Both the position numbers and the translations under genes were made by a program. The notes beneath the pieces were generated by a model that had not been told where the DNA came from, did no database searches, and worked only from the letters and a program-made list of their open reading frames with translations. From Bryum argenteum (taxonomy: Eukaryota; Streptophyta; Bryopsida; Bryales; Bryaceae), in contig CM073321.1 of the NCBI GenBank assembly GCA_037043015.1, forward strand, positions 41,560,420 through 41,624,419: DNA of 64,000 nt. The letters run 5' to 3'. Positions 1 through 64,000 of the stretch are shown in pieces; position 1 is the stretch's first letter; every line of letters starts with the position of its first letter.

Positions 1-122
1 GTGATTTTATAGGTAGCATGTCGATATGCAGTGATATGATGAGGAATGTGACTATACGCAGCAATAATGAACTATGTGGAATCTAATTTGTGATTGGCCG
101 GAGTCACTGTACAGGATCTTCT

Positions 123-887
123 GATGTGACTCACATTGGATGTCATGCACTCCGAAAAAAACATTGCCGAGAATATCATGAAAACCATATTTGGAGCGAA
201 AGATACCCTTGCAGCCTGCCTCGATATGAAAGAAGCAGTGATACGCAAACATCTTTGGCCCGTACGCGGTAAAAAACACGGCAGCATTATGTTACCTCGT
301 TCATCATACGTCCTTCAAAAAGAAGAGCAACAAGTCTTTGTAGACCAAGTTTGTTCCTTGCGAACCCCTACTCAATACGTAGGGCAGCTAAAGAAGCAAG
401 TCAGTATGGACGGGCAAATCAAAGGCCGTAAATCACATGACTACCATGTTCTTCTTCAGCAAGAGTTGCCACTATGTATGCGCACTACAATGACCAAGTA
501 AGTCCGTACGACAATGATAATGTTGAGCCGGATATTTCGGCGGATATAAGCTAAGTCCATTGATCCCAAGGCAATAGAGAAGATGGCGCTACAATGAAGC
601 GCGATGATTACGGTTTCACCTCCGTAAACTTTGAGAGACTCATCCCATACTCTGCAAAATCATTTGCCTTCCCACTCCACATCAAACAGGTTTTTTTTGC
701 ATTTGACGTGGCAAAGCGTGGATGGAAAGTTGTGTTGCATAGCAAATCGAGAGGAGCTCGGTCCTTCTTCAAACATCACATCTTTGATGGAGTCCAATGC
801 ATATCATTGGGTAGAGCATGTGATTTTCTTGGACTCGAATCTACGAGCTTAGATTTGGATGTCATACCACTAGGGTTGTCTTCTTAG
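123..887 (+). pseudogene. CACTA (En/Spm) TNP2-like transposase remnant
   Basis: Two open stretches (about 130-501 and 594-887) resemble the C-terminal part of plant En/Spm TNP2 transposases. The first begins LDVMHSEKNIAENI, the family's signature LDVMH(I/V)EKN block, and ends with KSHDYHVLLQQELPL, matching the KSHDCHVLMQ block. The second opens DDYGFTSVNFERL and has IKQVFFAFDVAKRGWKVV, matching the C-terminal block that ends in Q-VFYV-D----W-VV. The middle of the protein (the DUF4218-type region) is missing between 502 and 593, and a stop lies just upstream of the first block. This is a deleted, inactive copy of a cut-and-paste transposase. The family call rests on several conserved blocks in the right order. 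Confidence 0.8.
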
Positions 888-1082
888 ACACAATTTTCGG
901 AATGTCTGTCTGATTTGTCGTATTGGACATGTCTGTTAAACGTCCGATCGACGAAAATGTCGACCATACCAAAAATTACATAGTAAAAAACTTGTTGAGA
1001 TTTACCTTGAGGTAAAAAGCTATTTTCCTACGTGACTTAGGATCGATAATGACATGCAAAATCAAAATATACGTCCCAGTGG
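888..1082. other. No gene seen
   Basis: AT-rich sequence between the CACTA remnant and the first GC-rich repeat cluster. No coding pattern or clear terminal repeat was recognised. Confidence 0.5.
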
Positions 1083-1350
1083 GCGCAGCGGGTGGGCGAC
1101 CTCGCTAGGCGACCGACGGTTGCACAGGGGCGAACGTCGGTCGCCTGCTGCGATCGCCGATCGCCCTGGCTACCGCGCGTAGGCGACCGGCGGTCCATTC
1201 GAGAGACCGGCGGTCGCCCTGGCAACCGCTTTTAGGCGACCGCCGGTCGTCGGTGAGCTGTCGACGATCGCCCAGGGCGATCGTCGGTCGCTTATATCGG
1301 CGGTCGCCCTGGGGGTAGCGCCCATGTGGCGATCGCTGGTCGCCTTGGGC
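1083..1350. repeat. GC-rich dyad repeat cluster 1 (GGCGACCG/CGGTCGCC family)
   Basis: Dense run of short units such as GGCGACCGGCGGTC and GGCGACCGCCGGTCG, nearly self-complementary and able to form hairpins. GC content jumps sharply against the AT-rich flanks. Related clusters occur at 5078, 6826, 27787, 30030, 31664 and 38337. Unlike most of those, this one is not next to a recognised gene start. Confidence 0.85.
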
Positions 1351-1714
1351 CACCGTGTGTGTGGTGACCAGCACTATGGTTGAATATGAAACAAGAAAGA
1401 TAAATTCATATTGGTACAAAATGAGCTTCAAAGCATGTTTATGAATACCTTTTTATCGGAAACAAGGTCAATGGTGCATTTCATAGTACAAATTTGTCTA
1501 TGTTTATAATCATAGTACTCATATATATGATGTAACTATTACATATACCAAACTATATATATTATACTCCGAAACATACTAGGATACCAAAGTATTGTAA
1601 GCTAATAGTTGCCCTACTTGCAGTACATTGTAGTATTGTACTGAGTACTAACAATGAACTTCGTGCTTCCAATCCAAAATAACAAAATTCTAATAACCCG
1701 TCTTTAGGTATCCT
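1351..1714. other. AT-rich intergenic stretch, nothing recognised
   Basis: AT-rich sequence with short ATAT runs. No coding or repeat structure was recognised. Confidence 0.5.
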
Positions 1715-4700
1715 TTAATGTATATGTATCGTCGCTTGATACTTCATCTGCGTCTGATCGGTTTCACCTAGAGAGTCATCAGTGCTTTGGTCGCCATCCT
1801 CGTCTTCATCCTCTGTCTTATTGCGTACTTCACACTCAACCTCACTCGCCAAATTGCGCAATTCCGTGTCCATAGTTGTTTTCTTGTTCACTGTAACAAG
1901 GCGATTCAAGGGCCGTGAAGCATTAGTGATCTCGTTTGCGTTCAGTGGTAGATGGCGCATTGTATGTGTATTCGGATTATTGGATGAAGCAATCTCCGCA
2001 TGGACTTCTTCATGTACGTGTGCTCCTTTCCAATATCGTCGGTCGTGTGCCTTCCTCAAACGCTTTTGGCCTCATGTAATACAATTGCGAGGTTGTGAAG
2101 ATGGCCCGACGTCTCGTGACACTGCCAATGCCTGGGTGCATGTTGGACTTGTTGGTTCTATCTTGACCTCCGTCTTCGACAATACCATACGAGTTGTATG
2201 GGCCTCTTTAGGTTGGGTAACCCTTGGGAACAACTGTTGTGGAGGTACATCGGAGTCATCTCCGTTAAGAGTTGAATTCCTTGATCGAATGGTTGAAACT
2301 CTAGGTGACCCCACTTCCATGCAACCTAAATTGGATACATTGTCAGGTTTCACTTTTATTTGGCCCATTTCAACTCTTGCCGTGGTAACCGTGCACTTCA
2401 CACTCTCAAGTTTATCGTTGTTGTTAGAGTGTGGGCTGCCTTTATTGTTACCAATGTTCTCTTTATCCATCCGGTTTACCAAGTCTTGTTTTGCTAGGCA
2501 CGTACTCTCTTGGAGCTGTAAATTTGCCACTCCTTCTCCTTCTGTGTCATTGGCGAATACCGCAAACTGGCGAGGCAGTTGTGGAACATCTTGGTCGTCA
2601 TCGAACTCAAACGGGTCCTTGACATGAATAGTCATGTTTCCTTCGTTGTCGTTCCAATTCTCTAAGTCGTCGTGTTCGCTACCGTCATCGAGATAATTGT
2701 CGTCATCCGCCTCCGGGTTATCCATGAATATACCATCATCCCATTCATTGTCCGGTATATACTCTTCTTTGTCAGAGTCCTCTTCTTCTAAATAATTTTT
2801 GTACCACGTTCTCGGCAATTTTGTACGTTTCTGGCGCTCGAGTTTGGCGTTTGCATAGATGTACACAAGGTCCTCTGCTTTGGAAGTTGACAACCGATTC
2901 CTCACTTTGTTGTGCACGAAAGAGTACATGCTCCAATTCCTCCCACATGATGAAGCTGAACATGTCAATACCAAAATCCTCTTCGCAATTTTTGGCAAGG
3001 CATTCCCCCCGACTTGATGCCACCATTGATGTGGTAACAAGTCACACTGACCTGGATCAGGGGCCTCTGAATTGGTGTTAAATGGACCCGTCCCTCTCCT
3101 CATATTGTATGAGTTCCAGCACCACTTCCTCATAGACCAATCCCATTGGGGCGCTAAGCTTCCTTATGACCCGGTTTAAAGCTCTTTTTGCTTCTCCATT
3201 GTTTTGAATTGCTCCCATATTTGTCAAATAAGGGTTCAACAAAGCTGCTGCATAGTGGAGGTCTGTGAGCATCATTTCCCATTGTTTTTGAAATGCATCC
3301 TCGTATTTTGTAGCAATGTCGAGGGATAGTTCGAATGGAGGTTCACGCAAACAGAACACGTGTTCTTTAAGGTCCGACATGATCACATATGCCCTAGGCA
3401 TGGCTGGTACTTCCCCGTCAAACTCCCAAAGAGCTATGAGTACTGGTTCAACTACTTTCACAAACTTCGTACAATTCTCCCAGAACTCATCGCTCCTAAT
3501 GCTATTCCGCACATTCCTTGCCTTTGTCTGTAACTGGTGATTGTTTTGCCTGTTGAACAATGTTTGGACAAACACATGCCACTCTTATCAATCACCATGT
3601 TGTTCAGAGGTTGTTGTAGCTTTAACAACCGCTCTATCATCAAGTAGTTTGTTGCAAATCGAGTGTGAGGTGGTACCTTCAGCTGCAGCTTCGGCGAGTA
3701 CTTCCTGGATAAAGCAAGTGGGGCGTGCGACCCTTTAATAAATGTGCACATTCTCTTGGCTTGCTCCACCAAATGTTGAACCCATGCTTCTTTCCCCCAA
3801 TCTTCTAGAAGGAGGTCTAGAATATGTGCCGCACAACCTTGTCCATACAAGTGAGGATAGTCTATCTGCAACTTCTTCACAGCACCTAACATGGAGCTTG
3901 CATTGTTTGTGCATATCTGAACGATGTTTTGTGGTCCAACCTCCTCTATGTACTTCGCCATTTCATTTGCCACATAAGCGATGTCCTTTTTCTTCCCTGT
4001 AGTATCCACTGATCCCAGAAACACCTCTCCCACAGGGCAAACGAGCATCATGTTAATGAGTGGTCTACTTGTGACATCCGACCATCCATCTGAGCATATT
4101 GTTGCTCCGTACTTCTCGATAGAAATTTTTGTTCGATCCTCTACCGACCTTTGCACAACTGCCTTCTTCGCATCGATCATCGTAGTACTAATAGCATGAT
4201 ACGAGGGTGGTTGATATCCACCAATACCGGCCTTTGCTGTCTCTTGAACGGCACTTATGAATGCTGGATGTTGTACGACATTGAATGCAATGTTTGCCTC
4301 ATAGAAAAATGAAGCCCACTTTGCATCCAAATTTTGCCTAATGGCAAGATCAAAACTATCCTCCATACTCCTTTGCCCATGTCGCCGTCCGCTAGAGAGT
4401 GTAGAGATCCTTTGTCCATTGCTGCCGTTACTCCCCTTGTTAGAGGATGGCACCTGATTAGACCTTAGGTTAGGGGATGGCACTTGTACAGACTTGATGC
4501 GAGGGGAATCTATGTTCTCTATAGTTTCCTTTGCCACATAAGGTATGCCGGCATCCACTCGTGAGTCAGGAACAACATCCGCATAAGGAATGTTGTTCTT
4601 TGGAACTATCCCTCCGCAGTCACGGAATAGCTCGAGAACTCCATGGGATAACCTCGTACACCGAGGTAATGGGGAATTCTGAGGATATCTGAAATGAGCA

Positions 4701-4861
4701 AATGCTCGTTGCTTTACAAAGAATGTGCTTTTCCCACAAATTAAGCACACGCGAGTATTTGGCTTGTCGTTCCGTTCCGTGGATACTTGAAACCAATCGT
4801 CCCATTTGCGAGTGTCTCTTCTATTATCTAGTACCCCATTGGATTGGGAAGATTGCTCCAT
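1715..4861 (-). pseudogene. hAT-superfamily transposase, frameshifted
   Basis: Reads from the start codon at 4861 (an in-frame ATG also exists at 4915). The N-terminus is BED-finger-like, with KWDDWFQV, RVCLICGKST and a later His (AFAHF). A DUF659-type region follows with YGATICSDGWSDVTSRPLIN, IVQICTNNASSMLGAV and CAAHILDLLLEDWGK, the core of plant hAT transposases. The C-terminus has the hAT dimerisation block (WWHQVGGNALPKIAKRIL, ASSCGRNWSMYSFVHNKVRN) and then an acidic tail. At least two 1-nt frame changes break it, near 3580 and near 3100, and a stop at 2072 is followed by a further open stretch to 1715. A full-length hAT protein is about this size, so this is a nearly complete but inactivated copy unless the shifts are assembly errors. 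No terminal inverted repeats were identified. Confidence 0.88.
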
Positions 4862-5077
4862 GTTCCAGAACCGCACCCCCGCTGGTGCAATGAAACTGGT
4901 GACGACAACGCGCACTACAAGGGCTCAAGTTACTCTTTGCACATATAGAAGAGCAGGGGGCTTCTCATGGGGAGTCCCAAGACAACGGGCCAAGCGCAAA
5001 GGAAAGTGGCTTCGAGCCCGTGAACGACTCCTTATATACTCCATACTTCTGTAAGTCGGGGGCGAATGCGCATAGAA

Positions 5078-5262
5078 GGCGACCGGCGGTGCGGCTAGGT
5101 CGCCACAGCCAGATCGGCGGTCGCCACAGCCAGATCGGCGGTCGCCCTAACAACAACGCTGTCGCGCCATATGAACCGGCGGTTGCCCTGGCCTTGACTT
5201 CATCGCGCTAGGTGGACCGCCGTTCGCCCTAGCCCTGACCCAGTTGGACCGCCCGTCGCCCT
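5078..5262. repeat. GC-rich dyad repeat cluster 2, upstream of the hAT gene
   Basis: Units such as GGCGACCGGCGGT and TCGGCGGTCGCC, including a direct duplication of about 20 bp near 5105-5145. It lies about 200 bp upstream of the hAT start on the minus strand, the promoter side. Confidence 0.85.
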
Positions 5263-5426
5263 AGCGATGACAGATTTTTTCGACGAAGAGCACTTTACTC
5301 CCCAACCACAAATTTGTAGGGGGCCATAGTCAATATCCATGGTCCACGCAATACAGCTATTATTAACTAGAATCCCGGAGACCATGCGGCTCAAATATGT
5401 TTGATTGGCAATTATGCTTTTCTTTA

Positions 5427-5450
5427 AAAAAAAAAAAAAAAAAAAAAAAG
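5427..5450 (+). repeat. Poly(A) tract
   Basis: About 24 uninterrupted A residues. The equivalent place in copy B (about 30360-30390) is a short interrupted A/C tract. Confidence 0.9.
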
Positions 5451-5835
5451 AAAACAATTAAAGGGAACATGGGAAGGCAAGAGAGAGAACAATAAGGACT
5501 CATATTATAAACTAGAGTTTTAACTTCTCTTGCTCCAAATCCAAAAAATAAAGGGATGAATATTGCTCAATCCACGTTCCCTAAATAATTAAGAATGGTA
5601 AAAATTGCCATATATCAATGAAGGTACCTTGGACATTGAAGGTTTTTCCCTTAGGCTTATACCAAATGCAATAGTGAGATTTCATTCACCAAGAATATTT
5701 AAATTGAAGAAAATCAAAAACTTCATATTCACATTCAACGTTTTTGCATACAAAATGGCAATTGCACTTAGTGTTTGATATTGAGTACACTACTTTTCTA
5801 CAACTGCTAAAAAAACGTGATTAACTAACTACCAG

Positions 5836-6540
5836 TCATTCTTCGTTTGGGCCCCCTTCATTGTAAAGTTGGCTTGGCCCCCCTTCTGTACAAACTTGGC
5901 TTGGCCCCCCTTCATCCAAATGTGCTTCATCTTCCTCCATCGTTTGGTTCGGCTCCCCTTCATCCACTTCTCGCCTTTCGGTCCCTTCTTCTTCCGAATC
6001 TGACCAAACTATGTCCTCATCAGGGATTCCTCCTTTGTAACCCCTAGGCGTTGTAAGACCTTCTCGTGGGTTGGCCGCTGGATAAGGAGCTCGCGGAATA
6101 TGGGGTTCTGTTGGCTTAATAGTTTGAGGGGATTTTTTTAACGTCCTCCAATCCACCTCCCTCTGCAAAATTATCTCCGCGTACACCATTTGTGCTATGT
6201 TGTACGAAACCTCGTTGCTCACCACATGCACACCGGCGTAGAGGAACTTCCACACTCCAATGCATCGTTGCTCAAATTCATCGTGATTGCAATAGTACAA
6301 ATTTGCGCAATTCAGGCGGCAATGAAACTCGTGACGATAGTGTGGAAACAAATGGCCGATGTGGCACCAAGCAATGTACCACTTGCAAGTTCCAAGGGTC
6401 CACAGTCCCTCTACTGTCGCCCACCCCGGAAAAGCATGTTGCGTGGGATCTTAGAGAATCTTGTGAAATCTCTTCTGCTTCTTTCCTTTCCTCTTGCGGT
6501 CCTTGTCTCTCGCTATCTTTCGCTCCTGGCTAGGCGTCAT
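5836..6540 (-). pseudogene. WCHI-family protein, copy A (one in-frame stop)
   Basis: I do not recognise the family. The start is taken at 6540, giving MTPSQERKIARDKDRK and a Lys/Arg-rich N-terminus like the copy starting at 38210. An in-frame TAA at 6451-6453 interrupts it. After that the conserved core reads AFPGW, then TCKWYIAWCHIGHLFP, YRHEFHCRLNCANLYYC, CIGVWKFLYAG, YAEIILQREVDW. The regular Cys and His residues may bind a metal (inference). The tail is acidic with tandem GGPSQ-type repeats near the C-terminus. Copy B at 30767 is nearly identical. Homologues at 34118 and 36921 have a longer coiled-coil tail that is absent here. Confidence 0.7.
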
Positions 6541-6825
6541 CGTCACCCAAATGCTAACCAAGGAAGAAATTTTTTAAAATGACTCAAAACAAAGTTATAT
6601 CTATTCCGTGGACTAACACAAAATTTGAAAAACTCGAAAATCGGGCAGCACGTATGTGTAAAATGTACACGTGTGGCACGTGCGTGCCAATCACCGCACG
6701 CTCTAGCGCTCGAACAAGCAGGCGGCAACCAGAGGTCGCCACCAGACAATGCGCAAGGCCCGACACGTGGAGGTGAAAATGGCGACTGCCGGTGTCCGCG
6801 CGCGTATTTGTAACCCTGGTGCTAG

Positions 6826-7163
6826 GGCGACCGCCGAGCGAGCCGATGAGCGAGCGTCGGTCGCTAGGGCGACCGCCGATCCAGCGGATGGGCGACCGCC
6901 GATCCACCTGGTGGGTGACCGCCGATCCACCTGGTGGGCGACCGCCGATCCACCTGGTGGGCGACCGCGGATCCACCTGATGCCTTCGGTCAGAGGGCGC
7001 GACCTCCAACTGCGAGGGCGTGACGTATGTCAAGGGGCGCGACCTCTGGATCACGCGACCGCCGATGCAGCGGACGGGCGAACGTCGGTCGTTGGGGCGA
7101 CCGCCGATCCAGCTCGTGGGCGAACATAGGTCAGTGGGCGACCGCCGGTCCAGCTCATGGGCA
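6826..7163. repeat. GC-rich dyad repeat cluster 3, upstream of WCHI copy A
   Basis: Repeated GGGCGACCGCCGATCCA units, including at least four near-tandem copies of a roughly 20-bp unit between 6890 and 6975. It lies about 300 bp upstream of the WCHI copy A start. The duplicate in copy B is shorter by roughly 230 bp, so the units expand or contract. Confidence 0.85.
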
Positions 7164-7801
7164 AGGACTAACCTTCCTCCCAGCGTATTTGTCAAATTTA
7201 TCAAAGCAGTAAAGAATTTATATAATGGCTTTTGGTGGCAAGTATTTGGAACCATCAAAACAAGAGATAAAATAGATAAATGAGGCAATAATGTGATTTT
7301 AATACTTGGACTTCCTAATAATGACTCTATGAAAATGATCGAATCATAAAAGAAACCATAGGGAAATCGCATCCATATGTCATAATTTAGGTGCACCCAC
7401 CACAACTTCGAATGATAAGGGAAAAGAGAATAAAAGGGTAGAGCAGGTGATACGAAGACTTGAATTAGGTAATAAGGACCTCATGATTGTAATGGAAGTA
7501 TTCATAAAACCATAGGAGAATGCGAACTATGTGGTTGAATTTATATGGGGATATTTGAATTGCGAGGTTTGAAGCACGGGGGCATATGTAAATATATAAG
7601 CAAAAAGGGAGTGGAAGGGGTGTTGATAACTTTCCTAGGTGATTCATATAGTTTAAAAAAATGGTATAAATCTTAGGGCCACGGGAGGAACGAAAGTATT
7701 TTTCCCAAATTTCTAAAAATTAAATAGTCATGTGAAAGTAGGCGGTGTGCGCACATGCATACGAAAACAAAGTGGGGAATGTAATTTGAACATTTCGACT
7801 A

Positions 7802-8018
7802 CACTAAATAGGTACATTAGTGTTAGATTTTTATAAGATTTGAAAATGCTACAAGTTTTTACTTTTGGTATAAAAAATTTACCAAGAGTATTGATTCCAA
7901 TACTATATAAGGATGCCCATCTTCACCATTGTAGAGGGTACAAATATTGACTAATAGTAAAAACTTATAGCCTATTTATGTAAATTAGTGTATCTAATAC
8001 TAATCTACCTATTTAGTG
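7802..8018. mobile_element. 217-bp TIR element (MITE-like) with CACTA-like ends
   Basis: The ends are CACTAAATAGGTA... and ...TACCTATTTAGTG-like, and the terminal inverted repeat extends for about 27 bp with a few mismatches. A TA dinucleotide lies directly outside each end (7800-7801 and 8019-8020). Copy B lacks this segment, giving a natural empty site. There is no coding capacity. The TA flank suggests mariner-type integration, while the ends look CACTA-like, so the superfamily is unresolved. Confidence 0.75.
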
Positions 8019-8507
8019 TAGGTAATATGGATCATATAAAAATGATGGAACCATCAAAAATATTATAGGACAACCTGTACTATTTTTCTTAAATTAATCG
8101 AGAATGTTCGAAGTGACTAGAGTTTTAAATAATAGACAAAAATTAGTTAAATGGAGAGAACAAATAATTTTTAAAAAATTGGACTATTTAATAATTACCT
8201 TATAAACATGATGGAGCTATAAAAAAAATCGTAGGAGTAAAGGATCTATAGGGTGGATTTTGGTTGCAAGTACTTAGAAACACCAGAACTTCAAAAAATA
8301 AGAAAAAATAGATAAAGGGGGTAAGGGGACAATTTAAACCCTTAGACTAGCTAATTATGACCCTATGGAAATGATAGTGTTATTTAGAAAATTGTGGGGA
8401 TATCTCATCTATAGGTCATCATTTACTTGTAAGTCTTTTGAATGAGTAGAATATTGAATGATATACGGAAAATAGATTTGTGGAAAGGGATAACGATTTT
8501 AAAACTT

Positions 8508-9375
8508 GTGCTGACTAAAAAAGACCTTATAAAAATTATGGAAGAATAAAATTTCCCGTAAGAGAAACGTATCTACATGTCATGATTTACATTGACTTGG
8601 TAGGATGCTGAGTAATAGAGGAAGTTATACTAAAGGGGGGAGGAGGTGGTTTTATTATTTTCTCTAACCGTATTGAATATATTGAATCATGAAAGAAGCC
8701 ACATGGAACTTCGATTTACATGGAAGGAAATACTTGGTGTTAATTTGATTCAACTCTGGCATGGTATAGGGTACTTGGTGTTAACTTAAGGGGATATTAA
8801 GTATTTTGAGACAATTTGCAATCTCAATTTAAATCAGTGGTTAAAAATAGTAAATCTGGTGTCAAGTAAAATGAGACTTAATTGAAAATGAGACTCGAAT
8901 GAACCCAACAAAAGAATGTAATTTGAACCCTCGATACCAAAAATTCTATTAATATATTTGTTAATCATTAATATTCATTATTTTGAGACGGAAAGTATAA
9001 TGAGACTACTTCACATCTCATTACTCGAGTCATAGATTGCAAGCTTCAAGGACCAAAAAGTATTATGCATGATGAATATTATTACTTTAAAGAAAAATAT
9101 ATATAAGAAGTAATCCGATCAAAGGACATATTAATATCTATAGAGAAATAAAATTATCACAACACCAATGGAAGGAAATAATACCATGGAAATACATTGA
9201 AATGGATATACCATCTTACTATAAATAGATAAATCATCTCTAGGAGTAGTGTCATACTACTCTAATTTGCATTGGCTACATTGCGATGAGAAAGAATGTA
9301 CCATTGTAACTAATATAATCTAATATAACTATATATTAATATGAGAACTACTCATCAAACTCGATAATTGAGTCC
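8508..9375. other. AT-rich intergenic stretch, nothing recognised
   Basis: Low-GC sequence with short A and T runs. No gene, terminal repeat or palindrome of the 9-27 kb type was seen, so it may lie outside the left edge of that cassette. Confidence 0.4.
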
Positions 9376-12168
9376 TTAATAATTGAAATTTGTAGCTCCG
9401 GTATGCCCATAGATCTTGGGATTAACGGTTTCAAGACAAAGCCTTGGCCTCCAAGCTCCCATGATTGATGTTGTAGCCACCCAAGTTGGATCATAATCCA
9501 TATCTTTACAGCAAGAGTTACCTCTTCTTGTATCCCACCCTTCATAAGTGTCAGGATTGACATGTTTAGAAGATACCGGCTTCCAATACTCAATGTGGAT
9601 TTCTTGAGGATGCTCTACACTAGCATTTGGATTGCTCAAAGCACGAGCTATCCAAAATTTCTTGAGATCTCCATCAGCCGGACGTAGCACAAGTAGGTAT
9701 CCCTCATAAACATCCCGTCCAACTCGGAATGATGCTTGTGGACGATCTCGTATTTGTCCTACGAACGGAGGATCAATAGCAAATTCCTCGCGCAATTCTC
9801 CGTTATCTTCAAATCGATCCTCTTCACTTGGAGAGTACCTAGAAGTGGGCCAAAATCCATCCCTAAAAGTTGATGGAGTAGGGACAGGTAAATCTAAAGC
9901 CTCACGAACTGCTTTCCAATAGTAAATGAATTCCTCATCATGTCTACGATAGTCCCCTGTTGGATCCGCATCCGCCAAAGACTCCCACAAGCTCACAAAA
10001 CCACTAATTTCCTTTCGAATGTCTTCAATATTCTTCATTTCGTTTGGAACTAGTAACGTAGGATCTCCAAGAGGAACCTGAGGTTGACCATTTGGCAAAA
10101 CTTTCCACAACCTAACCCCTGCACTATCTTGAGGAAGCCACTCGCTATCCGTACACAGAATTTTGTACTGCATCAAAGGCCAGCCGGAAGCATCTCTAAA
10201 AAGCCTAAATTGTTGGGCACTAGTATGCCCAGATAACGCCTTGTCGCCATCACAGAGGTAACCTTTGATGAACGTCTTGAAATCCGGAACTTCCTCAATT
10301 AAGTGAGGAATTACCGGCTTTTCCTCTGTGTCCATAAAAGATCTCATGAGAAGGGGAACAGTAGGGTAGCTGTTGGTCTTGAGTTTACTACTCCATCGCC
10401 CAAAAAGAGCATCAATATCTTCATGAGTGTGACCCACAATAAGGAAGTTCAAGTAAATCTCTCTAAAAATGCCCTTGTAAACGAGCAATGAAAAGAATGC
10501 AAAAACAAACCGATTCTTATTATCCCCGCAAGCATTATCAAGCTGCATGTGTAGCACCGAAGGAAGAGGCTTTCCCGGGATTGGAGCCTCGAGGAGAAGA
10601 CCAAGCAAATCCAAGCACATGTCCGCCCCATCCAAAACAGCCTCAGAGAGAGGGCTACTTCTACCACCACCAAACAACTGCCTGGAAGAGCACTTTGGAG
10701 GAGATTCCAAATCTCTTAACAGTTGAGCAAATGAACCGATATTATGATTAGAATCCGTGGGATATATATCGAGGCCGTAATGTGCGTCACGTACATCTCC
10801 GTGTCCATGAGCAATCATGCCTGTGATGGAAACCGGCAATTTCATGAAGGAATCGGTCGATTTACTCTTGTGTGAGAATTGCGGAGAGGTTGTCTTGGAA
10901 TGGTCCATTTTGTCATGAATAATGCACAAAGATGATTCGGGCCGTGCCTCAGACTTTGAACGGTTGCTATAATAGAGTAACCTATGCGCCATTTGAGAAG
11001 TATTAGGACGTTTGAATTTGGCATCATGAAGAGCCCATGAGCGACTGCCTCGAGTACTCGATGCTCGAAGTTGTTTGATTTTGTCACATTCACCACATCG
11101 CGCAAATGTGTCACCCTTTTGCTTGGAATAGTACTCTTGGAATGATTCTTGCCGGATCCTACTTAGAGCAGAATTTGATATAGGAGGAAGACCGTGGACG
11201 GCATTGATAGCATTCACCTCTGGTAAATTGTCCCTCCAACGGAAGGAGGAGGGCAAGCATTTGGACACTACCTTCTCGCCTGTATCAATAGTCTTTGTTC
11301 GATGCGGCATGAGATCGACAGCATTTTCCACAATGGCTTGAAGGGATGCTGTGGCTCGCAATGTCTGGATACGAGGTTTCTTTGAACCACAGTTTCCATG
11401 GTCCTCTGCTTGCTGTCCGTCTTGATAGGCATACCTCCACCGGAAAAATGTGGCACGTGACACACCCATAATCAGGTACCACGCCACGCAACACACCTCA
11501 ATACCCTCCAACATAATCATGTCATTTCCGTCCGCCACTTCGTGGACTTGACCATGCACACTAAGGAGACAATGTTTTCTGAAGTAAACATCACCGCGAA
11601 CATAGAACTGGAACCTCAAATCTTTAATTTTGGCTCGAGGATAGGGCTGCACACAGTTCTTTGGACAACAATAAGTTGTTGAAACAAAGTTGATGGACTC
11701 CGGTGTAAGAAAGTACTCCTTCTTTGGTGGTGAATCCCGAAGACGCCTTTGACGTTTGCTCTCGTACTGACGGAGACCAACTCGTGGTGGCTGACCAAAA
11801 ACCTTGCAAGCCGCATTGAAGATGGCGTGTTGGTTGTGGTCGTAGAGGCTTGCTCCGTTGAGAAGGACATGCGTGATTGGCCATGCACGCAAAGAGTAGA
11901 TCCAACCGAAAGGAACCTCTGCTTCTACTAATGACTCTGCTATCTGCACGCAGACACAGTCGGATCCAAGAGACCGACCACCAGTCTCTGGGACAATGCT
12001 TGAGTCAACCAATTGACAGACAGCTTTTGCAACTTCGACATCGGCGTCATTCAGAAGAGTGACACGTTTCGACACCCATGATGAGCGGTTAAAACCCTCG
12101 CACTGTGCAACTCCGTCAGGTAGAACTGGTGGACGGAAATCGACACCGTTGACAACAAAAGTCTCCAT
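9376..12168 (-). CDS. DUF7869-type transposase-like protein, 930 aa
   Basis: A long intact ORF without introns. Three acidic blocks in the order of an RNase H-fold nuclease are visible: IIHDKMDHSK (about 416-425), MQLDNACGDNKNR (541-553) and VGHTHEDIDALFG (578-590). The LDN--GDNKN and GHTHEDID blocks are what I remember of the DUF7869 family, found in eukaryotic mobile-element proteins. Upstream are a Cys cluster (CCPKNC, 167-172), a helix-turn-helix-like GVSRATFFRWRYAYQDG (235-251) and CGEC (358-361). The C-terminal 120 residues look like a small beta-barrel (FWIARALSNP, IHIEYWKPV). The start is firm: ATG is preceded by a strong splice acceptor, TTCTTCTTATTTGTAG-G. This implies a leader intron, which would contain palindrome array A. 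The protein is probably a DNA-cutting transposase; its substrate is unknown. Confidence 0.75.
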   Translation of the reverse strand: METFVVNGVDFRPPVLPDGVAQCEGFNRSSWVSKRVTLLNDADVEVAKAVCQLVDSSIVPETGGRSLGSDCVCVQIAESLVEAEVPFGWIYSLRAWPITHVLLNGASLYDHNQHAIFNAACKVFGQPPRVGLRQYESKRQRRLRDSPPKKEYFLTPESINFVSTTYCCPKNCVQPYPRAKIKDLRFQFYVRGDVYFRKHCLLSVHGQVHEVADGNDMIMLEGIEVCCVAWYLIMGVSRATFFRWRYAYQDGQQAEDHGNCGSKKPRIQTLRATASLQAIVENAVDLMPHRTKTIDTGEKVVSKCLPSSFRWRDNLPEVNAINAVHGLPPISNSALSRIRQESFQEYYSKQKGDTFARCGECDKIKQLRASSTRGSRSWALHDAKFKRPNTSQMAHRLLYYSNRSKSEARPESSLCIIHDKMDHSKTTSPQFSHKSKSTDSFMKLPVSITGMIAHGHGDVRDAHYGLDIYPTDSNHNIGSFAQLLRDLESPPKCSSRQLFGGGRSSPLSEAVLDGADMCLDLLGLLLEAPIPGKPLPSVLHMQLDNACGDNKNRFVFAFFSLLVYKGIFREIYLNFLIVGHTHEDIDALFGRWSSKLKTNSYPTVPLLMRSFMDTEEKPVIPHLIEEVPDFKTFIKGYLCDGDKALSGHTSAQQFRLFRDASGWPLMQYKILCTDSEWLPQDSAGVRLWKVLPNGQPQVPLGDPTLLVPNEMKNIEDIRKEISGFVSLWESLADADPTGDYRRHDEEFIYYWKAVREALDLPVPTPSTFRDGFWPTSRYSPSEEDRFEDNGELREEFAIDPPFVGQIRDRPQASFRVGRDVYEGYLLVLRPADGDLKKFWIARALSNPNASVEHPQEIHIEYWKPVSSKHVNPDTYEGWDTRRGNSCCKDMDYDPTWVATTSIMGAWRPRLCLETVNPKIYGHTGATNFNY

Positions 12169-12332
12169 CCTACAAATAAGAAGAAGCTTGAGAAGATAGC
12201 TTAGTGCTTGTTTAATAGCAAACCAGATGAGAAAACATGAATTCCGTTAAGTATAAACTAGTTGTATGTTAACCTGAGCGATTGCATGATTAACCCGGTC
12301 GAGATAACTATGCAACTGACAAAAAAATAAGA

Positions 12333-13290
12333 ATTATCCCCGGCCCAGGGATAACAAACAAACTTCCTACTAATAACTAGTATCCCCGACCCGGGATAAA
12401 AATATTTCGTAGGCAGTTGGTTAGTTATCCCCGGGCCGGGATAACCATGCAACGGTCAGTAAATACTATTATCCCTGTCCCGGGGATAATAGTTTTTTGT
12501 GCGCAGTTATTTCGTTATCCCCGGCCCGGGGATAACTAACCAACTGCCTACGAGATATTTTTATCCCCGAGTCGGGGATAATAGTATTTTGTGGGCAGTT
12601 ATTTCGTTATCCCGCGCCGGGAATAACTATGTAACCGCCTTCAAAATACTATTATCCCCGACCCGGGGATAATAGTTTTTAGTGGGCTTTTGGTTGGTTA
12701 TCCCCGGCCCGGGGATAACGGAATAACTGCGCACTAAAAACTATTATCCCCGGGTCGGAGATAATAGTATTATGTGACTGTTGCATGGTTATCCCCAGGC
12801 CGGGGATAACTAACCAACTACCTACGAAATATTTTTATCCCCGAGTCGGGGATAATAGTATTTTGTAGGCAGTTATTTCATTACCTCCGGGCCGGGGATA
12901 ACTATGTAACAGCCTTCAAAATACTATTATCCCCGGGTCGGGGATAATAGTTTTTTGTGGGCAGTTATTACGTTACCCCCTGGCCGGGGATAACTATGTA
13001 ACCGCCTACACTATACTTGTATCCCCGGGTCGGGGATAATAGTTTTCTGTGGGCAGTTTGACCGTTATCCCCGGCCCGGGGATAACAATTCTACCGCCAA
13101 AAAATAACTATTATCCCCGGGCCGGGGATAATAGTTTCTTGTGGGCGGTAGAATAGTTATCCCCGACCCGACGATAATGGTTTTAATGGGTGGATGCATG
13201 GTTATCGTCGTGGCGTGGAAAATCATCGGAGCATAGCTTCCTGAAATAATTCCCACAGACAAGAGAAATTATCCCCGGCCCGGGAATAAC
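12333..13290. repeat. Palindrome array A: 21 units of a 23-bp palindrome, period about 45 bp
   Basis: Units of the form (A/G)TTATCCCCGG-N-CCGGGGATAA(T/C), with 11-bp arms around one central base, start near 12333, 12380, 12424, 12468, 12514 and so on to 13268. The ends alternate strictly between GTTATCC...GGATAAC and ATTATCC...GGATAAT. The spacers (about 22 bp, for example AGTATTTTGTGGGCAGTT) also alternate in orientation, so the array is a chain of head-to-head and tail-to-tail copies. Some changes keep pairing (CCCCGA-G-TCGGGG at 12560 and 12835); others are single mismatches. The last few units are degenerate. It probably lies in the leader intron of the DUF7869 gene. Confidence 0.95.
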
Positions 13291-13880
13291 TTCCATTCTA
13301 TTAATAGTAAGTGCTGAAATACTGGCATTCACGCCTTGCACACAATTTGCGAACATCGCTCACTTGCGAATTGCAGAATTCGAAAGGAAAACAAGGGCTC
13401 GCAACTGAACAAAACCAAGCACAAAAATCAGTACTTAATACAGAATTCGAAAAGAAACATGAGGAGCAGTAGTCATAACTTGAATCATTCTCAAACTAAT
13501 GCAACAATACTGAATCCTATAATTGCGAAACTACATCAGACGCATTGAGCACCAACTGAAACTCCTTCTACACACAAAGAACCTTGAATCTACACACCGG
13601 AACGAAATATGAAACGAAGCGCACCTTGAGAGCACGATCGAGAGTGAGAAGAAAATGAAATGACACTTGAGAGACAGAGTATGCAACCCGAGCCCGACCC
13701 CTACGTGTACATCGTGAGAGTATCTCGACGCCCGAAATCGTGCAAAAAGCCGACACGTTTTTGTCGCAATATGGATTTTGTCTTGATTGGGAATCTAAAA
13801 ACGATTCCACTTTTAAAAACTGAAATTTGAAAACATTAGGCGGCAAAGATGTTTCGGCAGGAAACTGATTTTGGAGGGAA
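13291..13880 (-). other. Probable 5' leader and promoter side of the DUF7869 gene
   Basis: On the minus strand this stretch is pyrimidine-rich (TCTGTCTCTCAAG, TTCTTCTCACTCTCGATC) with higher GC than its right flank, as in many plant leaders. A possible splice donor, CGCAA-GTGAGC, lies near 13366, and the acceptor sits directly before the start codon at 12168. If this is right, array A is intronic. No TATA box was assigned. The 92-codon open stretch here has no recognisable homology. Confidence 0.4.
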
Positions 13881-15283
13881 ACCCATTTCTAAATATCGAT
13901 TTTTTATTTTTTACAAAAAATATTGTATTATAGTCTCTACAAAATTGAACATTGTATACATAACTATGAGAAGTGGAAAAAGAAATACGAATTCGTATTA
14001 ATGTATTTATTGAATAAACTATAATAACTACAAAATTAGAGTTATATATTATATTTAGTATATTATATTATATTATACTATATTATATTATATTATATAT
14101 TTATTGAATAAACTATAATAACTACAAAATTAGAGTTATATATTATATTTAGTATATTATATTATATTATACTATATTATATTATATTATATTATATGAT
14201 TTTATTTTATATAATTTTACATCTGGAGAACAATATATATATATATATATTATTATCCTATAGTATAATTCTATGTGATATTCTTTTATTATTCTATACT
14301 CTATTAACTTGTACTATGTTTGATTATTCTAGATTATACTACGTTATAATATATTATAGTATATTATAGTATATTATACTAATTATTCGATAGAATATAT
14401 TACTATATAATATTATGTGATACTTTATTAAACAATATCATACTATTATTTACTATAATTTCCTATAATTTCCAACATTTTTCTGTATTATCTTGTAATA
14501 TATTGTATTATATGGTATTATGAAGTTTTTCTAATATTTTATAAAATATAGAAATTGTTATTTTATATTATATAATATTCTAATATGATATATTTTCCTA
14601 TATGAAAAAGTTCTACATTATTTTATGTTATGTAATATTATATGATATATATTATTATCTTTTGAAACATATTTATATTATCGTTTAATATTCTATTGTA
14701 ATAAAATATACTATGTTATACTATATTTTAGTACATCATACTACGCTATACTATAATTATTATGCAATATTAAATTGTATACCATTCTCTTAAGGTAATA
14801 TACTATATAATTATTGTTATTATTATTGTTAGACTATAAATTTTACACTATATGATTATAATTATTGTACTATATGATTATAATTTGTCAATTCATATCT
14901 CACAGTTTTTAAAGTTATTCCTTTTTTAATTTGCAATCATTTCTAACTTGATATATAAAAATGGAAGAAGTTTGTTATATTATAATATATTATACTGTAG
15001 TTTATTATCTCATATTAAAGGCTATTAACCAAGATTAAATAAATACCATTATATTCTATTGTACTATATTGTATAATATTATACTCTTTAATATTATTTT
15101 TCAATATGTTAATTTATGTTATATTATATTATAGTTCATTATATGTACCTAAACTTTTTTTTCATAATAGCAATGAGAACTAGCTTGAGAGAATTAAAAT
15201 TACTCCTTTGAAGGCTTGGATTGAATGACTCACACATTAAAAATGCTATTAAGATTTAGTTCAAAAAAAATCTTATTATGATA
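13881..15283. repeat. AT-rich core with TATTA microsatellite and a 97-bp tandem duplication
   Basis: Very AT-rich with ATTATATTATATTATA runs and an (AT)n tract near 14230-14250. A segment of about 97 bp starting near 14000 (ATTGAATAAACTATAATAAC...) is repeated directly from about 14100. No gene is seen. This core separates the two divergent leaders. Confidence 0.8.
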
Positions 15284-15420
15284 TCAAAGAAGAAGAAAGG
15301 TGATGACGCTTCCAGCGCCTTCGACGATGACGATTCGAACAACTCGGAGTATCGTGCTGCTTATCAAGCGGAGGACAAGCAGGTCATGCAATCACCGCAT
15401 GCATCGCCCACAACATAGAA
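15284..15420 (+). pseudogene. Displaced exon fragment of the ParB-like gene
   Basis: Encodes a KKKGDDASS-to-QVMQSPHASPTT stretch that aligns base for base, with substitutions, to the acidic linker at about 22605-22735 of the ParB-like gene (EGDDPSNDSD...QIMQSPLASPTA). It ends in an in-frame stop. There are no flanking exons, so it is a truncated copy left by duplication or rearrangement. Confidence 0.8.
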
Positions 15421-16541
15421 ACAAAAGAATCATCTCTTTTAGTACGTAAGTTTATTATTTTCAATTGATAGGTATAACAAAATTAGATTAAGAAGAAAAA
15501 AAAAAAAAAAAAAAAAAAACGGTTCTTGGGTAGAACTGTTTGAGTTAGTCGTTACAATTGCATTCTTGAATCTTATAGAATCTTTTATAGCAAGGTCCTA
15601 TGTTTTATTACAAGATATTTTGATATAATTCAAAACATCCGTACACAATTATATACTTAAAAAAAGAATATTGTTGATAAATAAATCGGGCCCTATAGTC
15701 TTACAAATATATACATAACATAGTTACTGTTTAATCCTAAAATATTTGTTCAAATAGAGTCTTTGGATAATTTAAAATACAACCTTAGATTTGAAATGAA
15801 ATTAGATTAAGAAATTTCAGTGACCTAATTGTACAAACTTATTTGACATTGATTTTGTTACCTAACATGGCAATTTTACGTAATTCCTATCAAAAAGTAC
15901 AAAGATATTAAAACTTAGAATGATTTAGAAGATTCTAAACTTAGCATATAATACATAGAATTATAATCTACCTAATCATAGGATCATAATTGATAATGAA
16001 TCTATCTTGAACACCTAGACTTTCTGAAATTTTATCTTCAACTAAATTAGGAATATATGTACAAACAAAAACGTATGTAATTTAATACTAAAAATTTTGA
16101 AAAATCAAATTTGGAAAACAACAAAGAATTTGCATTTTTATTGTAGCATATAGTTATAAGACAATTGTCTTTCACATACTAAAGTTAGAAAATTCTTTGT
16201 AGAACAGAGCTAAAATAGCCTTCAATTAGAACTTAACCCCTAAATTTCCTTGTTGCAAGACGGTCTAAGTCACAAAATTTCACTTTGCTTAAGATTAAGT
16301 TCAAAAAATTTCAATATACGTATTATTTGGAAGATTCAACCATAAGATCTCAGAGTTAAGTTGACATTCTTCCACAGATTAAATTTAACCCATTCATTAT
16401 TTCCCATTTGTGAGATTATAATGGTCAAAGTTGGCTGAGTTTTTTCCCCTGCGATCACCTCCAAAACCCGTTTCGGGTTTTAAGGAAACTTAGGGGTTAT
16501 ACAAAGATCTTCCATGGAAACCAAAGTGCATTTGAATAGAA
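15421..16541. other. AT-rich stretch with an A24 tract, no gene
   Basis: AT-rich sequence with about 24 consecutive A residues at 15496-15519. No coding region was recognised. Confidence 0.6.
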
Positions 16542-16760
16542 CACCAAGTCGAATTATTTTTAAAAAAACAAAGAAAGAATATGCATTCTAAACTTCGATA
16601 AAGAACTGAAAAGTTTTTTTATTCTCTTTGCATACCAAATTTATTTAAAAAACCAAGTCAAATTATTTTTAAAAAAACAAAGAAAGAATACGCATTCTAA
16701 ACTTCGATAAGGAACTGAAAAGTTTTTTTATTCTCTTTGCATACCAAATTTATTTAAAAA
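16542..16760 (+). repeat. 110-bp tandem duplication
   Basis: The segment beginning ACCAAGTCGAATTATTTTT at 16542 is repeated at 16652 with only a few differences. A third partial start (CCCAAGT) lies at 16761. It is non-coding. Confidence 0.9.
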
Positions 16761-16838
16761 CCCAAGTAATGAATTAAAAGAAGTAAAAAGAAAAAAGTAA
16801 GCAATCTTTTATGTTTTTTTCCCGTTCATTGGCATGAG

Positions 16839-16945
16839 TACCACACATGTACATGGTCATGTGCATGGCCATGCACATGCACATAGCCATGCCCATGACC
16901 ATGCACATGCACATAGCCATGCGCATGACCATGCGCATGCGCAGT
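16839..16945 (+). repeat. CATG-rich minisatellite
   Basis: About 100 bp built from CATGNNCATG-type words, such as CATGCACATGCACATAGC repeated, giving an odd Met/His-rich open frame on both strands. The composition is explained by the repeat; no protein is proposed. It sits just upstream of the GC-rich leader of the ParB-like gene. Confidence 0.8.
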
Positions 16946-17600
16946 AATGATGGCAGGGTCATGATGACCCCTGCGCCGTCTTCTCCACAGGCTCACTACG
17001 CTCGCAGCTTCTCCTGCGCCACTCTCCGCCGTTTACGCTCATCTCTCCGCCGTTTCTGCTCACTTCTCCGCCGTCTCTCGCAGCATCCTTCGCAGCATCT
17101 TTGCGCTCGTTCGTGCCCTCTCCTCGCAATACCCTCCTCGCAGTTCCCTTCTCGCAATTTCCTCCTCGCGGTTCTGTAACCGCAGTAGTTGTTTTTTTCG
17201 GTCCATGCTGCTTTTCCTGCATTTGGCTGCGTTTTTGCTGCAGGCGCCCTCGGTAGCGATTTCCTCAGGCTTTTTAGGTTTCCGTGCAACATTGCGGTGC
17301 AGACTTGCGTTGTGGAGCTGCGGCGCTGCTGCTTGTCGTTGCGGAGCTGTTCAAACTTGCGGAGCTGCAGCGCTGCTTTTTTTTTTTTTCTTGGTGCTGA
17401 CTTGCGTTGCTGAGCTGCTTCTGGTGAGTTCGAAATCCTTGTTCTTGGCTTTTCTTGTACGCGCGAGGGCTTTGCTCAATTCTCCTAGGGTCGCCAGGGT
17501 TTTTGCTCAGTGTTGTAGCTCCTTGCAGCATTTTTTTCATGGAATGCAATCAGGATCAGTAGGGTTCAGCTGAATTCATCACCTCGATGCTCTTCATTTT
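16946..17600 (+). promoter_or_regulatory. Probable promoter/5' leader of the ParB-like gene
   Basis: An abrupt GC- and CT-rich segment (CTTCTCCGCCGTTTCTGCTC repeated words) after 3 kb of AT-rich DNA. A good splice donor, CTTCTG-GTGAGTTCG, lies near 17425, and a second acceptor/donor-like TTTCAG-GTGAGA near 17845. The acceptor TTATTTTTGCAG lies at about 19302, nine bases before the first ATG. This predicts a leader intron spanning array B. It is inferred from sequence only. Confidence 0.45.
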
Positions 17601-18005
17601 TTTGTGCTGCTTCTCTACTTTTAGTGCAAATACTGGAAGTGGTGATTTTGAGGTTTGATGTTTAAAGAACAACGTAACTGCATACGAATTTGTACTATTT
17701 TTTCAGCTGAATGAAGTGTATTTTCTTTTGATGTTGAAGGTGTCAGCTTGGAGGTGTTGCAAGTCTAGTATTTAGCTGAATTCATCACGAAATTGGGTTA
17801 CTTTGTCAGACCACATTCAGCCTTCACTCTGCATTCATTTCAGGTGAGATCTCAATTCAAATTGCTGTGCTTGGATTCATGAATTCATTCGAATTGAGTG
17901 AAATTGCTATTGGAATGCTAAATCTACGACGTATGTAGATATAGCTTTTGTTTTGACCTGATTCCATGTATGCCAATGCACGACATTTCCATAGTTGCTA
18001 CCAAT

Positions 18006-19145
18006 GTTATCCTCGGGCCGGGGATAAATCATGCCCAGAGCTGAATATATGGCTTATGATGAGAAGAATTATCCCCGCCCCGGGGATAAAAGTCTAATTG
18101 TGCAATGAAAAGAACAAAAAATAATTCAGATTATCCCCGGGCCGGGGATAACTCTTGCCAAAACCTAATAATTTGGCTAAAAGAGGAAGGAATTATCCCC
18201 GGCCCGGGGATAATATTAAAACTTTTTCAATAAAAACGAAAACGCGGATCCAAATCATCCCTGCGCCGGGGATAACACATGTCAATAGTTAAGTAATTGG
18301 GTTATAAACAAAGGAATTATCCCCGGACCGGGGATAATATTGTAATTCAGCTGTAAAAAGACAGAATTAGAAGTCATATTATCCCCGAGCCGGGGATAAC
18401 CTCTTGGAAAAGCCAGAAAATAGGCTTTCATAGTTAGAAATTATCCTCGGCACGGGGATAATAGTCTAATTGTCCAATAAAAAGACAAAAATAAAATTCA
18501 GATTATCCCCGCCCCGAGGATAACTCTTGCTAAAAACTTAGAATATAGCAAATAGAGTAGGGAATTATCCCCGGCCCGGGGATAATGTTAAAAATGTTCA
18601 AACAAAAACCAATATACGAATCGAAATTATCCCCGCGCCGGGGATAACACAAGCCAAGATATATGTAATTATGTTATGAACAAAGGATTTATCCCCGGCC
18701 CGGAGATAATAATGTAATTGAGCTTTAGAAAGACAAAGTTAGAAGTCAGATTATCCCCGGCCCGGAGATAATAATGTAATTGAGCTTTAGAAAGACAAAG
18801 TTAGAAGTCAGATTATCCCCGGCCCGGGGATAACTCTTGCAGAAAGCCAGAAATTAGGCTTACTTAGGAAGGAATTATCCCCGGCTCGGGGATAATTCCT
18901 TCAATGTACCATGAAATGAACAAATTACAAATCCAGATTATCCCTGGGCCGGGGATTACTCAGACCAAAAGCTAAGAATTTACCATATGAACAATAGAGT
19001 TATCCCCGGCCCGGGGATAATGTTCATATTGTGCTGTAGAAATACAAAATTGGCATCCAGATTATCCTCGGGCCGGGGATAACTCTAACAGAAAGCCAGA
19101 AAATTGGCTTAGAAAGGATAGTATTATCCCCGGCCCGGGGATAAT
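18006..19145. repeat. Palindrome array B: 19 units, period about 61 bp
   Basis: The same 23-bp palindrome as array A, in 19 units from 18006 to 19123, plus one degenerate unit near 19264. Two spacer types alternate: one like CTCTTGC--AAAGCCAGAAA, the other like CTAATTG-GC-ATAAAAAGAC. The true repeat is therefore a dimer of about 122 bp. One 63-bp monomer is perfectly duplicated in tandem (about 18690-18815), a recent event that breaks the alternation. The array ends about 165 bp before the ParB-like start codon and probably lies in its leader intron. Confidence 0.95.
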
Positions 19146-19310
19146 ATTCTAATTGGTCCATCAAATATCGATAATACGTCCAAACAACCGGACCATACCT
19201 CGTTGAAGAAACAGTTATCTAATTCCAAAGCTTAGTCGTAGAAGTGAGCTAGACTATAACAAACTTATCTCCGCCCAGGGGATAAATAGCTTATTTTTGC
19301 AGTAGTACTC

Positions 19311-22300
19311 ATGAGTTGCCTTTTATGGATGCAGAAGTACATGTTGCTCAGGTGCGTCCTTCTACAGCAGGACGAGGATAGGGAACCTTACCACTTCGGA
19401 ATTGTGGTAGAGGTGGGAGTAGACTGCGGAGCACAGTTCGACCCGCACGGCTTCCTTGAAGAACTGCACAAGACTCGGCATGGCTTTCTCAAGTTTTGGG
19501 AGGATAACATCAAGAGCTGGGAGAACATTAACCAGGAAGATACAGCTCGGAAGCTGACGACCATGCTATCAAGACTGTCCCAATCGAATGAAGGATCAAG
19601 CAGTAAAGCGGCCAAGAAGAAGAAGGCACCCGCCGCGTGTGCACTTGTCGTGCATCCTGAAGCTTCAGCTCCGCAATCTAGTGGTGCTGTACCTGCCCCT
19701 CCGCGAGTGCCTGCGAAGAGGCTGATGAATGATGCGATCGTGGCGGGCGCTGCCGCCCCCAAGAAGAAGAGACAACGTACCGCTCCCCCTGCAGCAGCAA
19801 GTCAGGGATCTGCCTTAACTTCCGTAGTCGAAGTGCCCGCCCGACAGAAGAAGGATTCATCCAAACCTTCTGCTGAAGTGGCAGACTACGTGAGGTTTGC
19901 CTCTGAGCAGACAGTCTTCAACGCCAGCTTCAAGGACTCTTTCTTGTTCAAGAAAGAACAGAAGCTCGTGCCCATTTCCCAGCTTGAGAGGGGAAAGGAC
20001 GCGTGGGTTGTGCGAAGTCTCGAAAGGGACATCGTAAACAATACAAAGCAATACCTCGCAAGGATGGGAGATATCACCCGGAGGCAGACGATCATCATCA
20101 CTCCCATTGACGCCAATGGAAATTTGCTTCCTAGGCGGCCAACGACATGGGAGGAGATCAAAGATGGGAAATTTGCCATCATTGACGGCCAGCACTCCGT
20201 GGAAGCCTCGAGGGAGCTTCAGAACGAGCCATTGACAGGGGAAAGGAAGAAGGAACTTCTTTCGTGGTATGCATATATTCTATACGAGACCGACCCGAAG
20301 CGCCTCACTTCGATCTCGGCATTTTACAACACCATGAACCCACTTAAGCATGCCCAGCCAACGTGGGGAAACCAGATAAAACCTGGGAGGTCTATTTGGA
20401 TCGACTGTGGGCGTCCCTCCGCGAACGTGAACGAGAACGCAACGCGGAACAACGACTCGGTCTACAATCCCACCAATTTCAAGGTAAGAATATGTACACT
20501 CCCTATGGATTATCCCCGGGCCGGGGATAACTCACCGTCTGTTTCAGTGATAGCCCACTGCCTTAGATTACGACTATTATGTAGATTATGTCTGTCACTT
20601 TCTTGGAAAACAGTTTTTTGTCATGGTTTACATAATTCTTCTCTTGTACTCTTGCCACTGGCAAGATGTCTGATGCAGTTATCTCCGACCCGGGGATAAC
20701 TAGGCTCTACTGCCCTGTAGGCTTCTAGTACTTCAGTCTTCGCATCTAACACTTCATTCCACTGTACTCTCAGAAATTCACGGATCTTCTCAACATCCGG
20801 TTTCGCAACATCGATCCCAACAAGGTCGGGAAGACGATTCTGACTACATCGGACCTCAAGCACAAGATCCAGATCATCACCTTTCCCGACAGCATGTACA
20901 ATAGGTTCGCGGAGTTCCTAGACCTCCATTCGCTTGGGAATTTGATCAACCCCGACACAGGCGCACCTTATCGCATGAACCCAACATACTTTACGGGCGA
21001 TAAGCATCATGTGAGCCATGAGTTCTTTAGGAAGTTTGGGAATCATTCTGATGATGACATTGACAGGGTTATCACTTTCCTCGTCCATGTTGAAACTGCG
21101 GACGGAGCGATGAAGTATCCAAGGTTGTCCTTCCACAAAACCAAATACTTTCATCGCTTGAGTCACGGTTGTGGAGATTGGATCATCCGCCAGAAGTGCA
21201 AGGCTGTAGTATACCAGGAGTTCAAGGCGGTTAGACCAACTCTTCCATTTTTCCTTCCCAACGACGGAGCAGTATGCCCTCAGAAATGGAAGGTATGGAA
21301 GTCAAGGAAGGGCTTCTCGACGGCGTCGTGGAACATGCTGCTCGGCCACATCGAGGCAAAATTCTACTCGACGCGACTGCAGAATCAGGGGAAGTGCAAG
21401 ACGGCCGGGGAGCTGAAGTCCATGTTCCCCAATGCCGAGGACTTCTTCAAGAGCTTCCTCCGGGAGAAGACCAAGCATCGGGAGTCAACCAAGACATTCA
21501 ATCTTCGGACCTACGACGCGAAGGCAATGACTCTCAGTGGCCAATGGTCCACCGAGGCACCGGCGAGATCAGTTTCGCTGGGGCTGTTTGACTTGCGAGA
21601 CACAGCCTTCTCGCTTTGCAAGGACTCCAATGCCGCGAAGGAGTTCTTCAAAGCTTTGGTAGCAAAGTTCGCTGCGATATCAAGTCCAGCATACACAGAC
21701 CCTACTGTATGGGTCTGGATCGTAAAACGGCGGCAATGCGAACAAGCTTCATAAGCTGAAGGCGATGATTCAGCTCAGCCACCCCAACTACACGATGAGC
21801 ACGTCCAAGTACGTGGTGACAAAAGCTGAGAGGATCTACAACGCGCCAGCGATTGAGAGATCTGCCAACGACGTGTACATCATCTTCTTGTTCAAGAAGA
21901 CACCTGAAGGGCAAGCCTTCATCGGGACCAACCCCACGGAATTCAAAGCAGCCCATGTACCGTATTACATCGATAGTGGGCACTACAACGAGGCCAAGTG
22001 GTGTGCCAAGTTCTCGGAGCTGCGGATGGAATTTTACATTGGTCTCATCCGCCGGTACTGCAAGAACGGTGACTCAACACTCGGGATCTTCTCCGGCTCC
22101 AAATTCATGGTCGCCTCCCTGGTAATCTCGACATCCACCGTCCACTCTTGCAATGACTTTCTTCCATTATCCCCGCCCCGGGGATAATTTAGCTGCCGTA
22201 TTTTTGAGACCTTCACTTTATTTCACGGTTCCTAGTTCTATCAGTTATCCCCGGGCCGGGGATAACTTTAGCCGGCCCTTCGTGACTGATCTTTTCTTAT

Positions 22301-23581
22301 CTTCCCTTGCGGATCCTGAAGCATTCCTTCTACGGCTTGGTTGACAAGCACTACTACGGGAGTTACCTGCTTTCTGCGGATAAAAAGGCCAGGGTTGACT
22401 ATAGGGACTTCATGCACGATGACTGTCCCTACGACACCAAGAAGAACTCATCGTCAGATGAAATGATGGACCTCAGCCTCGTTACAAGGGCTTCATTCGA
22501 GGGAAGCCAACCTTCTTCTTCTGCAGCCAAGCCGCAGTCCGACCTGGGAGCTGAAAGTACGAGATCACCTCAAACTCAGGCCCCAGATACTTCTTCAGAC
22601 TCTTCGAAGAAGAAGGAAGGTGATGACCCTTCTAATGACTCCGACGGTGACGACCCGAATGACTCGGACTATCGTCCGGGTTATCAGGCAGCGGGCGAGC
22701 AGATCATGCAGTCTCCGCTTGCATCGCCCACAGCACCATCACCTGAGGCATCACCAGCAGGACCGTCATCGGATGCATCACCAGCAGCACCATCGGCGGA
22801 GGCAATGGAGACATCTCCTCCTAGCTCCACTCCGATGGGTGACGAGCAGCAGGGGCAGGGGCCTGATGCCGAGATTCGACGCCCTCGTAAGGAGCCTATG
22901 CCAGTGATCCCGTCGAGGCTCGCTACGTCGGCAACCATGCCTGTTCAATCATCTGCGGATGTTGTCGTCGGATCATCGGGCAACCCCGAGTCGCGTAGGC
23001 CATTAAAGCGCCGGCTCGATCTTGCAGCTGAGATCACGGCTCCGAGTCAGCCATTGGATGGGGCGTCTTGCGCCATGCCCTCTTCTACTGTGGCGCCTGC
23101 GGTGGACACAACCCCTCAAAGTAAAGATCCTACCAGACGGGGGAGGCCACTCTTTGCACTCGTCGCGCCCACCCACGTATTCATTGATCTCAGTGACGAC
23201 GATGGCACTGATCCGGCGGATGAATTCTATGTCGTCGATGTCGCAGCTCCTGAACGCGAAGCCAACGAGCTCCCGACATCGACACCTTCGAGCTCCCGTC
23301 GGCGTAACCGGCCCGTTGATGATTCAGACCAGGCAGCTCTTGATGATGGCACGCCTGTGAAGAAGGAGAAACCTGTCGTGGTGTGCAATCCCTCTACTGA
23401 CCCAATGGCGAATGCAGCAAGAGTTGCGCCTCCTCCAAGTGCTCCGGGTGTGAAGGTTGAGGAACACTTCCTGGCAAACAACAGGAGGCTAGCCGAAGAG
23501 GCGAGACTGAAAAAGGAGAAGACCCAGAAGGAAGCAGAGGACACAAGGAAGCTCGCAGAGGCTAACGTCGTCTTCGAATGA
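19311..23581 (+). CDS. ParB/Srx-like plus DNA-methylase-like fusion protein, copy 1
   Basis: Exons: 19311-20483, 20774-22121 and 22322 onward; both introns are phase 0 with GTAAGA/CAG and GTAATC/AAG borders. Exon 1 has Lys/Arg stretches (KKKRQR at 151-156, possible nuclear signal) and a ParB/sulfiredoxin-fold core: LVPISQLER (about 219-227), IIITPID, then FAIIDGQHSVEAS (288-300), matching the DGQHR/G-(N/E)-HR active-site strand. Exon 2 ends with GDSTLGIFSGSKFMVAS, aligned to motif I (DPF-GSG) of N4/N6 DNA methylases of the order in which motif IV comes first. The expected DPPY motif is degenerate (LFDLRDT), so catalysis is doubtful. Exon 3 is an acidic, Ser/Pro-rich linker. A 1-nt shift lies in an A4 run at 21724-21727; dropping one A joins the two halves of the methylase-like region. 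The first stop is at 23579. Bacterial ParB-methylase fusions are known; this eukaryotic one is unfamiliar to me. Confidence 0.65.
20484..20773 (+). other. Intron 1 of the ParB-like gene, with two palindromes
   Basis: 290 bp, donor AAG-GTAAGA, acceptor TGTACTCTCAG. It holds palindromes at 20509-20531 (perfect arms) and 20678-20700 (two arm mismatches). Splicing joins the reading frames in phase 0. Confidence 0.85.
22122..22321 (+). other. Intron 2 of the ParB-like gene, with two palindromes
   Basis: 200 bp, donor CTG-GTAATC, acceptor CCTGAAG. Palindromes lie at 22166-22188 and 22244-22266. It joins motif-I-like sequence to HSFYGLVDKHYY in phase 0. Confidence 0.75.
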
Positions 23582-24539
23582 CTGAGAACTGGCACGCCGA
23601 TGCCACCCCACGTTGCTGCGATAATTGCACGCCAGAATACGGATCTTCCTTCCACCTCGGGCGCCCCAAGTTCCGAGCCTGATGCAGATTATCCCCGGGC
23701 CGGGGATAATGCTGCCACCACCACCGCTGCTGTACCCATTAGCGAGGTGGAGCCCTTGCCGCCTTCCTCTGGCACAGCCACACCAGATTATCCCCGGGCC
23801 GGGGATAATCTTGCTGCGACTGGCTCCGACGCCCAAGCGCAGCCTATTCCCTCTGAGAGGGATCCTGAGCAGGTCGTTTGTGAACCTCTTGTTGTTTCCG
23901 TTCAGCCCGATGTCGTTGCTGAATCTCAGGCTGGTGCCGATCAGCGCGATATGTCTGGAGATTATCCCCGGCCCGGGGATAATGCGGACACTTCTGTTGA
24001 GGTGTCCCCTCCCGCCGACGAACCTGCTTTGGGTGCTGATTCATCGAGTGTGGCACCCGCTGCATCAGTGGTTGAGTCTGCTCATCCACCCGATTCTGGT
24101 CTAGAACTTTCGCAGTACGACTAGTTGGTAAGTTATCCCTGGGCCGGGGATAATGCGGAGCCAAGAGTCGAAGTGGAGGACACCATTCCTGAGCCCATCT
24201 CAGCGCCGGCGTCCGATCAGCAAGAGTTTGCGAGCACTCCGGCAAGGACTCTGGACGATGCCGATGACCAGCAGTTGGTGGACTATTCGTCTAGCCCGAC
24301 CAACGCGATTCAACCGCAAGAGCCACATGACAACGTAAGTACTTTCACCTTCCCTCCACGACTGCAATAACTCGTGATCGTCACAACCGTCATGATTTTG
24401 TTTGTCTTGGCCCTAACCTAAACCGATTCGCTTGCCTGAACTTCGCTTATTCGTCTATTTTCTCCTGCAGGAGATCGACGACCCTTATTCATTATTATTT
24501 TTCTGGAGTTGTCAACGTTTGTTGTGGCGTGTCATGTAG
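23582..24539 (+). pseudogene. In-frame continuation of the ParB-like gene carrying four translated palindromes
   Basis: After the TGA at 23579 the same frame stays open to a TAG at 24122, then again to a good donor (AAC-GTAAGT) at 24334, and splices in phase 0 to 24471-24539 (CTCCTGCAG acceptor), ending VM-stop. A palindrome lies at 23688-23710, 23787-23809, 23961-23983 and 24132-24154, each read in the same phase as (D/S)YP(R/W)(A/P)GDN. AATAAA follows at 24622. Either the two stops are nonsense mutations in a longer protein, or this is a 3' UTR that was recently coding. Calling it part of the gene is inference. Confidence 0.6.
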
Positions 24540-24621
24540 TCTAGATTTTCGGTAGTATTAGTACCCAGCGTAGTGTTTCGGTCAAAGTTGACATACACTT
24601 CCCTTGTACATGATGGATGTA

Positions 24622-24627
24622 AATAAA
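24622..24627 (+). terminator. Polyadenylation signal AATAAA
   Basis: AATAAA 83 bp after the last in-frame stop of the ParB-like gene, in an AT-rich stretch, oriented for that transcript. Confidence 0.55.
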
Positions 24628-24873
24628 TTTATTTTTGATATCAATATTTTTGTCTTCAAGTTGAAGTGTCATTTGATTTTCTTCAATGTCTTTCTCAGTT
24701 CACCTCTGTGGGATTCATTCTGCGCCCACGGGCCGTGAGATTGCTTCAGAATCCGATCGATCTGGCCCCAATGCCACGGATGCAATGCATGCCGTCATTG
24801 TGGATTTGCTCAGATCGCAGTGTCTCTGCTTTCAATCAGGTATCCTCAACATTATCGTTTTCTTTGATGCCAG

Positions 24874-25701
24874 GTAGAATTGATTTCCCAATTTGAGTGT
24901 GTCTCGCGCCCGAGGTCTGCACTCGGGCAAACGGCGGCGCCTCGATGGTTGAATGTCGTCCTCGACATCAACGGGATCCTTTGTCACTGTGTGCATCTTC
25001 CATCGCTCGGGATGAATTCTCCCATGTGCTCTCCTGGGGACCGGCTCTACGTGCCGGACATCCCAGCTAAGGTGCCCCCAAAGGCGGTCTTCTGCCGCCC
25101 GGGAGTGAGAAATTTCTTGGAGACCATGTCCGCCCATGTTGCGAGGGTTGTGATATGGAGTTCGATGAAGAAGTCCACTGTTGAGGCCGTCATTGACTAC
25201 CTCTTCAGTGGACTTCCTAAGCCTTTTGAGATCCTCGGACAAGAGTCTTGTGGATTGGTTGAGGTTAGCAGAGGTGTCTATTTGTCTTACCCGACCAATG
25301 CTCAAAAGAGGATATTTTTGAAAACATTGTCCTCTGCGGTGTTCCCGCTTAGTAACGGTGCTGTTGTGTTTGGGTTGGATAACACTCTCCTCATTGACGA
25401 TAGTCCTAGGAAGAGTATTTGCAACCACACCGGAAATGCCATTTTCCTCCAGCCTTGGGCAAAATCTAGCCGGGAGGACAATACTCTGTCCGCCGAGCTT
25501 ACTCCATGGCTACTCGCTCTTCTCGCCACTTGCAGGCCTGGGAATCTTCGGTCCTATGTAGACAATCATAGGATTGGTATTCCACCTCTCAATAAGTATA
25601 GCAATTTAGAGAGGTTTATTTTAGATGGTATGGCGCAGTCGCATAGGAACTTAGGGCGTACTTACGACACTCCTTCATTTCCTAAGTCATTGTCTAGATG
25701 A
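24874..25701 (+). CDS. FCP1-like (NLI-interacting factor) phosphatase, 5' end uncertain
   Basis: The HAD-fold FCP1 homology domain is clear: LNVVLDINGILCHC (nucleophile Asp; the usual second Asp is Asn-Gly, a variant I recall from plant members), FCRPGVRNFLETM, RVVIWSSMKKSTVEAV and LLIDDSPRKSICN. These are motifs I, the RPG strand, motif II and the DD loop of Ser phosphatases. The frame is open without an ATG near its 5' end, and a CAG acceptor at 24871-24873 suggests a terminal exon. The upstream exon is not placed; the nearest donor-like site is only 34 bp away. AATAAA lies at 25787-25792. It sits between the ParB-like gene and the serine-rich gene on the same strand. Confidence 0.75.
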   Translation, partial: VELISQFECVSRPRSALGQTAAPRWLNVVLDINGILCHCVHLPSLGMNSPMCSPGDRLYVPDIPAKVPPKAVFCRPGVRNFLETMSAHVARVVIWSSMKKSTVEAVIDYLFSGLPKPFEILGQESCGLVEVSRGVYLSYPTNAQKRIFLKTLSSAVFPLSNGAVVFGLDNTLLIDDSPRKSICNHTGNAIFLQPWAKSSREDNTLSAELTPWLLALLATCRPGNLRSYVDNHRIGIPPLNKYSNLERFILDGMAQSHRNLGRTYDTPSFPKSLSR

Positions 25702-26184
25702 CGGTTAGGGCGCTCTGTATTCCTTTTTGAGGACCTAGTAGATAAATATGTAAATGGGTTGCTATTGTATGAATAAGGTTGGTTTAAATAAAGAAGCCGA
25801 TTATTTTATCATCCTTTATGTACCACATCGCAATGTGATCAATTTCTATTACGTCATTTGTGGATGCTTGTTCACTTAGGATTGATGTTGATGATTGTTT
25901 TTCTTTGTATGACTCTTTCTTTGTTGTTAGTTAGAACGTCATTTTTGCCGGCCCGGGATAATCTTTGGAAGTATCAGCTTGTATGCATTCAGTCTTCTGT
26001 TCTCTTTATGTCGAATTTGATTTCACTGGTTGTTTTCTTCTTATGTACTTGTATGCTTTTTGCTTCTGAACATGACGTCAGTTCTTCCCGGCTTCAGTTA
26101 TCCACGCTTCGTGGATAACTCTTCCATGTTTCTTGCGTCCATCTTTCCTGACCGACTCCTTGCATTTCTGGGTTTGTTCTACAG
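25702..26184 (+). other. Intergenic/intron stretch with a half palindrome and a compensated hairpin
   Basis: Holds AATAAA (25787), a damaged palindrome half GCCGGCCCGGGATAATC near 25947, and a perfect hairpin GTTATCCACG-CTT-CGTGGATAAC at 26097-26119. The acceptor TTGTTCTACAG at 26174-26184 closes the likely intron before the next exon. Confidence 0.7.
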
Positions 26185-27027
26185 GTCAAGGCGCCTTCCA
26201 CCCTCGATGAGTCCAGTGAAGAGGATGATGTCTCCAACCAAACCTCCGTCCCGGAATGTTCTGTTTCACTCTCAGCAAGTGTTGCCGCCACTCTCGCGTC
26301 GAGGCATTTTGATATGTTCACGGCTACGGACGCAGCATCCGCAACGATGGATTTTACAAGAGATAGTGTTGATGACAATGTTGTTGACAGTCCGCCGAGT
26401 CGTGGTCCTGTTCGGACTCCGGTTTGCTCCCCGTCTCCCCTGAAGCGGCTTCGTACATCACCATCGCGGAGGCGCTCTATGTCGCCCGATGCTCTAAATT
26501 CGAAAACACCTCAGAGGCAGCTCTACTCCGGTGTGGGTGCTATGGACGTTCCTTTGCGAGATTCAATTGTTCCTCCTTCCACCATCAATGTGGGTGGGAC
26601 ATCCAATACATCACAACCCGCGATCCATGTCAACAATTACAACAGTAGCAGGGCAACAAGATCCCTCGGCGGTGCCCCGCGACAACTACGTTCAAAGGGG
26701 GATTTCTTGCCTCTTGCAATGCCACTAGCATCGCGCCCCCCACCAGCAAGGCGAGCTTCTTGCACACCCCGGCCGTATCCTGCGCATGGGGAATCGGCAG
26801 CTCCTTCATCCTCTCGTCCTTCGCGTTCTCTTGACTCCCTTCGTAGGCGTGATGGGGAATGTTTTGACACCTGGTTTGCCCGTCGAAGTGAGACTTTGGG
26901 TACAAATTGTCTGCCAAACTCTCGTCGCAATGATCTTATTCGCGCGCTCATGAAGCAGCACGAGGCGGAAGCCAAGTTGTTGGAGAATTCAACCAAGCTG
27001 AATGGCTCTAAGTCTAAGGAGACCTAG
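26185..27027 (+). CDS. Ser/Pro/Arg-rich protein, terminal exon
   Basis: Open from a strong acceptor to a TAG, about 280 codons, with acidic STLDESSEEDD near the start, then SP-rich stretches (SPSPLKRLRTSPSRRR, possible phosphorylation and nuclear targeting) and a more ordered C-terminus (ECFDTWFARRSETLG, LIRALMKQHEAEAKLLEN). No family was recognised. Upstream exons are not found in the window with confidence. The compensated palindrome lies in the preceding intron, which links this gene to the same repeat family as its neighbours. Confidence 0.55.
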   Translation, partial: VKAPSTLDESSEEDDVSNQTSVPECSVSLSASVAATLASRHFDMFTATDAASATMDFTRDSVDDNVVDSPPSRGPVRTPVCSPSPLKRLRTSPSRRRSMSPDALNSKTPQRQLYSGVGAMDVPLRDSIVPPSTINVGGTSNTSQPAIHVNNYNSSRATRSLGGAPRQLRSKGDFLPLAMPLASRPPPARRASCTPRPYPAHGESAAPSSSRPSRSLDSLRRRDGECFDTWFARRSETLGTNCLPNSRRNDLIRALMKQHEAEAKLLENSTKLNGSKSKET

Positions 27028-27786
27028 CCTTAATGTTTCTCCTTTCTGTTCTTCCTCCTTTGCTCTGATATCCTTCATCAGCGGGATCTATTCAACATAA
27101 TTAATGTGTTTCGCAGTTTGGTGGAACCTAGTATGAACATCTAAGATATCACGGCTTAGCTAGTTGTGCTTACTTGAGGATTATCCCCTTCCGTGACCAT
27201 GCATTTATAGCTCTTCTGTGATTAGTATATTCCGCGTATATTCCTCGTATATTTTACAAACATTCTTTTAATTACTCTTTCTTTAGTATTATTAAAGGCA
27301 CAACAGTTAATGCCTCTACATTCATTCTCTTATTTCATTCTTTTACGATATATACCAATGTCAAAATATAGTGTACACTTGTACAATTGTACGTATTCTT
27401 CATACTTCAATACAACCTTTACCATGTCTTCCAACTATGATCTCACTTGAATCAATTGTGACTTCTCAGGGGAATTAATGTGAACATGGTTCGTGTATGA
27501 TTCTTTACTATGTATTGTTCGATGTCTATTTTTGGTAATATTAAATTGCCAAATCGACCTACTTCCTTCTATTTATAGTAAGATCTCATTTTCAAATCTA
27601 TTGCTTTGTGATTGGACCCTTCAACTCTTTCTTTTTGCTTAGCATGTTAATTTAAATTTCATATCTTTGAAATACTTCAACAACTTTTTCCTTAGCCCCC
27701 TTGCGTGTGTGTTTTTCAACATCTCAATATGTCCATTTTGTCTCAAAATAACGAATATCCCCTTACTTGATTCAAAACCTCCAGAT
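27028..27786. other. AT-rich stretch, no gene
   Basis: AT-rich 3' flank. One half-palindrome-like GGATTATCCCC occurs near 27179, the last trace of the palindrome family to the right. No boundary repeat was identified. Confidence 0.4.
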
Positions 27787-28272
27787 CGCGCGACCGCCAA
27801 TACAGCGGATGGGCGAACGTCGGTCGCTAGGGCGACCGCCGATCCAGTCGATGGGCGAACGACGCTGACAGGGCGACCGGCGGTCTACGTGATGGGCAAC
27901 AACCCAAGGAGAAAGTGTTCGCGAGCCTCCGCGCACCCCTCCTGATGGGGCGACCGCCGATCCAGCCGATGGGCGAACGTCGGTCGCTTGGGCGAACGTC
28001 GGTCGCTTGGGCGAACGTCGGTCGCTTGGGCGAGCGTCGGTCGCTAAGGGGACCGCCTACCCAGCCGATGGGCGAACGACGCTGACAAGGCGACCGGCGG
28101 TCCACGTGATGGACAAGAACCCAAGGAGAAAGTGTCCGCGAGCCTCCGCGCACCCCTCCTGATGGGGCGACCGCCGATACAGCGGATGGGCGAACGTCGG
28201 TCGTTAGGGCGACCGCCGATTCAGCCGATGGGCGAACGACGCTGAGAGGGCGACCGACGGTCTACGTGATGG
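27787..28272. repeat. GC-rich dyad repeat cluster 4 with nested tandem repeats
   Basis: GGGCGACCGCCGATCCAGC units. A block of about 110 bp containing AACCCAAGGAGAAAGTGT and CCTCCGCGCACCCCTCCTGA is repeated near 27840 and 28060, and a 19-bp unit GGGCGAACGTCGGTCGCTT occurs four times in tandem near 27972-28050. This shows recent unequal exchange. Confidence 0.9.
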
Positions 28273-28987
28273 GCGCAAATATTTTTCCCCCCCCCCCTCC
28301 TTTTGCTACAAATCTTTTTCTGCATATTTGAAATCATGTAGGATTATACTGAATCATTACCTTTACATGTTTTGGGGGGTTTGTCAAAATATTCATCGAC
28401 TCTAAATACTTGCAACTAAATCCCACCATATATTTATACGTAACTTCAACAACTTAGTTACGATTCCAAAATTTTACAAATTATTTATCATTACTTAATC
28501 GTGGATTAAGGCTAATCAAAGCTTTCCAAAATTCAATATCTTTATATATAAATATGGAATGGTATAGACAACATACTTTTTTAAAATACCACCATCCAAA
28601 GTATCCACCAACCTACCAACACACAAACCTACCAACTTAAATAATTACCAACCTACATACCATTCTAAGAACCTTTTTTTACATATTTCCAAATCATGCA
28701 TTTAAAATAAAAAATAAAAAAATAAATAGAATAAACAAGATGATTAAAATAACACCGTGCGCATATAAACAAATAATAAACATAACATCGTTCAACGGGT
28801 ATCTTACTAGTAAAAACATATCATGTAATAAAAAAGATACATTGTATAACATCTAGCCTAGCACTTATCTCCCAACTTTCAGTTCACAAATAAAATAAAG
28901 TAAATGGATATAACCAACACACAAACATCTTTCTAAAATTTGATTCCGCTTACTCTAATCTTCTTCCATTGTACTTCCAATTGTTTA
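28273..28987. other. AT-rich and ACC-rich low-complexity stretch, no gene
   Basis: Includes a C9 run near 28289 and CCAACCTACCAACA-type words near 28590-28660. No coding region was recognised. Confidence 0.5.
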
Positions 28988-29701
28988 TCAATGGTACCAG
29001 CTCCGACATTTCTCCTTTGTCTTATTTGCAATACATAGATCTTCGATCCTTGCTTTTAAGAACCTCTCCTCTTCCGCGAATACAAGTAGCTTTTTGACCA
29101 ACTCCTCAGTTGTTTCATTGCGCTGTGAACTTTGACCCTCTTCCGCAATATCCACGGTTCCATCTATTCTATTGAGTACTAACTTTTCCTTCTTCTCCTT
29201 CAATCTTCTTGATGCTAGGTTCACCCTTTCGATCTCAGCTCTCAAGGCATCGCATGCCGAAATAAAATCTTTTAGCTTCTTTTCACAATGACCTTCGTCC
29301 TTGGCTCCTTCAACCATAATATCCTTCTCGCGACCCCAATCATTGACCACAAACCATTCGTCGACGTGATTGTATCTCCTTCGCACATCCTCGAAATGTT
29401 TCATCTGCTTTATGAGCTCTTTCTCATAATCGACCTGATCCAATGCATCCAGAGCTGGAAAAACATTTGTTGCCACGTCTTGGATCTTATTTTTTGCATC
29501 CTTGATTTCCTGAATGTCATGTTGGAGTTCAACACACTTTGTCCGTTCGGATGACAAAGCATGAAACAAATATTCATAATCCTCATAAGCCCTCTTCATC
29601 ACCTTCATCCACGAATCATCGATTTCATTCAGGCGTTTCGCTCTGAAGACTACTTGAACTTCCTTCTCCAGCTCTACTTCTTCATTTCCTTCTCTTTCTG
29701 G
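28988..29701 (-). CDS. Coiled-coil protein, 5'-truncated at a duplication junction
   Basis: Open for about 238 codons, Glu/Lys-rich with long heptad-like stretches (EVELEKEVQVVFRAKRL, KELIKQMKHFEDVRRR, RLKEKKEKLVL, ERFLKARIEDL). This predicts a coiled coil; no enzyme motif is seen. The frame is closed by TAG at 29702-29704, twelve bases before copy B of the segmental duplication begins. It is probably the 3' part of a gene cut by that junction, perhaps related to the coiled-coil tails of the WCHI genes nearby. Confidence 0.45.
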   Translation of the reverse strand, partial: PEREGNEEVELEKEVQVVFRAKRLNEIDDSWMKVMKRAYEDYEYLFHALSSERTKCVELQHDIQEIKDAKNKIQDVATNVFPALDALDQVDYEKELIKQMKHFEDVRRRYNHVDEWFVVNDWGREKDIMVEGAKDEGHCEKKLKDFISACDALRAEIERVNLASRRLKEKKEKLVLNRIDGTVDIAEEGQSSQRNETTEELVKKLLVFAEEERFLKARIEDLCIANKTKEKCRSWYH

Positions 29702-30029
29702 CTATTCAGTCAGCACACGTGAGTATTTGGCTTGTCGTTCCGTTCCGTGGATACTTGAAGCCAATCGTCCCTTTTGCGAGTGTCTCTTCTATTATCTGGT
29801 ACCCCGTTGGATTGGGAAGAATGCTCCATGTTCCGGAACCGCACCCCCGCAATGAAACTGGTGACGACAACGCACACTACAAGGGCTCAAGTTACTCTTT
29901 GCACATATAGACCGAGCAGGGGGCTTCTCATGGGGAGACCCAAGACAACGGGCAAAGCACAAAGGAAAGTGCCTTCAAGCCCGTGAACGACTCCCTATAT
30001 ACTCCATACTTCTGTAAGTCGGGGGCGAC

Positions 30030-30212
30030 TGCGCATAGAAGGCGACTGGCGGTTCGGCTAGGTCGCCACAACCAGATCGGCGGTCGCCCTAACAACAACA
30101 CTGTCGCGCCATATGAACGGCCAGTCGCCTTGGCCTTGACTTCATCGCGCTAGGTGGACTGCCAGTCGCCCTAGCCCTGGCCCACTTGGACCGCCGGTCG
30201 CCCTAGCGATGA
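30030..30212. repeat. GC-rich dyad repeat cluster 5 (duplicate of cluster 2)
   Basis: Matches the 5078-5262 cluster as part of copy B, with one GGTCGCCACAACCAGATCGGC unit fewer. Confidence 0.85.
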
Positions 30213-30766
30213 CAGATTTTTTCGACGAAGAGCACTTTACTCCCCAACTACAAATTTGTAGGGGGCCATGGTCAATATCCATGGTCCACGCAGTACAACT
30301 ATTATGAACTACAATCATAGAGACCATGCGGCTCAAAAATGTTTGATTGGCAATTATGCTTTTCTTTTTCATAAAAAACAAAAAACAAATAAAGGGAACA
30401 TGGGAAGGCAAGAGAGAAAACAATAAGGACTCATATTAGAAACTAGAGTTTTAACTTCTCTTGCTCCAAATCCAAAAAATAAAGGGATGAATATTGCTCA
30501 ATCCACGTTCCCTAAATAATTAAGAATGGTAAAAATTGCCATATATCAATGAAGGTACCTTGGACATTGAAGATTATTCCCTTATGCTTATACCAAATGC
30601 AATAGTGAGATTTCATTCACCAAGAATATTTAAATTGAAGAAAATCAAAAACTTCATATTCACATTCAACGTTTTTGCATACAAAATGGCAATTGCACTT
30701 AGTGTTTGATATTGAGTACACTACTTTTCTACAACTGCTAAAAAAACGTGATTAACTAACTACCAG

Positions 30767-31392
30767 TCATTCTTCGTTTGGGCCCCCTTCATTGTAAAGT
30801 TGGCTTGGCCCCCCTTCTGTACAAACTTGGCTTGGCCCCCCTTCATCCAAATGTGCTTCATCTTCCTCCATCGTTTGGTTCGGCTCCCCTTCATCCACTT
30901 CTCGCCTTTCGGTCCCTTCTTCTTCCGAATCTGACCAAACTATGTCCTCATCAGGGATTCCTCCTTTGTAACCCCTAGGCGTTGTAAGACCTTCTCGTGG
31001 GTTGGCCGCTGGATAAGGAGCTCGCGGAATATGGGGTTCTGTTGGCTTAATAGTTTGAGGGGATTTTTTTAACGTCCTCCAATCCACCTCCCTCTGCAAA
31101 ATTATCTCCGCGTACACCATTTGTGCTATGTTGTACGAAACCTCGTTGCTCACCACATGCACACCGGCGTAGAGGAACTTCCACACTTCAATGCATCGTT
31201 GCACAAATTCATCCTGATTGCAATAGTGCAAATTTGCGCAATTCAAGCGGCGATGAAACTCGTGACGATAGTGTGGAAACAAATGGCCGATGTGGCACCA
31301 AGCAATGTACCACTTGCAAATCTCCTTTGCTTCTTTCCTTTCTTCTTGCGGTTCTTGTCTCTCGCTATCTTCCGCTCCTGGCTAGGCGTCAT
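30767..31392 (-). pseudogene. WCHI-family protein, copy B (deletion frameshift)
   Basis: The start at 31392 corresponds to copy A's 6540. A deletion of about 77 bp shortly after the basic N-terminus removes the FPGW region and shifts the frame. The open core then reads LFP/FP-HYRHEFHRRLNCANLHYC, CIEVWKFLYAG and YAEIILQREVDW as in copy A, ending in the same GGPSQ-repeat tail. Neither copy can make the full protein, but each is broken differently, so the inactivating changes came after the duplication. Confidence 0.7.
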
Positions 31393-31663
31393 CGTCACCC
31401 AAATGATAATCAACGAAGAAACTTAAAAAACACTCAAAACAAAGTTATATCTATTCCGTAGACTAACACAGAATTTGAAAAACTCGAAAATAGGGCGGCA
31501 CGTATGTGTAAAAAGCAAACGTGTGGCACGTGTGTGCCAATCATCGCACGCTCTAGCGCTCGACACCAGACAACGGTCGACACCAGACAATGCGCAAGGC
31601 CCGACACGTGGAGGTGAAAAATGGCGACTGCCGGTGTCCGCGCGCGTATTTGTACCCTGGTGC

Positions 31664-31780
31664 TAGGGCGACCGTCGATCCAGCGGACGGGCGAACGTCA
31701 GTTACTGGGCGACCGCCGATCCAGCTCGTAGGCAAATGTAGGTCAGTGGGCGACCGGCGGTTTAGATGATGGGCACGGAA
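31664..31780. repeat. GC-rich dyad repeat cluster 6, upstream of WCHI copy B
   Basis: Short version of cluster 3, with units GGCGACCGTCGATCCAGCGG and GGCGACCGGCGG. Confidence 0.8.
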
Positions 31781-32916
31781 TAACCTTCCTACCAGCGTAT
31801 TTGTCAAAATTATCAAAGGAGTAACGAATTCATATGATGGATTTTGGTTGCAAGTATTTGGAACCATCAAAACTATAAAAAAAAAAAGAGATAAAATAGA
31901 TAAAGGGGGGAATAATGTGATTTTTATACTTGGACTTGCTAATAATGACCCTATGAAAATGATGGAATCATAAAAAAAAAACATAGGGAAATCGCATCCA
32001 TATGTCATAATTTAGGTGCACCCACCAGAACTTCGAATGATAAGGGAAAAGAGAACAAAAGGGTAGAGGAGGTGATAGTAACACTTGAATTAGGTAATAA
32101 GGGCCTTATGAATGTAATGGAAGTGTTCATAAAACCATAGGAGAATGCGAACTATGTGGTTGAGTTTATATGGGGATATTTGAATTGGCAAAGTTTGAAG
32201 TAAGGGGGCATATGTAAATATATAAGCAAAAAGGGAGTGGAAAGTGTTGATATTTTTCCTAGGTGATTCATATAGTTTAAAAAACATGGTAAAAATCTTA
32301 GGGCCATGGGAGGAACGGAAGTATTTTTCCCAAATTTCTAAAAATTAAATAGTCATGTGAAAGTAGGCGGTGAGCGCAGATGCATACAAAAACAAAGTGG
32401 GGAATGTAATTTGAACATTTGGACTATCTACTATGGATCATATAAAAATGATGGAACCATAAAAATTACTATAGGACAACCTGTACTATTTTTTCCAAAT
32501 TAATCTAGAATGTTCAAATTGACTTGAGTTTTAAATACTAGACAAAAATTAGTTAAATGGAGAGGAAAAATAATTTTTAAAAGATTGGACTATTTAATAA
32601 CTACCTTAAGAACATGATGGAGCTATAAAAAAAAATCGTAGGAGTAAAGGATCTATAGGGTGGATTTTGGTTGCAAGTACTTAGAAACACCAGAACTTCA
32701 AAAAATAAGAGAAAATAGATAAAGGGGGTAAAGGGACAATTTTAACACTGAGACTAGCTAATTATGACCCTATGGAAATGATGGTGTTATTTAAAAAATC
32801 GTGGGGATAACGCATGTGTCGGCCATCATTTACTTGCAAGTCTTTTGAATCAGCAGAATACTGAATAATATAGGTATAATAGATTTGTGGAAAGAGATAA
32901 CGACTTGTGCAATATT

Positions 32917-34117
32917 CAAATTTTGAATAAACCGCTTCAAGCATCTCCCCCATTCCCCCCTTCAGTCCCCCTCATCCCCCCTCATTCCCTCTCATTCCCA
33001 CTCCGTTCTTCCTATTTCTCATTCCCAATTGAAAATGATTCTCATGGTCATGGGCATTTTGCCAAGAGCGGTGACCATGATACATGAAAAATGTATTTTA
33101 TGCTCATTGGATACTCTTGTGGTGTAATATGGATTTAGATCGATACAAGTTTAATCACAATTTACAAAAATATAATTTTCAACATTCTCAAATTTCTCAA
33201 CATAAAATATTCATCAAATATTGGTTCCAAAAGTACCCTCAGTAATGGGTTGATTAGAATGTCCGCAAATCATTAGTCTTCTTGACTTCAAATATTTACC
33301 TTCATATGGTAGTCACTCATTTTTTCTCCAAACATATAATATGTCATGATATATCACCTTTTAATTTGGTAAGCAACTATTTCTCTCAGTGCTTACTAGG
33401 GTATATGCACTGATCCCATTCACTTAATTGTATTTCAAGGCCTTATTATTTGACTTGCCAAAATTTTCAAAATCCTCCCCCCTCTCAATTTAACCAAATT
33501 TATAATGTTATGAGCCAATAAACTCATTGCAAGGATAATCTATCAGTCGGATATTGTATACGGAGATCTTATAATTTATTAAAGGCTCCACTGATATAAA
33601 AAGAAACTAGAAATTGTTCTTGAATGTGATGTTAGCATATGAGGTGCAGTTTTGGTGCAAGAATGGTATCTTATCTAGATGCTAGAAATTGACTACCTTG
33701 GATTACATTCTTAGATTGTAGGTATTGAATCGTTAGATGCATTAAAGTGTTTCATGCATTGAAGAGGCTGATGCTCTATAAATGATTTCACATTTTATCA
33801 CTTATTATAAATGGTTAGGCACAATATGACTTGTTAAAATATACATCATACAAAATAATATATACCATTCATGCCTACGAAGAGGACGAGGAACTCTCAC
33901 CCCATCCTTCCTCCCATTCATTATTATCCATTTAGACCTCTCTAGTCCATTTCTTATAAATTGAATGATCATAAAATGGGAATTATGGGACCCACGATCC
34001 GAAATTCCTACCCTATGCGTACCTTCTTAATTTTTAAACTAATACAATATAAACTATAGGGCTCTTTTACCCCTCCCCCATCCAATATTCATCCTCTTCT
34101 CATGATTCTCATGATTT
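32917..34117. other. Mostly AT-rich, with a CCCCTCATTCC tract; no gene
   Basis: A pyrimidine tract (TCCCCCATTCCCCCC, CTCATCCCCCCTCATTCC) lies at 32944-33020. The rest is AT-rich with no recognised gene. Confidence 0.5.
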
Positions 34118-35440
34118 ATGGAGGCACTACCCGTTGTAGCGGGTACATCCATGGTGCGCCATGACCGAGGTCGGATTGAGAAGAAGCGCATAGACATCTT
34201 GAAGAATCCAAAGATATTAGCGTTTAGAGGATGGGAGGAAGAGACGGAGCCATGGTCTTTTGCCATATGTGAGAAATATGTGGAGTGGTGCCACATCAAC
34301 AAGCTCTTTCCTCTACATCGGCACAATATTCATCGGCAGAAGAATGAAGCAAACCTCCGAGAGTGCCATCATGACCTATTTAAAGCAAGATGCATATATG
34401 CTTGGCATTTGATATACGGTAACAACCATATTTTTAAATATGAGTTTCCCTACTTTTTGGCAAGAATAGCATATGCGGAAATGATTCTCGGGAAGGAGGT
34501 GGATTGGTGGACGCATCCACGTTTGCCTATACAAGAGAAGACCGAACCAATAGAGGTTGGAGAGACATCAAAGACTATTGAAGGAGATGGAATTGGAACT
34601 ATACCTATGAGTCCTAAGGCCAACGCGGAATTTTACACAGCAGGGTCTTCTTCCGAATCCTCATAGGATGAACACACACGAGTATACAAGCTCAGTGAAC
34701 CAACTGGTCCTTCAATAAATTGCACTGAGGGGATTTCCTTTGAGGCAAATCCACTCCGAACAGTGGGTGGAAGATTATCTGAATTCATGGATTCTTTTAT
34801 CATTTTGCACAATTTCAGTATAGGAACATGCGTGTAATGGAGGACGTAGTGCAGCACAGAAAGGAATTGGAAGCCCTCAAAGAAAGAGCTCTTTTGCACC
34901 ATACGATGTACAAGAAGACTGTCAGGAGCTTTCGGAAAAAGCTCTAGACAGCATAGCTGACATGGAGACCATGCTTGTGCTACGAAAAGAGGCTCGTGAG
35001 AAGTTTTTGGAGAAGAAACATTCAAACAACCTTTCGATAGAAGCCTACGTGGAGTTCTGGACAGCGAAACATACTTACCTGAAAGGGGTCCTAGCTGAGG
35101 AGATGGATCGGTTGACGGATATTGAAGAATAAATTGGTCTAGAGGTAGATAAAGAAATGCTACGCATTCGTGATTTGGCATTTGCGGTAAGTATGGCAAG
35201 ACTCCAGAGGAAGTTGACAAATTTAAGAGGCTGGTGAAATGGAGTGAAGACGATAATGTAAAACTCGCGAAGCAACAACCTGTAGCTGAAGAGGATGCTT
35301 GGATTGAGGACGCATGGGCAGAGTGGGCTCATCGTAAAAATAACGCAAAAGTTGACATCAACATAAACACAATCGACGCTGATTTGGAACCGCAACGATC
35401 ACATTTTTCAAAGGGCAAGGAAAAAGTTGAAGATTCTTAA
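34118..35440 (+). pseudogene. WCHI-family coiled-coil protein, broken into several frames
   Basis: The first frame (34118-34666) gives a complete WCHI core: DILKNPKILAFRGWEEE, CEKYVEWCHINKLFPLHR, NIHRQKNEANLRECHHD and IAYAEMILGKEVDWW. After a stop at 34664, Glu/Lys-rich coiled-coil pieces continue in changing frames (VVQHRKELEALKERALLHH near 34840; KEAREKFLEKKHS near 34990; a last piece 35234-35440). Compared with the intact homologue at 36921-38210, the order (core then coiled coil) is kept. The gene is decayed unless the breaks are introns or errors. It is the only plus-strand member here. Confidence 0.6.
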
Positions 35441-35872
35441 CGCAGAGACAATGGACTTACACCCCCAACATTCACCAAACGATATTTGATTTACGTTAAT
35501 TAGGTGTAGGGAAAGTGTACGTAATTTCTTCTATGTACTTATTCGCATACACTTTATATATGGAAGTTTGTTTTTACCTTTCATCATGCGTGAGTACGTG
35601 TTTGTGCATTGGTACAAGGGGTTGGGCAGGTTATAGGGACTAAAAAGATGTAAGATACAATAAAAGCTGACAAAGTACAATCGATAGACCACAAGCAAAG
35701 GAGTGAACCTAATACATACCATTGATTTAATCGGTGCAAAAAGTAGTACAATAGGAAATGAGATACATTGTTGCAAAAAGCTACCATTTGATAATACTAT
35801 AATCAAATATAGTCCTATATAGCTAAAACCATACGCTATGCTGGAGTGTATGGATTGAAAATATCGTAATTA
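35441..35872. other. AT-rich stretch, no gene
   Basis: AT-rich sequence; no coding region or repeat of the window's families was recognised. Confidence 0.5.
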
Positions 35873-36920
35873 TCATTCACTAGACTGAGGGTTGGAGCAT
35901 TCTCCAACAAGAAGTTTATGCTTTGCACGAGTTCGATTGAATGGACCATCTGCATTTAAGATCAGATCTAAGACTCTAGAGTCTTTCACGTCCTGCAAAG
36001 TCCTTCTTGTGAGGGGACTATGTACATCCAGTAAATAGTCTAGAGCTTGAGACTGGTATTGTGGCCCCCAAGTAGACTCAGCATATTGACACTCTTCTAA
36101 ATCTTCCATGGAGGCATGACCTTCATCGTCGGTTACTCTCTTCCCATATTGATTCCATCGATGTCCCATCGGGTGGGGCCCCCACTTGAATGTATTAGAG
36201 CTCACATCAAAATAGCCTCCAAGGCATTGGAAGAAGAACATCCGATTACCCTCATGCTGTGGACCTTGTCCGGCAAGTATTGGTGCAACTTTTAGAATCT
36301 CGTTTGGGTCAGTCTCCTAATTCAATTGGGAGCTAGGAGTACTCTTCTCGAGATTATGTTCACCTCTACGCCAACTCCAAATAAGGTCTTTACCCCAGAA
36401 TCGAACCTCGTCAGTAGTCTCAGCATTGTGTTCCCAAGAAGGCGGCATATAAGTTCTTAGATTGAACATCTCGTAAACCGCTCGTGAAAAGGCGCTTTGC
36501 ATATAGCACAATGACTTTGAGTCAAACAATGAACTAAGAGACACTGCGGATGATACATATGGACACATGAGCCTAAAGCCCATCCACCCTCAGGTCTAAA
36601 TGGATTTAGGCATATGGGACACGTAGAGTGATCCAATACAAACTGCGGAGGGTTGGGCCACAATAATGTCCTGGATGCTGTGCCGACATGTGGTGTTTGA
36701 AATTCCACCCGGCCTTGCTCCAATCTACAACCTCTGTAGAAGTGTCATCTTGCATCTTGATGTCCATCATAAGAAGATTATCAAACAATGTATCCACACT
36801 CGGCCACGAGGTCATACCGAATGTTCGTCGACCAGCTCCACTAGTAAAATTCTTATCGATCTTCTCCAGCTCCGCTGCAACTTGTCTGCCTCTGTCCACC
36901 GAAAGTATACATGCCACCTT
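35873..36920 (-). pseudogene. RING-finger-like continuation downstream of the WCHI coiled-coil gene
   Basis: Directly after the TAG at 36921 the same frame continues (VACILSVDRGRQVAAELEK), then shifts into a frame with a RING-type zinc finger: CPICLNPF, then SCVHMYHPQCLL and CAICKAPF, the Cys/His order of a RING-H2 E3 ligase. A further shift leads to YEMFNLRTYMPPSWEHN and, after another break, a last piece ending at 35873. If joined, the WCHI gene would end in a RING domain, suggesting ubiquitin ligation; the breaks leave this unproven. Confidence 0.55.
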
Positions 36921-38210
36921 CTAATGGTAGTAAGTGGCTGACAACTGCTCCAAACGAGCTTGCAATTGTTGCTTTTCCTTTAGTAAGGAGTTGTATCCAT
37001 GAGAGGACATGAAAGGGGGATTACGAATAGGGGGGAACAACGGTAAAGATAAAGAATCTTGAGAATCACTCCGTACATCTTCTTCTCGTTCGAGGCCCGA
37101 CATATTAACAACACATGGCTGAGCTTTTACAGGACGGCGCAATTTAGGGCGTTGCGGTGACATTTCTCCAAATGCCAAGTCTTCTGTAAGGTTGAAGACA
37201 ACTCTATCAACATCCGCCATGTCCGATTTCTCTATATCTCCATGAATGTTACGTGGGTGAGATAGTTCTTGCATCTTCTCGCGCATGCGTGCATATTCCA
37301 CGGAAAGCTGGTCCCCTTCTTTCACCTTCTTCTCATACATTGCTCGTGTTTTTTCAAGATCCGCTTGCAATCTTGCTATGACGTCGTCTTTGCTCTTCAG
37401 AAGAGCTTTGAGATCAGAAGATGTGTCAAGTTCTTCCAATGGTAAGATGCTAGTACCATGGGGCTCTACTACGGGTGGATGATTACTTGCTATTGGAAGG
37501 CGAGGGCCACCTATTTCAGGAACGCGGCCAGGTAAATTACGACGATGATCCGCATCAATCACAACGCTGGAGGGAGGAAGAGGTTGTTGTACTTGACGCA
37601 CCGCCTTACGAGGCCGCGAACCATCCGAGTCATCGTCCTCTTCCAATGTAGCACTATGATAGGAAGCCTCTTCCATAGCCTTGGTAATAGACCTCGTCAC
37701 TCCCATGCCACCATCAGGAGCGTCAAGAAATCTTAGAATGCCTGTCGGAATGTCACTCGTTGAAGGTCGTGTTACATGCTTCCCCTCTTTGACAGTTGTC
37801 CAATCCACTCGTTTACCAAGAGCAACCTCGGCGTATACTCCACGAGCAAGAAACAATGGAACCTCGTTGCGCTCCACACATGGCATGCCATACAGGACTT
37901 GGTAAACCTCAATGCATCGTTGTTTGAAGTTTGGACAATTGCAAAACTTAAGATTTGCCTTGTTGGTGCGCCGATGAAAATGGTGACGTGACAGAGGGAA
38001 TTTCTTGTCAATGTGACACCATTCAATGAACGATTCGCAAGTGGCCATCGTCCACATATCTGGTTCATCTTCCCAACCTCTGAAGGCAAGCTTATTCGGA
38101 TTTTGAAGCACGTGTAATCTTTTCTGTTGTGGGTTGCCCCTCCTCTTCCTCTTCTTGTCGTTCTCTGCCTTCCTAAGTTGCCCGAGAGTAGCTATGGATG
38201 AAATAGCCAA
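36921..38210 (-). CDS. WCHI-family protein with coiled coil, 429 aa
   Basis: The longest open member of the family in this window. A Lys/Arg-rich N-terminus (NDKKRKRRGN) is followed by the core: NPNKLAFRGWEDEPDMWT, CESFIEWCHIDKKFPL, RHHFHRRTNKANLKFC, FKQRCIEVYQVLYG and YAEVALGKRVDW. Then come an acidic linker, a coiled coil (KSKDDVIARLQADLEKTRA, MREKMQEL) and a C-terminal coil (LLKEKQQLQARLEQLSA). The family is unknown to me. The stop TAG at 36921 is followed by open frame in phase, so the protein may once have been longer. It is divergent from the kinase gene at 38810 across GC cluster 7. Confidence 0.6.
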   Translation of the reverse strand: MAISSIATLGQLRKAENDKKRKRRGNPQQKRLHVLQNPNKLAFRGWEDEPDMWTMATCESFIEWCHIDKKFPLSRHHFHRRTNKANLKFCNCPNFKQRCIEVYQVLYGMPCVERNEVPLFLARGVYAEVALGKRVDWTTVKEGKHVTRPSTSDIPTGILRFLDAPDGGMGVTRSITKAMEEASYHSATLEEDDDSDGSRPRKAVRQVQQPLPPSSVVIDADHRRNLPGRVPEIGGPRLPIASNHPPVVEPHGTSILPLEELDTSSDLKALLKSKDDVIARLQADLEKTRAMYEKKVKEGDQLSVEYARMREKMQELSHPRNIHGDIEKSDMADVDRVVFNLTEDLAFGEMSPQRPKLRRPVKAQPCVVNMSGLEREEDVRSDSQDSLSLPLFPPIRNPPFMSSHGYNSLLKEKQQLQARLEQLSATYYH

Positions 38211-38336
38211 AATGGCGAATAGTTATTACTTACCCGGAACGAGCATGCAGCCAATTTAATGGATGTAAGACAGCGCGCCAGGCCAGTAAACCCAAATAAG
38301 AAGTTCAGATATGATGGGGAATATATAGGGCAACCT

Positions 38337-38622
38337 CGCGTCGGGGCGACCACAGAATCAAGGCGACCGGCGGTCCAGATAGTGCTAGGACGTTGCGTGG
38401 GCGACCGGCGGTTCAGTGAGGGCGCAATCGCAGGTACAAATATCGCCACAGCAAGAGGTGGGGCGACCGCCGGTGCAGCTGTCGCGACAGCGGGAGGTAG
38501 GGCGACCGCTGGTGCAGCTGTTCGCGACAGCGGGACGTAGGGCGACCGCCGGTGCAGCTGTCGCGACAGCGGGACGTGGGGCGACGGGCGGTGGGCGACT
38601 GTGGGGCGACCGCCGGTCTCCA
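38337..38622. promoter_or_regulatory. GC-rich dyad repeat cluster 7 between divergent genes
   Basis: Tandem units of about 50 bp, GGGCGACCGCCGGTGCAGCTG followed by TCGCGACAGCGGGA, repeated about three times, with GGCGACCGGCGGT units on the left. It lies between the start of the WCHI gene (38210, minus) and the kinase (38810, plus), where a shared promoter is expected. Regulatory function is inferred from position only. Confidence 0.6.
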
Positions 38623-38809
38623 GGGATTTATAAACCCCAACGCGCGGGTTTGATATTACTTTTACCCTAACCGCTACCGAACTCTCCTCCGCCCTGTGTC
38701 CTTGCTCGTGTAAATGCGCACTGCCAGGTCGTCTGAGGAGTTTTTGGGGTTTAGTGCACATTGATAGCAGGGGGGATATTTTTTGCCGGTTTTTTCAAGA
38801 AGTTCAAAG

Positions 38810-40289
38810 ATGAGTAAATCAAAAAAGCACCAGGAGGGACAGCGAACATGGGATCTTGATGCCCCCGAAACATTTGCACCAGACCTTGGTATGCAACAAC
38901 ATAGTGGAAGCGGAGGCCATTGGAGGAAGAGGAGACACCCAAAAGAAGTAGCTCCCGGATTCCCAACATCAGATTATACTAGGTTTGCGGAAAAAGCATG
39001 CTTGGATTGGTATGAGGAAATGGACGCTCAATTCCTAGAGCACAACTACTTGAAGAATGTTAGCACGGGTAAAGCGAGATTGAAGAAGAAAATTGGAGGC
39101 GGTAATTTTGAAGGCCATGGAGGAATCGGAAGAATTCCAAGATGTGGATTATCATTCGCAGTACCAGTTGTGGATGGAGAATACAATTGAACCATGCATG
39201 TTCAATGTAAAAGAGTTGTGGAAGAAGCGATTTGGACAGAGGCGTCTCACACAAGAGGTGCACCAGTTTAAACGCAAGATGGATTGGTGGCAACCCTATG
39301 TCCAAAAGCTTAGCAAAAATAAAACCCGAGGGATGTCATGGAAAAAAACCGCTTTGCGCGCCACATTTGAACAAGACACAGGGTCGAGGGTGGTGTGGAT
39401 TCCTCAAGACGCTACGATAGAAGCTCTATCAGCCCGCGACATGGAGGGAGGCCATGGACTGGTGCGGAAGGTGCGGATTGTTGGAGTAGACCACGTTCCA
39501 GATCATATCGAGTTTGCAGCAAAGCTTTCCAAGAATATGAATATTCAGAAGAGGAGGATAGAGACTGCAGCAGAAGCTCTTGTATGTCCTTTGAATCATC
39601 TAGGTATTATCAAGTTTTGGGCGTTGCATACAAGAACATTCGAGGCTTACACATATTGGTGGAATGGAGGATCTCTACACGAAATGCTGAAGTTAGATGA
39701 GAAGGTCGACGACAAACATCTTTACTGGTCGAAAGGAAAGGAAGTTCCGAGACTCACTACACAGAAGGCTTTCAGAATTAGCCTTTTCCGACGTCATAGG
39801 ATGAAGTTAGCTTGGGGTTTAGTGTAACATCATGAATCTGGTGCATAAGACAAGAGTACTTCACAACGACCTATCCCCCTCGAACATACTATTGCATTTC
39901 CCAACTCTCGGAGAAGGCAAGATTTGTATTGGAGTGTGTGACTGGGGGATGGCATCTCGTATAGTAGAACAACAGCCTTCACGTTACGGATACCAGACGA
40001 CGTAGAAATAAGAAGAAGCTATGGCACGTCGATGGTGGGTGGCGCCCGAGATGTTCTATACTTATGGGGTTATGGACCAGAAAGTTCTGATACAAATTTG
40101 CACGTCGAGGAACTTCAACATCCAACCACAGTAGCATCAGATTCGTATGCGGTTGGCAAGCTCATCCAGCTGATTGGTGTGCAAAACAAATTTGACGAAG
40201 AATTATTTTCGAATTCGACGGTGCGAGAGTCATTTCTGTCGAAAATATTATCACTGATCGGGCATGAATCGGAGAAGAGAATGACCTGA
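38810..40289 (+). pseudogene. Protein kinase-like gene, several frame breaks
   Basis: Starts MSKSKKHQEGQRTWD. Kinase landmarks in order: a Gly-loop-like GGHGLVRKVRIVG, AAKL (Lys of subdomain II), LVCPLNHLGIIKFWAL, WWNGGSLHEML (hinge), the catalytic loop VLHNDLSPSNILL (about 39868-39906), CDWGMAS in place of DFG, WWVAPEM (APE motif) and SYAVGKLIQLIG. The Asp of HND and the Asn of SPSN are present. Breaks: a 1-nt shift in an A4 run near 39087, a shift/stop at 39825, in-frame TAG and TAA near 40002-40008, and a shift near 40065. It is a decayed kinase; the atypical HND and DWG motifs suggest a divergent family. Confidence 0.72.
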
Positions 40290-40689
40290 GGGGAGGTGGT
40301 GAACCGCTTGATGGGAAAATCATATCATATGCTTCCACTAGAGTCTGTATTTAGAGAGGACAGTTTTTAGTCTATAATATCAGTATATCTTCTTGCAATT
40401 CATAGGCTCCTATGGATGACCATCTCACGTCATTGAGTGCTCATTTAGCCATGTAATGCACAAATTATACTTGCAATGACATATTGTTCTAGTTTTAATA
40501 GATTTTTGCAACTCTTATAATTATGTTCCCTTTTTTACACTAATCACATATGTATGTCACCACATTTTTTGTTACATGAGTTTCAAACCTCATGGTTGAT
40601 GTTAGCCTTTTCTTCAAGGGTTCGTGGATTGTTGTAATTTGTTTTATCTTAAATTCTTAATGCTTCATCTTAAATTCTTAATGGTTCAT
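40290..40689. other. 3' flank between convergent genes, nothing recognised
   Basis: AT-rich sequence between the kinase pseudogene (plus) and the second ParB-like gene (minus). Confidence 0.5.
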
Positions 40690-43600
40690 CTATGTTTGGA
40701 TAACGTGAACGGAAGAATTCTGGATAATGTTGGATAGCTCTTCATCTGCTTCAACGGCAATGAGATGGCGGTTCGATCGTGCGCAGGCAATCACGGAAGC
40801 ACCTACATACCAGCAACCAACATCAGAACTACAATATTGAATACTTTGAATGACAGTTCGTATTAGCAACAACTAACCTGTACTAGGGCTCTAGTCAAAG
40901 ACGATTCCCCGCTCGTCTGTGAGAGAATCAATAAAACACTGGATGAAGGAAGGATCCTTCTCTCGCGAGCCACGCCACGGAGTACCATCTTCCTTCTTCC
41001 GAATGGAGTCATTGCTCGCAAAATTGAAGACATGGTCCTCCTCGTCGGGAAGAATGGGCACACCTGCATACTCTTTCGCAACCTGTCTTATGGAGAATCT
41101 GGTGGCGAAAGACTTCCGAACAAAGACCTTAATGTGGAAGTTGTGAGTCTGCAAATTTCAATCCATGACAGAAATTTAAGAAACCGTTGTAAATATTCAT
41201 AAATGATGATTTGAATGTAGAATGAAGACCATACCGTTTTCACGTGAGGGTTCGTCGACGCCATAGGCATGGGATTGTATCCCCACCAATCTCGCACCAT
41301 TCGGAAATCATATGCCTTCGATTCGGCGTCCAGAGCTTTCTCGACTCGACGGTCCTTGGGATGCATTACAAGTATCGCACCCTCGTCTGTCAAGTTGTAG
41401 AAAGCAAAAAAGAACACACTCTCGAAGTAACTCTTCTCTCGCTTGTTCCATGGAGGAATTTCGATGGGCGACACGTCAGGCACGGGTAAGTTCTCGGGAA
41501 CGTCTGCGTAGATTAGGTCAATGCCGGGATGCGGGTGTTTCGTGCCCATCTCCTTACATGGGTACTTCCGGTCCTTGCCAATCTTTGGAAATCCTTAAAA
41601 GTTAGACATGTTATACGCGATGTGTTCCAATGAAAATATAGGTAAGAAAATAAGTTTATAAAAGATGTAAGACATAATACCTTTCTGATGTGGTTGATGA
41701 TGTCCATGACTTGCGTGTCCCAGTCTTTTGTTTCATGAGCTGCCTTTTGGACAGAAGCTCCAATATCCCCTTTTTCCAAGTACATTGGGAGGAGAATAGT
41801 AATCTCAGAAGACAAGCACTGTCCAACCTGCTTCGATTCAAGAAATGGGAGCGTAGCAAACTTCTTTCCGGAGTTGTGGTCAACTGTGAAAGATTGAGGA
41901 GGCGACCCCGCATTCGTAAGAGCGCCTGTAGAAATCTGAGTCAATTGACGACTGCGTCTACCTGCATTGTTGGTCGCTCCATGTGAAGCCTGAGTTAAAT
42001 GAGGTTCTTCTGGATCTGCAATGTCTTGAAGGAGCGGAGCGATATCATCGGCTTCTTGTTCCAGATCAACTACAGGCTCCGCAGCACGGTTTCGTCGTTT
42101 TCTGTTTGCTCGGGTCCTGGGCTGTGCAACCGGTGAAGGTGGTTCAGAGGGTGAGGCGGGTGCACTTGGTAAAATGGAGACGTCTTCGTCGTCATCGTCA
42201 TCGATCCCCATAGGTGCATGGCCAGGTGCGATTGAACGTAGATTCCGAAGCATGTGTCTCTCTTCCTTGTGCACAAAGTTATCGTTGCAGTCAAGGAACC
42301 AACCACCGGTCAGCAACTGTGAGTTGGAGAACAGTCTCTGTTGGGCTTCAGAGAAGATGCTGGATGGATCATTTGAGATGGTAACGTCCTCGAGCTCAGC
42401 CGGAATGGACCATGAAGCCAAGGCTCCTTTGCTGAGAAGCTCTTGTTTCAAGTACCTAGAGTCAAGAAATCGTATTATAAGAATGTAGTGTACTGTACTG
42501 ATTTGAGAAGGAAAATGAAAAAGTAATTGAATACGTACCGGAATAAGAGCCGTTTAATAGTAACCTTGCCACCATTAATCTTACGAATATCGGATCCTTT
42601 TAAGAACTTCGGGATGGCATTTTGAGCGAAGTAGTTGTCGAAGGCCTTTTCCCATAAAAGCAATCTCCATTTCTCAACATAAGCAGATGGCGTTAGTACC
42701 GCATCCGACCATTGAATGTGGATTTTTCCATTATCCACAAGTTGTTGTATTTCACTTTCGAGGGATTGTTGTAACTACAATAAAGTAGACCACGTTAGGA
42801 TGAAGTACATAGTCGATGACGGGAGTATAGTAATGCCAGAAGTTCAGTATCATATACCTGAGCCCAGAGAGAAGCGCGAGGCAGAAATGCCAACAGTGCT
42901 TTATCCTTCATAGGGCGCTCTACTGGGAAGTGGACAGATTGGCGTACATCATTTGGAGCATTCCACCATTGGAGCCACTTTGCCTTAAAATCGATATGGA
43001 CATTGGTGGTGGCAACCATGTGCAAGCGTTCGATTGTCATATCGAGCTTCGGGTTTTGACTGTAGTGGGAATAGATCTGCACATGGAACAAATCGAAGTA
43101 GTGAAATTGAGTATTAATCAAGACTAGTATTGAGTCTCCTTACAAACTAAGTAGACAGTAGTAATTACCTCTTTGTGGAACACTTTGCCAAGTTGGTTAT
43201 TGGCCACAGCAACCATCTTGTCGAACTGTTTGCGACGGATAGATTTGATTTCCGCTTTGATGGCGGCATCCATGGCACTCCAAACTCCTGGTCCCGTTTG
43301 CTTTTCTTTAGGGGTAGTGGCGTAGTAAGTAGCTTCGGCATTATCCGATGCTTTCGCTAACCTCCTCTACATGGCACAAAAGTAGTCGTAAGAAATTGTA
43401 CTGAAGTGTGTACAATATAGCAGTGTTTAGGACGTATTAAGAAGTCTTACCGCATATAAGAACTTGACGAAGACGTCCACTGTGACAGGATACCATGTTT
43501 CTTTTCTTGCTTTAGCTTTCAAGCAAACTTGGTAATCCTCCGGAGTAATGAGATCCTTGAAGTCTTCAAGTTTCAACTTACCGAACTTCCTCATGCGTTG

Positions 43601-44552
43601 CAGCTTTGCACATAAACTATCTTCGACATAGTCATGTTCAGTAGACCTATTGAGGAGCAACAAAGATGAGAATACGTCCAAGTTACAGAGAATTCAAATG
43701 AAATTAATAAAAATAATGTGTCTAGTACTTACCAATTGATGTCGTTCATGGCGTCAAGAAGGAGATTGCTTTCTCCGCGAGCATCGAGTACGATGCAATC
43801 AACTGAGATGTACCATGATGGATCCATACGGTGGTACCTCTCAATGTGACGCATCCACGCCGTCAAACGGTGATTACCTTCGTATACGTAGAAGTATTTG
43901 CCACTGAGATCGTGGAGATCAGGATCTGACATCAAAGTCTTCTCGAACTCGTCATTTGCATCTCTCCATAGCGGATTCTCCCATACACCATCTCCAACAT
44001 CAACTCTTTTTTCTCTTCCTTTTCTATCGAATGGAGATACATACATTACCCGATCTCCTTCGCGGTAACCTTTATTGAACTCATTTTCGAGTTTACGGAC
44101 ATCTTGTTCGGAAATAGGTCGAACTTTTGGGTAACACACCAAACGGCACAATGGAATGAGCATACGTGACTTCTTAACAGGTTTGAAACGGAACCTGTTT
44201 ATAATTGCAATAGAATCACTTTTGTAAATCATTCGCATTTCGTTGGCACTCCAATCTGGGTCTTTGTTCTGAAGGTGAGGAGGCATGTGAACGATGCCCA
44301 CGTTGACACTTCCAGGCATAGGTGACTGTTCGTCAACTGAAAGATCTCGTGATCATCGACATCTTGCGTAGCTTCCGGAAGAGGTTCGGATCCGAGAGGA
44401 CTCTCGCGCGGAACTCTAGAAGACATTCCTTCTACGTTGACACGTGCTTCAAGAACGCTATCTTCACCAATAAGTATTGGAGGAGATGGAGAGTTCTGAG
44501 GCAGTACGGTATCTTCTTCGTCTTCATGAGATCCTAAGGCGGATATTGTCAT
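40690..44552 (-). CDS. ParB/Srx-like plus DNA-methylase-like fusion protein, copy 2 (nine exons)
   Basis: Exons (minus): 44552-43733, 43646-43451, 43366-43169, 43076-42858, 42774-42539, 42455-41681, 41582-41235, 41148-40878, 40802-40690; phases agree at every join. The ParB/Srx core is in exon 1: SRMLIPLCRLVCYPKVRPI, then FYVYEGNHRLTAW, the G-N-HR strand. The middle is helical, with an Asp/Pro-rich linker in exon 6. Exon 7 has DLIYADVPENL, aligned to the DPPY motif IV, then FYNLTDEGAILVMHPKD. Exons 8-9 have DERGIVFD-stop-SPSTG joined across the intron to ASVIACARSNRHLIAVEAD, matching motif I (VLDPF-GSG) and the following acidic strand end. Motif IV before motif I is the beta-class N4/N6 order. 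Defects: an in-frame TAG at 40891-40893 inside motif I and a 1-nt shift near 44340. About 1050 codons. Confidence 0.7.
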
Positions 44553-44692
44553 CTGAGAAATGAGAAAACAAATTACAACATTGGAAAAAACAAATAAGAA
44601 TAAATGAAGAAAGTAATATAATATTAATTCAAATATCAAGCCGTTCACAACGACGAAGAATGTTATAAGTAACAAGTAACGTGATCTTAGAA

Positions 44693-45004
44693 CTATATGG
44701 ATTTGAACTTCGCCGCATGTCGCGGAGAACGTCTGGGTGCAAGTCTAGCTAAAGCTTTCTCTTCGGTATGTCTCGCTTTGGCCTCATTCTTCTTTATTCG
44801 CATGTTAACCGCTTGTGCAAACCGATCAAAGTCATCATGGGAAGAGTGACTGACAGGTGCGGCAAGAGGCGGAGTTTCCGGAACCGACGACAATGGTATA
44901 ACTAAACATCGAGACTCTACGAAAGTCTTGACATCCTTTCTCATAGACGAGAAGCCGCTGTCGGCATCAGATTTCTCCTCCTCAAGAACATCATTGACTA
45001 TGTC
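44693..45004 (-). CDS. C-terminal exon of an unknown gene
   Basis: Open from an acceptor-like GTAATGCAG at about 45005 to TAG at 44693. Acidic start (DVLEEEKSDADSGFSS) and a basic C-terminus (LARLAPRRSPRHAAKFKSI). Upstream lies T-rich intron-like sequence and then satellite, so earlier exons are missing, replaced by the array, or located beyond it. It ends about 140 bp before the start of ParB-like copy 2 on the same strand. No family was recognised. Confidence 0.45.
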   Translation of the reverse strand, partial: DIVNDVLEEEKSDADSGFSSMRKDVKTFVESRCLVIPLSSVPETPPLAAPVSHSSHDDFDRFAQAVNMRIKKNEAKARHTEEKALARLAPRRSPRHAAKFKSI

Positions 45005-45239
45005 CTGCATTACCACGTAGAACACTTAACATAAGTATCAACATCAATTCATATACAATGAACACACAGTAAATACATAGCAACAACAACTAAGCAAAAG
45101 TAACTACTAGTTGAACTATTCACAGTAAACATAAGAGTAGGGTCAGGCAAGGGGTTCAATTGAAAATAAAAGTAACCATTGGAGTGGAAAAATTGCATCA
45201 TATAGGAAAGGTTCAACAGGCAGGGTTTCCAGGCTTGAC
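45005..45239 (-). other. T-rich intron-like flank of the satellite
   Basis: On the minus strand rich in T with no coding pattern, between the satellite edge and the exon at 45004. Confidence 0.4.
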
Positions 45240-48200
45240 CCTGCCAAGGCATTGATACGTGCATAGAGGGGAAGAAAGTCGGTGCCGCAGCTTAGCTGCT
45301 GAGCCACTGCAACATGAAGATGACGAGCAGGATGGCCACTAAGACGATCACAGACAAGAAATGAAAATTCCAAATCACCCACACAGGGGCATACGTACGG
45401 TGCCGCAGCTTAGCTGCTGCGCCTCTGAAACTACGAAGATGACAAGCACGGGGGCACCAAAATGATCAAGAGCAAGAATTAAAAAATCCTATCCCCTCAA
45501 ACGGGCAGACATTCGGTGCCGCACCTTAAACATCCCACTGACAACCACGAAGAAAACCAAAACCAGGGGCACGAAGATGATCAAGAGCAAGAACCTGGCC
45601 CCCCCACCCATATACATTCGGTGCCGCAGCTCAGAGGATCACACAGACAACCACGAAGAAAACCAACACGAGGGGCACGAAGATGATCACGAGCAAGGAT
45701 TCCGGCCACCCCACCCTTATACATTCGGTGCCGCAGCTTACACATCCCACTGACAACCACGCAGAAAACCAAAACCAGGGGCACGAAGATGATCACGAGC
45801 AAGAACCTGGCCCCCCCACCCATATACATTCGGTGCCGCAGCTCAGAGGATCATACAGACAACCACGAAGAAAACCAACACGAGGGGCACGAAGATGATC
45901 ATGAGCAAGGATTCAGGCCCCCCCACCCTTATACATTCGGTGCCGCAGCTTAGAGGATCACACAGACAAGCACAAAGAAAACCAACACGAGGGGCACGAA
46001 GATGATCACGAGCAAGAACCTCGGCCCCCCAACCCAAACATTCGGTGCCGCAGCTTAAACATCCCACATACAACCACGAAGAAAACCAACACGAGGGGCA
46101 CGAAGATGATCACGAGCAACGATTCCGGCCCCCCCACCCTTATACATTCGGTGCCGCAGCTTACACATCCCACTGACAACCACGCGGAAAACCAGCACGA
46201 GGGGCACGAAGATGATCACACGCAAGGATTCCGGCCCCCCCACCCTTATACACTCGGTGCCGCAGCTTACACATCCCACTGACAACCACGAAGTAAACCA
46301 GCACGAGGGGCACGAAGATGATCACGAGCAAGGATTAAGGCCCCTCCACCCCCAAACATTCGGTGCCGCAGCTTAGAGGATCACACAGACAACCACGAAG
46401 AAAACCAACACGAAGGGCACGAAGATGATCACGAGCAAGGATCCCGGCCCCCCCATCCATATACATTCGGTGTCGCAGCTTAGAGGATCACACAGACAAC
46501 CACGATGAAAACCAACACGAGGGGCACGAAGATGATCACGAGCAAGGATTCTGGCCCACCCACCCCCAAACATTCGGTGCCGTAGCTTAGAGGATCACAC
46601 AGACAACCACGAAGAAAACCAACACGAGGGGCACGAAGATGATCACGAGCAAGAACCTCGGCCCCCCGACCCAAACATTCGGTGCCGCAGCTTACACATC
46701 ACACTGACAACCACGCAGAAAACCAACACGAGGGGCACGAAGATGATCACGCGCAAGGATTTTGGCCCCCCAACCCTTATACATTCGGTGCCGTAGCTTA
46801 GAGGATCACACAGACAACCACGATGAAAACCAACACGAGGGGCACGAAGATGATCACGAGCAAGGATTCTGGCCCACCCACCCCCAAACATTCGGTGCCG
46901 TAGCTTAGAGGATCACACAGACAACCACGAAGAAAACCAGCACGAGGGGCACGAAGATGATCACGCGCAAGAACCTCGGCCCCCCAACCCAAACATTCGG
47001 TGCCGCAGCTTACACATCCCACTGACAACCACGAAGAAAACCAACACGAGGGGCACGAAGATGATCACGAGCAAGGATTCCGGCCCCCCACCCCTTATAC
47101 ATTCGGTGCCGTAGCTTACACATCCCACTGACAACCACGCAGAAAACCAGCACGAGGGGCACGAAGATGATCACGCGCAAGGATTCCGGCCCCCCCACCC
47201 TTATACATTCGGTGTCGCAGCTTAGAGGATCACACAGACAAGCACAAAGAAAACCAACACGAGGGGCACGAAGATGATCATGAGCAAGAACCTCGGCCCC
47301 CCAACCCAAACATTCGGTGCCGCAACTTACACATCCCACTGACAACCACGAAGAAAACCAACACGAGGGGCACGAAGATGATCACGCGCAAGGATTCCGG
47401 CCCCCCACCCTTTATACATTCGGTGCCGCAGCTTAGAGGATCACACAGACAACCACGAAGAAAACCTACACGAGGGGCACGAAGATGATCACCAGCAAGG
47501 ATTCCGGCCCCCCCACCCTTATACATTCGGTGCCGCAGCTCACACATCCCACTGACAACCACGAAGAAAACCAACACGAGGGGCACGAAGATGATCACGA
47601 GCAAGGATTCCGGCCCCCCCACCCTTATACATTCGGTGCCGCAGCCTACACATCCCAGTGACAACCACGCAGAAAACCAGCACGAGGGGCACGAAGATGA
47701 TCACGAGCAAGGATTCTGGCCCCCCCACCCTTATACATTCGGTGCCGCAGCTTACACATCGCACTGACAACCACGCAGAAAACCAACACGAGGGGCACGA
47801 AGATGATCACGCGCAAGGATTCTGGCCCCCAACCCATATACATTCGGTGCCGCAGCTTAGAGCATCACACAAACAAGCACAAAGAAAACCAACACGAGGG
47901 GCACGAAGATGATCACGAGCAAGAACCTCGGCCCCACAACCCAAACATTCGGTGCCGCAGCTTACACATCCCACAGACAACCACGAAGTTAACCAACACG
48001 AGGGGCACGAAGATGATCACCAGCAAGGATTCCGGCCCCGCCACCCTTATACATTCGGTGCCGCAGCTCACACATCCCACTAACAACCACGAAGAAAACC
48101 AGCACGAGGGGCACGAAGATGATCACGAGCAATGATCCCGGCCCCCCCATCCTTATACATTCGGTGTCGCAGCTTAGAGGATCACACAGACAACCACGAA

Positions 48201-51200
48201 GAAAACCAACACGAGGGGCACGAAGATGATCACGAGCGAGGATACTGGCCCACCCACCCCCAAACATTCGGTGCCGTAGCTTAGAGGATCACACAGACAA
48301 CCACAAAGAAAACCAACACGAGGGGCACGAAGATGATCACGAGGAAGAACCTCGGCCCCACAACCCAAATATTCGGTGCCGCAGCTTACACATCCCACAG
48401 ACAACCACGAAGAATACCAACACGAGGGGCACGAAGATGATCACGAGCAACGATTCCGGCCCCCCCACCCTTATACATTCGGTGCCGCAGCTTACACATC
48501 CCACTGACAACCACGCAGAAAACCAGCACGAGAGGCACGAAGATGATCACGCGCAAGGATTCCGGCCCCCCCACCCTTATACATTCGGTGCTGCAGCTTA
48601 GAGGATCACACAGACAACCACGTAGAAAACCAGCACGATGGGCACGAAGATGATCACGAGCAAGGATTCTGGCACCCTCACCCACAAACATTCGGTGCCG
48701 CAGCTTAGAGTATCACACAGACACTCACGAAGAAAACCAACACGAGGGGCAAGAAGGTGATCACGAGCGAGGATTCCGGCCCCCTCACCCTTATCTATTC
48801 GGTGCTGCAGCTTACACATCCCACGGACAACCACGAAGAAAACCAGCACGGGGGGCACGAAGATGATCACGAGCAAGGATTCCGGCCCCCCAACCCAAAC
48901 ATTCGGGGCCGCAGCTTACACATCCCACTAACAACCACGCAGAGAACCAGCACGAGGGGCACGAAGATGATCACGCGCAAGGATTCTGGCCCCCCCACCC
49001 TTATACAATCGGTGCGGCAGCTTAGAGGATCACACAGACAACCACGAAGAAAACCAACACGAGGGGCACGAAGATGATCACGAGCAAGAACCTCGGCCCC
49101 CCGACCCAAACATTCGGTGCCGCAGCTTACACATCCCACTGACAACCAAGAAGAAAAGCAACACGAGGGGCACGAAGATGATCTCGAGCAAGGATTCTGG
49201 CCCCCCACCCTTATACATTCGGTGCCGCAGCTTAGAGGATCACACAGACACTCACGAAGAAAACCAACACGAGGGGCAAGAAGGTGATCACGAGCGAGGA
49301 TTCCGGCCCCCCACCCCTTATACATTCGGTGCCGCAGCTTAGAGGATCACACAGACAACCACGAAGAAAACCAGCACGAGGGGCACGAAGATGATCACGA
49401 GCAACGATTCCGGCCCCCCCACCCTTATACATTCGGTGCCGCAGCTTAAACATCCCACTGACAACCACGCAGAAAACCAGCACGAGGGGCACGAAGATGA
49501 TCACGCGCAAGGATTCCGGCCCCCCCACCCTTATACATTCGGTGCTGCAGCTTAGAGGATCACACAGACAACCACGTAGAAAACCAGCACGATGGGCACG
49601 AAGATGATCACGAGCAAGGATTCTGGCACCCTCACCCACAAACATTTGGTGCCGCAGCTTAGAGGATCACACAGACACTCACGAAGAAAACCAACACGAG
49701 GGGCAAGTAGGTGATCACGAGCGAGGATTCCGGCCCCCTCACCCTTATCTATTCGGTGCCGCAGCTTACACATCCCACGGACAACCACGAAGAAATCCAG
49801 CACTAGGGGCACGAAGATGATCACGAGCAAGGATTCCGGCCCCCCAACTCAAACATTCGGGGCCGCAGCTTACACATCGCACTGACAACCACGCAGAAAA
49901 CCAACACGAGGGGCACGAAGATGATCACGCGCAAGGATTCTGGCCCCCCCACCCTTATACAATCGGTGCCGCAGCTTAGAGGATCACACAGACAACCACG
50001 AAGAAAACCAACACGAGGGGCACGAAGATGATCACGAGCAAGAACCTCGGCCCCCCGACCCAAACATTCGGTGCCGCAGCTTACACATCCCACTGACAAC
50101 CACGATGAAAAGCAACACGAGGGGCACGAAGATGATCACGAGCAAGGATTCTGGCCCCCCACCCTTATACATTCGGTGCCGCAGCTTAGAGGATCACACA
50201 GACACTCACGAAGAAAACCAACACGAGGGGCACGAAGATGATCACGAGCAAGGATTCCGGCCTCGCCACCCTTATACATTCGGTGCCGCAGCTTACACAT
50301 CCCTTTGACAACCACGCAGAAAACCAGCAGGAGCGGCACGAAGATGATCACGCGCAAGGATTCTGGCCCCCCCACCTTTATACATTCGGTGCCGCAGCTT
50401 AGAGGATCACACAGACAAGCACAAAGAAAACCAACACGAGGGGCACGAAGATGATCACGAGCAAGATCCTCGGCTCCCCAACCCAAACATTTGGTGCCGC
50501 AGCTAACACATCCCACTGACAACCACGAAGAAAACCAACACGAGGGGCACGAAGAAGATCACGAGAAAGGATTCCGGCCTCCCCACCCTTATACATTCGG
50601 TGCCGCAGCTTAGAGCATCACACAGACAACCACGAAGAAAACCAACACGAAGGGCACGAAGATGATCACAAGCAAGAACCTGGCCCCCCCACCCTTATAT
50701 AATCGGTGCAGCTGCTCAGAGGATCACACAGACAACCACGAAGAAAACCAACACGAGTGGCACGAAGATGATCACGAGCAAGGATTCCGGCCCCCCCACC
50801 CTTATACACTCGGTGCCGCAGCTTACACATCTCACTGACAACCACGAAGAAAACCAGCACAAGGGGCACGAAGATGATCACGAGCAAGGATTCAGGCCCC
50901 CCCACCCCCAAACATTGGGTGCCGCAGCTTAGAGGATCACACAGACAACCACGAAGCAAACCTGCACGAGGGGCACGAAGATGATCACGAGCAAGGATTC
51001 CGGCCCCTCCATCCGTATTCATTCAGTGTCGCAGCTTAGAGGATCACACAGACAACCACGAAGAAAACCAACACGAGGGGCACGAAGATGATCACGAGCA
51101 AGGATTCTGGCCCCCCCACCCTTATACATTCGGTGCCGCAGCTTACACATCCCATTGACAACCACGCAGAAAACCAACACGAGGGGCACGAAGATGATCA

Positions 51201-52723
51201 CGAGCAAGGATTCTGGCCCCCCCACTTCCAAACATTCGGTGCCGCAGCTTAGAGAATCACACAGACACTCACGAAGAAAATCCAGCACGAGGGGCACGGA
51301 GATGATCACGAGCAAGGATTCCTGCCCCCCCAACCTTATACATTCGGTGCCGCAGCTTACACATCCCACTGACAACCACGCAGAAAACCAGCACGAGGGG
51401 CACGAAGATGATCACAAGCAAGGATTCCGGCCCCCCCACCCTTATACATTCGGTGCCGCAGCTTAGAGGATCACACAGACAACCACGAAGAAAACCAGCA
51501 CGAGGGGCACGAAGATGATCACGAGCAAGGATTCCGGCCCCACCACCTTTATACATTCCGTGCCGCAGCTTACACATCCCACTGACAACCGCGAAGAAAA
51601 CCAACACGAGGGGCACGAAGATGATCACGAGCAAGGATTCCGGCACTTCCACCCACAGACATTCGGTGCCGCAGCTAAGAGGATCACACAGACACTCACG
51701 ATGAAAACCAACACGAGGGGCACGAATGTGATCACGAGCGAGGATTCCGGCCCCCCCACGCTTATACATTCGGTGCCGCAGCTTAGAGCATCACACAGAC
51801 AACCACGAAGAAAACCAACACGAGGGGCACGAAGATGATCACGAGCAAGGATTCTGGCCCCCCCACCCTTATACATTCGGTGCCGCAGCTTACACATCCC
51901 ATTGACAACCACGCAGAAAACCAACACGAGGGGCACGAAGATGATCACGAGCAAGGATTCTGGCCCCCCCACCCACAAACATTCGGTGCCGCAGCTTAGA
52001 GAATCACAGAGACACTCACGAAGAAAACCAACACGAGGGGCACGAAGATGATCACGAGCAAGGATTCCGGCCCCCCCACCCTTATACATTCGGTGCTGCA
52101 GCTAAGAGCATCACACAGACAACCCCGAAGAAAACCAACACGAGGGGCACGAAGATGATCACGAGCAAGGATTCTGGCCCCCCACCCCTTATACATTCGG
52201 TGCCGCAGCTTAGAGCATCACACAGACAACCACGAAGAAAACCAACACGAGGGGCACGAAGATGATCACCAGCAAGGATTCCGGCCCCCCACCCTTTATA
52301 CATTCGGTGCCGCAGCTTAGAGGATCACACAGACAACCACGAAGAAAACCAACACGAGGGGCACGAAGATGTTCACCAGCAAGGATTCCGGCCCCCCCAC
52401 CCTTATACATTCGGTGCCGCAGCTCACACATCCCACTGACAACCACGAAGAAAACCAACACGAGGGGCACGAAGATGATCACGAGCAAGGATTCCGGCCC
52501 CCCCACCCTTATACATTCGGTGCCGCAGCTCACACATCCCACTGACAACCACGAAGAAATCCAGCACGAGGGGCACGAAGATGATCACGAGCAAGGATTC
52601 ATGCCCCCCCACCCTTATACATTCGGTGCCGCAGCTGAGAGGATCACACAAGCGACCACGAAGCAAACCTGCACGAGGGGCACGAAGATGATCACGAGGA
52701 AGGATTCCGGCCCCCCCATCCGT

Positions 52724-54840
52724 ATTCATTCGGCATCGCACCTTAGAGGATCACACAGACAACCACAAAGAAAACCAACACGAGGGGCACGAAGATGATC
52801 ACGAGCAAGGATTCTGGCCCACCCACCCCCAAACATTCGGTGCCGTAGCTTAGAGGATCACACAGACAACCACAAAGAAAACCTACACGAGGGGCACGAA
52901 GATGATCACGAGCAAGGATCCCGGCCCCCCAACCCAAACATTCGGTGCCGCAGCTTACACATCCCACTGAAACCCACGAAGAAAACCAGCACGAGGGGCA
53001 CGAAGATGATCACGAGCAAGGATTCCGGCCCCCAGCCCTTATACATTCGCTGCCGCAGCTTACACATCCCAATGCCAACCACGAAGAAACCAACACGAGG
53101 GGCACGAAGATGATCACGAGCAAGGATTCCGGCCCCGCCACCCTTATACATTCGGTGCCGCAGCTTACACATCCCACTGACAACCACGCAGAAAACCAGC
53201 ACGAGGGGCACGAAGATGATCACGAGCAAGGATTCCGGACCCCCCACCCTTATACATTTGGTGCCGCAGCTTAGAGGATCACACAGACAACCACGAAGAA
53301 AACCAGAACAACGGGCACGAAGATGATCACGAGCAAGAACCTCGGCCCCCAACCCAAACATTCGGTGCCGCAGCTTACACATCCCACTGAAATCCACGAA
53401 GAAAACCAACACGAGGGGCACGAAGATGATCACGAGCAACGATTCCGGCCCCCCAACCCTTATACATTCGGTGCCGCAGCTTACACATCCCATTGCCAAC
53501 CACGAAGAAAACCAACACGAGGGGCACGAAGATGATCACGAGCAAGGATTCCGGCCCCGCCACCCTTATACATTCGGTGCCGCAGCTCACACATCCCACT
53601 GACAACCACGCAGAAATCCAGCACGAGGGGCACGAAAATGATCACGAGCAAGGATTCATGCCCCGCCACCCTTATACATTCGGTGCCGCAGCTGAGAGGA
53701 TCACACAAGCGACTACGAAGCAAACCTGCACGAGGGGCACGAAGATGATCACGAGCAAGGATTCCGGCCCCCCCATCCCTATTCATTCGGTATCGCACCT
53801 TAGAGGATCACACAGACAACCACAAAGAAAACCAACACGAGGGGCACGAAGATGATCACGAGCAAGGATTCTGGCCCACCCACCCCCAAACATTCGGTGC
53901 CGTAGCTTAGAGGATCACACAGACAACCACAAAGAAAACCTACACGAGGGGCACGAAGATGATCACGAGCAAGGATCCCGGCCCCCCAACCCAAACATTC
54001 GGTGCCGCAGCTTACACATCCCACTGAAACCCACGAAGAAAACCAGCACGAGGGGCACGAAGATGATCACGAGCAAGGATTCCGCCCTGACCCTTTATAC
54101 ATTATTTTGCCGCGAGCTTACACATCCCATTGCCAACCACGAAGAAAACCAACACGAGGGGCACGAAGATGATCACGAGCAAGGATTCCGGCCCCGCCAC
54201 CCTTATACATTCGGTGCCGCAGCTTACACATCCCACTGACAACCACGCAGAAAACCAGCACGAGGGGCACGAAGATGATCACGAGCAAGGATTCCGGACC
54301 CCCCACCCTTATACATTTGGTGCCGCAGCTTAGAGGATCACACAGACAACCACGAAGAAAACCAGAACAACGGGCACGAAGATGATCACGAGCAAGAACC
54401 TCGGCCCCCAACCCAAACATTCGGTGCCGCAGCTTACACATCCCACTGAAATCCACGAAGAAAACCAACACGAGGGGCACGAAGATGATCACGAGCAACG
54501 ATTCCGGCCCCCCAACCCTTATACATTCGGTGCCGCAGCTTACACATCCCATTGCCAACCACGAAGAAAACCAACACGAGGGGCACGAAGATGATCACGA
54601 GCAAGGATTCCGGCCCCGCCACCCTTATACATTCGGTGCCGCAGCTCACACATCCCACTGACAACCACGCAGAAATCCAGCACGAGGGGCACGAAGATGA
54701 TCACGAGCAAGGATTCCGGACCCCCCACCCTTATACATTTGGTGCCGCAGCTTAGAGGATCACACAGACAACCACGAAGAAAACCAGAACAACGGGAACG
54801 AAGATGATCACGAGCAAGAACCTCGGCCCCCAACCCATAC
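52724..54840. repeat. Higher-order duplication within the satellite, period about 1058 bp
   Basis: A block with rare variants (CATTCGG(C/T)ATCGCACC near 52724 and 53781; CCAGAACAACGGGCACG then CTCGGCCCCCAACCC at 53341 and 54400) occurs twice at a distance of about 1057-1059 bp, ten units long. Shorter copies of part of it recur near 54820 and 55567. Confidence 0.85.
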
Positions 54841-57477
54841 ATTCGGTGCCGCAGCTTACACATCCCACTGAAACCCACGAAGAAAACCAACACGAGGGGC
54901 ACGAAGATGATCACGAGCAACGATTCCGGCCCCCCAACCCTTATACATTCGCTGCCGCAGCTTACACATCCCATTGCCAACCACAAAGAAAACCTACACG
55001 AGGGGCACGAAGATGATCACGAGCAAGGATCCCGGCCCCCCAACCCAAACATTCGGTGCCGCAACTTACACATCCCACTCGAAAACCCACGAAGAAAACC
55101 AAAGACGAGGGGCACGAAGATGATCACGAGCAAGGATTCCGGCCCTGACCCTTATACATTATTTGCCGCGGTTTACACATCCCATTGCCAACCACGAAGA
55201 AAACCAACACGAGGGGCACGAAGATGATCACGAGCAAGGATTTCGCCCCGCCACCCTTATACATTCGGTGCCGCAGCTTACACATCTCATCGACAACCAC
55301 GCAGAAAAAACCAAAGACGCACGAGGAGCACGAAGATGATCACGAGCAAGGATTCCGGACCCCCCACCCTTATACATTTGGTGCCGCAGCTTAGAGGATC
55401 ACACAGACAACCACGAAGAAAACCAGAACAACGGGCACGAAGATGATCACGCGCAAGGATTCCGGCCCCCCACCCCTTATACATTCGGTGCCGCAGCTTA
55501 CACATCCCACTGACAACCACGAAGAAAATCCAGCACGAGGGGCACGAAGATGATCACGAGCAAGAACCTCGGCCCCCAACCCAAACATTCGGTGCCGCAG
55601 CTTACACATCCCACTGAAACCCACGAAGAAAACCAACACGAGGGGCACGAAGATGATCACGAGCAACGATTCCGACCCCCCAACCCTTATACATTCGCTG
55701 CCGCAGCTTACACATCCCATTGCCAACCACGAAGAAAACCAACACGAGGGGCACGAAGATGATCACGAGCAAGGATTCCGGCCCCCCCACCCTTATACAT
55801 TCGGTGCCGCAGCTCACACATCCCACTGCCAACCACGAAGAAATCCAGCACGAGGGGCACGAAGATGATCACGAGCAAGGATTCCGGCCGCCCAACCCAA
55901 ACATTCGGGGCCGCAGCTTACACATCCCACTGACAACCACGTTGAGAACCAGCACGAGGGGCACGAAGATGATCACAAGCAAGGATTCTGGGCCCCCCAC
56001 CCTTATACATTCGGTGCTGCGGCTGACACATCCCACTGACAACCACGCAGAAAACCAGCACGAGCGGCACGAAGATGATCACGAGCAAGAACCTCGGCCC
56101 TCCAACCCAAACATTCGGTGCCGCAGCTTACACATCCCACTGACAACCACGAAGAAAAGCAACACGAGGGGCACGAAGATGATCACGAGCAAGGATTCTG
56201 GCCCCCCACCCTTATACATTCGTTGCCGCAGCTTAGAGGATCACACAGACACTCACGAAGAAAACCAACACAAGGGGCACGATGATGATCACGAGCAAGG
56301 ATTCCGGCCCCGCCACCCTTATACATTCGGTGCTGCAGCTTACACATCCCTTTGACAACCACGCAGAAAACCAGCAGGAGCGGCACGAAGATGATCACGC
56401 GCAAGGATTCTGGCCCCCCCACCCTTATAAATTCGGTGCCGCAGCTTAGAGGATCACACAGACAAGCACAAAGAAAACCAACACGAGGGGCACGAAGATG
56501 ATCACGAGCAAGAACCTCGGCTCCCCAACCCAAACATTCGGTGCTGCAGCTTACACATCCCACTGACAACCACGAAGAAAACCAACACGAGGGGCACGAA
56601 GATGATCACGAGCAAGGATTCCGGCCCCCCCACCCTTATACATTCGGTGCCGCAGCTTAGAGCATCACACAGACAACCACGAAGAAAACCAACACGAAGG
56701 GCACGAAGATGATCACAAGCAAGAACCTGGCCCCCCCACCCTTATATAATCGGTGCAGCTGCTTAGAGGATCACACAGTCAACCACGAAGAAAACCAACA
56801 CGAGGGGCACGAAGATGATCACGAGCAAGGATTCCGGCCCCCCCACCCTTATACATTCGGTGCCGCAGCTTACACATCCCACTGACAACCACGAAGAAAA
56901 TCCAGCACGAGGGGCACGAAGATGATCACGAGGAAGGATTCCGGCCCCCCCACCCTTATACATTCGGTGCCGCTGCTTACACATCCCACTGACAACCACG
57001 CAGAAAACCAGCACGATGGGCACGAAGATGATCACGAGCAAGGATTCTAGTCCCCCCACCCACAAACATTCGGTGCCGCAGCTTAGAGAATCACACAGAC
57101 ACTCACGAAGAAAACCAACACGAGGGGCACGGAGATGATCACGAGCAAGGATTCCGGCCCCCCCACCCTTATACATTCGGTGCCGCAGCTTACACATCCC
57201 ATTGACAACCACGCAGAAAACCAACACGAGGGGCACGAAGATGATCACGAGCAAGGATTCTGGCCCCCCCACCCACAATCGTTCGGTGCCGCAGCTTAGA
57301 GAATCACACAGACACTCACGAAGAAAACCAACACGAGGGGCACGGAGATGATCACGAGCAAGGATTCCGGCCCCCCCACCCTTATACATTCGGTGCCGCA
57401 GCTTACAAATCCCACTGACAACCACGCAGAAAACCAGCACGAGGGGCACGAAGGTGATCACAAGCAAGGATTCCGGC

Positions 57478-58768
57478 TGTCGCGCACCTCTCCTTGAGGA
57501 GTGCCCGCAACACCAAGGGCCCAAGGGGGACACCGGAGTGACGCCCGGGCCTTGGGGTGCCAAGGTGAAGGGAACCTAAGTGGGCCTAGTGTGGGAGAGG
57601 ACCCCGGGCGTTGGAGACGCCTCTCACCCACGGAGACTAGGAGCCACGACGGAATGGACATGAGATTATGGAAGCTCATGTTGCCACGATTCCGGGATGC
57701 TAAGGAGCACCTCAGTTGGAGGTGTGAGCTAAAAGTTATGGAAGTTGGAAGATTGTGGGACTAAAGGGAGTGCTGTCCAGGGACAGTGCTGGACTGGGAA
57801 GCTGGCCCGGGACTCCCGAATCTTCAGAGGGGCATAACTCCCTCAATACTTGTCGGATTGAGGCAAGTAAGGTGTCTATCGGCATCTACTTGACGAGTAG
57901 ATGTCGATAGAGTGGTCGCTCGTCGCGTTTGGATGCGGGACGAGGTAGATACGAGCCCTGGAAGGTTCGGGAAGTCTCCCGGGCCTTCCAGCGGCTAAGG
58001 CATTGGGAGATTGGGTGGTCTTCCAAAACTAAGAGGTGTGAGGGTCCAGCCCTTCACCTAGGACCAGGGGCTGCCGAATCCCACAGAGTATACTATGGGG
58101 AGGGCTGGTCTCCTCCCCACTCCCATGGTGCCTTGGTGGTGACCAAGGTGGGAGTCCCAGTGGTGTGGCTAGTGTTGGGGCCTCACCATGGGGACTCCCA
58201 AGCCAAGGTGAGTCCCAATGGGTGGAGCTAGTGTTGGGGCTCCACCATGGGGACTCAAAGTGCAAAATGAGGCACGGTGGGTGGAGCTAGTGTTGGGGCT
58301 TCACCACGGTGGCTCATAAGGACAAGGTGAGTCCCGGTGGGGAGCTAGTGTTGGGGCTTCACCACGGGGACTCATATAGGCAAAATGAGGACCATGAGTG
58401 CTACCGATGTGGGGTGGTGTCTCACCGCCGGCGTTGTGATTACTTGGTGGCCTTGGGGTCACCATGGTGGTCATGGGCGGTGGTGAGGAGACACCACCAA
58501 GTGCGGTTAGGCCGCGTGGTATGGGAGTGCCACCAAGTTGGGCCTTGGACATAAGTGGAAGTCCGCACCTAACCATTGGCTACCTACGAAGGGGTTGAGT
58601 CCCGGTTGCATGAGTAGGAGGGATTGATAACCAAGCGGTGAGCTTGGTGGTTGGTATGGAGAGCTAACTTTGTGCATGTGGGGGATGTGCAGAGTTAGCG
58701 CTCGTGACACTTGCTAGAGTTGGGAAAAAGTTGGTGTAAGCTAAGGTGAGCTAGCAAGGGTTGCGACA
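57478..58768. mobile_element. Solo LTR, 1291 bp, inserted in the satellite
   Basis: A unique segment starting TGTCGCGCAC and ending GGTTGCGACA (TG...CA ends, inverted TGTCGC/GCGACA). It is flanked on both sides by the 5-bp CCGGC (57473-57477 and 58769-58773); the satellite unit normally has one CCGGC there. These are the marks of an LTR-retrotransposon insertion reduced to one LTR by recombination. It contains no reading frame of note. Inside, at about 58147-58390, a unit of about 63 bp containing GCTAGTGTTGGGGCTTCACC is repeated four to five times. Orientation and superfamily cannot be assigned. Confidence 0.88.
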
Positions 58769-61700
58769 CCGGCCCGCCCACCCTTATACATTCGGTGCCG
58801 CTGCTTACACATCCCACTGACAACCACGAAGAAAACCAACACGAAGGGCACGAAGATGATCACAAGCAAGAACCTGGCCCCCCCACCCTCATATAATCGG
58901 TGCAGCTGCTTAGAGGATCACACAGACAACCACGAAGAAATCCAACACGAGAGGCACGAAGATGATCACGAGCAAGGATTCCGGCCCCCCCACCCTTTTA
59001 CATTCGGTGCCGCAGCTTACAGGATCACACACACACTCACGAAGAAAACCAACACGAGAGGCACGAAGATGATCACGAGCAAGGATTCCGGCCCCCCCAC
59101 TCTTATACATTCGGTGCCGCAGCTTACACATCCCACTGACAACCACGAAGAAACTCCAGCACGAGGGGCACGAAGATGATCACGAGCAAGGATTCCGGCC
59201 CCCCCACCCTTATACATTCGGTGCCGCAGCTTACACATCCCACTGACAACCACGTTGAAAACCAGCACGAGGGGCACGAAGATGATCACAAGCAAGGATT
59301 CCGGCCCCCCCACCCTTATACATTCGGTGCCGCAGCTTAGAGGATCACATAGACAACCACGAAGAAAACCAACACGAGAGGCACGAAGATGATCACGAGC
59401 AAGGATTCCGGCCCCCCCACCCTTATACATTCGGTGCCGCAGCTTAGAGGATCACACAGACACTCACGAAGAAAACCAACACGAGGGGCACGAAGATGAT
59501 CACGAGCAAGGATTCCGGCCCCCCCACCCTTATACATTCGGTGCCGCAGCTTACACATCCCATTGACAACCACGAAGAAAACCAACACGAGGGGCACGAA
59601 GATGATTACGAGCAAGGATCCTGGCCCCCCCACCCTTATACATTCGGTGCCGCAGCTTAGAGGATCACACAGACAACCACGATGAAAACCAGCACGAGGG
59701 GCACGAAGATGATCTTGAGCAAGGATTCTGGCCCCCCCACCCTTATACATTCGATGCAGCAGTTTAGAGGATCACACAGACAACCATGAAGAAAACCAAC
59801 AGGAGGGGCACGATGATGATCACGAGCAAGAAGCTGGCCCCCTCACCCTTATACATTCGGTGCCGCAGCTTACAGGATCACACAGACAACGACGAAGGAA
59901 ACCAACACGAGGGGCACGAAGATGATCACGAGCAAGGATTCCGGCCCCCCCACCCTTATACATTCGGTGCCGCAGCTTACACATCCCACTGACAACCACG
60001 TTGAAAACCAGCACGAGGGGCACGAAGATGATCACGAGCAAGGATTCCGGCCCCCCCACCCTTATACATTCGGTGCCGCAGCTTAGAGGATCACACAGAC
60101 AACCACGATGAAAACCAGCAAGAGGGGCACGAAGATGATCTTGAGCAAGGATTCTGGCCCCCCCACCCTTATACATTCGGTGCCGCAGTTTAGAGGATCA
60201 CACAGACAACCACGAAGAAAACCAACAGGAGGGGCACGATGATGATCACGAGCAAGAAGCTGGCCCCCTCACCCTTATACATTCGGTGTCGCAGCTTACA
60301 GGATCACACAGACAACGACGAAGGAAACCAACACGAGAGGCACGAAGATGATCACGAGCAAGGATTCCGGCCCCCCCACCCTTATACATTCGGTGCCGCA
60401 GCTTACACATCCCACTGACAACCACGAAGAAAACCAACACGAGGGGCACGAAGATGATTACGAGCAAGGATCCTGGCCCCCCCACCCTTATAAATTCGGT
60501 GGCGCAGCTTAGAGGATCACATAGACAACCACGAAGAAAACCAACACGAGAGGCACGAAGATGATCACGAGCAAGGATTCCGGCCCCACCACCCTTATAC
60601 ATTCGGTGCCGCAGCTTAGAGGATCACACAGACACTCACGAAGAAAACCAACACGAGGGGCACGAAGATGATCACGACCAAGGATTCCAGCCCCCCCACC
60701 CTTATACATTCAGTGCCGCAGCTTAGAGGATCACACAGACACTCACGAAGAAAACCAACACGAGGGGCACGAAGATGATCACGAGCAAGGATTCCGGCCC
60801 CCCCACCCTTATACATTCGGTGCCGCAGCTTACACATCCCATTGACAACCACGAAGAGAACCAACACGAGGGGCACGAAGATGATTACGAGCAAGGATCC
60901 TGGCCCCCCCACCCTTATACATTCAGTGCCGCAGCTTAGAGGATCACATAGACAACCACGAAGAAAACCAACACGAGAGGCACGAAGATGATCACGAGCA
61001 AGGATTCCGGCCCCCCCACCCTTATCCATTCGGTGCCGCAGCTTACAAATCCCACTGACAACCACGCAGAAAACCAGCACGAGGGGCACGAAGATGATCA
61101 CGAGCAAGGATTCCGGCCCCCGCACCCTTATACATTCGGTGCCGCAGCTTAGAGGATCACCCAGACAACCACGAAGAAAACCAGCACGAGGGGCACGAAG
61201 ATGATCACGAGCAAGAACCTCGGCCCTCCAACCCAATTAGTCGGTGCCGCAGCTTACACATGGCACTGACAACCACGTAGAAAACCAACACGAGGGGCAC
61301 GAAGATGACCACGAGCAAGGATTCCGGCCCCGTCACCATTATACATTCGGTGCCGCAGCTTACACATCCCATTGACAACCACGAAGAAAACCAACACGAG
61401 GGGCACGAAGATGATCACGAGCAAGGATTCCGGCCCCCCCACCCTTATACATTCGGTGCCGCAGCTTACACATCCCACTGACAACCACGAAGAAAACCAA
61501 CACGAGGGGCACGAAGATGATCACGAGCAAGGATCATGGCCCCCCCACCCTTTTACATTCGGTGCCGCAGCTTACAGGATCACACAGACAACCACGATGA
61601 AAACCAGCACGAGGGGCACGAAGATGATCTTGAGCAAGGATTCTGGCCCCCCCACCCTTCTACATTCGGTGCCGCAGCTTAGAGGATCACACAGACAACC

Positions 61701-64000
61701 ACGATGAAAACCAACACGAGGGGCACGAAGATGATTACGAGCAAGGATTCCGGCCCCCCCACCCTTATACATTCGGTGCCGCAGCTTACACATCCCACTG
61801 ACAACCACGAAGAAAACCAACACGAGGAGCACGAAGATGATTACGAGCAAGGATCCTGGCCCCCCCACCCTTATACATTCAGTGCCGCAGCTTAGAGGAT
61901 CACATAGACAACCACGAAGAAAACCAACACGAGGGGCACGAAGATGATCACGAGCAAGGATTCCGGCCCCCCCACCCTTATACATTCGGTGCCGCAGCTC
62001 ACACATCCCACTGACAACCACGAAGAAAACCAACACGAGGGGCACGAAGATGATTACGAGCAAGGATCCTGGCCCCCCCACCCTTATATATTCGGTGCCG
62101 CAGCTTAGAGGATCAGATAGACAACCACGAAGAAAACCAACACGAGAGGCACGAAGATGATCACGAGCAAGGATTCCGGCCCCCTGACCCTTATACATTC
62201 GGTGCCGCAGCTTAGAGGATCACACAGACACTTACGAAGAAAACCAACACGAGGGGCACGAAGATGATCACGAGCAAGGATTCCGGCCCCCCCACCCTTA
62301 TACATTCGGTGCCGCAGCTTAGAGGATCACATGACAACCACGATGAAAACCAAAGACGAGGGGCACGAAGATGATCTTGAGCAAGGATTTCGGCCCCCAC
62401 CCTTATACATTCGGTGCCGCAGTTTAGAGGATCACACAGACAACCACGAAGAAAACCAACAGGAGGGGCACGATGATGATCACGAGCAAGAAGCTGGCCC
62501 CCTCACCCTTATACATTCGGTGCCGCAGCTTACAGGATCATCACGGATAACAACACGAAGGAAACCAACACGAGGGGCACGGAGATGATCACGAGCAAGG
62601 ATTCCGGCCCCCCCACCCTTATACATTCGGTGCCGCAGCTTACACATCCCACTGACAACCACGAAGAAAACCAACAGGAGGGGCACGATGATGATCACGA
62701 GCAAGAAGCTGGCCCCCTCACCCTTATACAATCGGTGCCGCAGCTTACAGGATCACACAGACAACGAGGAAGGAAACCAACACGAGGGGCACGAAGATGA
62801 TCACGAGCAAGGATTCCGGCCCCCCCACCCTTATACATTCGGTGCCGCAGCTTACACATCCCACTGACAACCACGAAGAAAACCAACACGAGGGGCACGA
62901 AGATGATCACGAGCAAGGATCATGGCCCCCCCACCCTTTTACAATCGGTGCCGCAGCTTAGAGGATCACACAGACAACCACGATGAAAACCAGCACGAGG
63001 GGCACGAAGATGATCTTGAGCAAGGATTCTGGCCCCCTCACCCTTATACATTCGGTGCCGCAGCTTAGAGGATCACACAGACAACCACGAAGAAAACCAG
63101 CACGAGGGGCACGAAGATGATCTTGAGCAAGGATTCTGCCCCCCCCCACCCTTATACATTCGGTGCCGCAGTTTAGAGGATCACACAGACAACCACGAAG
63201 AAAACCAACACGAGAGGCACGAAGATGATCACGAGCAAGGATTCCGGCCCCCCGACCCTTATACATTCGGTGCCGCAGCTTAGAGGATCACACAGACACT
63301 CACGAAGAAAACCAACACGAGGGGCACGAAGATGATCACGAGCAAGGATTCCGGCCCCCCCACCCTTATACATTCGGTGCCGCAGCTTAGAAGATCACAC
63401 AGACAACCACGATGAAAACCAGCACGAGGGGCACGAAGATGATCTTGAGCAAGGATTCTGCCCCCCCCACCCTTATACATTCGGTGCCGCAGTTTAGAGG
63501 ATCACACAGTCAACCACGAAGAAAACCAACAGGAGGGGCACGATGATGATCACGAGCAAGAAGCTGGCCCCCTCACCCTTATACATTCGGTGCCGCAGCT
63601 TACAGGATCACACAGACAACGACGAAGGAAACCAACACGAGGGGCACGGAGATGATCACGAGCAAGGATTCCGGCCCCCCCACCCTTATACATTCGGTGC
63701 CGCAGCTTAGAGGATCACACAGACAACCACGAAGAAAACCAACAGGAGGGGCACGATGATGATCACGAGCAAGAAGCTGGCCCCCTCACCCTTATACATT
63801 CGGTGCCGCAGCTTAGAGGATCACACAGACACTCACGACGAAAACCAACACGAGGGGCACGAAGATGATCACGAGCAAGGATTCCGGCCCCCCTCACCCT
63901 TATACATTCGGTGCCGCAGCTTACACATCCCACTGACAACCACGAAGAAAACCAACACGAGGGGCACGAAGATGATCACGAGCAAGGATTCCGGCCCCCC

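Follow-up and report, generated by a model that had tools for sequence, protein, structure and literature searches.

A putative Sola-like giant transposon of Bryum argenteum carries palindrome arrays that co-diverge with its proteins

The repeated palindromes and neighbouring genes in a 64-kb stretch of Bryum argenteum DNA (the window) belong to a single DNA transposon with ends and target duplications. The palindrome has a 21-bp core, TTATCCCCG-NNN-CGGGGATAA (CC type). Its arrays are enriched in these elements, and the palindromes co-diverge symmetrically with the element proteins. As a whole explanation we lean slightly towards a Sola-like transposon whose ParB-like protein would bind its own operators against silencing.

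The preliminary description proposed a mobile element holding both the DUF7869 and the ParB-like gene, and recommended a search for element ends with target duplications. The mobile element was borne out by 27-bp terminal inverted repeats (TIRs), 4-bp duplications and other copies, but the bounds given for the block, 9376..27027, were too short (Table 1). ACTT lies on both sides of the window element, at 8784-8787 and 27765-27768, copy c2 is flanked by an ATAT target duplication, and 19/20 sampled TIR pairs have identical 4-bp flanks, the exception being CAAA/CAAG. Genome-wide, the TIR pattern gave 170 matches with up to 2 mismatches, 81 forward and 89 reverse, while a control pattern gave 0. 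TIRs in many copies and a target-site duplication, the marks of a cut-and-paste DNA transposon, were thus both found. A 4-bp target duplication is described as a defining trait of the Sola superfamily (PMC10741241), and the window element family has one. Another Sola trait is a DDD catalytic triad; at the level of sequence, 23 aligned DUF7869 rows have invariant Asp and His residues, several of them Asp. The best reading is a giant cut-and-paste DNA transposon that appears Sola-like by the length of its target duplication. The DUF7869 protein is probably its transposase; no PDB relative was found, and DUF7869 was not mentioned in the literature searched. The DUF7869 and ParB-like genes are divergent, with the NIF-phosphatase-like and serine-rich genes downstream.

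Table 1. Positions of the transposon and its parts in the window.
Feature	Position	Strand	Remarks
Whole transposon	8788..27764	.	18,977 bp; direct reading of TIR and flanks; other copies have the same ends
Left TIR, AAGGGGATATTAAGTATTTTGAGACAA	8788..8814	+	27 bp
DUF7869 gene	9376..12168	-	930-aa open frame; PF25273 E=2.1e-41; relatives found; probable transposase
Array A	12334..13289	.	palindromes ~46 bp apart; starts 166 bp upstream of first ATG of DUF7869 frame
Very A+T-rich intergenic block	14001..15144	.	15% GC at 14001-15000; alignable in c2, c3, c5
Array B	18007..19144	.	palindromes ~62 bp apart; immediately upstream of ParB-like gene; another at 19265
ParB-like gene, exon with DGQHS motif	19311..20483	+	window copy without ~first 84 residues of relatives
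Intron 1	20484..20773	+	palindromes at 20510, 20679
Exons 2-3	20774..22121	+	frame shift in window copy
Intron 3	22122..22321	+	palindromes at 22167, 22245
3' exon (inferred borders)	22322..24334	+	low-complexity tail; two in-frame stops in window copy
NIF/CTD-phosphatase-like gene	24868..25701	+	PF03031 E=3.6e-15; also in c2, c4, c6 (tblastn)
Variant palindrome, TTATCCACGCTTCGTGGATAA	26098..26118	.	precedes serine-rich exon
Serine-rich open frame	26152..27027	+	element cargo; partly in c2; in c4 and c6
Right TIR, AAGGGGATATTCGTTATTTTGAGACAA	27738..27764	-	27 bp

The window contains 49 near-copies of the palindrome (up to 4 mismatches to TTATCCCCGNNNCGGGGATAA), 46 of them at up to 3 mismatches, and none of the 49 lies outside 8788-27764. 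When the element was shuffled by dinucleotide 100 times, the mean was 0.1 palindromes and the maximum 1. Strict TTATCC..GGATAA palindromes number 35 and span 12334-26098. The earlier count of about 50 copies, with none elsewhere in the window, therefore stands, while the conserved core is 21 bp and not the 23 bp first given. Copies were located at all the places named: array A before the DUF7869 gene, array B before the ParB-like gene, pairs in its introns and copies in its 3' exon. The hairpin reported before the serine-rich gene is present in a variant form. The in-frame palindromes of the 3' exon (23689, 23788, 23962, 24133) encode DYPRAGDN and similar peptides. Generic TTATCNNCGNNNCGNNGATAA sites number 1544, versus 1 for a control pattern.

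Palindrome sites are constrained more than the spacers between them. In the window element (w) and c2, conservation reaches at least 90% in every one of the 18 fixed palindrome columns, with flanks at 27-67%. Flanks are also lower, if uneven, in c7 (16/18 palindrome columns at least 80%), in a C1 array of the GT type described below (15/18) and in a C4 GT array (18/18, flanks up to 88%). Spacing varies, from 46 and 62 bp in arrays A and B to 41 and 54 bp in other arrays. Between intron 1 of the window and those of c2 and c3, 39/42 and 40/42 palindrome bases are kept, compared with 94/143 and 98/143 other intron bases. These data bear on the idea that the palindromes work as RNA or DNA hairpins, in transcript processing, pausing or cruciforms, and not as protein sites. 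Dyads with a 3-nt centre that change symmetrically between families would suit hairpins, but the base-level consensus kept within each family goes beyond mere pairing, and the sites are spread over regions before genes, introns and coding sequence; we give this idea hardly any weight.

The tie between palindromes and these genes recurs elsewhere in the genome. Among the first ~100 of 1615 rows, one or more element genes accompany 6/6 CC-type clusters; this count covers clusters, not isolated single sites (e.g. C1:759866, C1:2283099, C1:2571766). The ParB-like gene was present in 2/2 GT-type clusters followed. A ParB-like match lies within 25 kb in 27/49 merged DUF7869 loci, where 1000 random placings gave a mean of 2.1-2.2 and a maximum of 7-8. 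The preliminary description had asked whether palindrome and both proteins always occur together. At the other 22/49 loci, no ParB-like match was found within 25 kb (only best candidates scored; many copies are decayed). In 2/14 hand-picked loci, a scan of intron 1 over its opening 330 bp found neither CC nor GT sites at up to 3 mismatches.

Relatives with more distant proteins carry a second palindrome, TTATCGTCG-NNN-CGACGATAA (GT type), in which both arms have changed symmetrically. GT sites occupy corresponding places, ahead of both the DUF7869 and the ParB-like gene and within introns 1 and 3 of the latter, a layout pieced together from different GT-type loci among the few available (L069, L071, L072, L073, L087-L088). 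Two elements in which DUF7869 shows 50-53% identity have GT arrays of 16 and 10 sites (up to 4 mismatches) upstream of that gene. At two other loci, with ParB-like proteins 26-42% identical to the queries, GT sites lie upstream and just past the splice donors of introns 1 and 3, matching the positions of CC sites in the window, and no CC site was found (up to 3 mismatches). GT-type ParB-like genes were sampled from these two fetched clusters and C1:23414614, which is preceded by 10 GT-type sites and no CC-type site. The latter sites had been taken for a third palindrome type, GTATCGTCG...CGACGATAC; on rescanning, the outermost base was mixed and 2/10 were exactly GTATC...GATAC, and they are kept as GT-type sites with drift and not as a separate specificity. 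In a tree of 18 rows (6 unlabelled), the CC type is accounted for by one change (99/100), with 2/500 shuffles as low, and the GT type likewise by one change (100/99), with 24/500 shuffles as low. L069 and L071 have telomere-like heptamers close to array A, a feature not common to the window family.

The matching of palindrome variants to related elements suggests recognition of the palindrome by an element-encoded protein. Co-divergence cannot name the binder, because all element proteins diverge along the same lineage. The ParB-like protein is a reasonably probable candidate, strengthened by the co-divergence. Palindrome binding by the DUF7869 protein, whether to regulate its own gene or to help in assembling a transposition complex, is unlikely. 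Array A does sit at the DUF7869 promoter and co-diverges with the protein, which has weak HTH matches below curated cut-offs; the main arrays, however, are at least 3.5 kb from either end (1.6 kb from the right one for the variant at 26098), and a different motif, TGAGAC, is found in the TIRs read and repeats near the ends. A resemblance of the window-family TIR tip, GGGGATA, to the half-site GGGGATAA was dropped as a sign of DUF7869 binding since both GT-type families read have the tip AAGGCC[A/T]TATT against a half-site of GACGATAA. Binding by a MYB-related or GATA-type host transcription factor, whose operators the element had amplified for its promoters, is improbable. The half-sites GATAA/GGATA are similar to I-box and MYB-like sites of plants, and arrays do lie upstream of genes, but a 21-bp palindrome with family-specific symmetric change at inner bases suits an element-specific protein better, sites extend to introns and to one coding exon, and every sampled CC cluster is tied to the element.

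The name ParB-like, used from the outset, holds as likeness at the level of a motif. A DGQH-type motif is shared with a ParB_N protein: hhalign gave probabilities of 87 (A2) and 63 (A5) to a phage protein, over 27 columns around the motif only, and the score of that phage protein against PF02195 (E=6.6e-4) falls short of the curated cut-off. Apart from a weak PHROG ParB match (E=0.048, in 1/7 ParB-like proteins), Pfam, NCBIfam, PHROGs, PADLOC and PDB sequences yielded nothing informative, and Pfam gave no ParB_N match. Against phage records, P0076 matched nothing and P0067 had a single weak ParB-type hit (E=6). The exon-intron layout was read from splice signals and relatives, not transcripts. 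The window copy of the gene is broken: the P0067 match begins at residue 85, the reading frame changes near 21726, and in-frame stop codons occur at 23579 and 24122.

The same gene had been called a methylase. Beta-class N4C/N6A DNA methyltransferases have the motifs [DNS]PP[YFW] and FxGxG. The C-terminal half is present in only two (P0066, P0076) of the 12 relatives gathered, and five more halves are genomic (window, c2, c3, L072, L073). In the gene frame, [DNS]PP[YFWH] was found in 0/7 of these, one SPPW lying in an off-frame of the window only; the FxGxG-like place is altered in 6/7 (FCGSK, FGGSK, FSGSK, YADAK or YAGTK) and was not found in 1/7. No Pfam or NCBIfam methylase matched the ParB-like protein, and the half looks methylase-like by eye only. 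The active enzyme was accordingly demoted to a rival reading. A methylase marking the element's own sites, a role proposed for Sola1-1_Ec32 of Ectocarpus (PMC12477816), is very improbable here. A test for methylation scars, with CpG decay as a sign of protection, gave mixed results: CpG transitions in 160 palindromes (0.047, 0.019) did not exceed those at neighbouring C (0.028-0.047), and in coding DNA, CpG was ~2-fold above CpH in two genes and below CpH in a third.

Several known systems have parts of this arrangement. Bacterial ParB-parS, the partition machinery of replicons, also combines a ParB-type protein with clustered palindromic sites, the sequence likeness covering ~27 columns around DGQH. 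In En/Spm, the element-encoded TNPA has repeated short sites that are subterminal, whereas the main arrays of the window element are at internal promoters and introns. In Arabidopsis VANDAL elements, VANC counters silencing by binding a motif and removing methylation. VANDAL21 encodes a Mutator-like transposase and VANC, against DUF7869 and a ParB-like protein here. The layouts are parallel: the VANDAL21/VANC21 motif, recognised by an element-specific protein, is described as short, tandemly arrayed ahead of the transposase gene and within introns, and different between related elements (PMC5735166; PMC10398659), and the window element has palindromes upstream of its DUF7869 gene and in introns of the ParB-like gene. 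The VANDAL21 motif is given as nine-base, non-palindromic and mainly non-coding (PMC5735166; PMC10398659), in contrast to a 21-bp palindrome found in an exon too. Element-specific arrays at promoters and introns, differing between families, were found as in a VANC-type system, confinement being judged on sampled clusters. Fungal DNA transposons are described with TET/JBP genes, also an epigenetic accessory gene, but a dioxygenase and not a ParB-like protein (PMC12730594).

Sola1-1_Ec32, a 21.5-kb giant Sola-1 transposon of a brown alga, carries a ParB-methyltransferase gene; proteins of this sort have been proposed to bind the transposon that encodes them and to mark it (PMC12477816). As described there, its ParB-like gene is on the strand opposite the transposase and has a predicted methyltransferase domain, and the available text mentions no target-site arrays (PMC12477816). 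In the window element the ParB-like and DUF7869 genes are likewise on opposite strands, arrays are present and the catalytic motifs were not found. The label "candidate new system" was therefore too strong. The candidate target sites and their co-divergence are new; the self-binding ParB-methyltransferase idea is already in print, as far as that text goes (PMC12477816).

In the mechanism that we propose, the DUF7869 protein would act on the 27-bp ends, producing the 4-bp target duplications. The divergently encoded ParB-like protein would bind the palindromes as a dimer; these would be dedicated operators at both gene promoters, in introns and in one exon. It may fill many sites, perhaps spreading from them like ParB, and site occupancy would shield the genes of the element from host silencing and keep them active. 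The protein would probably also set its own dose. That the outcome is anti-silencing or activation and not repression we hold at a little under an even chance. More tentative still is a second, independently evolved sequence-specific anti-silencing system of plants, in which a ParB-like protein would load at element palindromes, spread over the genes and shield them; co-evolution of protein and site would give specificities that do not cross-react (CC, GT and perhaps more), splitting one lineage into self-recognising families.

Algal ParB-methyltransferase-like transposon genes are noted without target sites in the available text (PMC12477816), and the window element supplies candidates, dozens per copy. 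With two natural specificity variants, CC and GT, self-recognition becomes testable by a simple binding experiment, and the sites could yield matched, orthogonal protein-operator pairs. If anti-silencing is true, the element would offer a parallel to VANC in unrelated proteins and would show how a transposon lineage splits into self-recognising families.

Palindromes are concentrated in the element and are tied to its genes. At ≤4 mismatches 49 copies were identified in the window, 35 of them strict, against 0.1 expected by shuffling, and the rest of the 64-kb window outside the element block contained 0 at the same threshold. The dense palindrome of the preliminary description, with none elsewhere in the window, was therefore confirmed. 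The core of this CC type is TTATCCCCG-NNN-CGGGGATAA. Array A lies upstream of the DUF7869 gene; the ParB-like gene is preceded by array B, and its introns 1 and 3 also hold palindromes. The exon borders of this gene are inferred. Its 3' exon contains in-frame palindromes that are translated as DYPRAGDN and similar peptides, and the distances from site to site were multiples of three in 2/2 copies checked.

Within intron 1, palindrome bases were conserved at 39/42 and 40/42 positions versus 94/143 and 98/143 for the remaining bases. The start of this intron was inspected at 14 further ParB-like loci chosen by hand, 12 of low identity and 2 close. A CC-type site with ≤3 mismatches was present at 11/14, a site of the variant GT type with 3 mismatches at 1/14, and neither type at 2/14. 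The relatives P0068 and P0069, known from other sources as protein sequences, run on beyond the exon; there they read YPRPGDN and YHRSGDN, as the palindrome would be translated in that frame.

The block is a large DNA transposon. The alignment of other genomic copies spans the whole element, and an identical 27-bp repeat is found at its left and right ends. The 4-bp repeats flanking it are ACTT in the window and ATAT in another genomic copy. When the 258.8-Mb genome was searched with the terminal repeat, 81 forward and 89 reverse matches were obtained; a control pattern gave 0. Twenty left-right end pairs with spans of about 12–37 kb were taken from 100 listed of the 170 matches. A mobile element had been proposed, and ends with target duplications were indeed found: the 4-bp flanks were identical within the pair and varied between pairs in 19/20 cases, and the remaining pair differed by one base. 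Neither pairs shorter than 12 kb nor short non-autonomous pairs of ends were seen by eye among the matches listed (100/170), the shortest being about 12 kb. The 4-bp duplications, size and moss host match the features of Sola described in PMC10741241, and by this description the element is compatible with Sola. The element is flanked left and right by G+C-rich minisatellites of the GGCGACCGCCGATCC kind, another of which is found further right, and the right end of the window is a satellite array.

Positions of features in the window and in other loci of the assembly
Feature	Sequence	Position
Element	window	8788-27764
A+T-rich block between both genes	window	14001-15144
NIF-like protein	window	24868-25701
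Minisatellite, left of element	window	6867-7162
Minisatellite, right of element	window	27790-28256
Minisatellite, further right	window	38443-38593
Satellite, ~107-bp unit, about 174 copies	window	45509-64000
TTTAGGG repeats, first GT-type element	L069	2183-2320
TTTAGGG repeats, second GT-type element	L071	1755-1932
ParB-like gene with GT-type sites upstream (L088)	C1	23414614

The gene that runs leftward codes for the DUF7869 protein, which is stop-free in the window copy and several others and has named relatives from Ceratodon and Physcomitrium. The rightward gene, broken in the window copy, encodes the ParB-like protein. Downstream are a NIF-phosphatase-like gene and then a serine-rich gene, both of which recur in other copies. 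The A+T-rich block (~15% GC, TATAT repeats) can be aligned in several copies and is possibly an unwinding or scaffold region. The NIF-like protein reads DINGIL in place of the expected DxDxT-type catalytic motif and may therefore be inactive.

The ParB-like protein has a ParB motif region in common with a ParB_N-type phage protein, and its putative membership of ParB rests on this motif. Of the earlier label, ParB-like/methylase, the first half stands at motif level; the C-terminal half of the protein is methylase-like by eye, and methylase catalytic motifs were not found in it. The genome contains at least 59 DUF7869 and at least 96 ParB-like matches, merged by hand into at least 49 and at least 83 loci. 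Co-occurrence of the two proteins is frequent but not invariable: 27/49 merged DUF7869 loci had a ParB-like match within 25 kb, where 1000 random placings gave 2.2 on average and 8 at most. Contig C1, which is 17% of the assembly, carries 31/49 merged DUF7869 loci, many with stops. One guess is that this contig recombines poorly or represents a sex chromosome.

The palindrome changes symmetrically in both arms and tracks the lineage of the element's proteins. Two elements whose DUF7869 proteins are only 50–53% identical have arrays of TTATCGTCG-NNN-CGACGATAA, the GT type, before the DUF7869 gene; telomere-like TTTAGGG repeats lie beyond array A in both. Exact copies in the genome number 127 for the GT type (centre NNN) and at least 810 for the CC type (centre NNC), with 0 for either control. 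GT-type clusters elsewhere led to a divergent ParB-like gene in 2/2 cases followed, both free of CC sites and with GT sites at the positions in introns 1 and 3. A ParB-like gene on C1 has 10 GT-type sites upstream, in which the outermost base drifts; 2/10 are GTATCGTCG-NNN-CGACGATAC, so that the outer base is symmetric too. On an 18-row tree one change suffices for the CC rows and one for the GT rows, and label clustering this strong arose in 2/500 (CC) and 24/500 (GT) shuffles.

The nearest described element is Sola1-1_Ec32 of Ectocarpus, in which a ParB-methyltransferase gene lies opposite to the transposase; self-binding and self-marking are already proposed in that report (PMC12477816), which cites Iyer et al. 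2011 and Petroll et al. 2025. For palindrome placement, the nearest described logic is that of VANC in VANDAL elements. Its motif, according to PMC5735166 and PMC10398659, is found in introns and ahead of the transposase gene, and it varies from family to family. Sites upstream of the transposase gene (here the probable one, DUF7869), sites in introns and family specificity are common to both.

The location of the palindromes favours regulation of the genes within the element over a function at its ends. The palindrome would be an operator bound by a dimer encoded in the element. We put the ParB-like protein first as candidate binder, ahead of the DUF7869 protein, because sites are present upstream of its gene, in the introns and in an exon, and because of the motif region common with the phage protein. 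Since introns and exon are also filled with sites, and given the VANC parallel, activation or anti-silencing would seem more probable than repression. Symmetric site change that tracks lineage is what would be expected of an operator read by such an element-encoded dimer.
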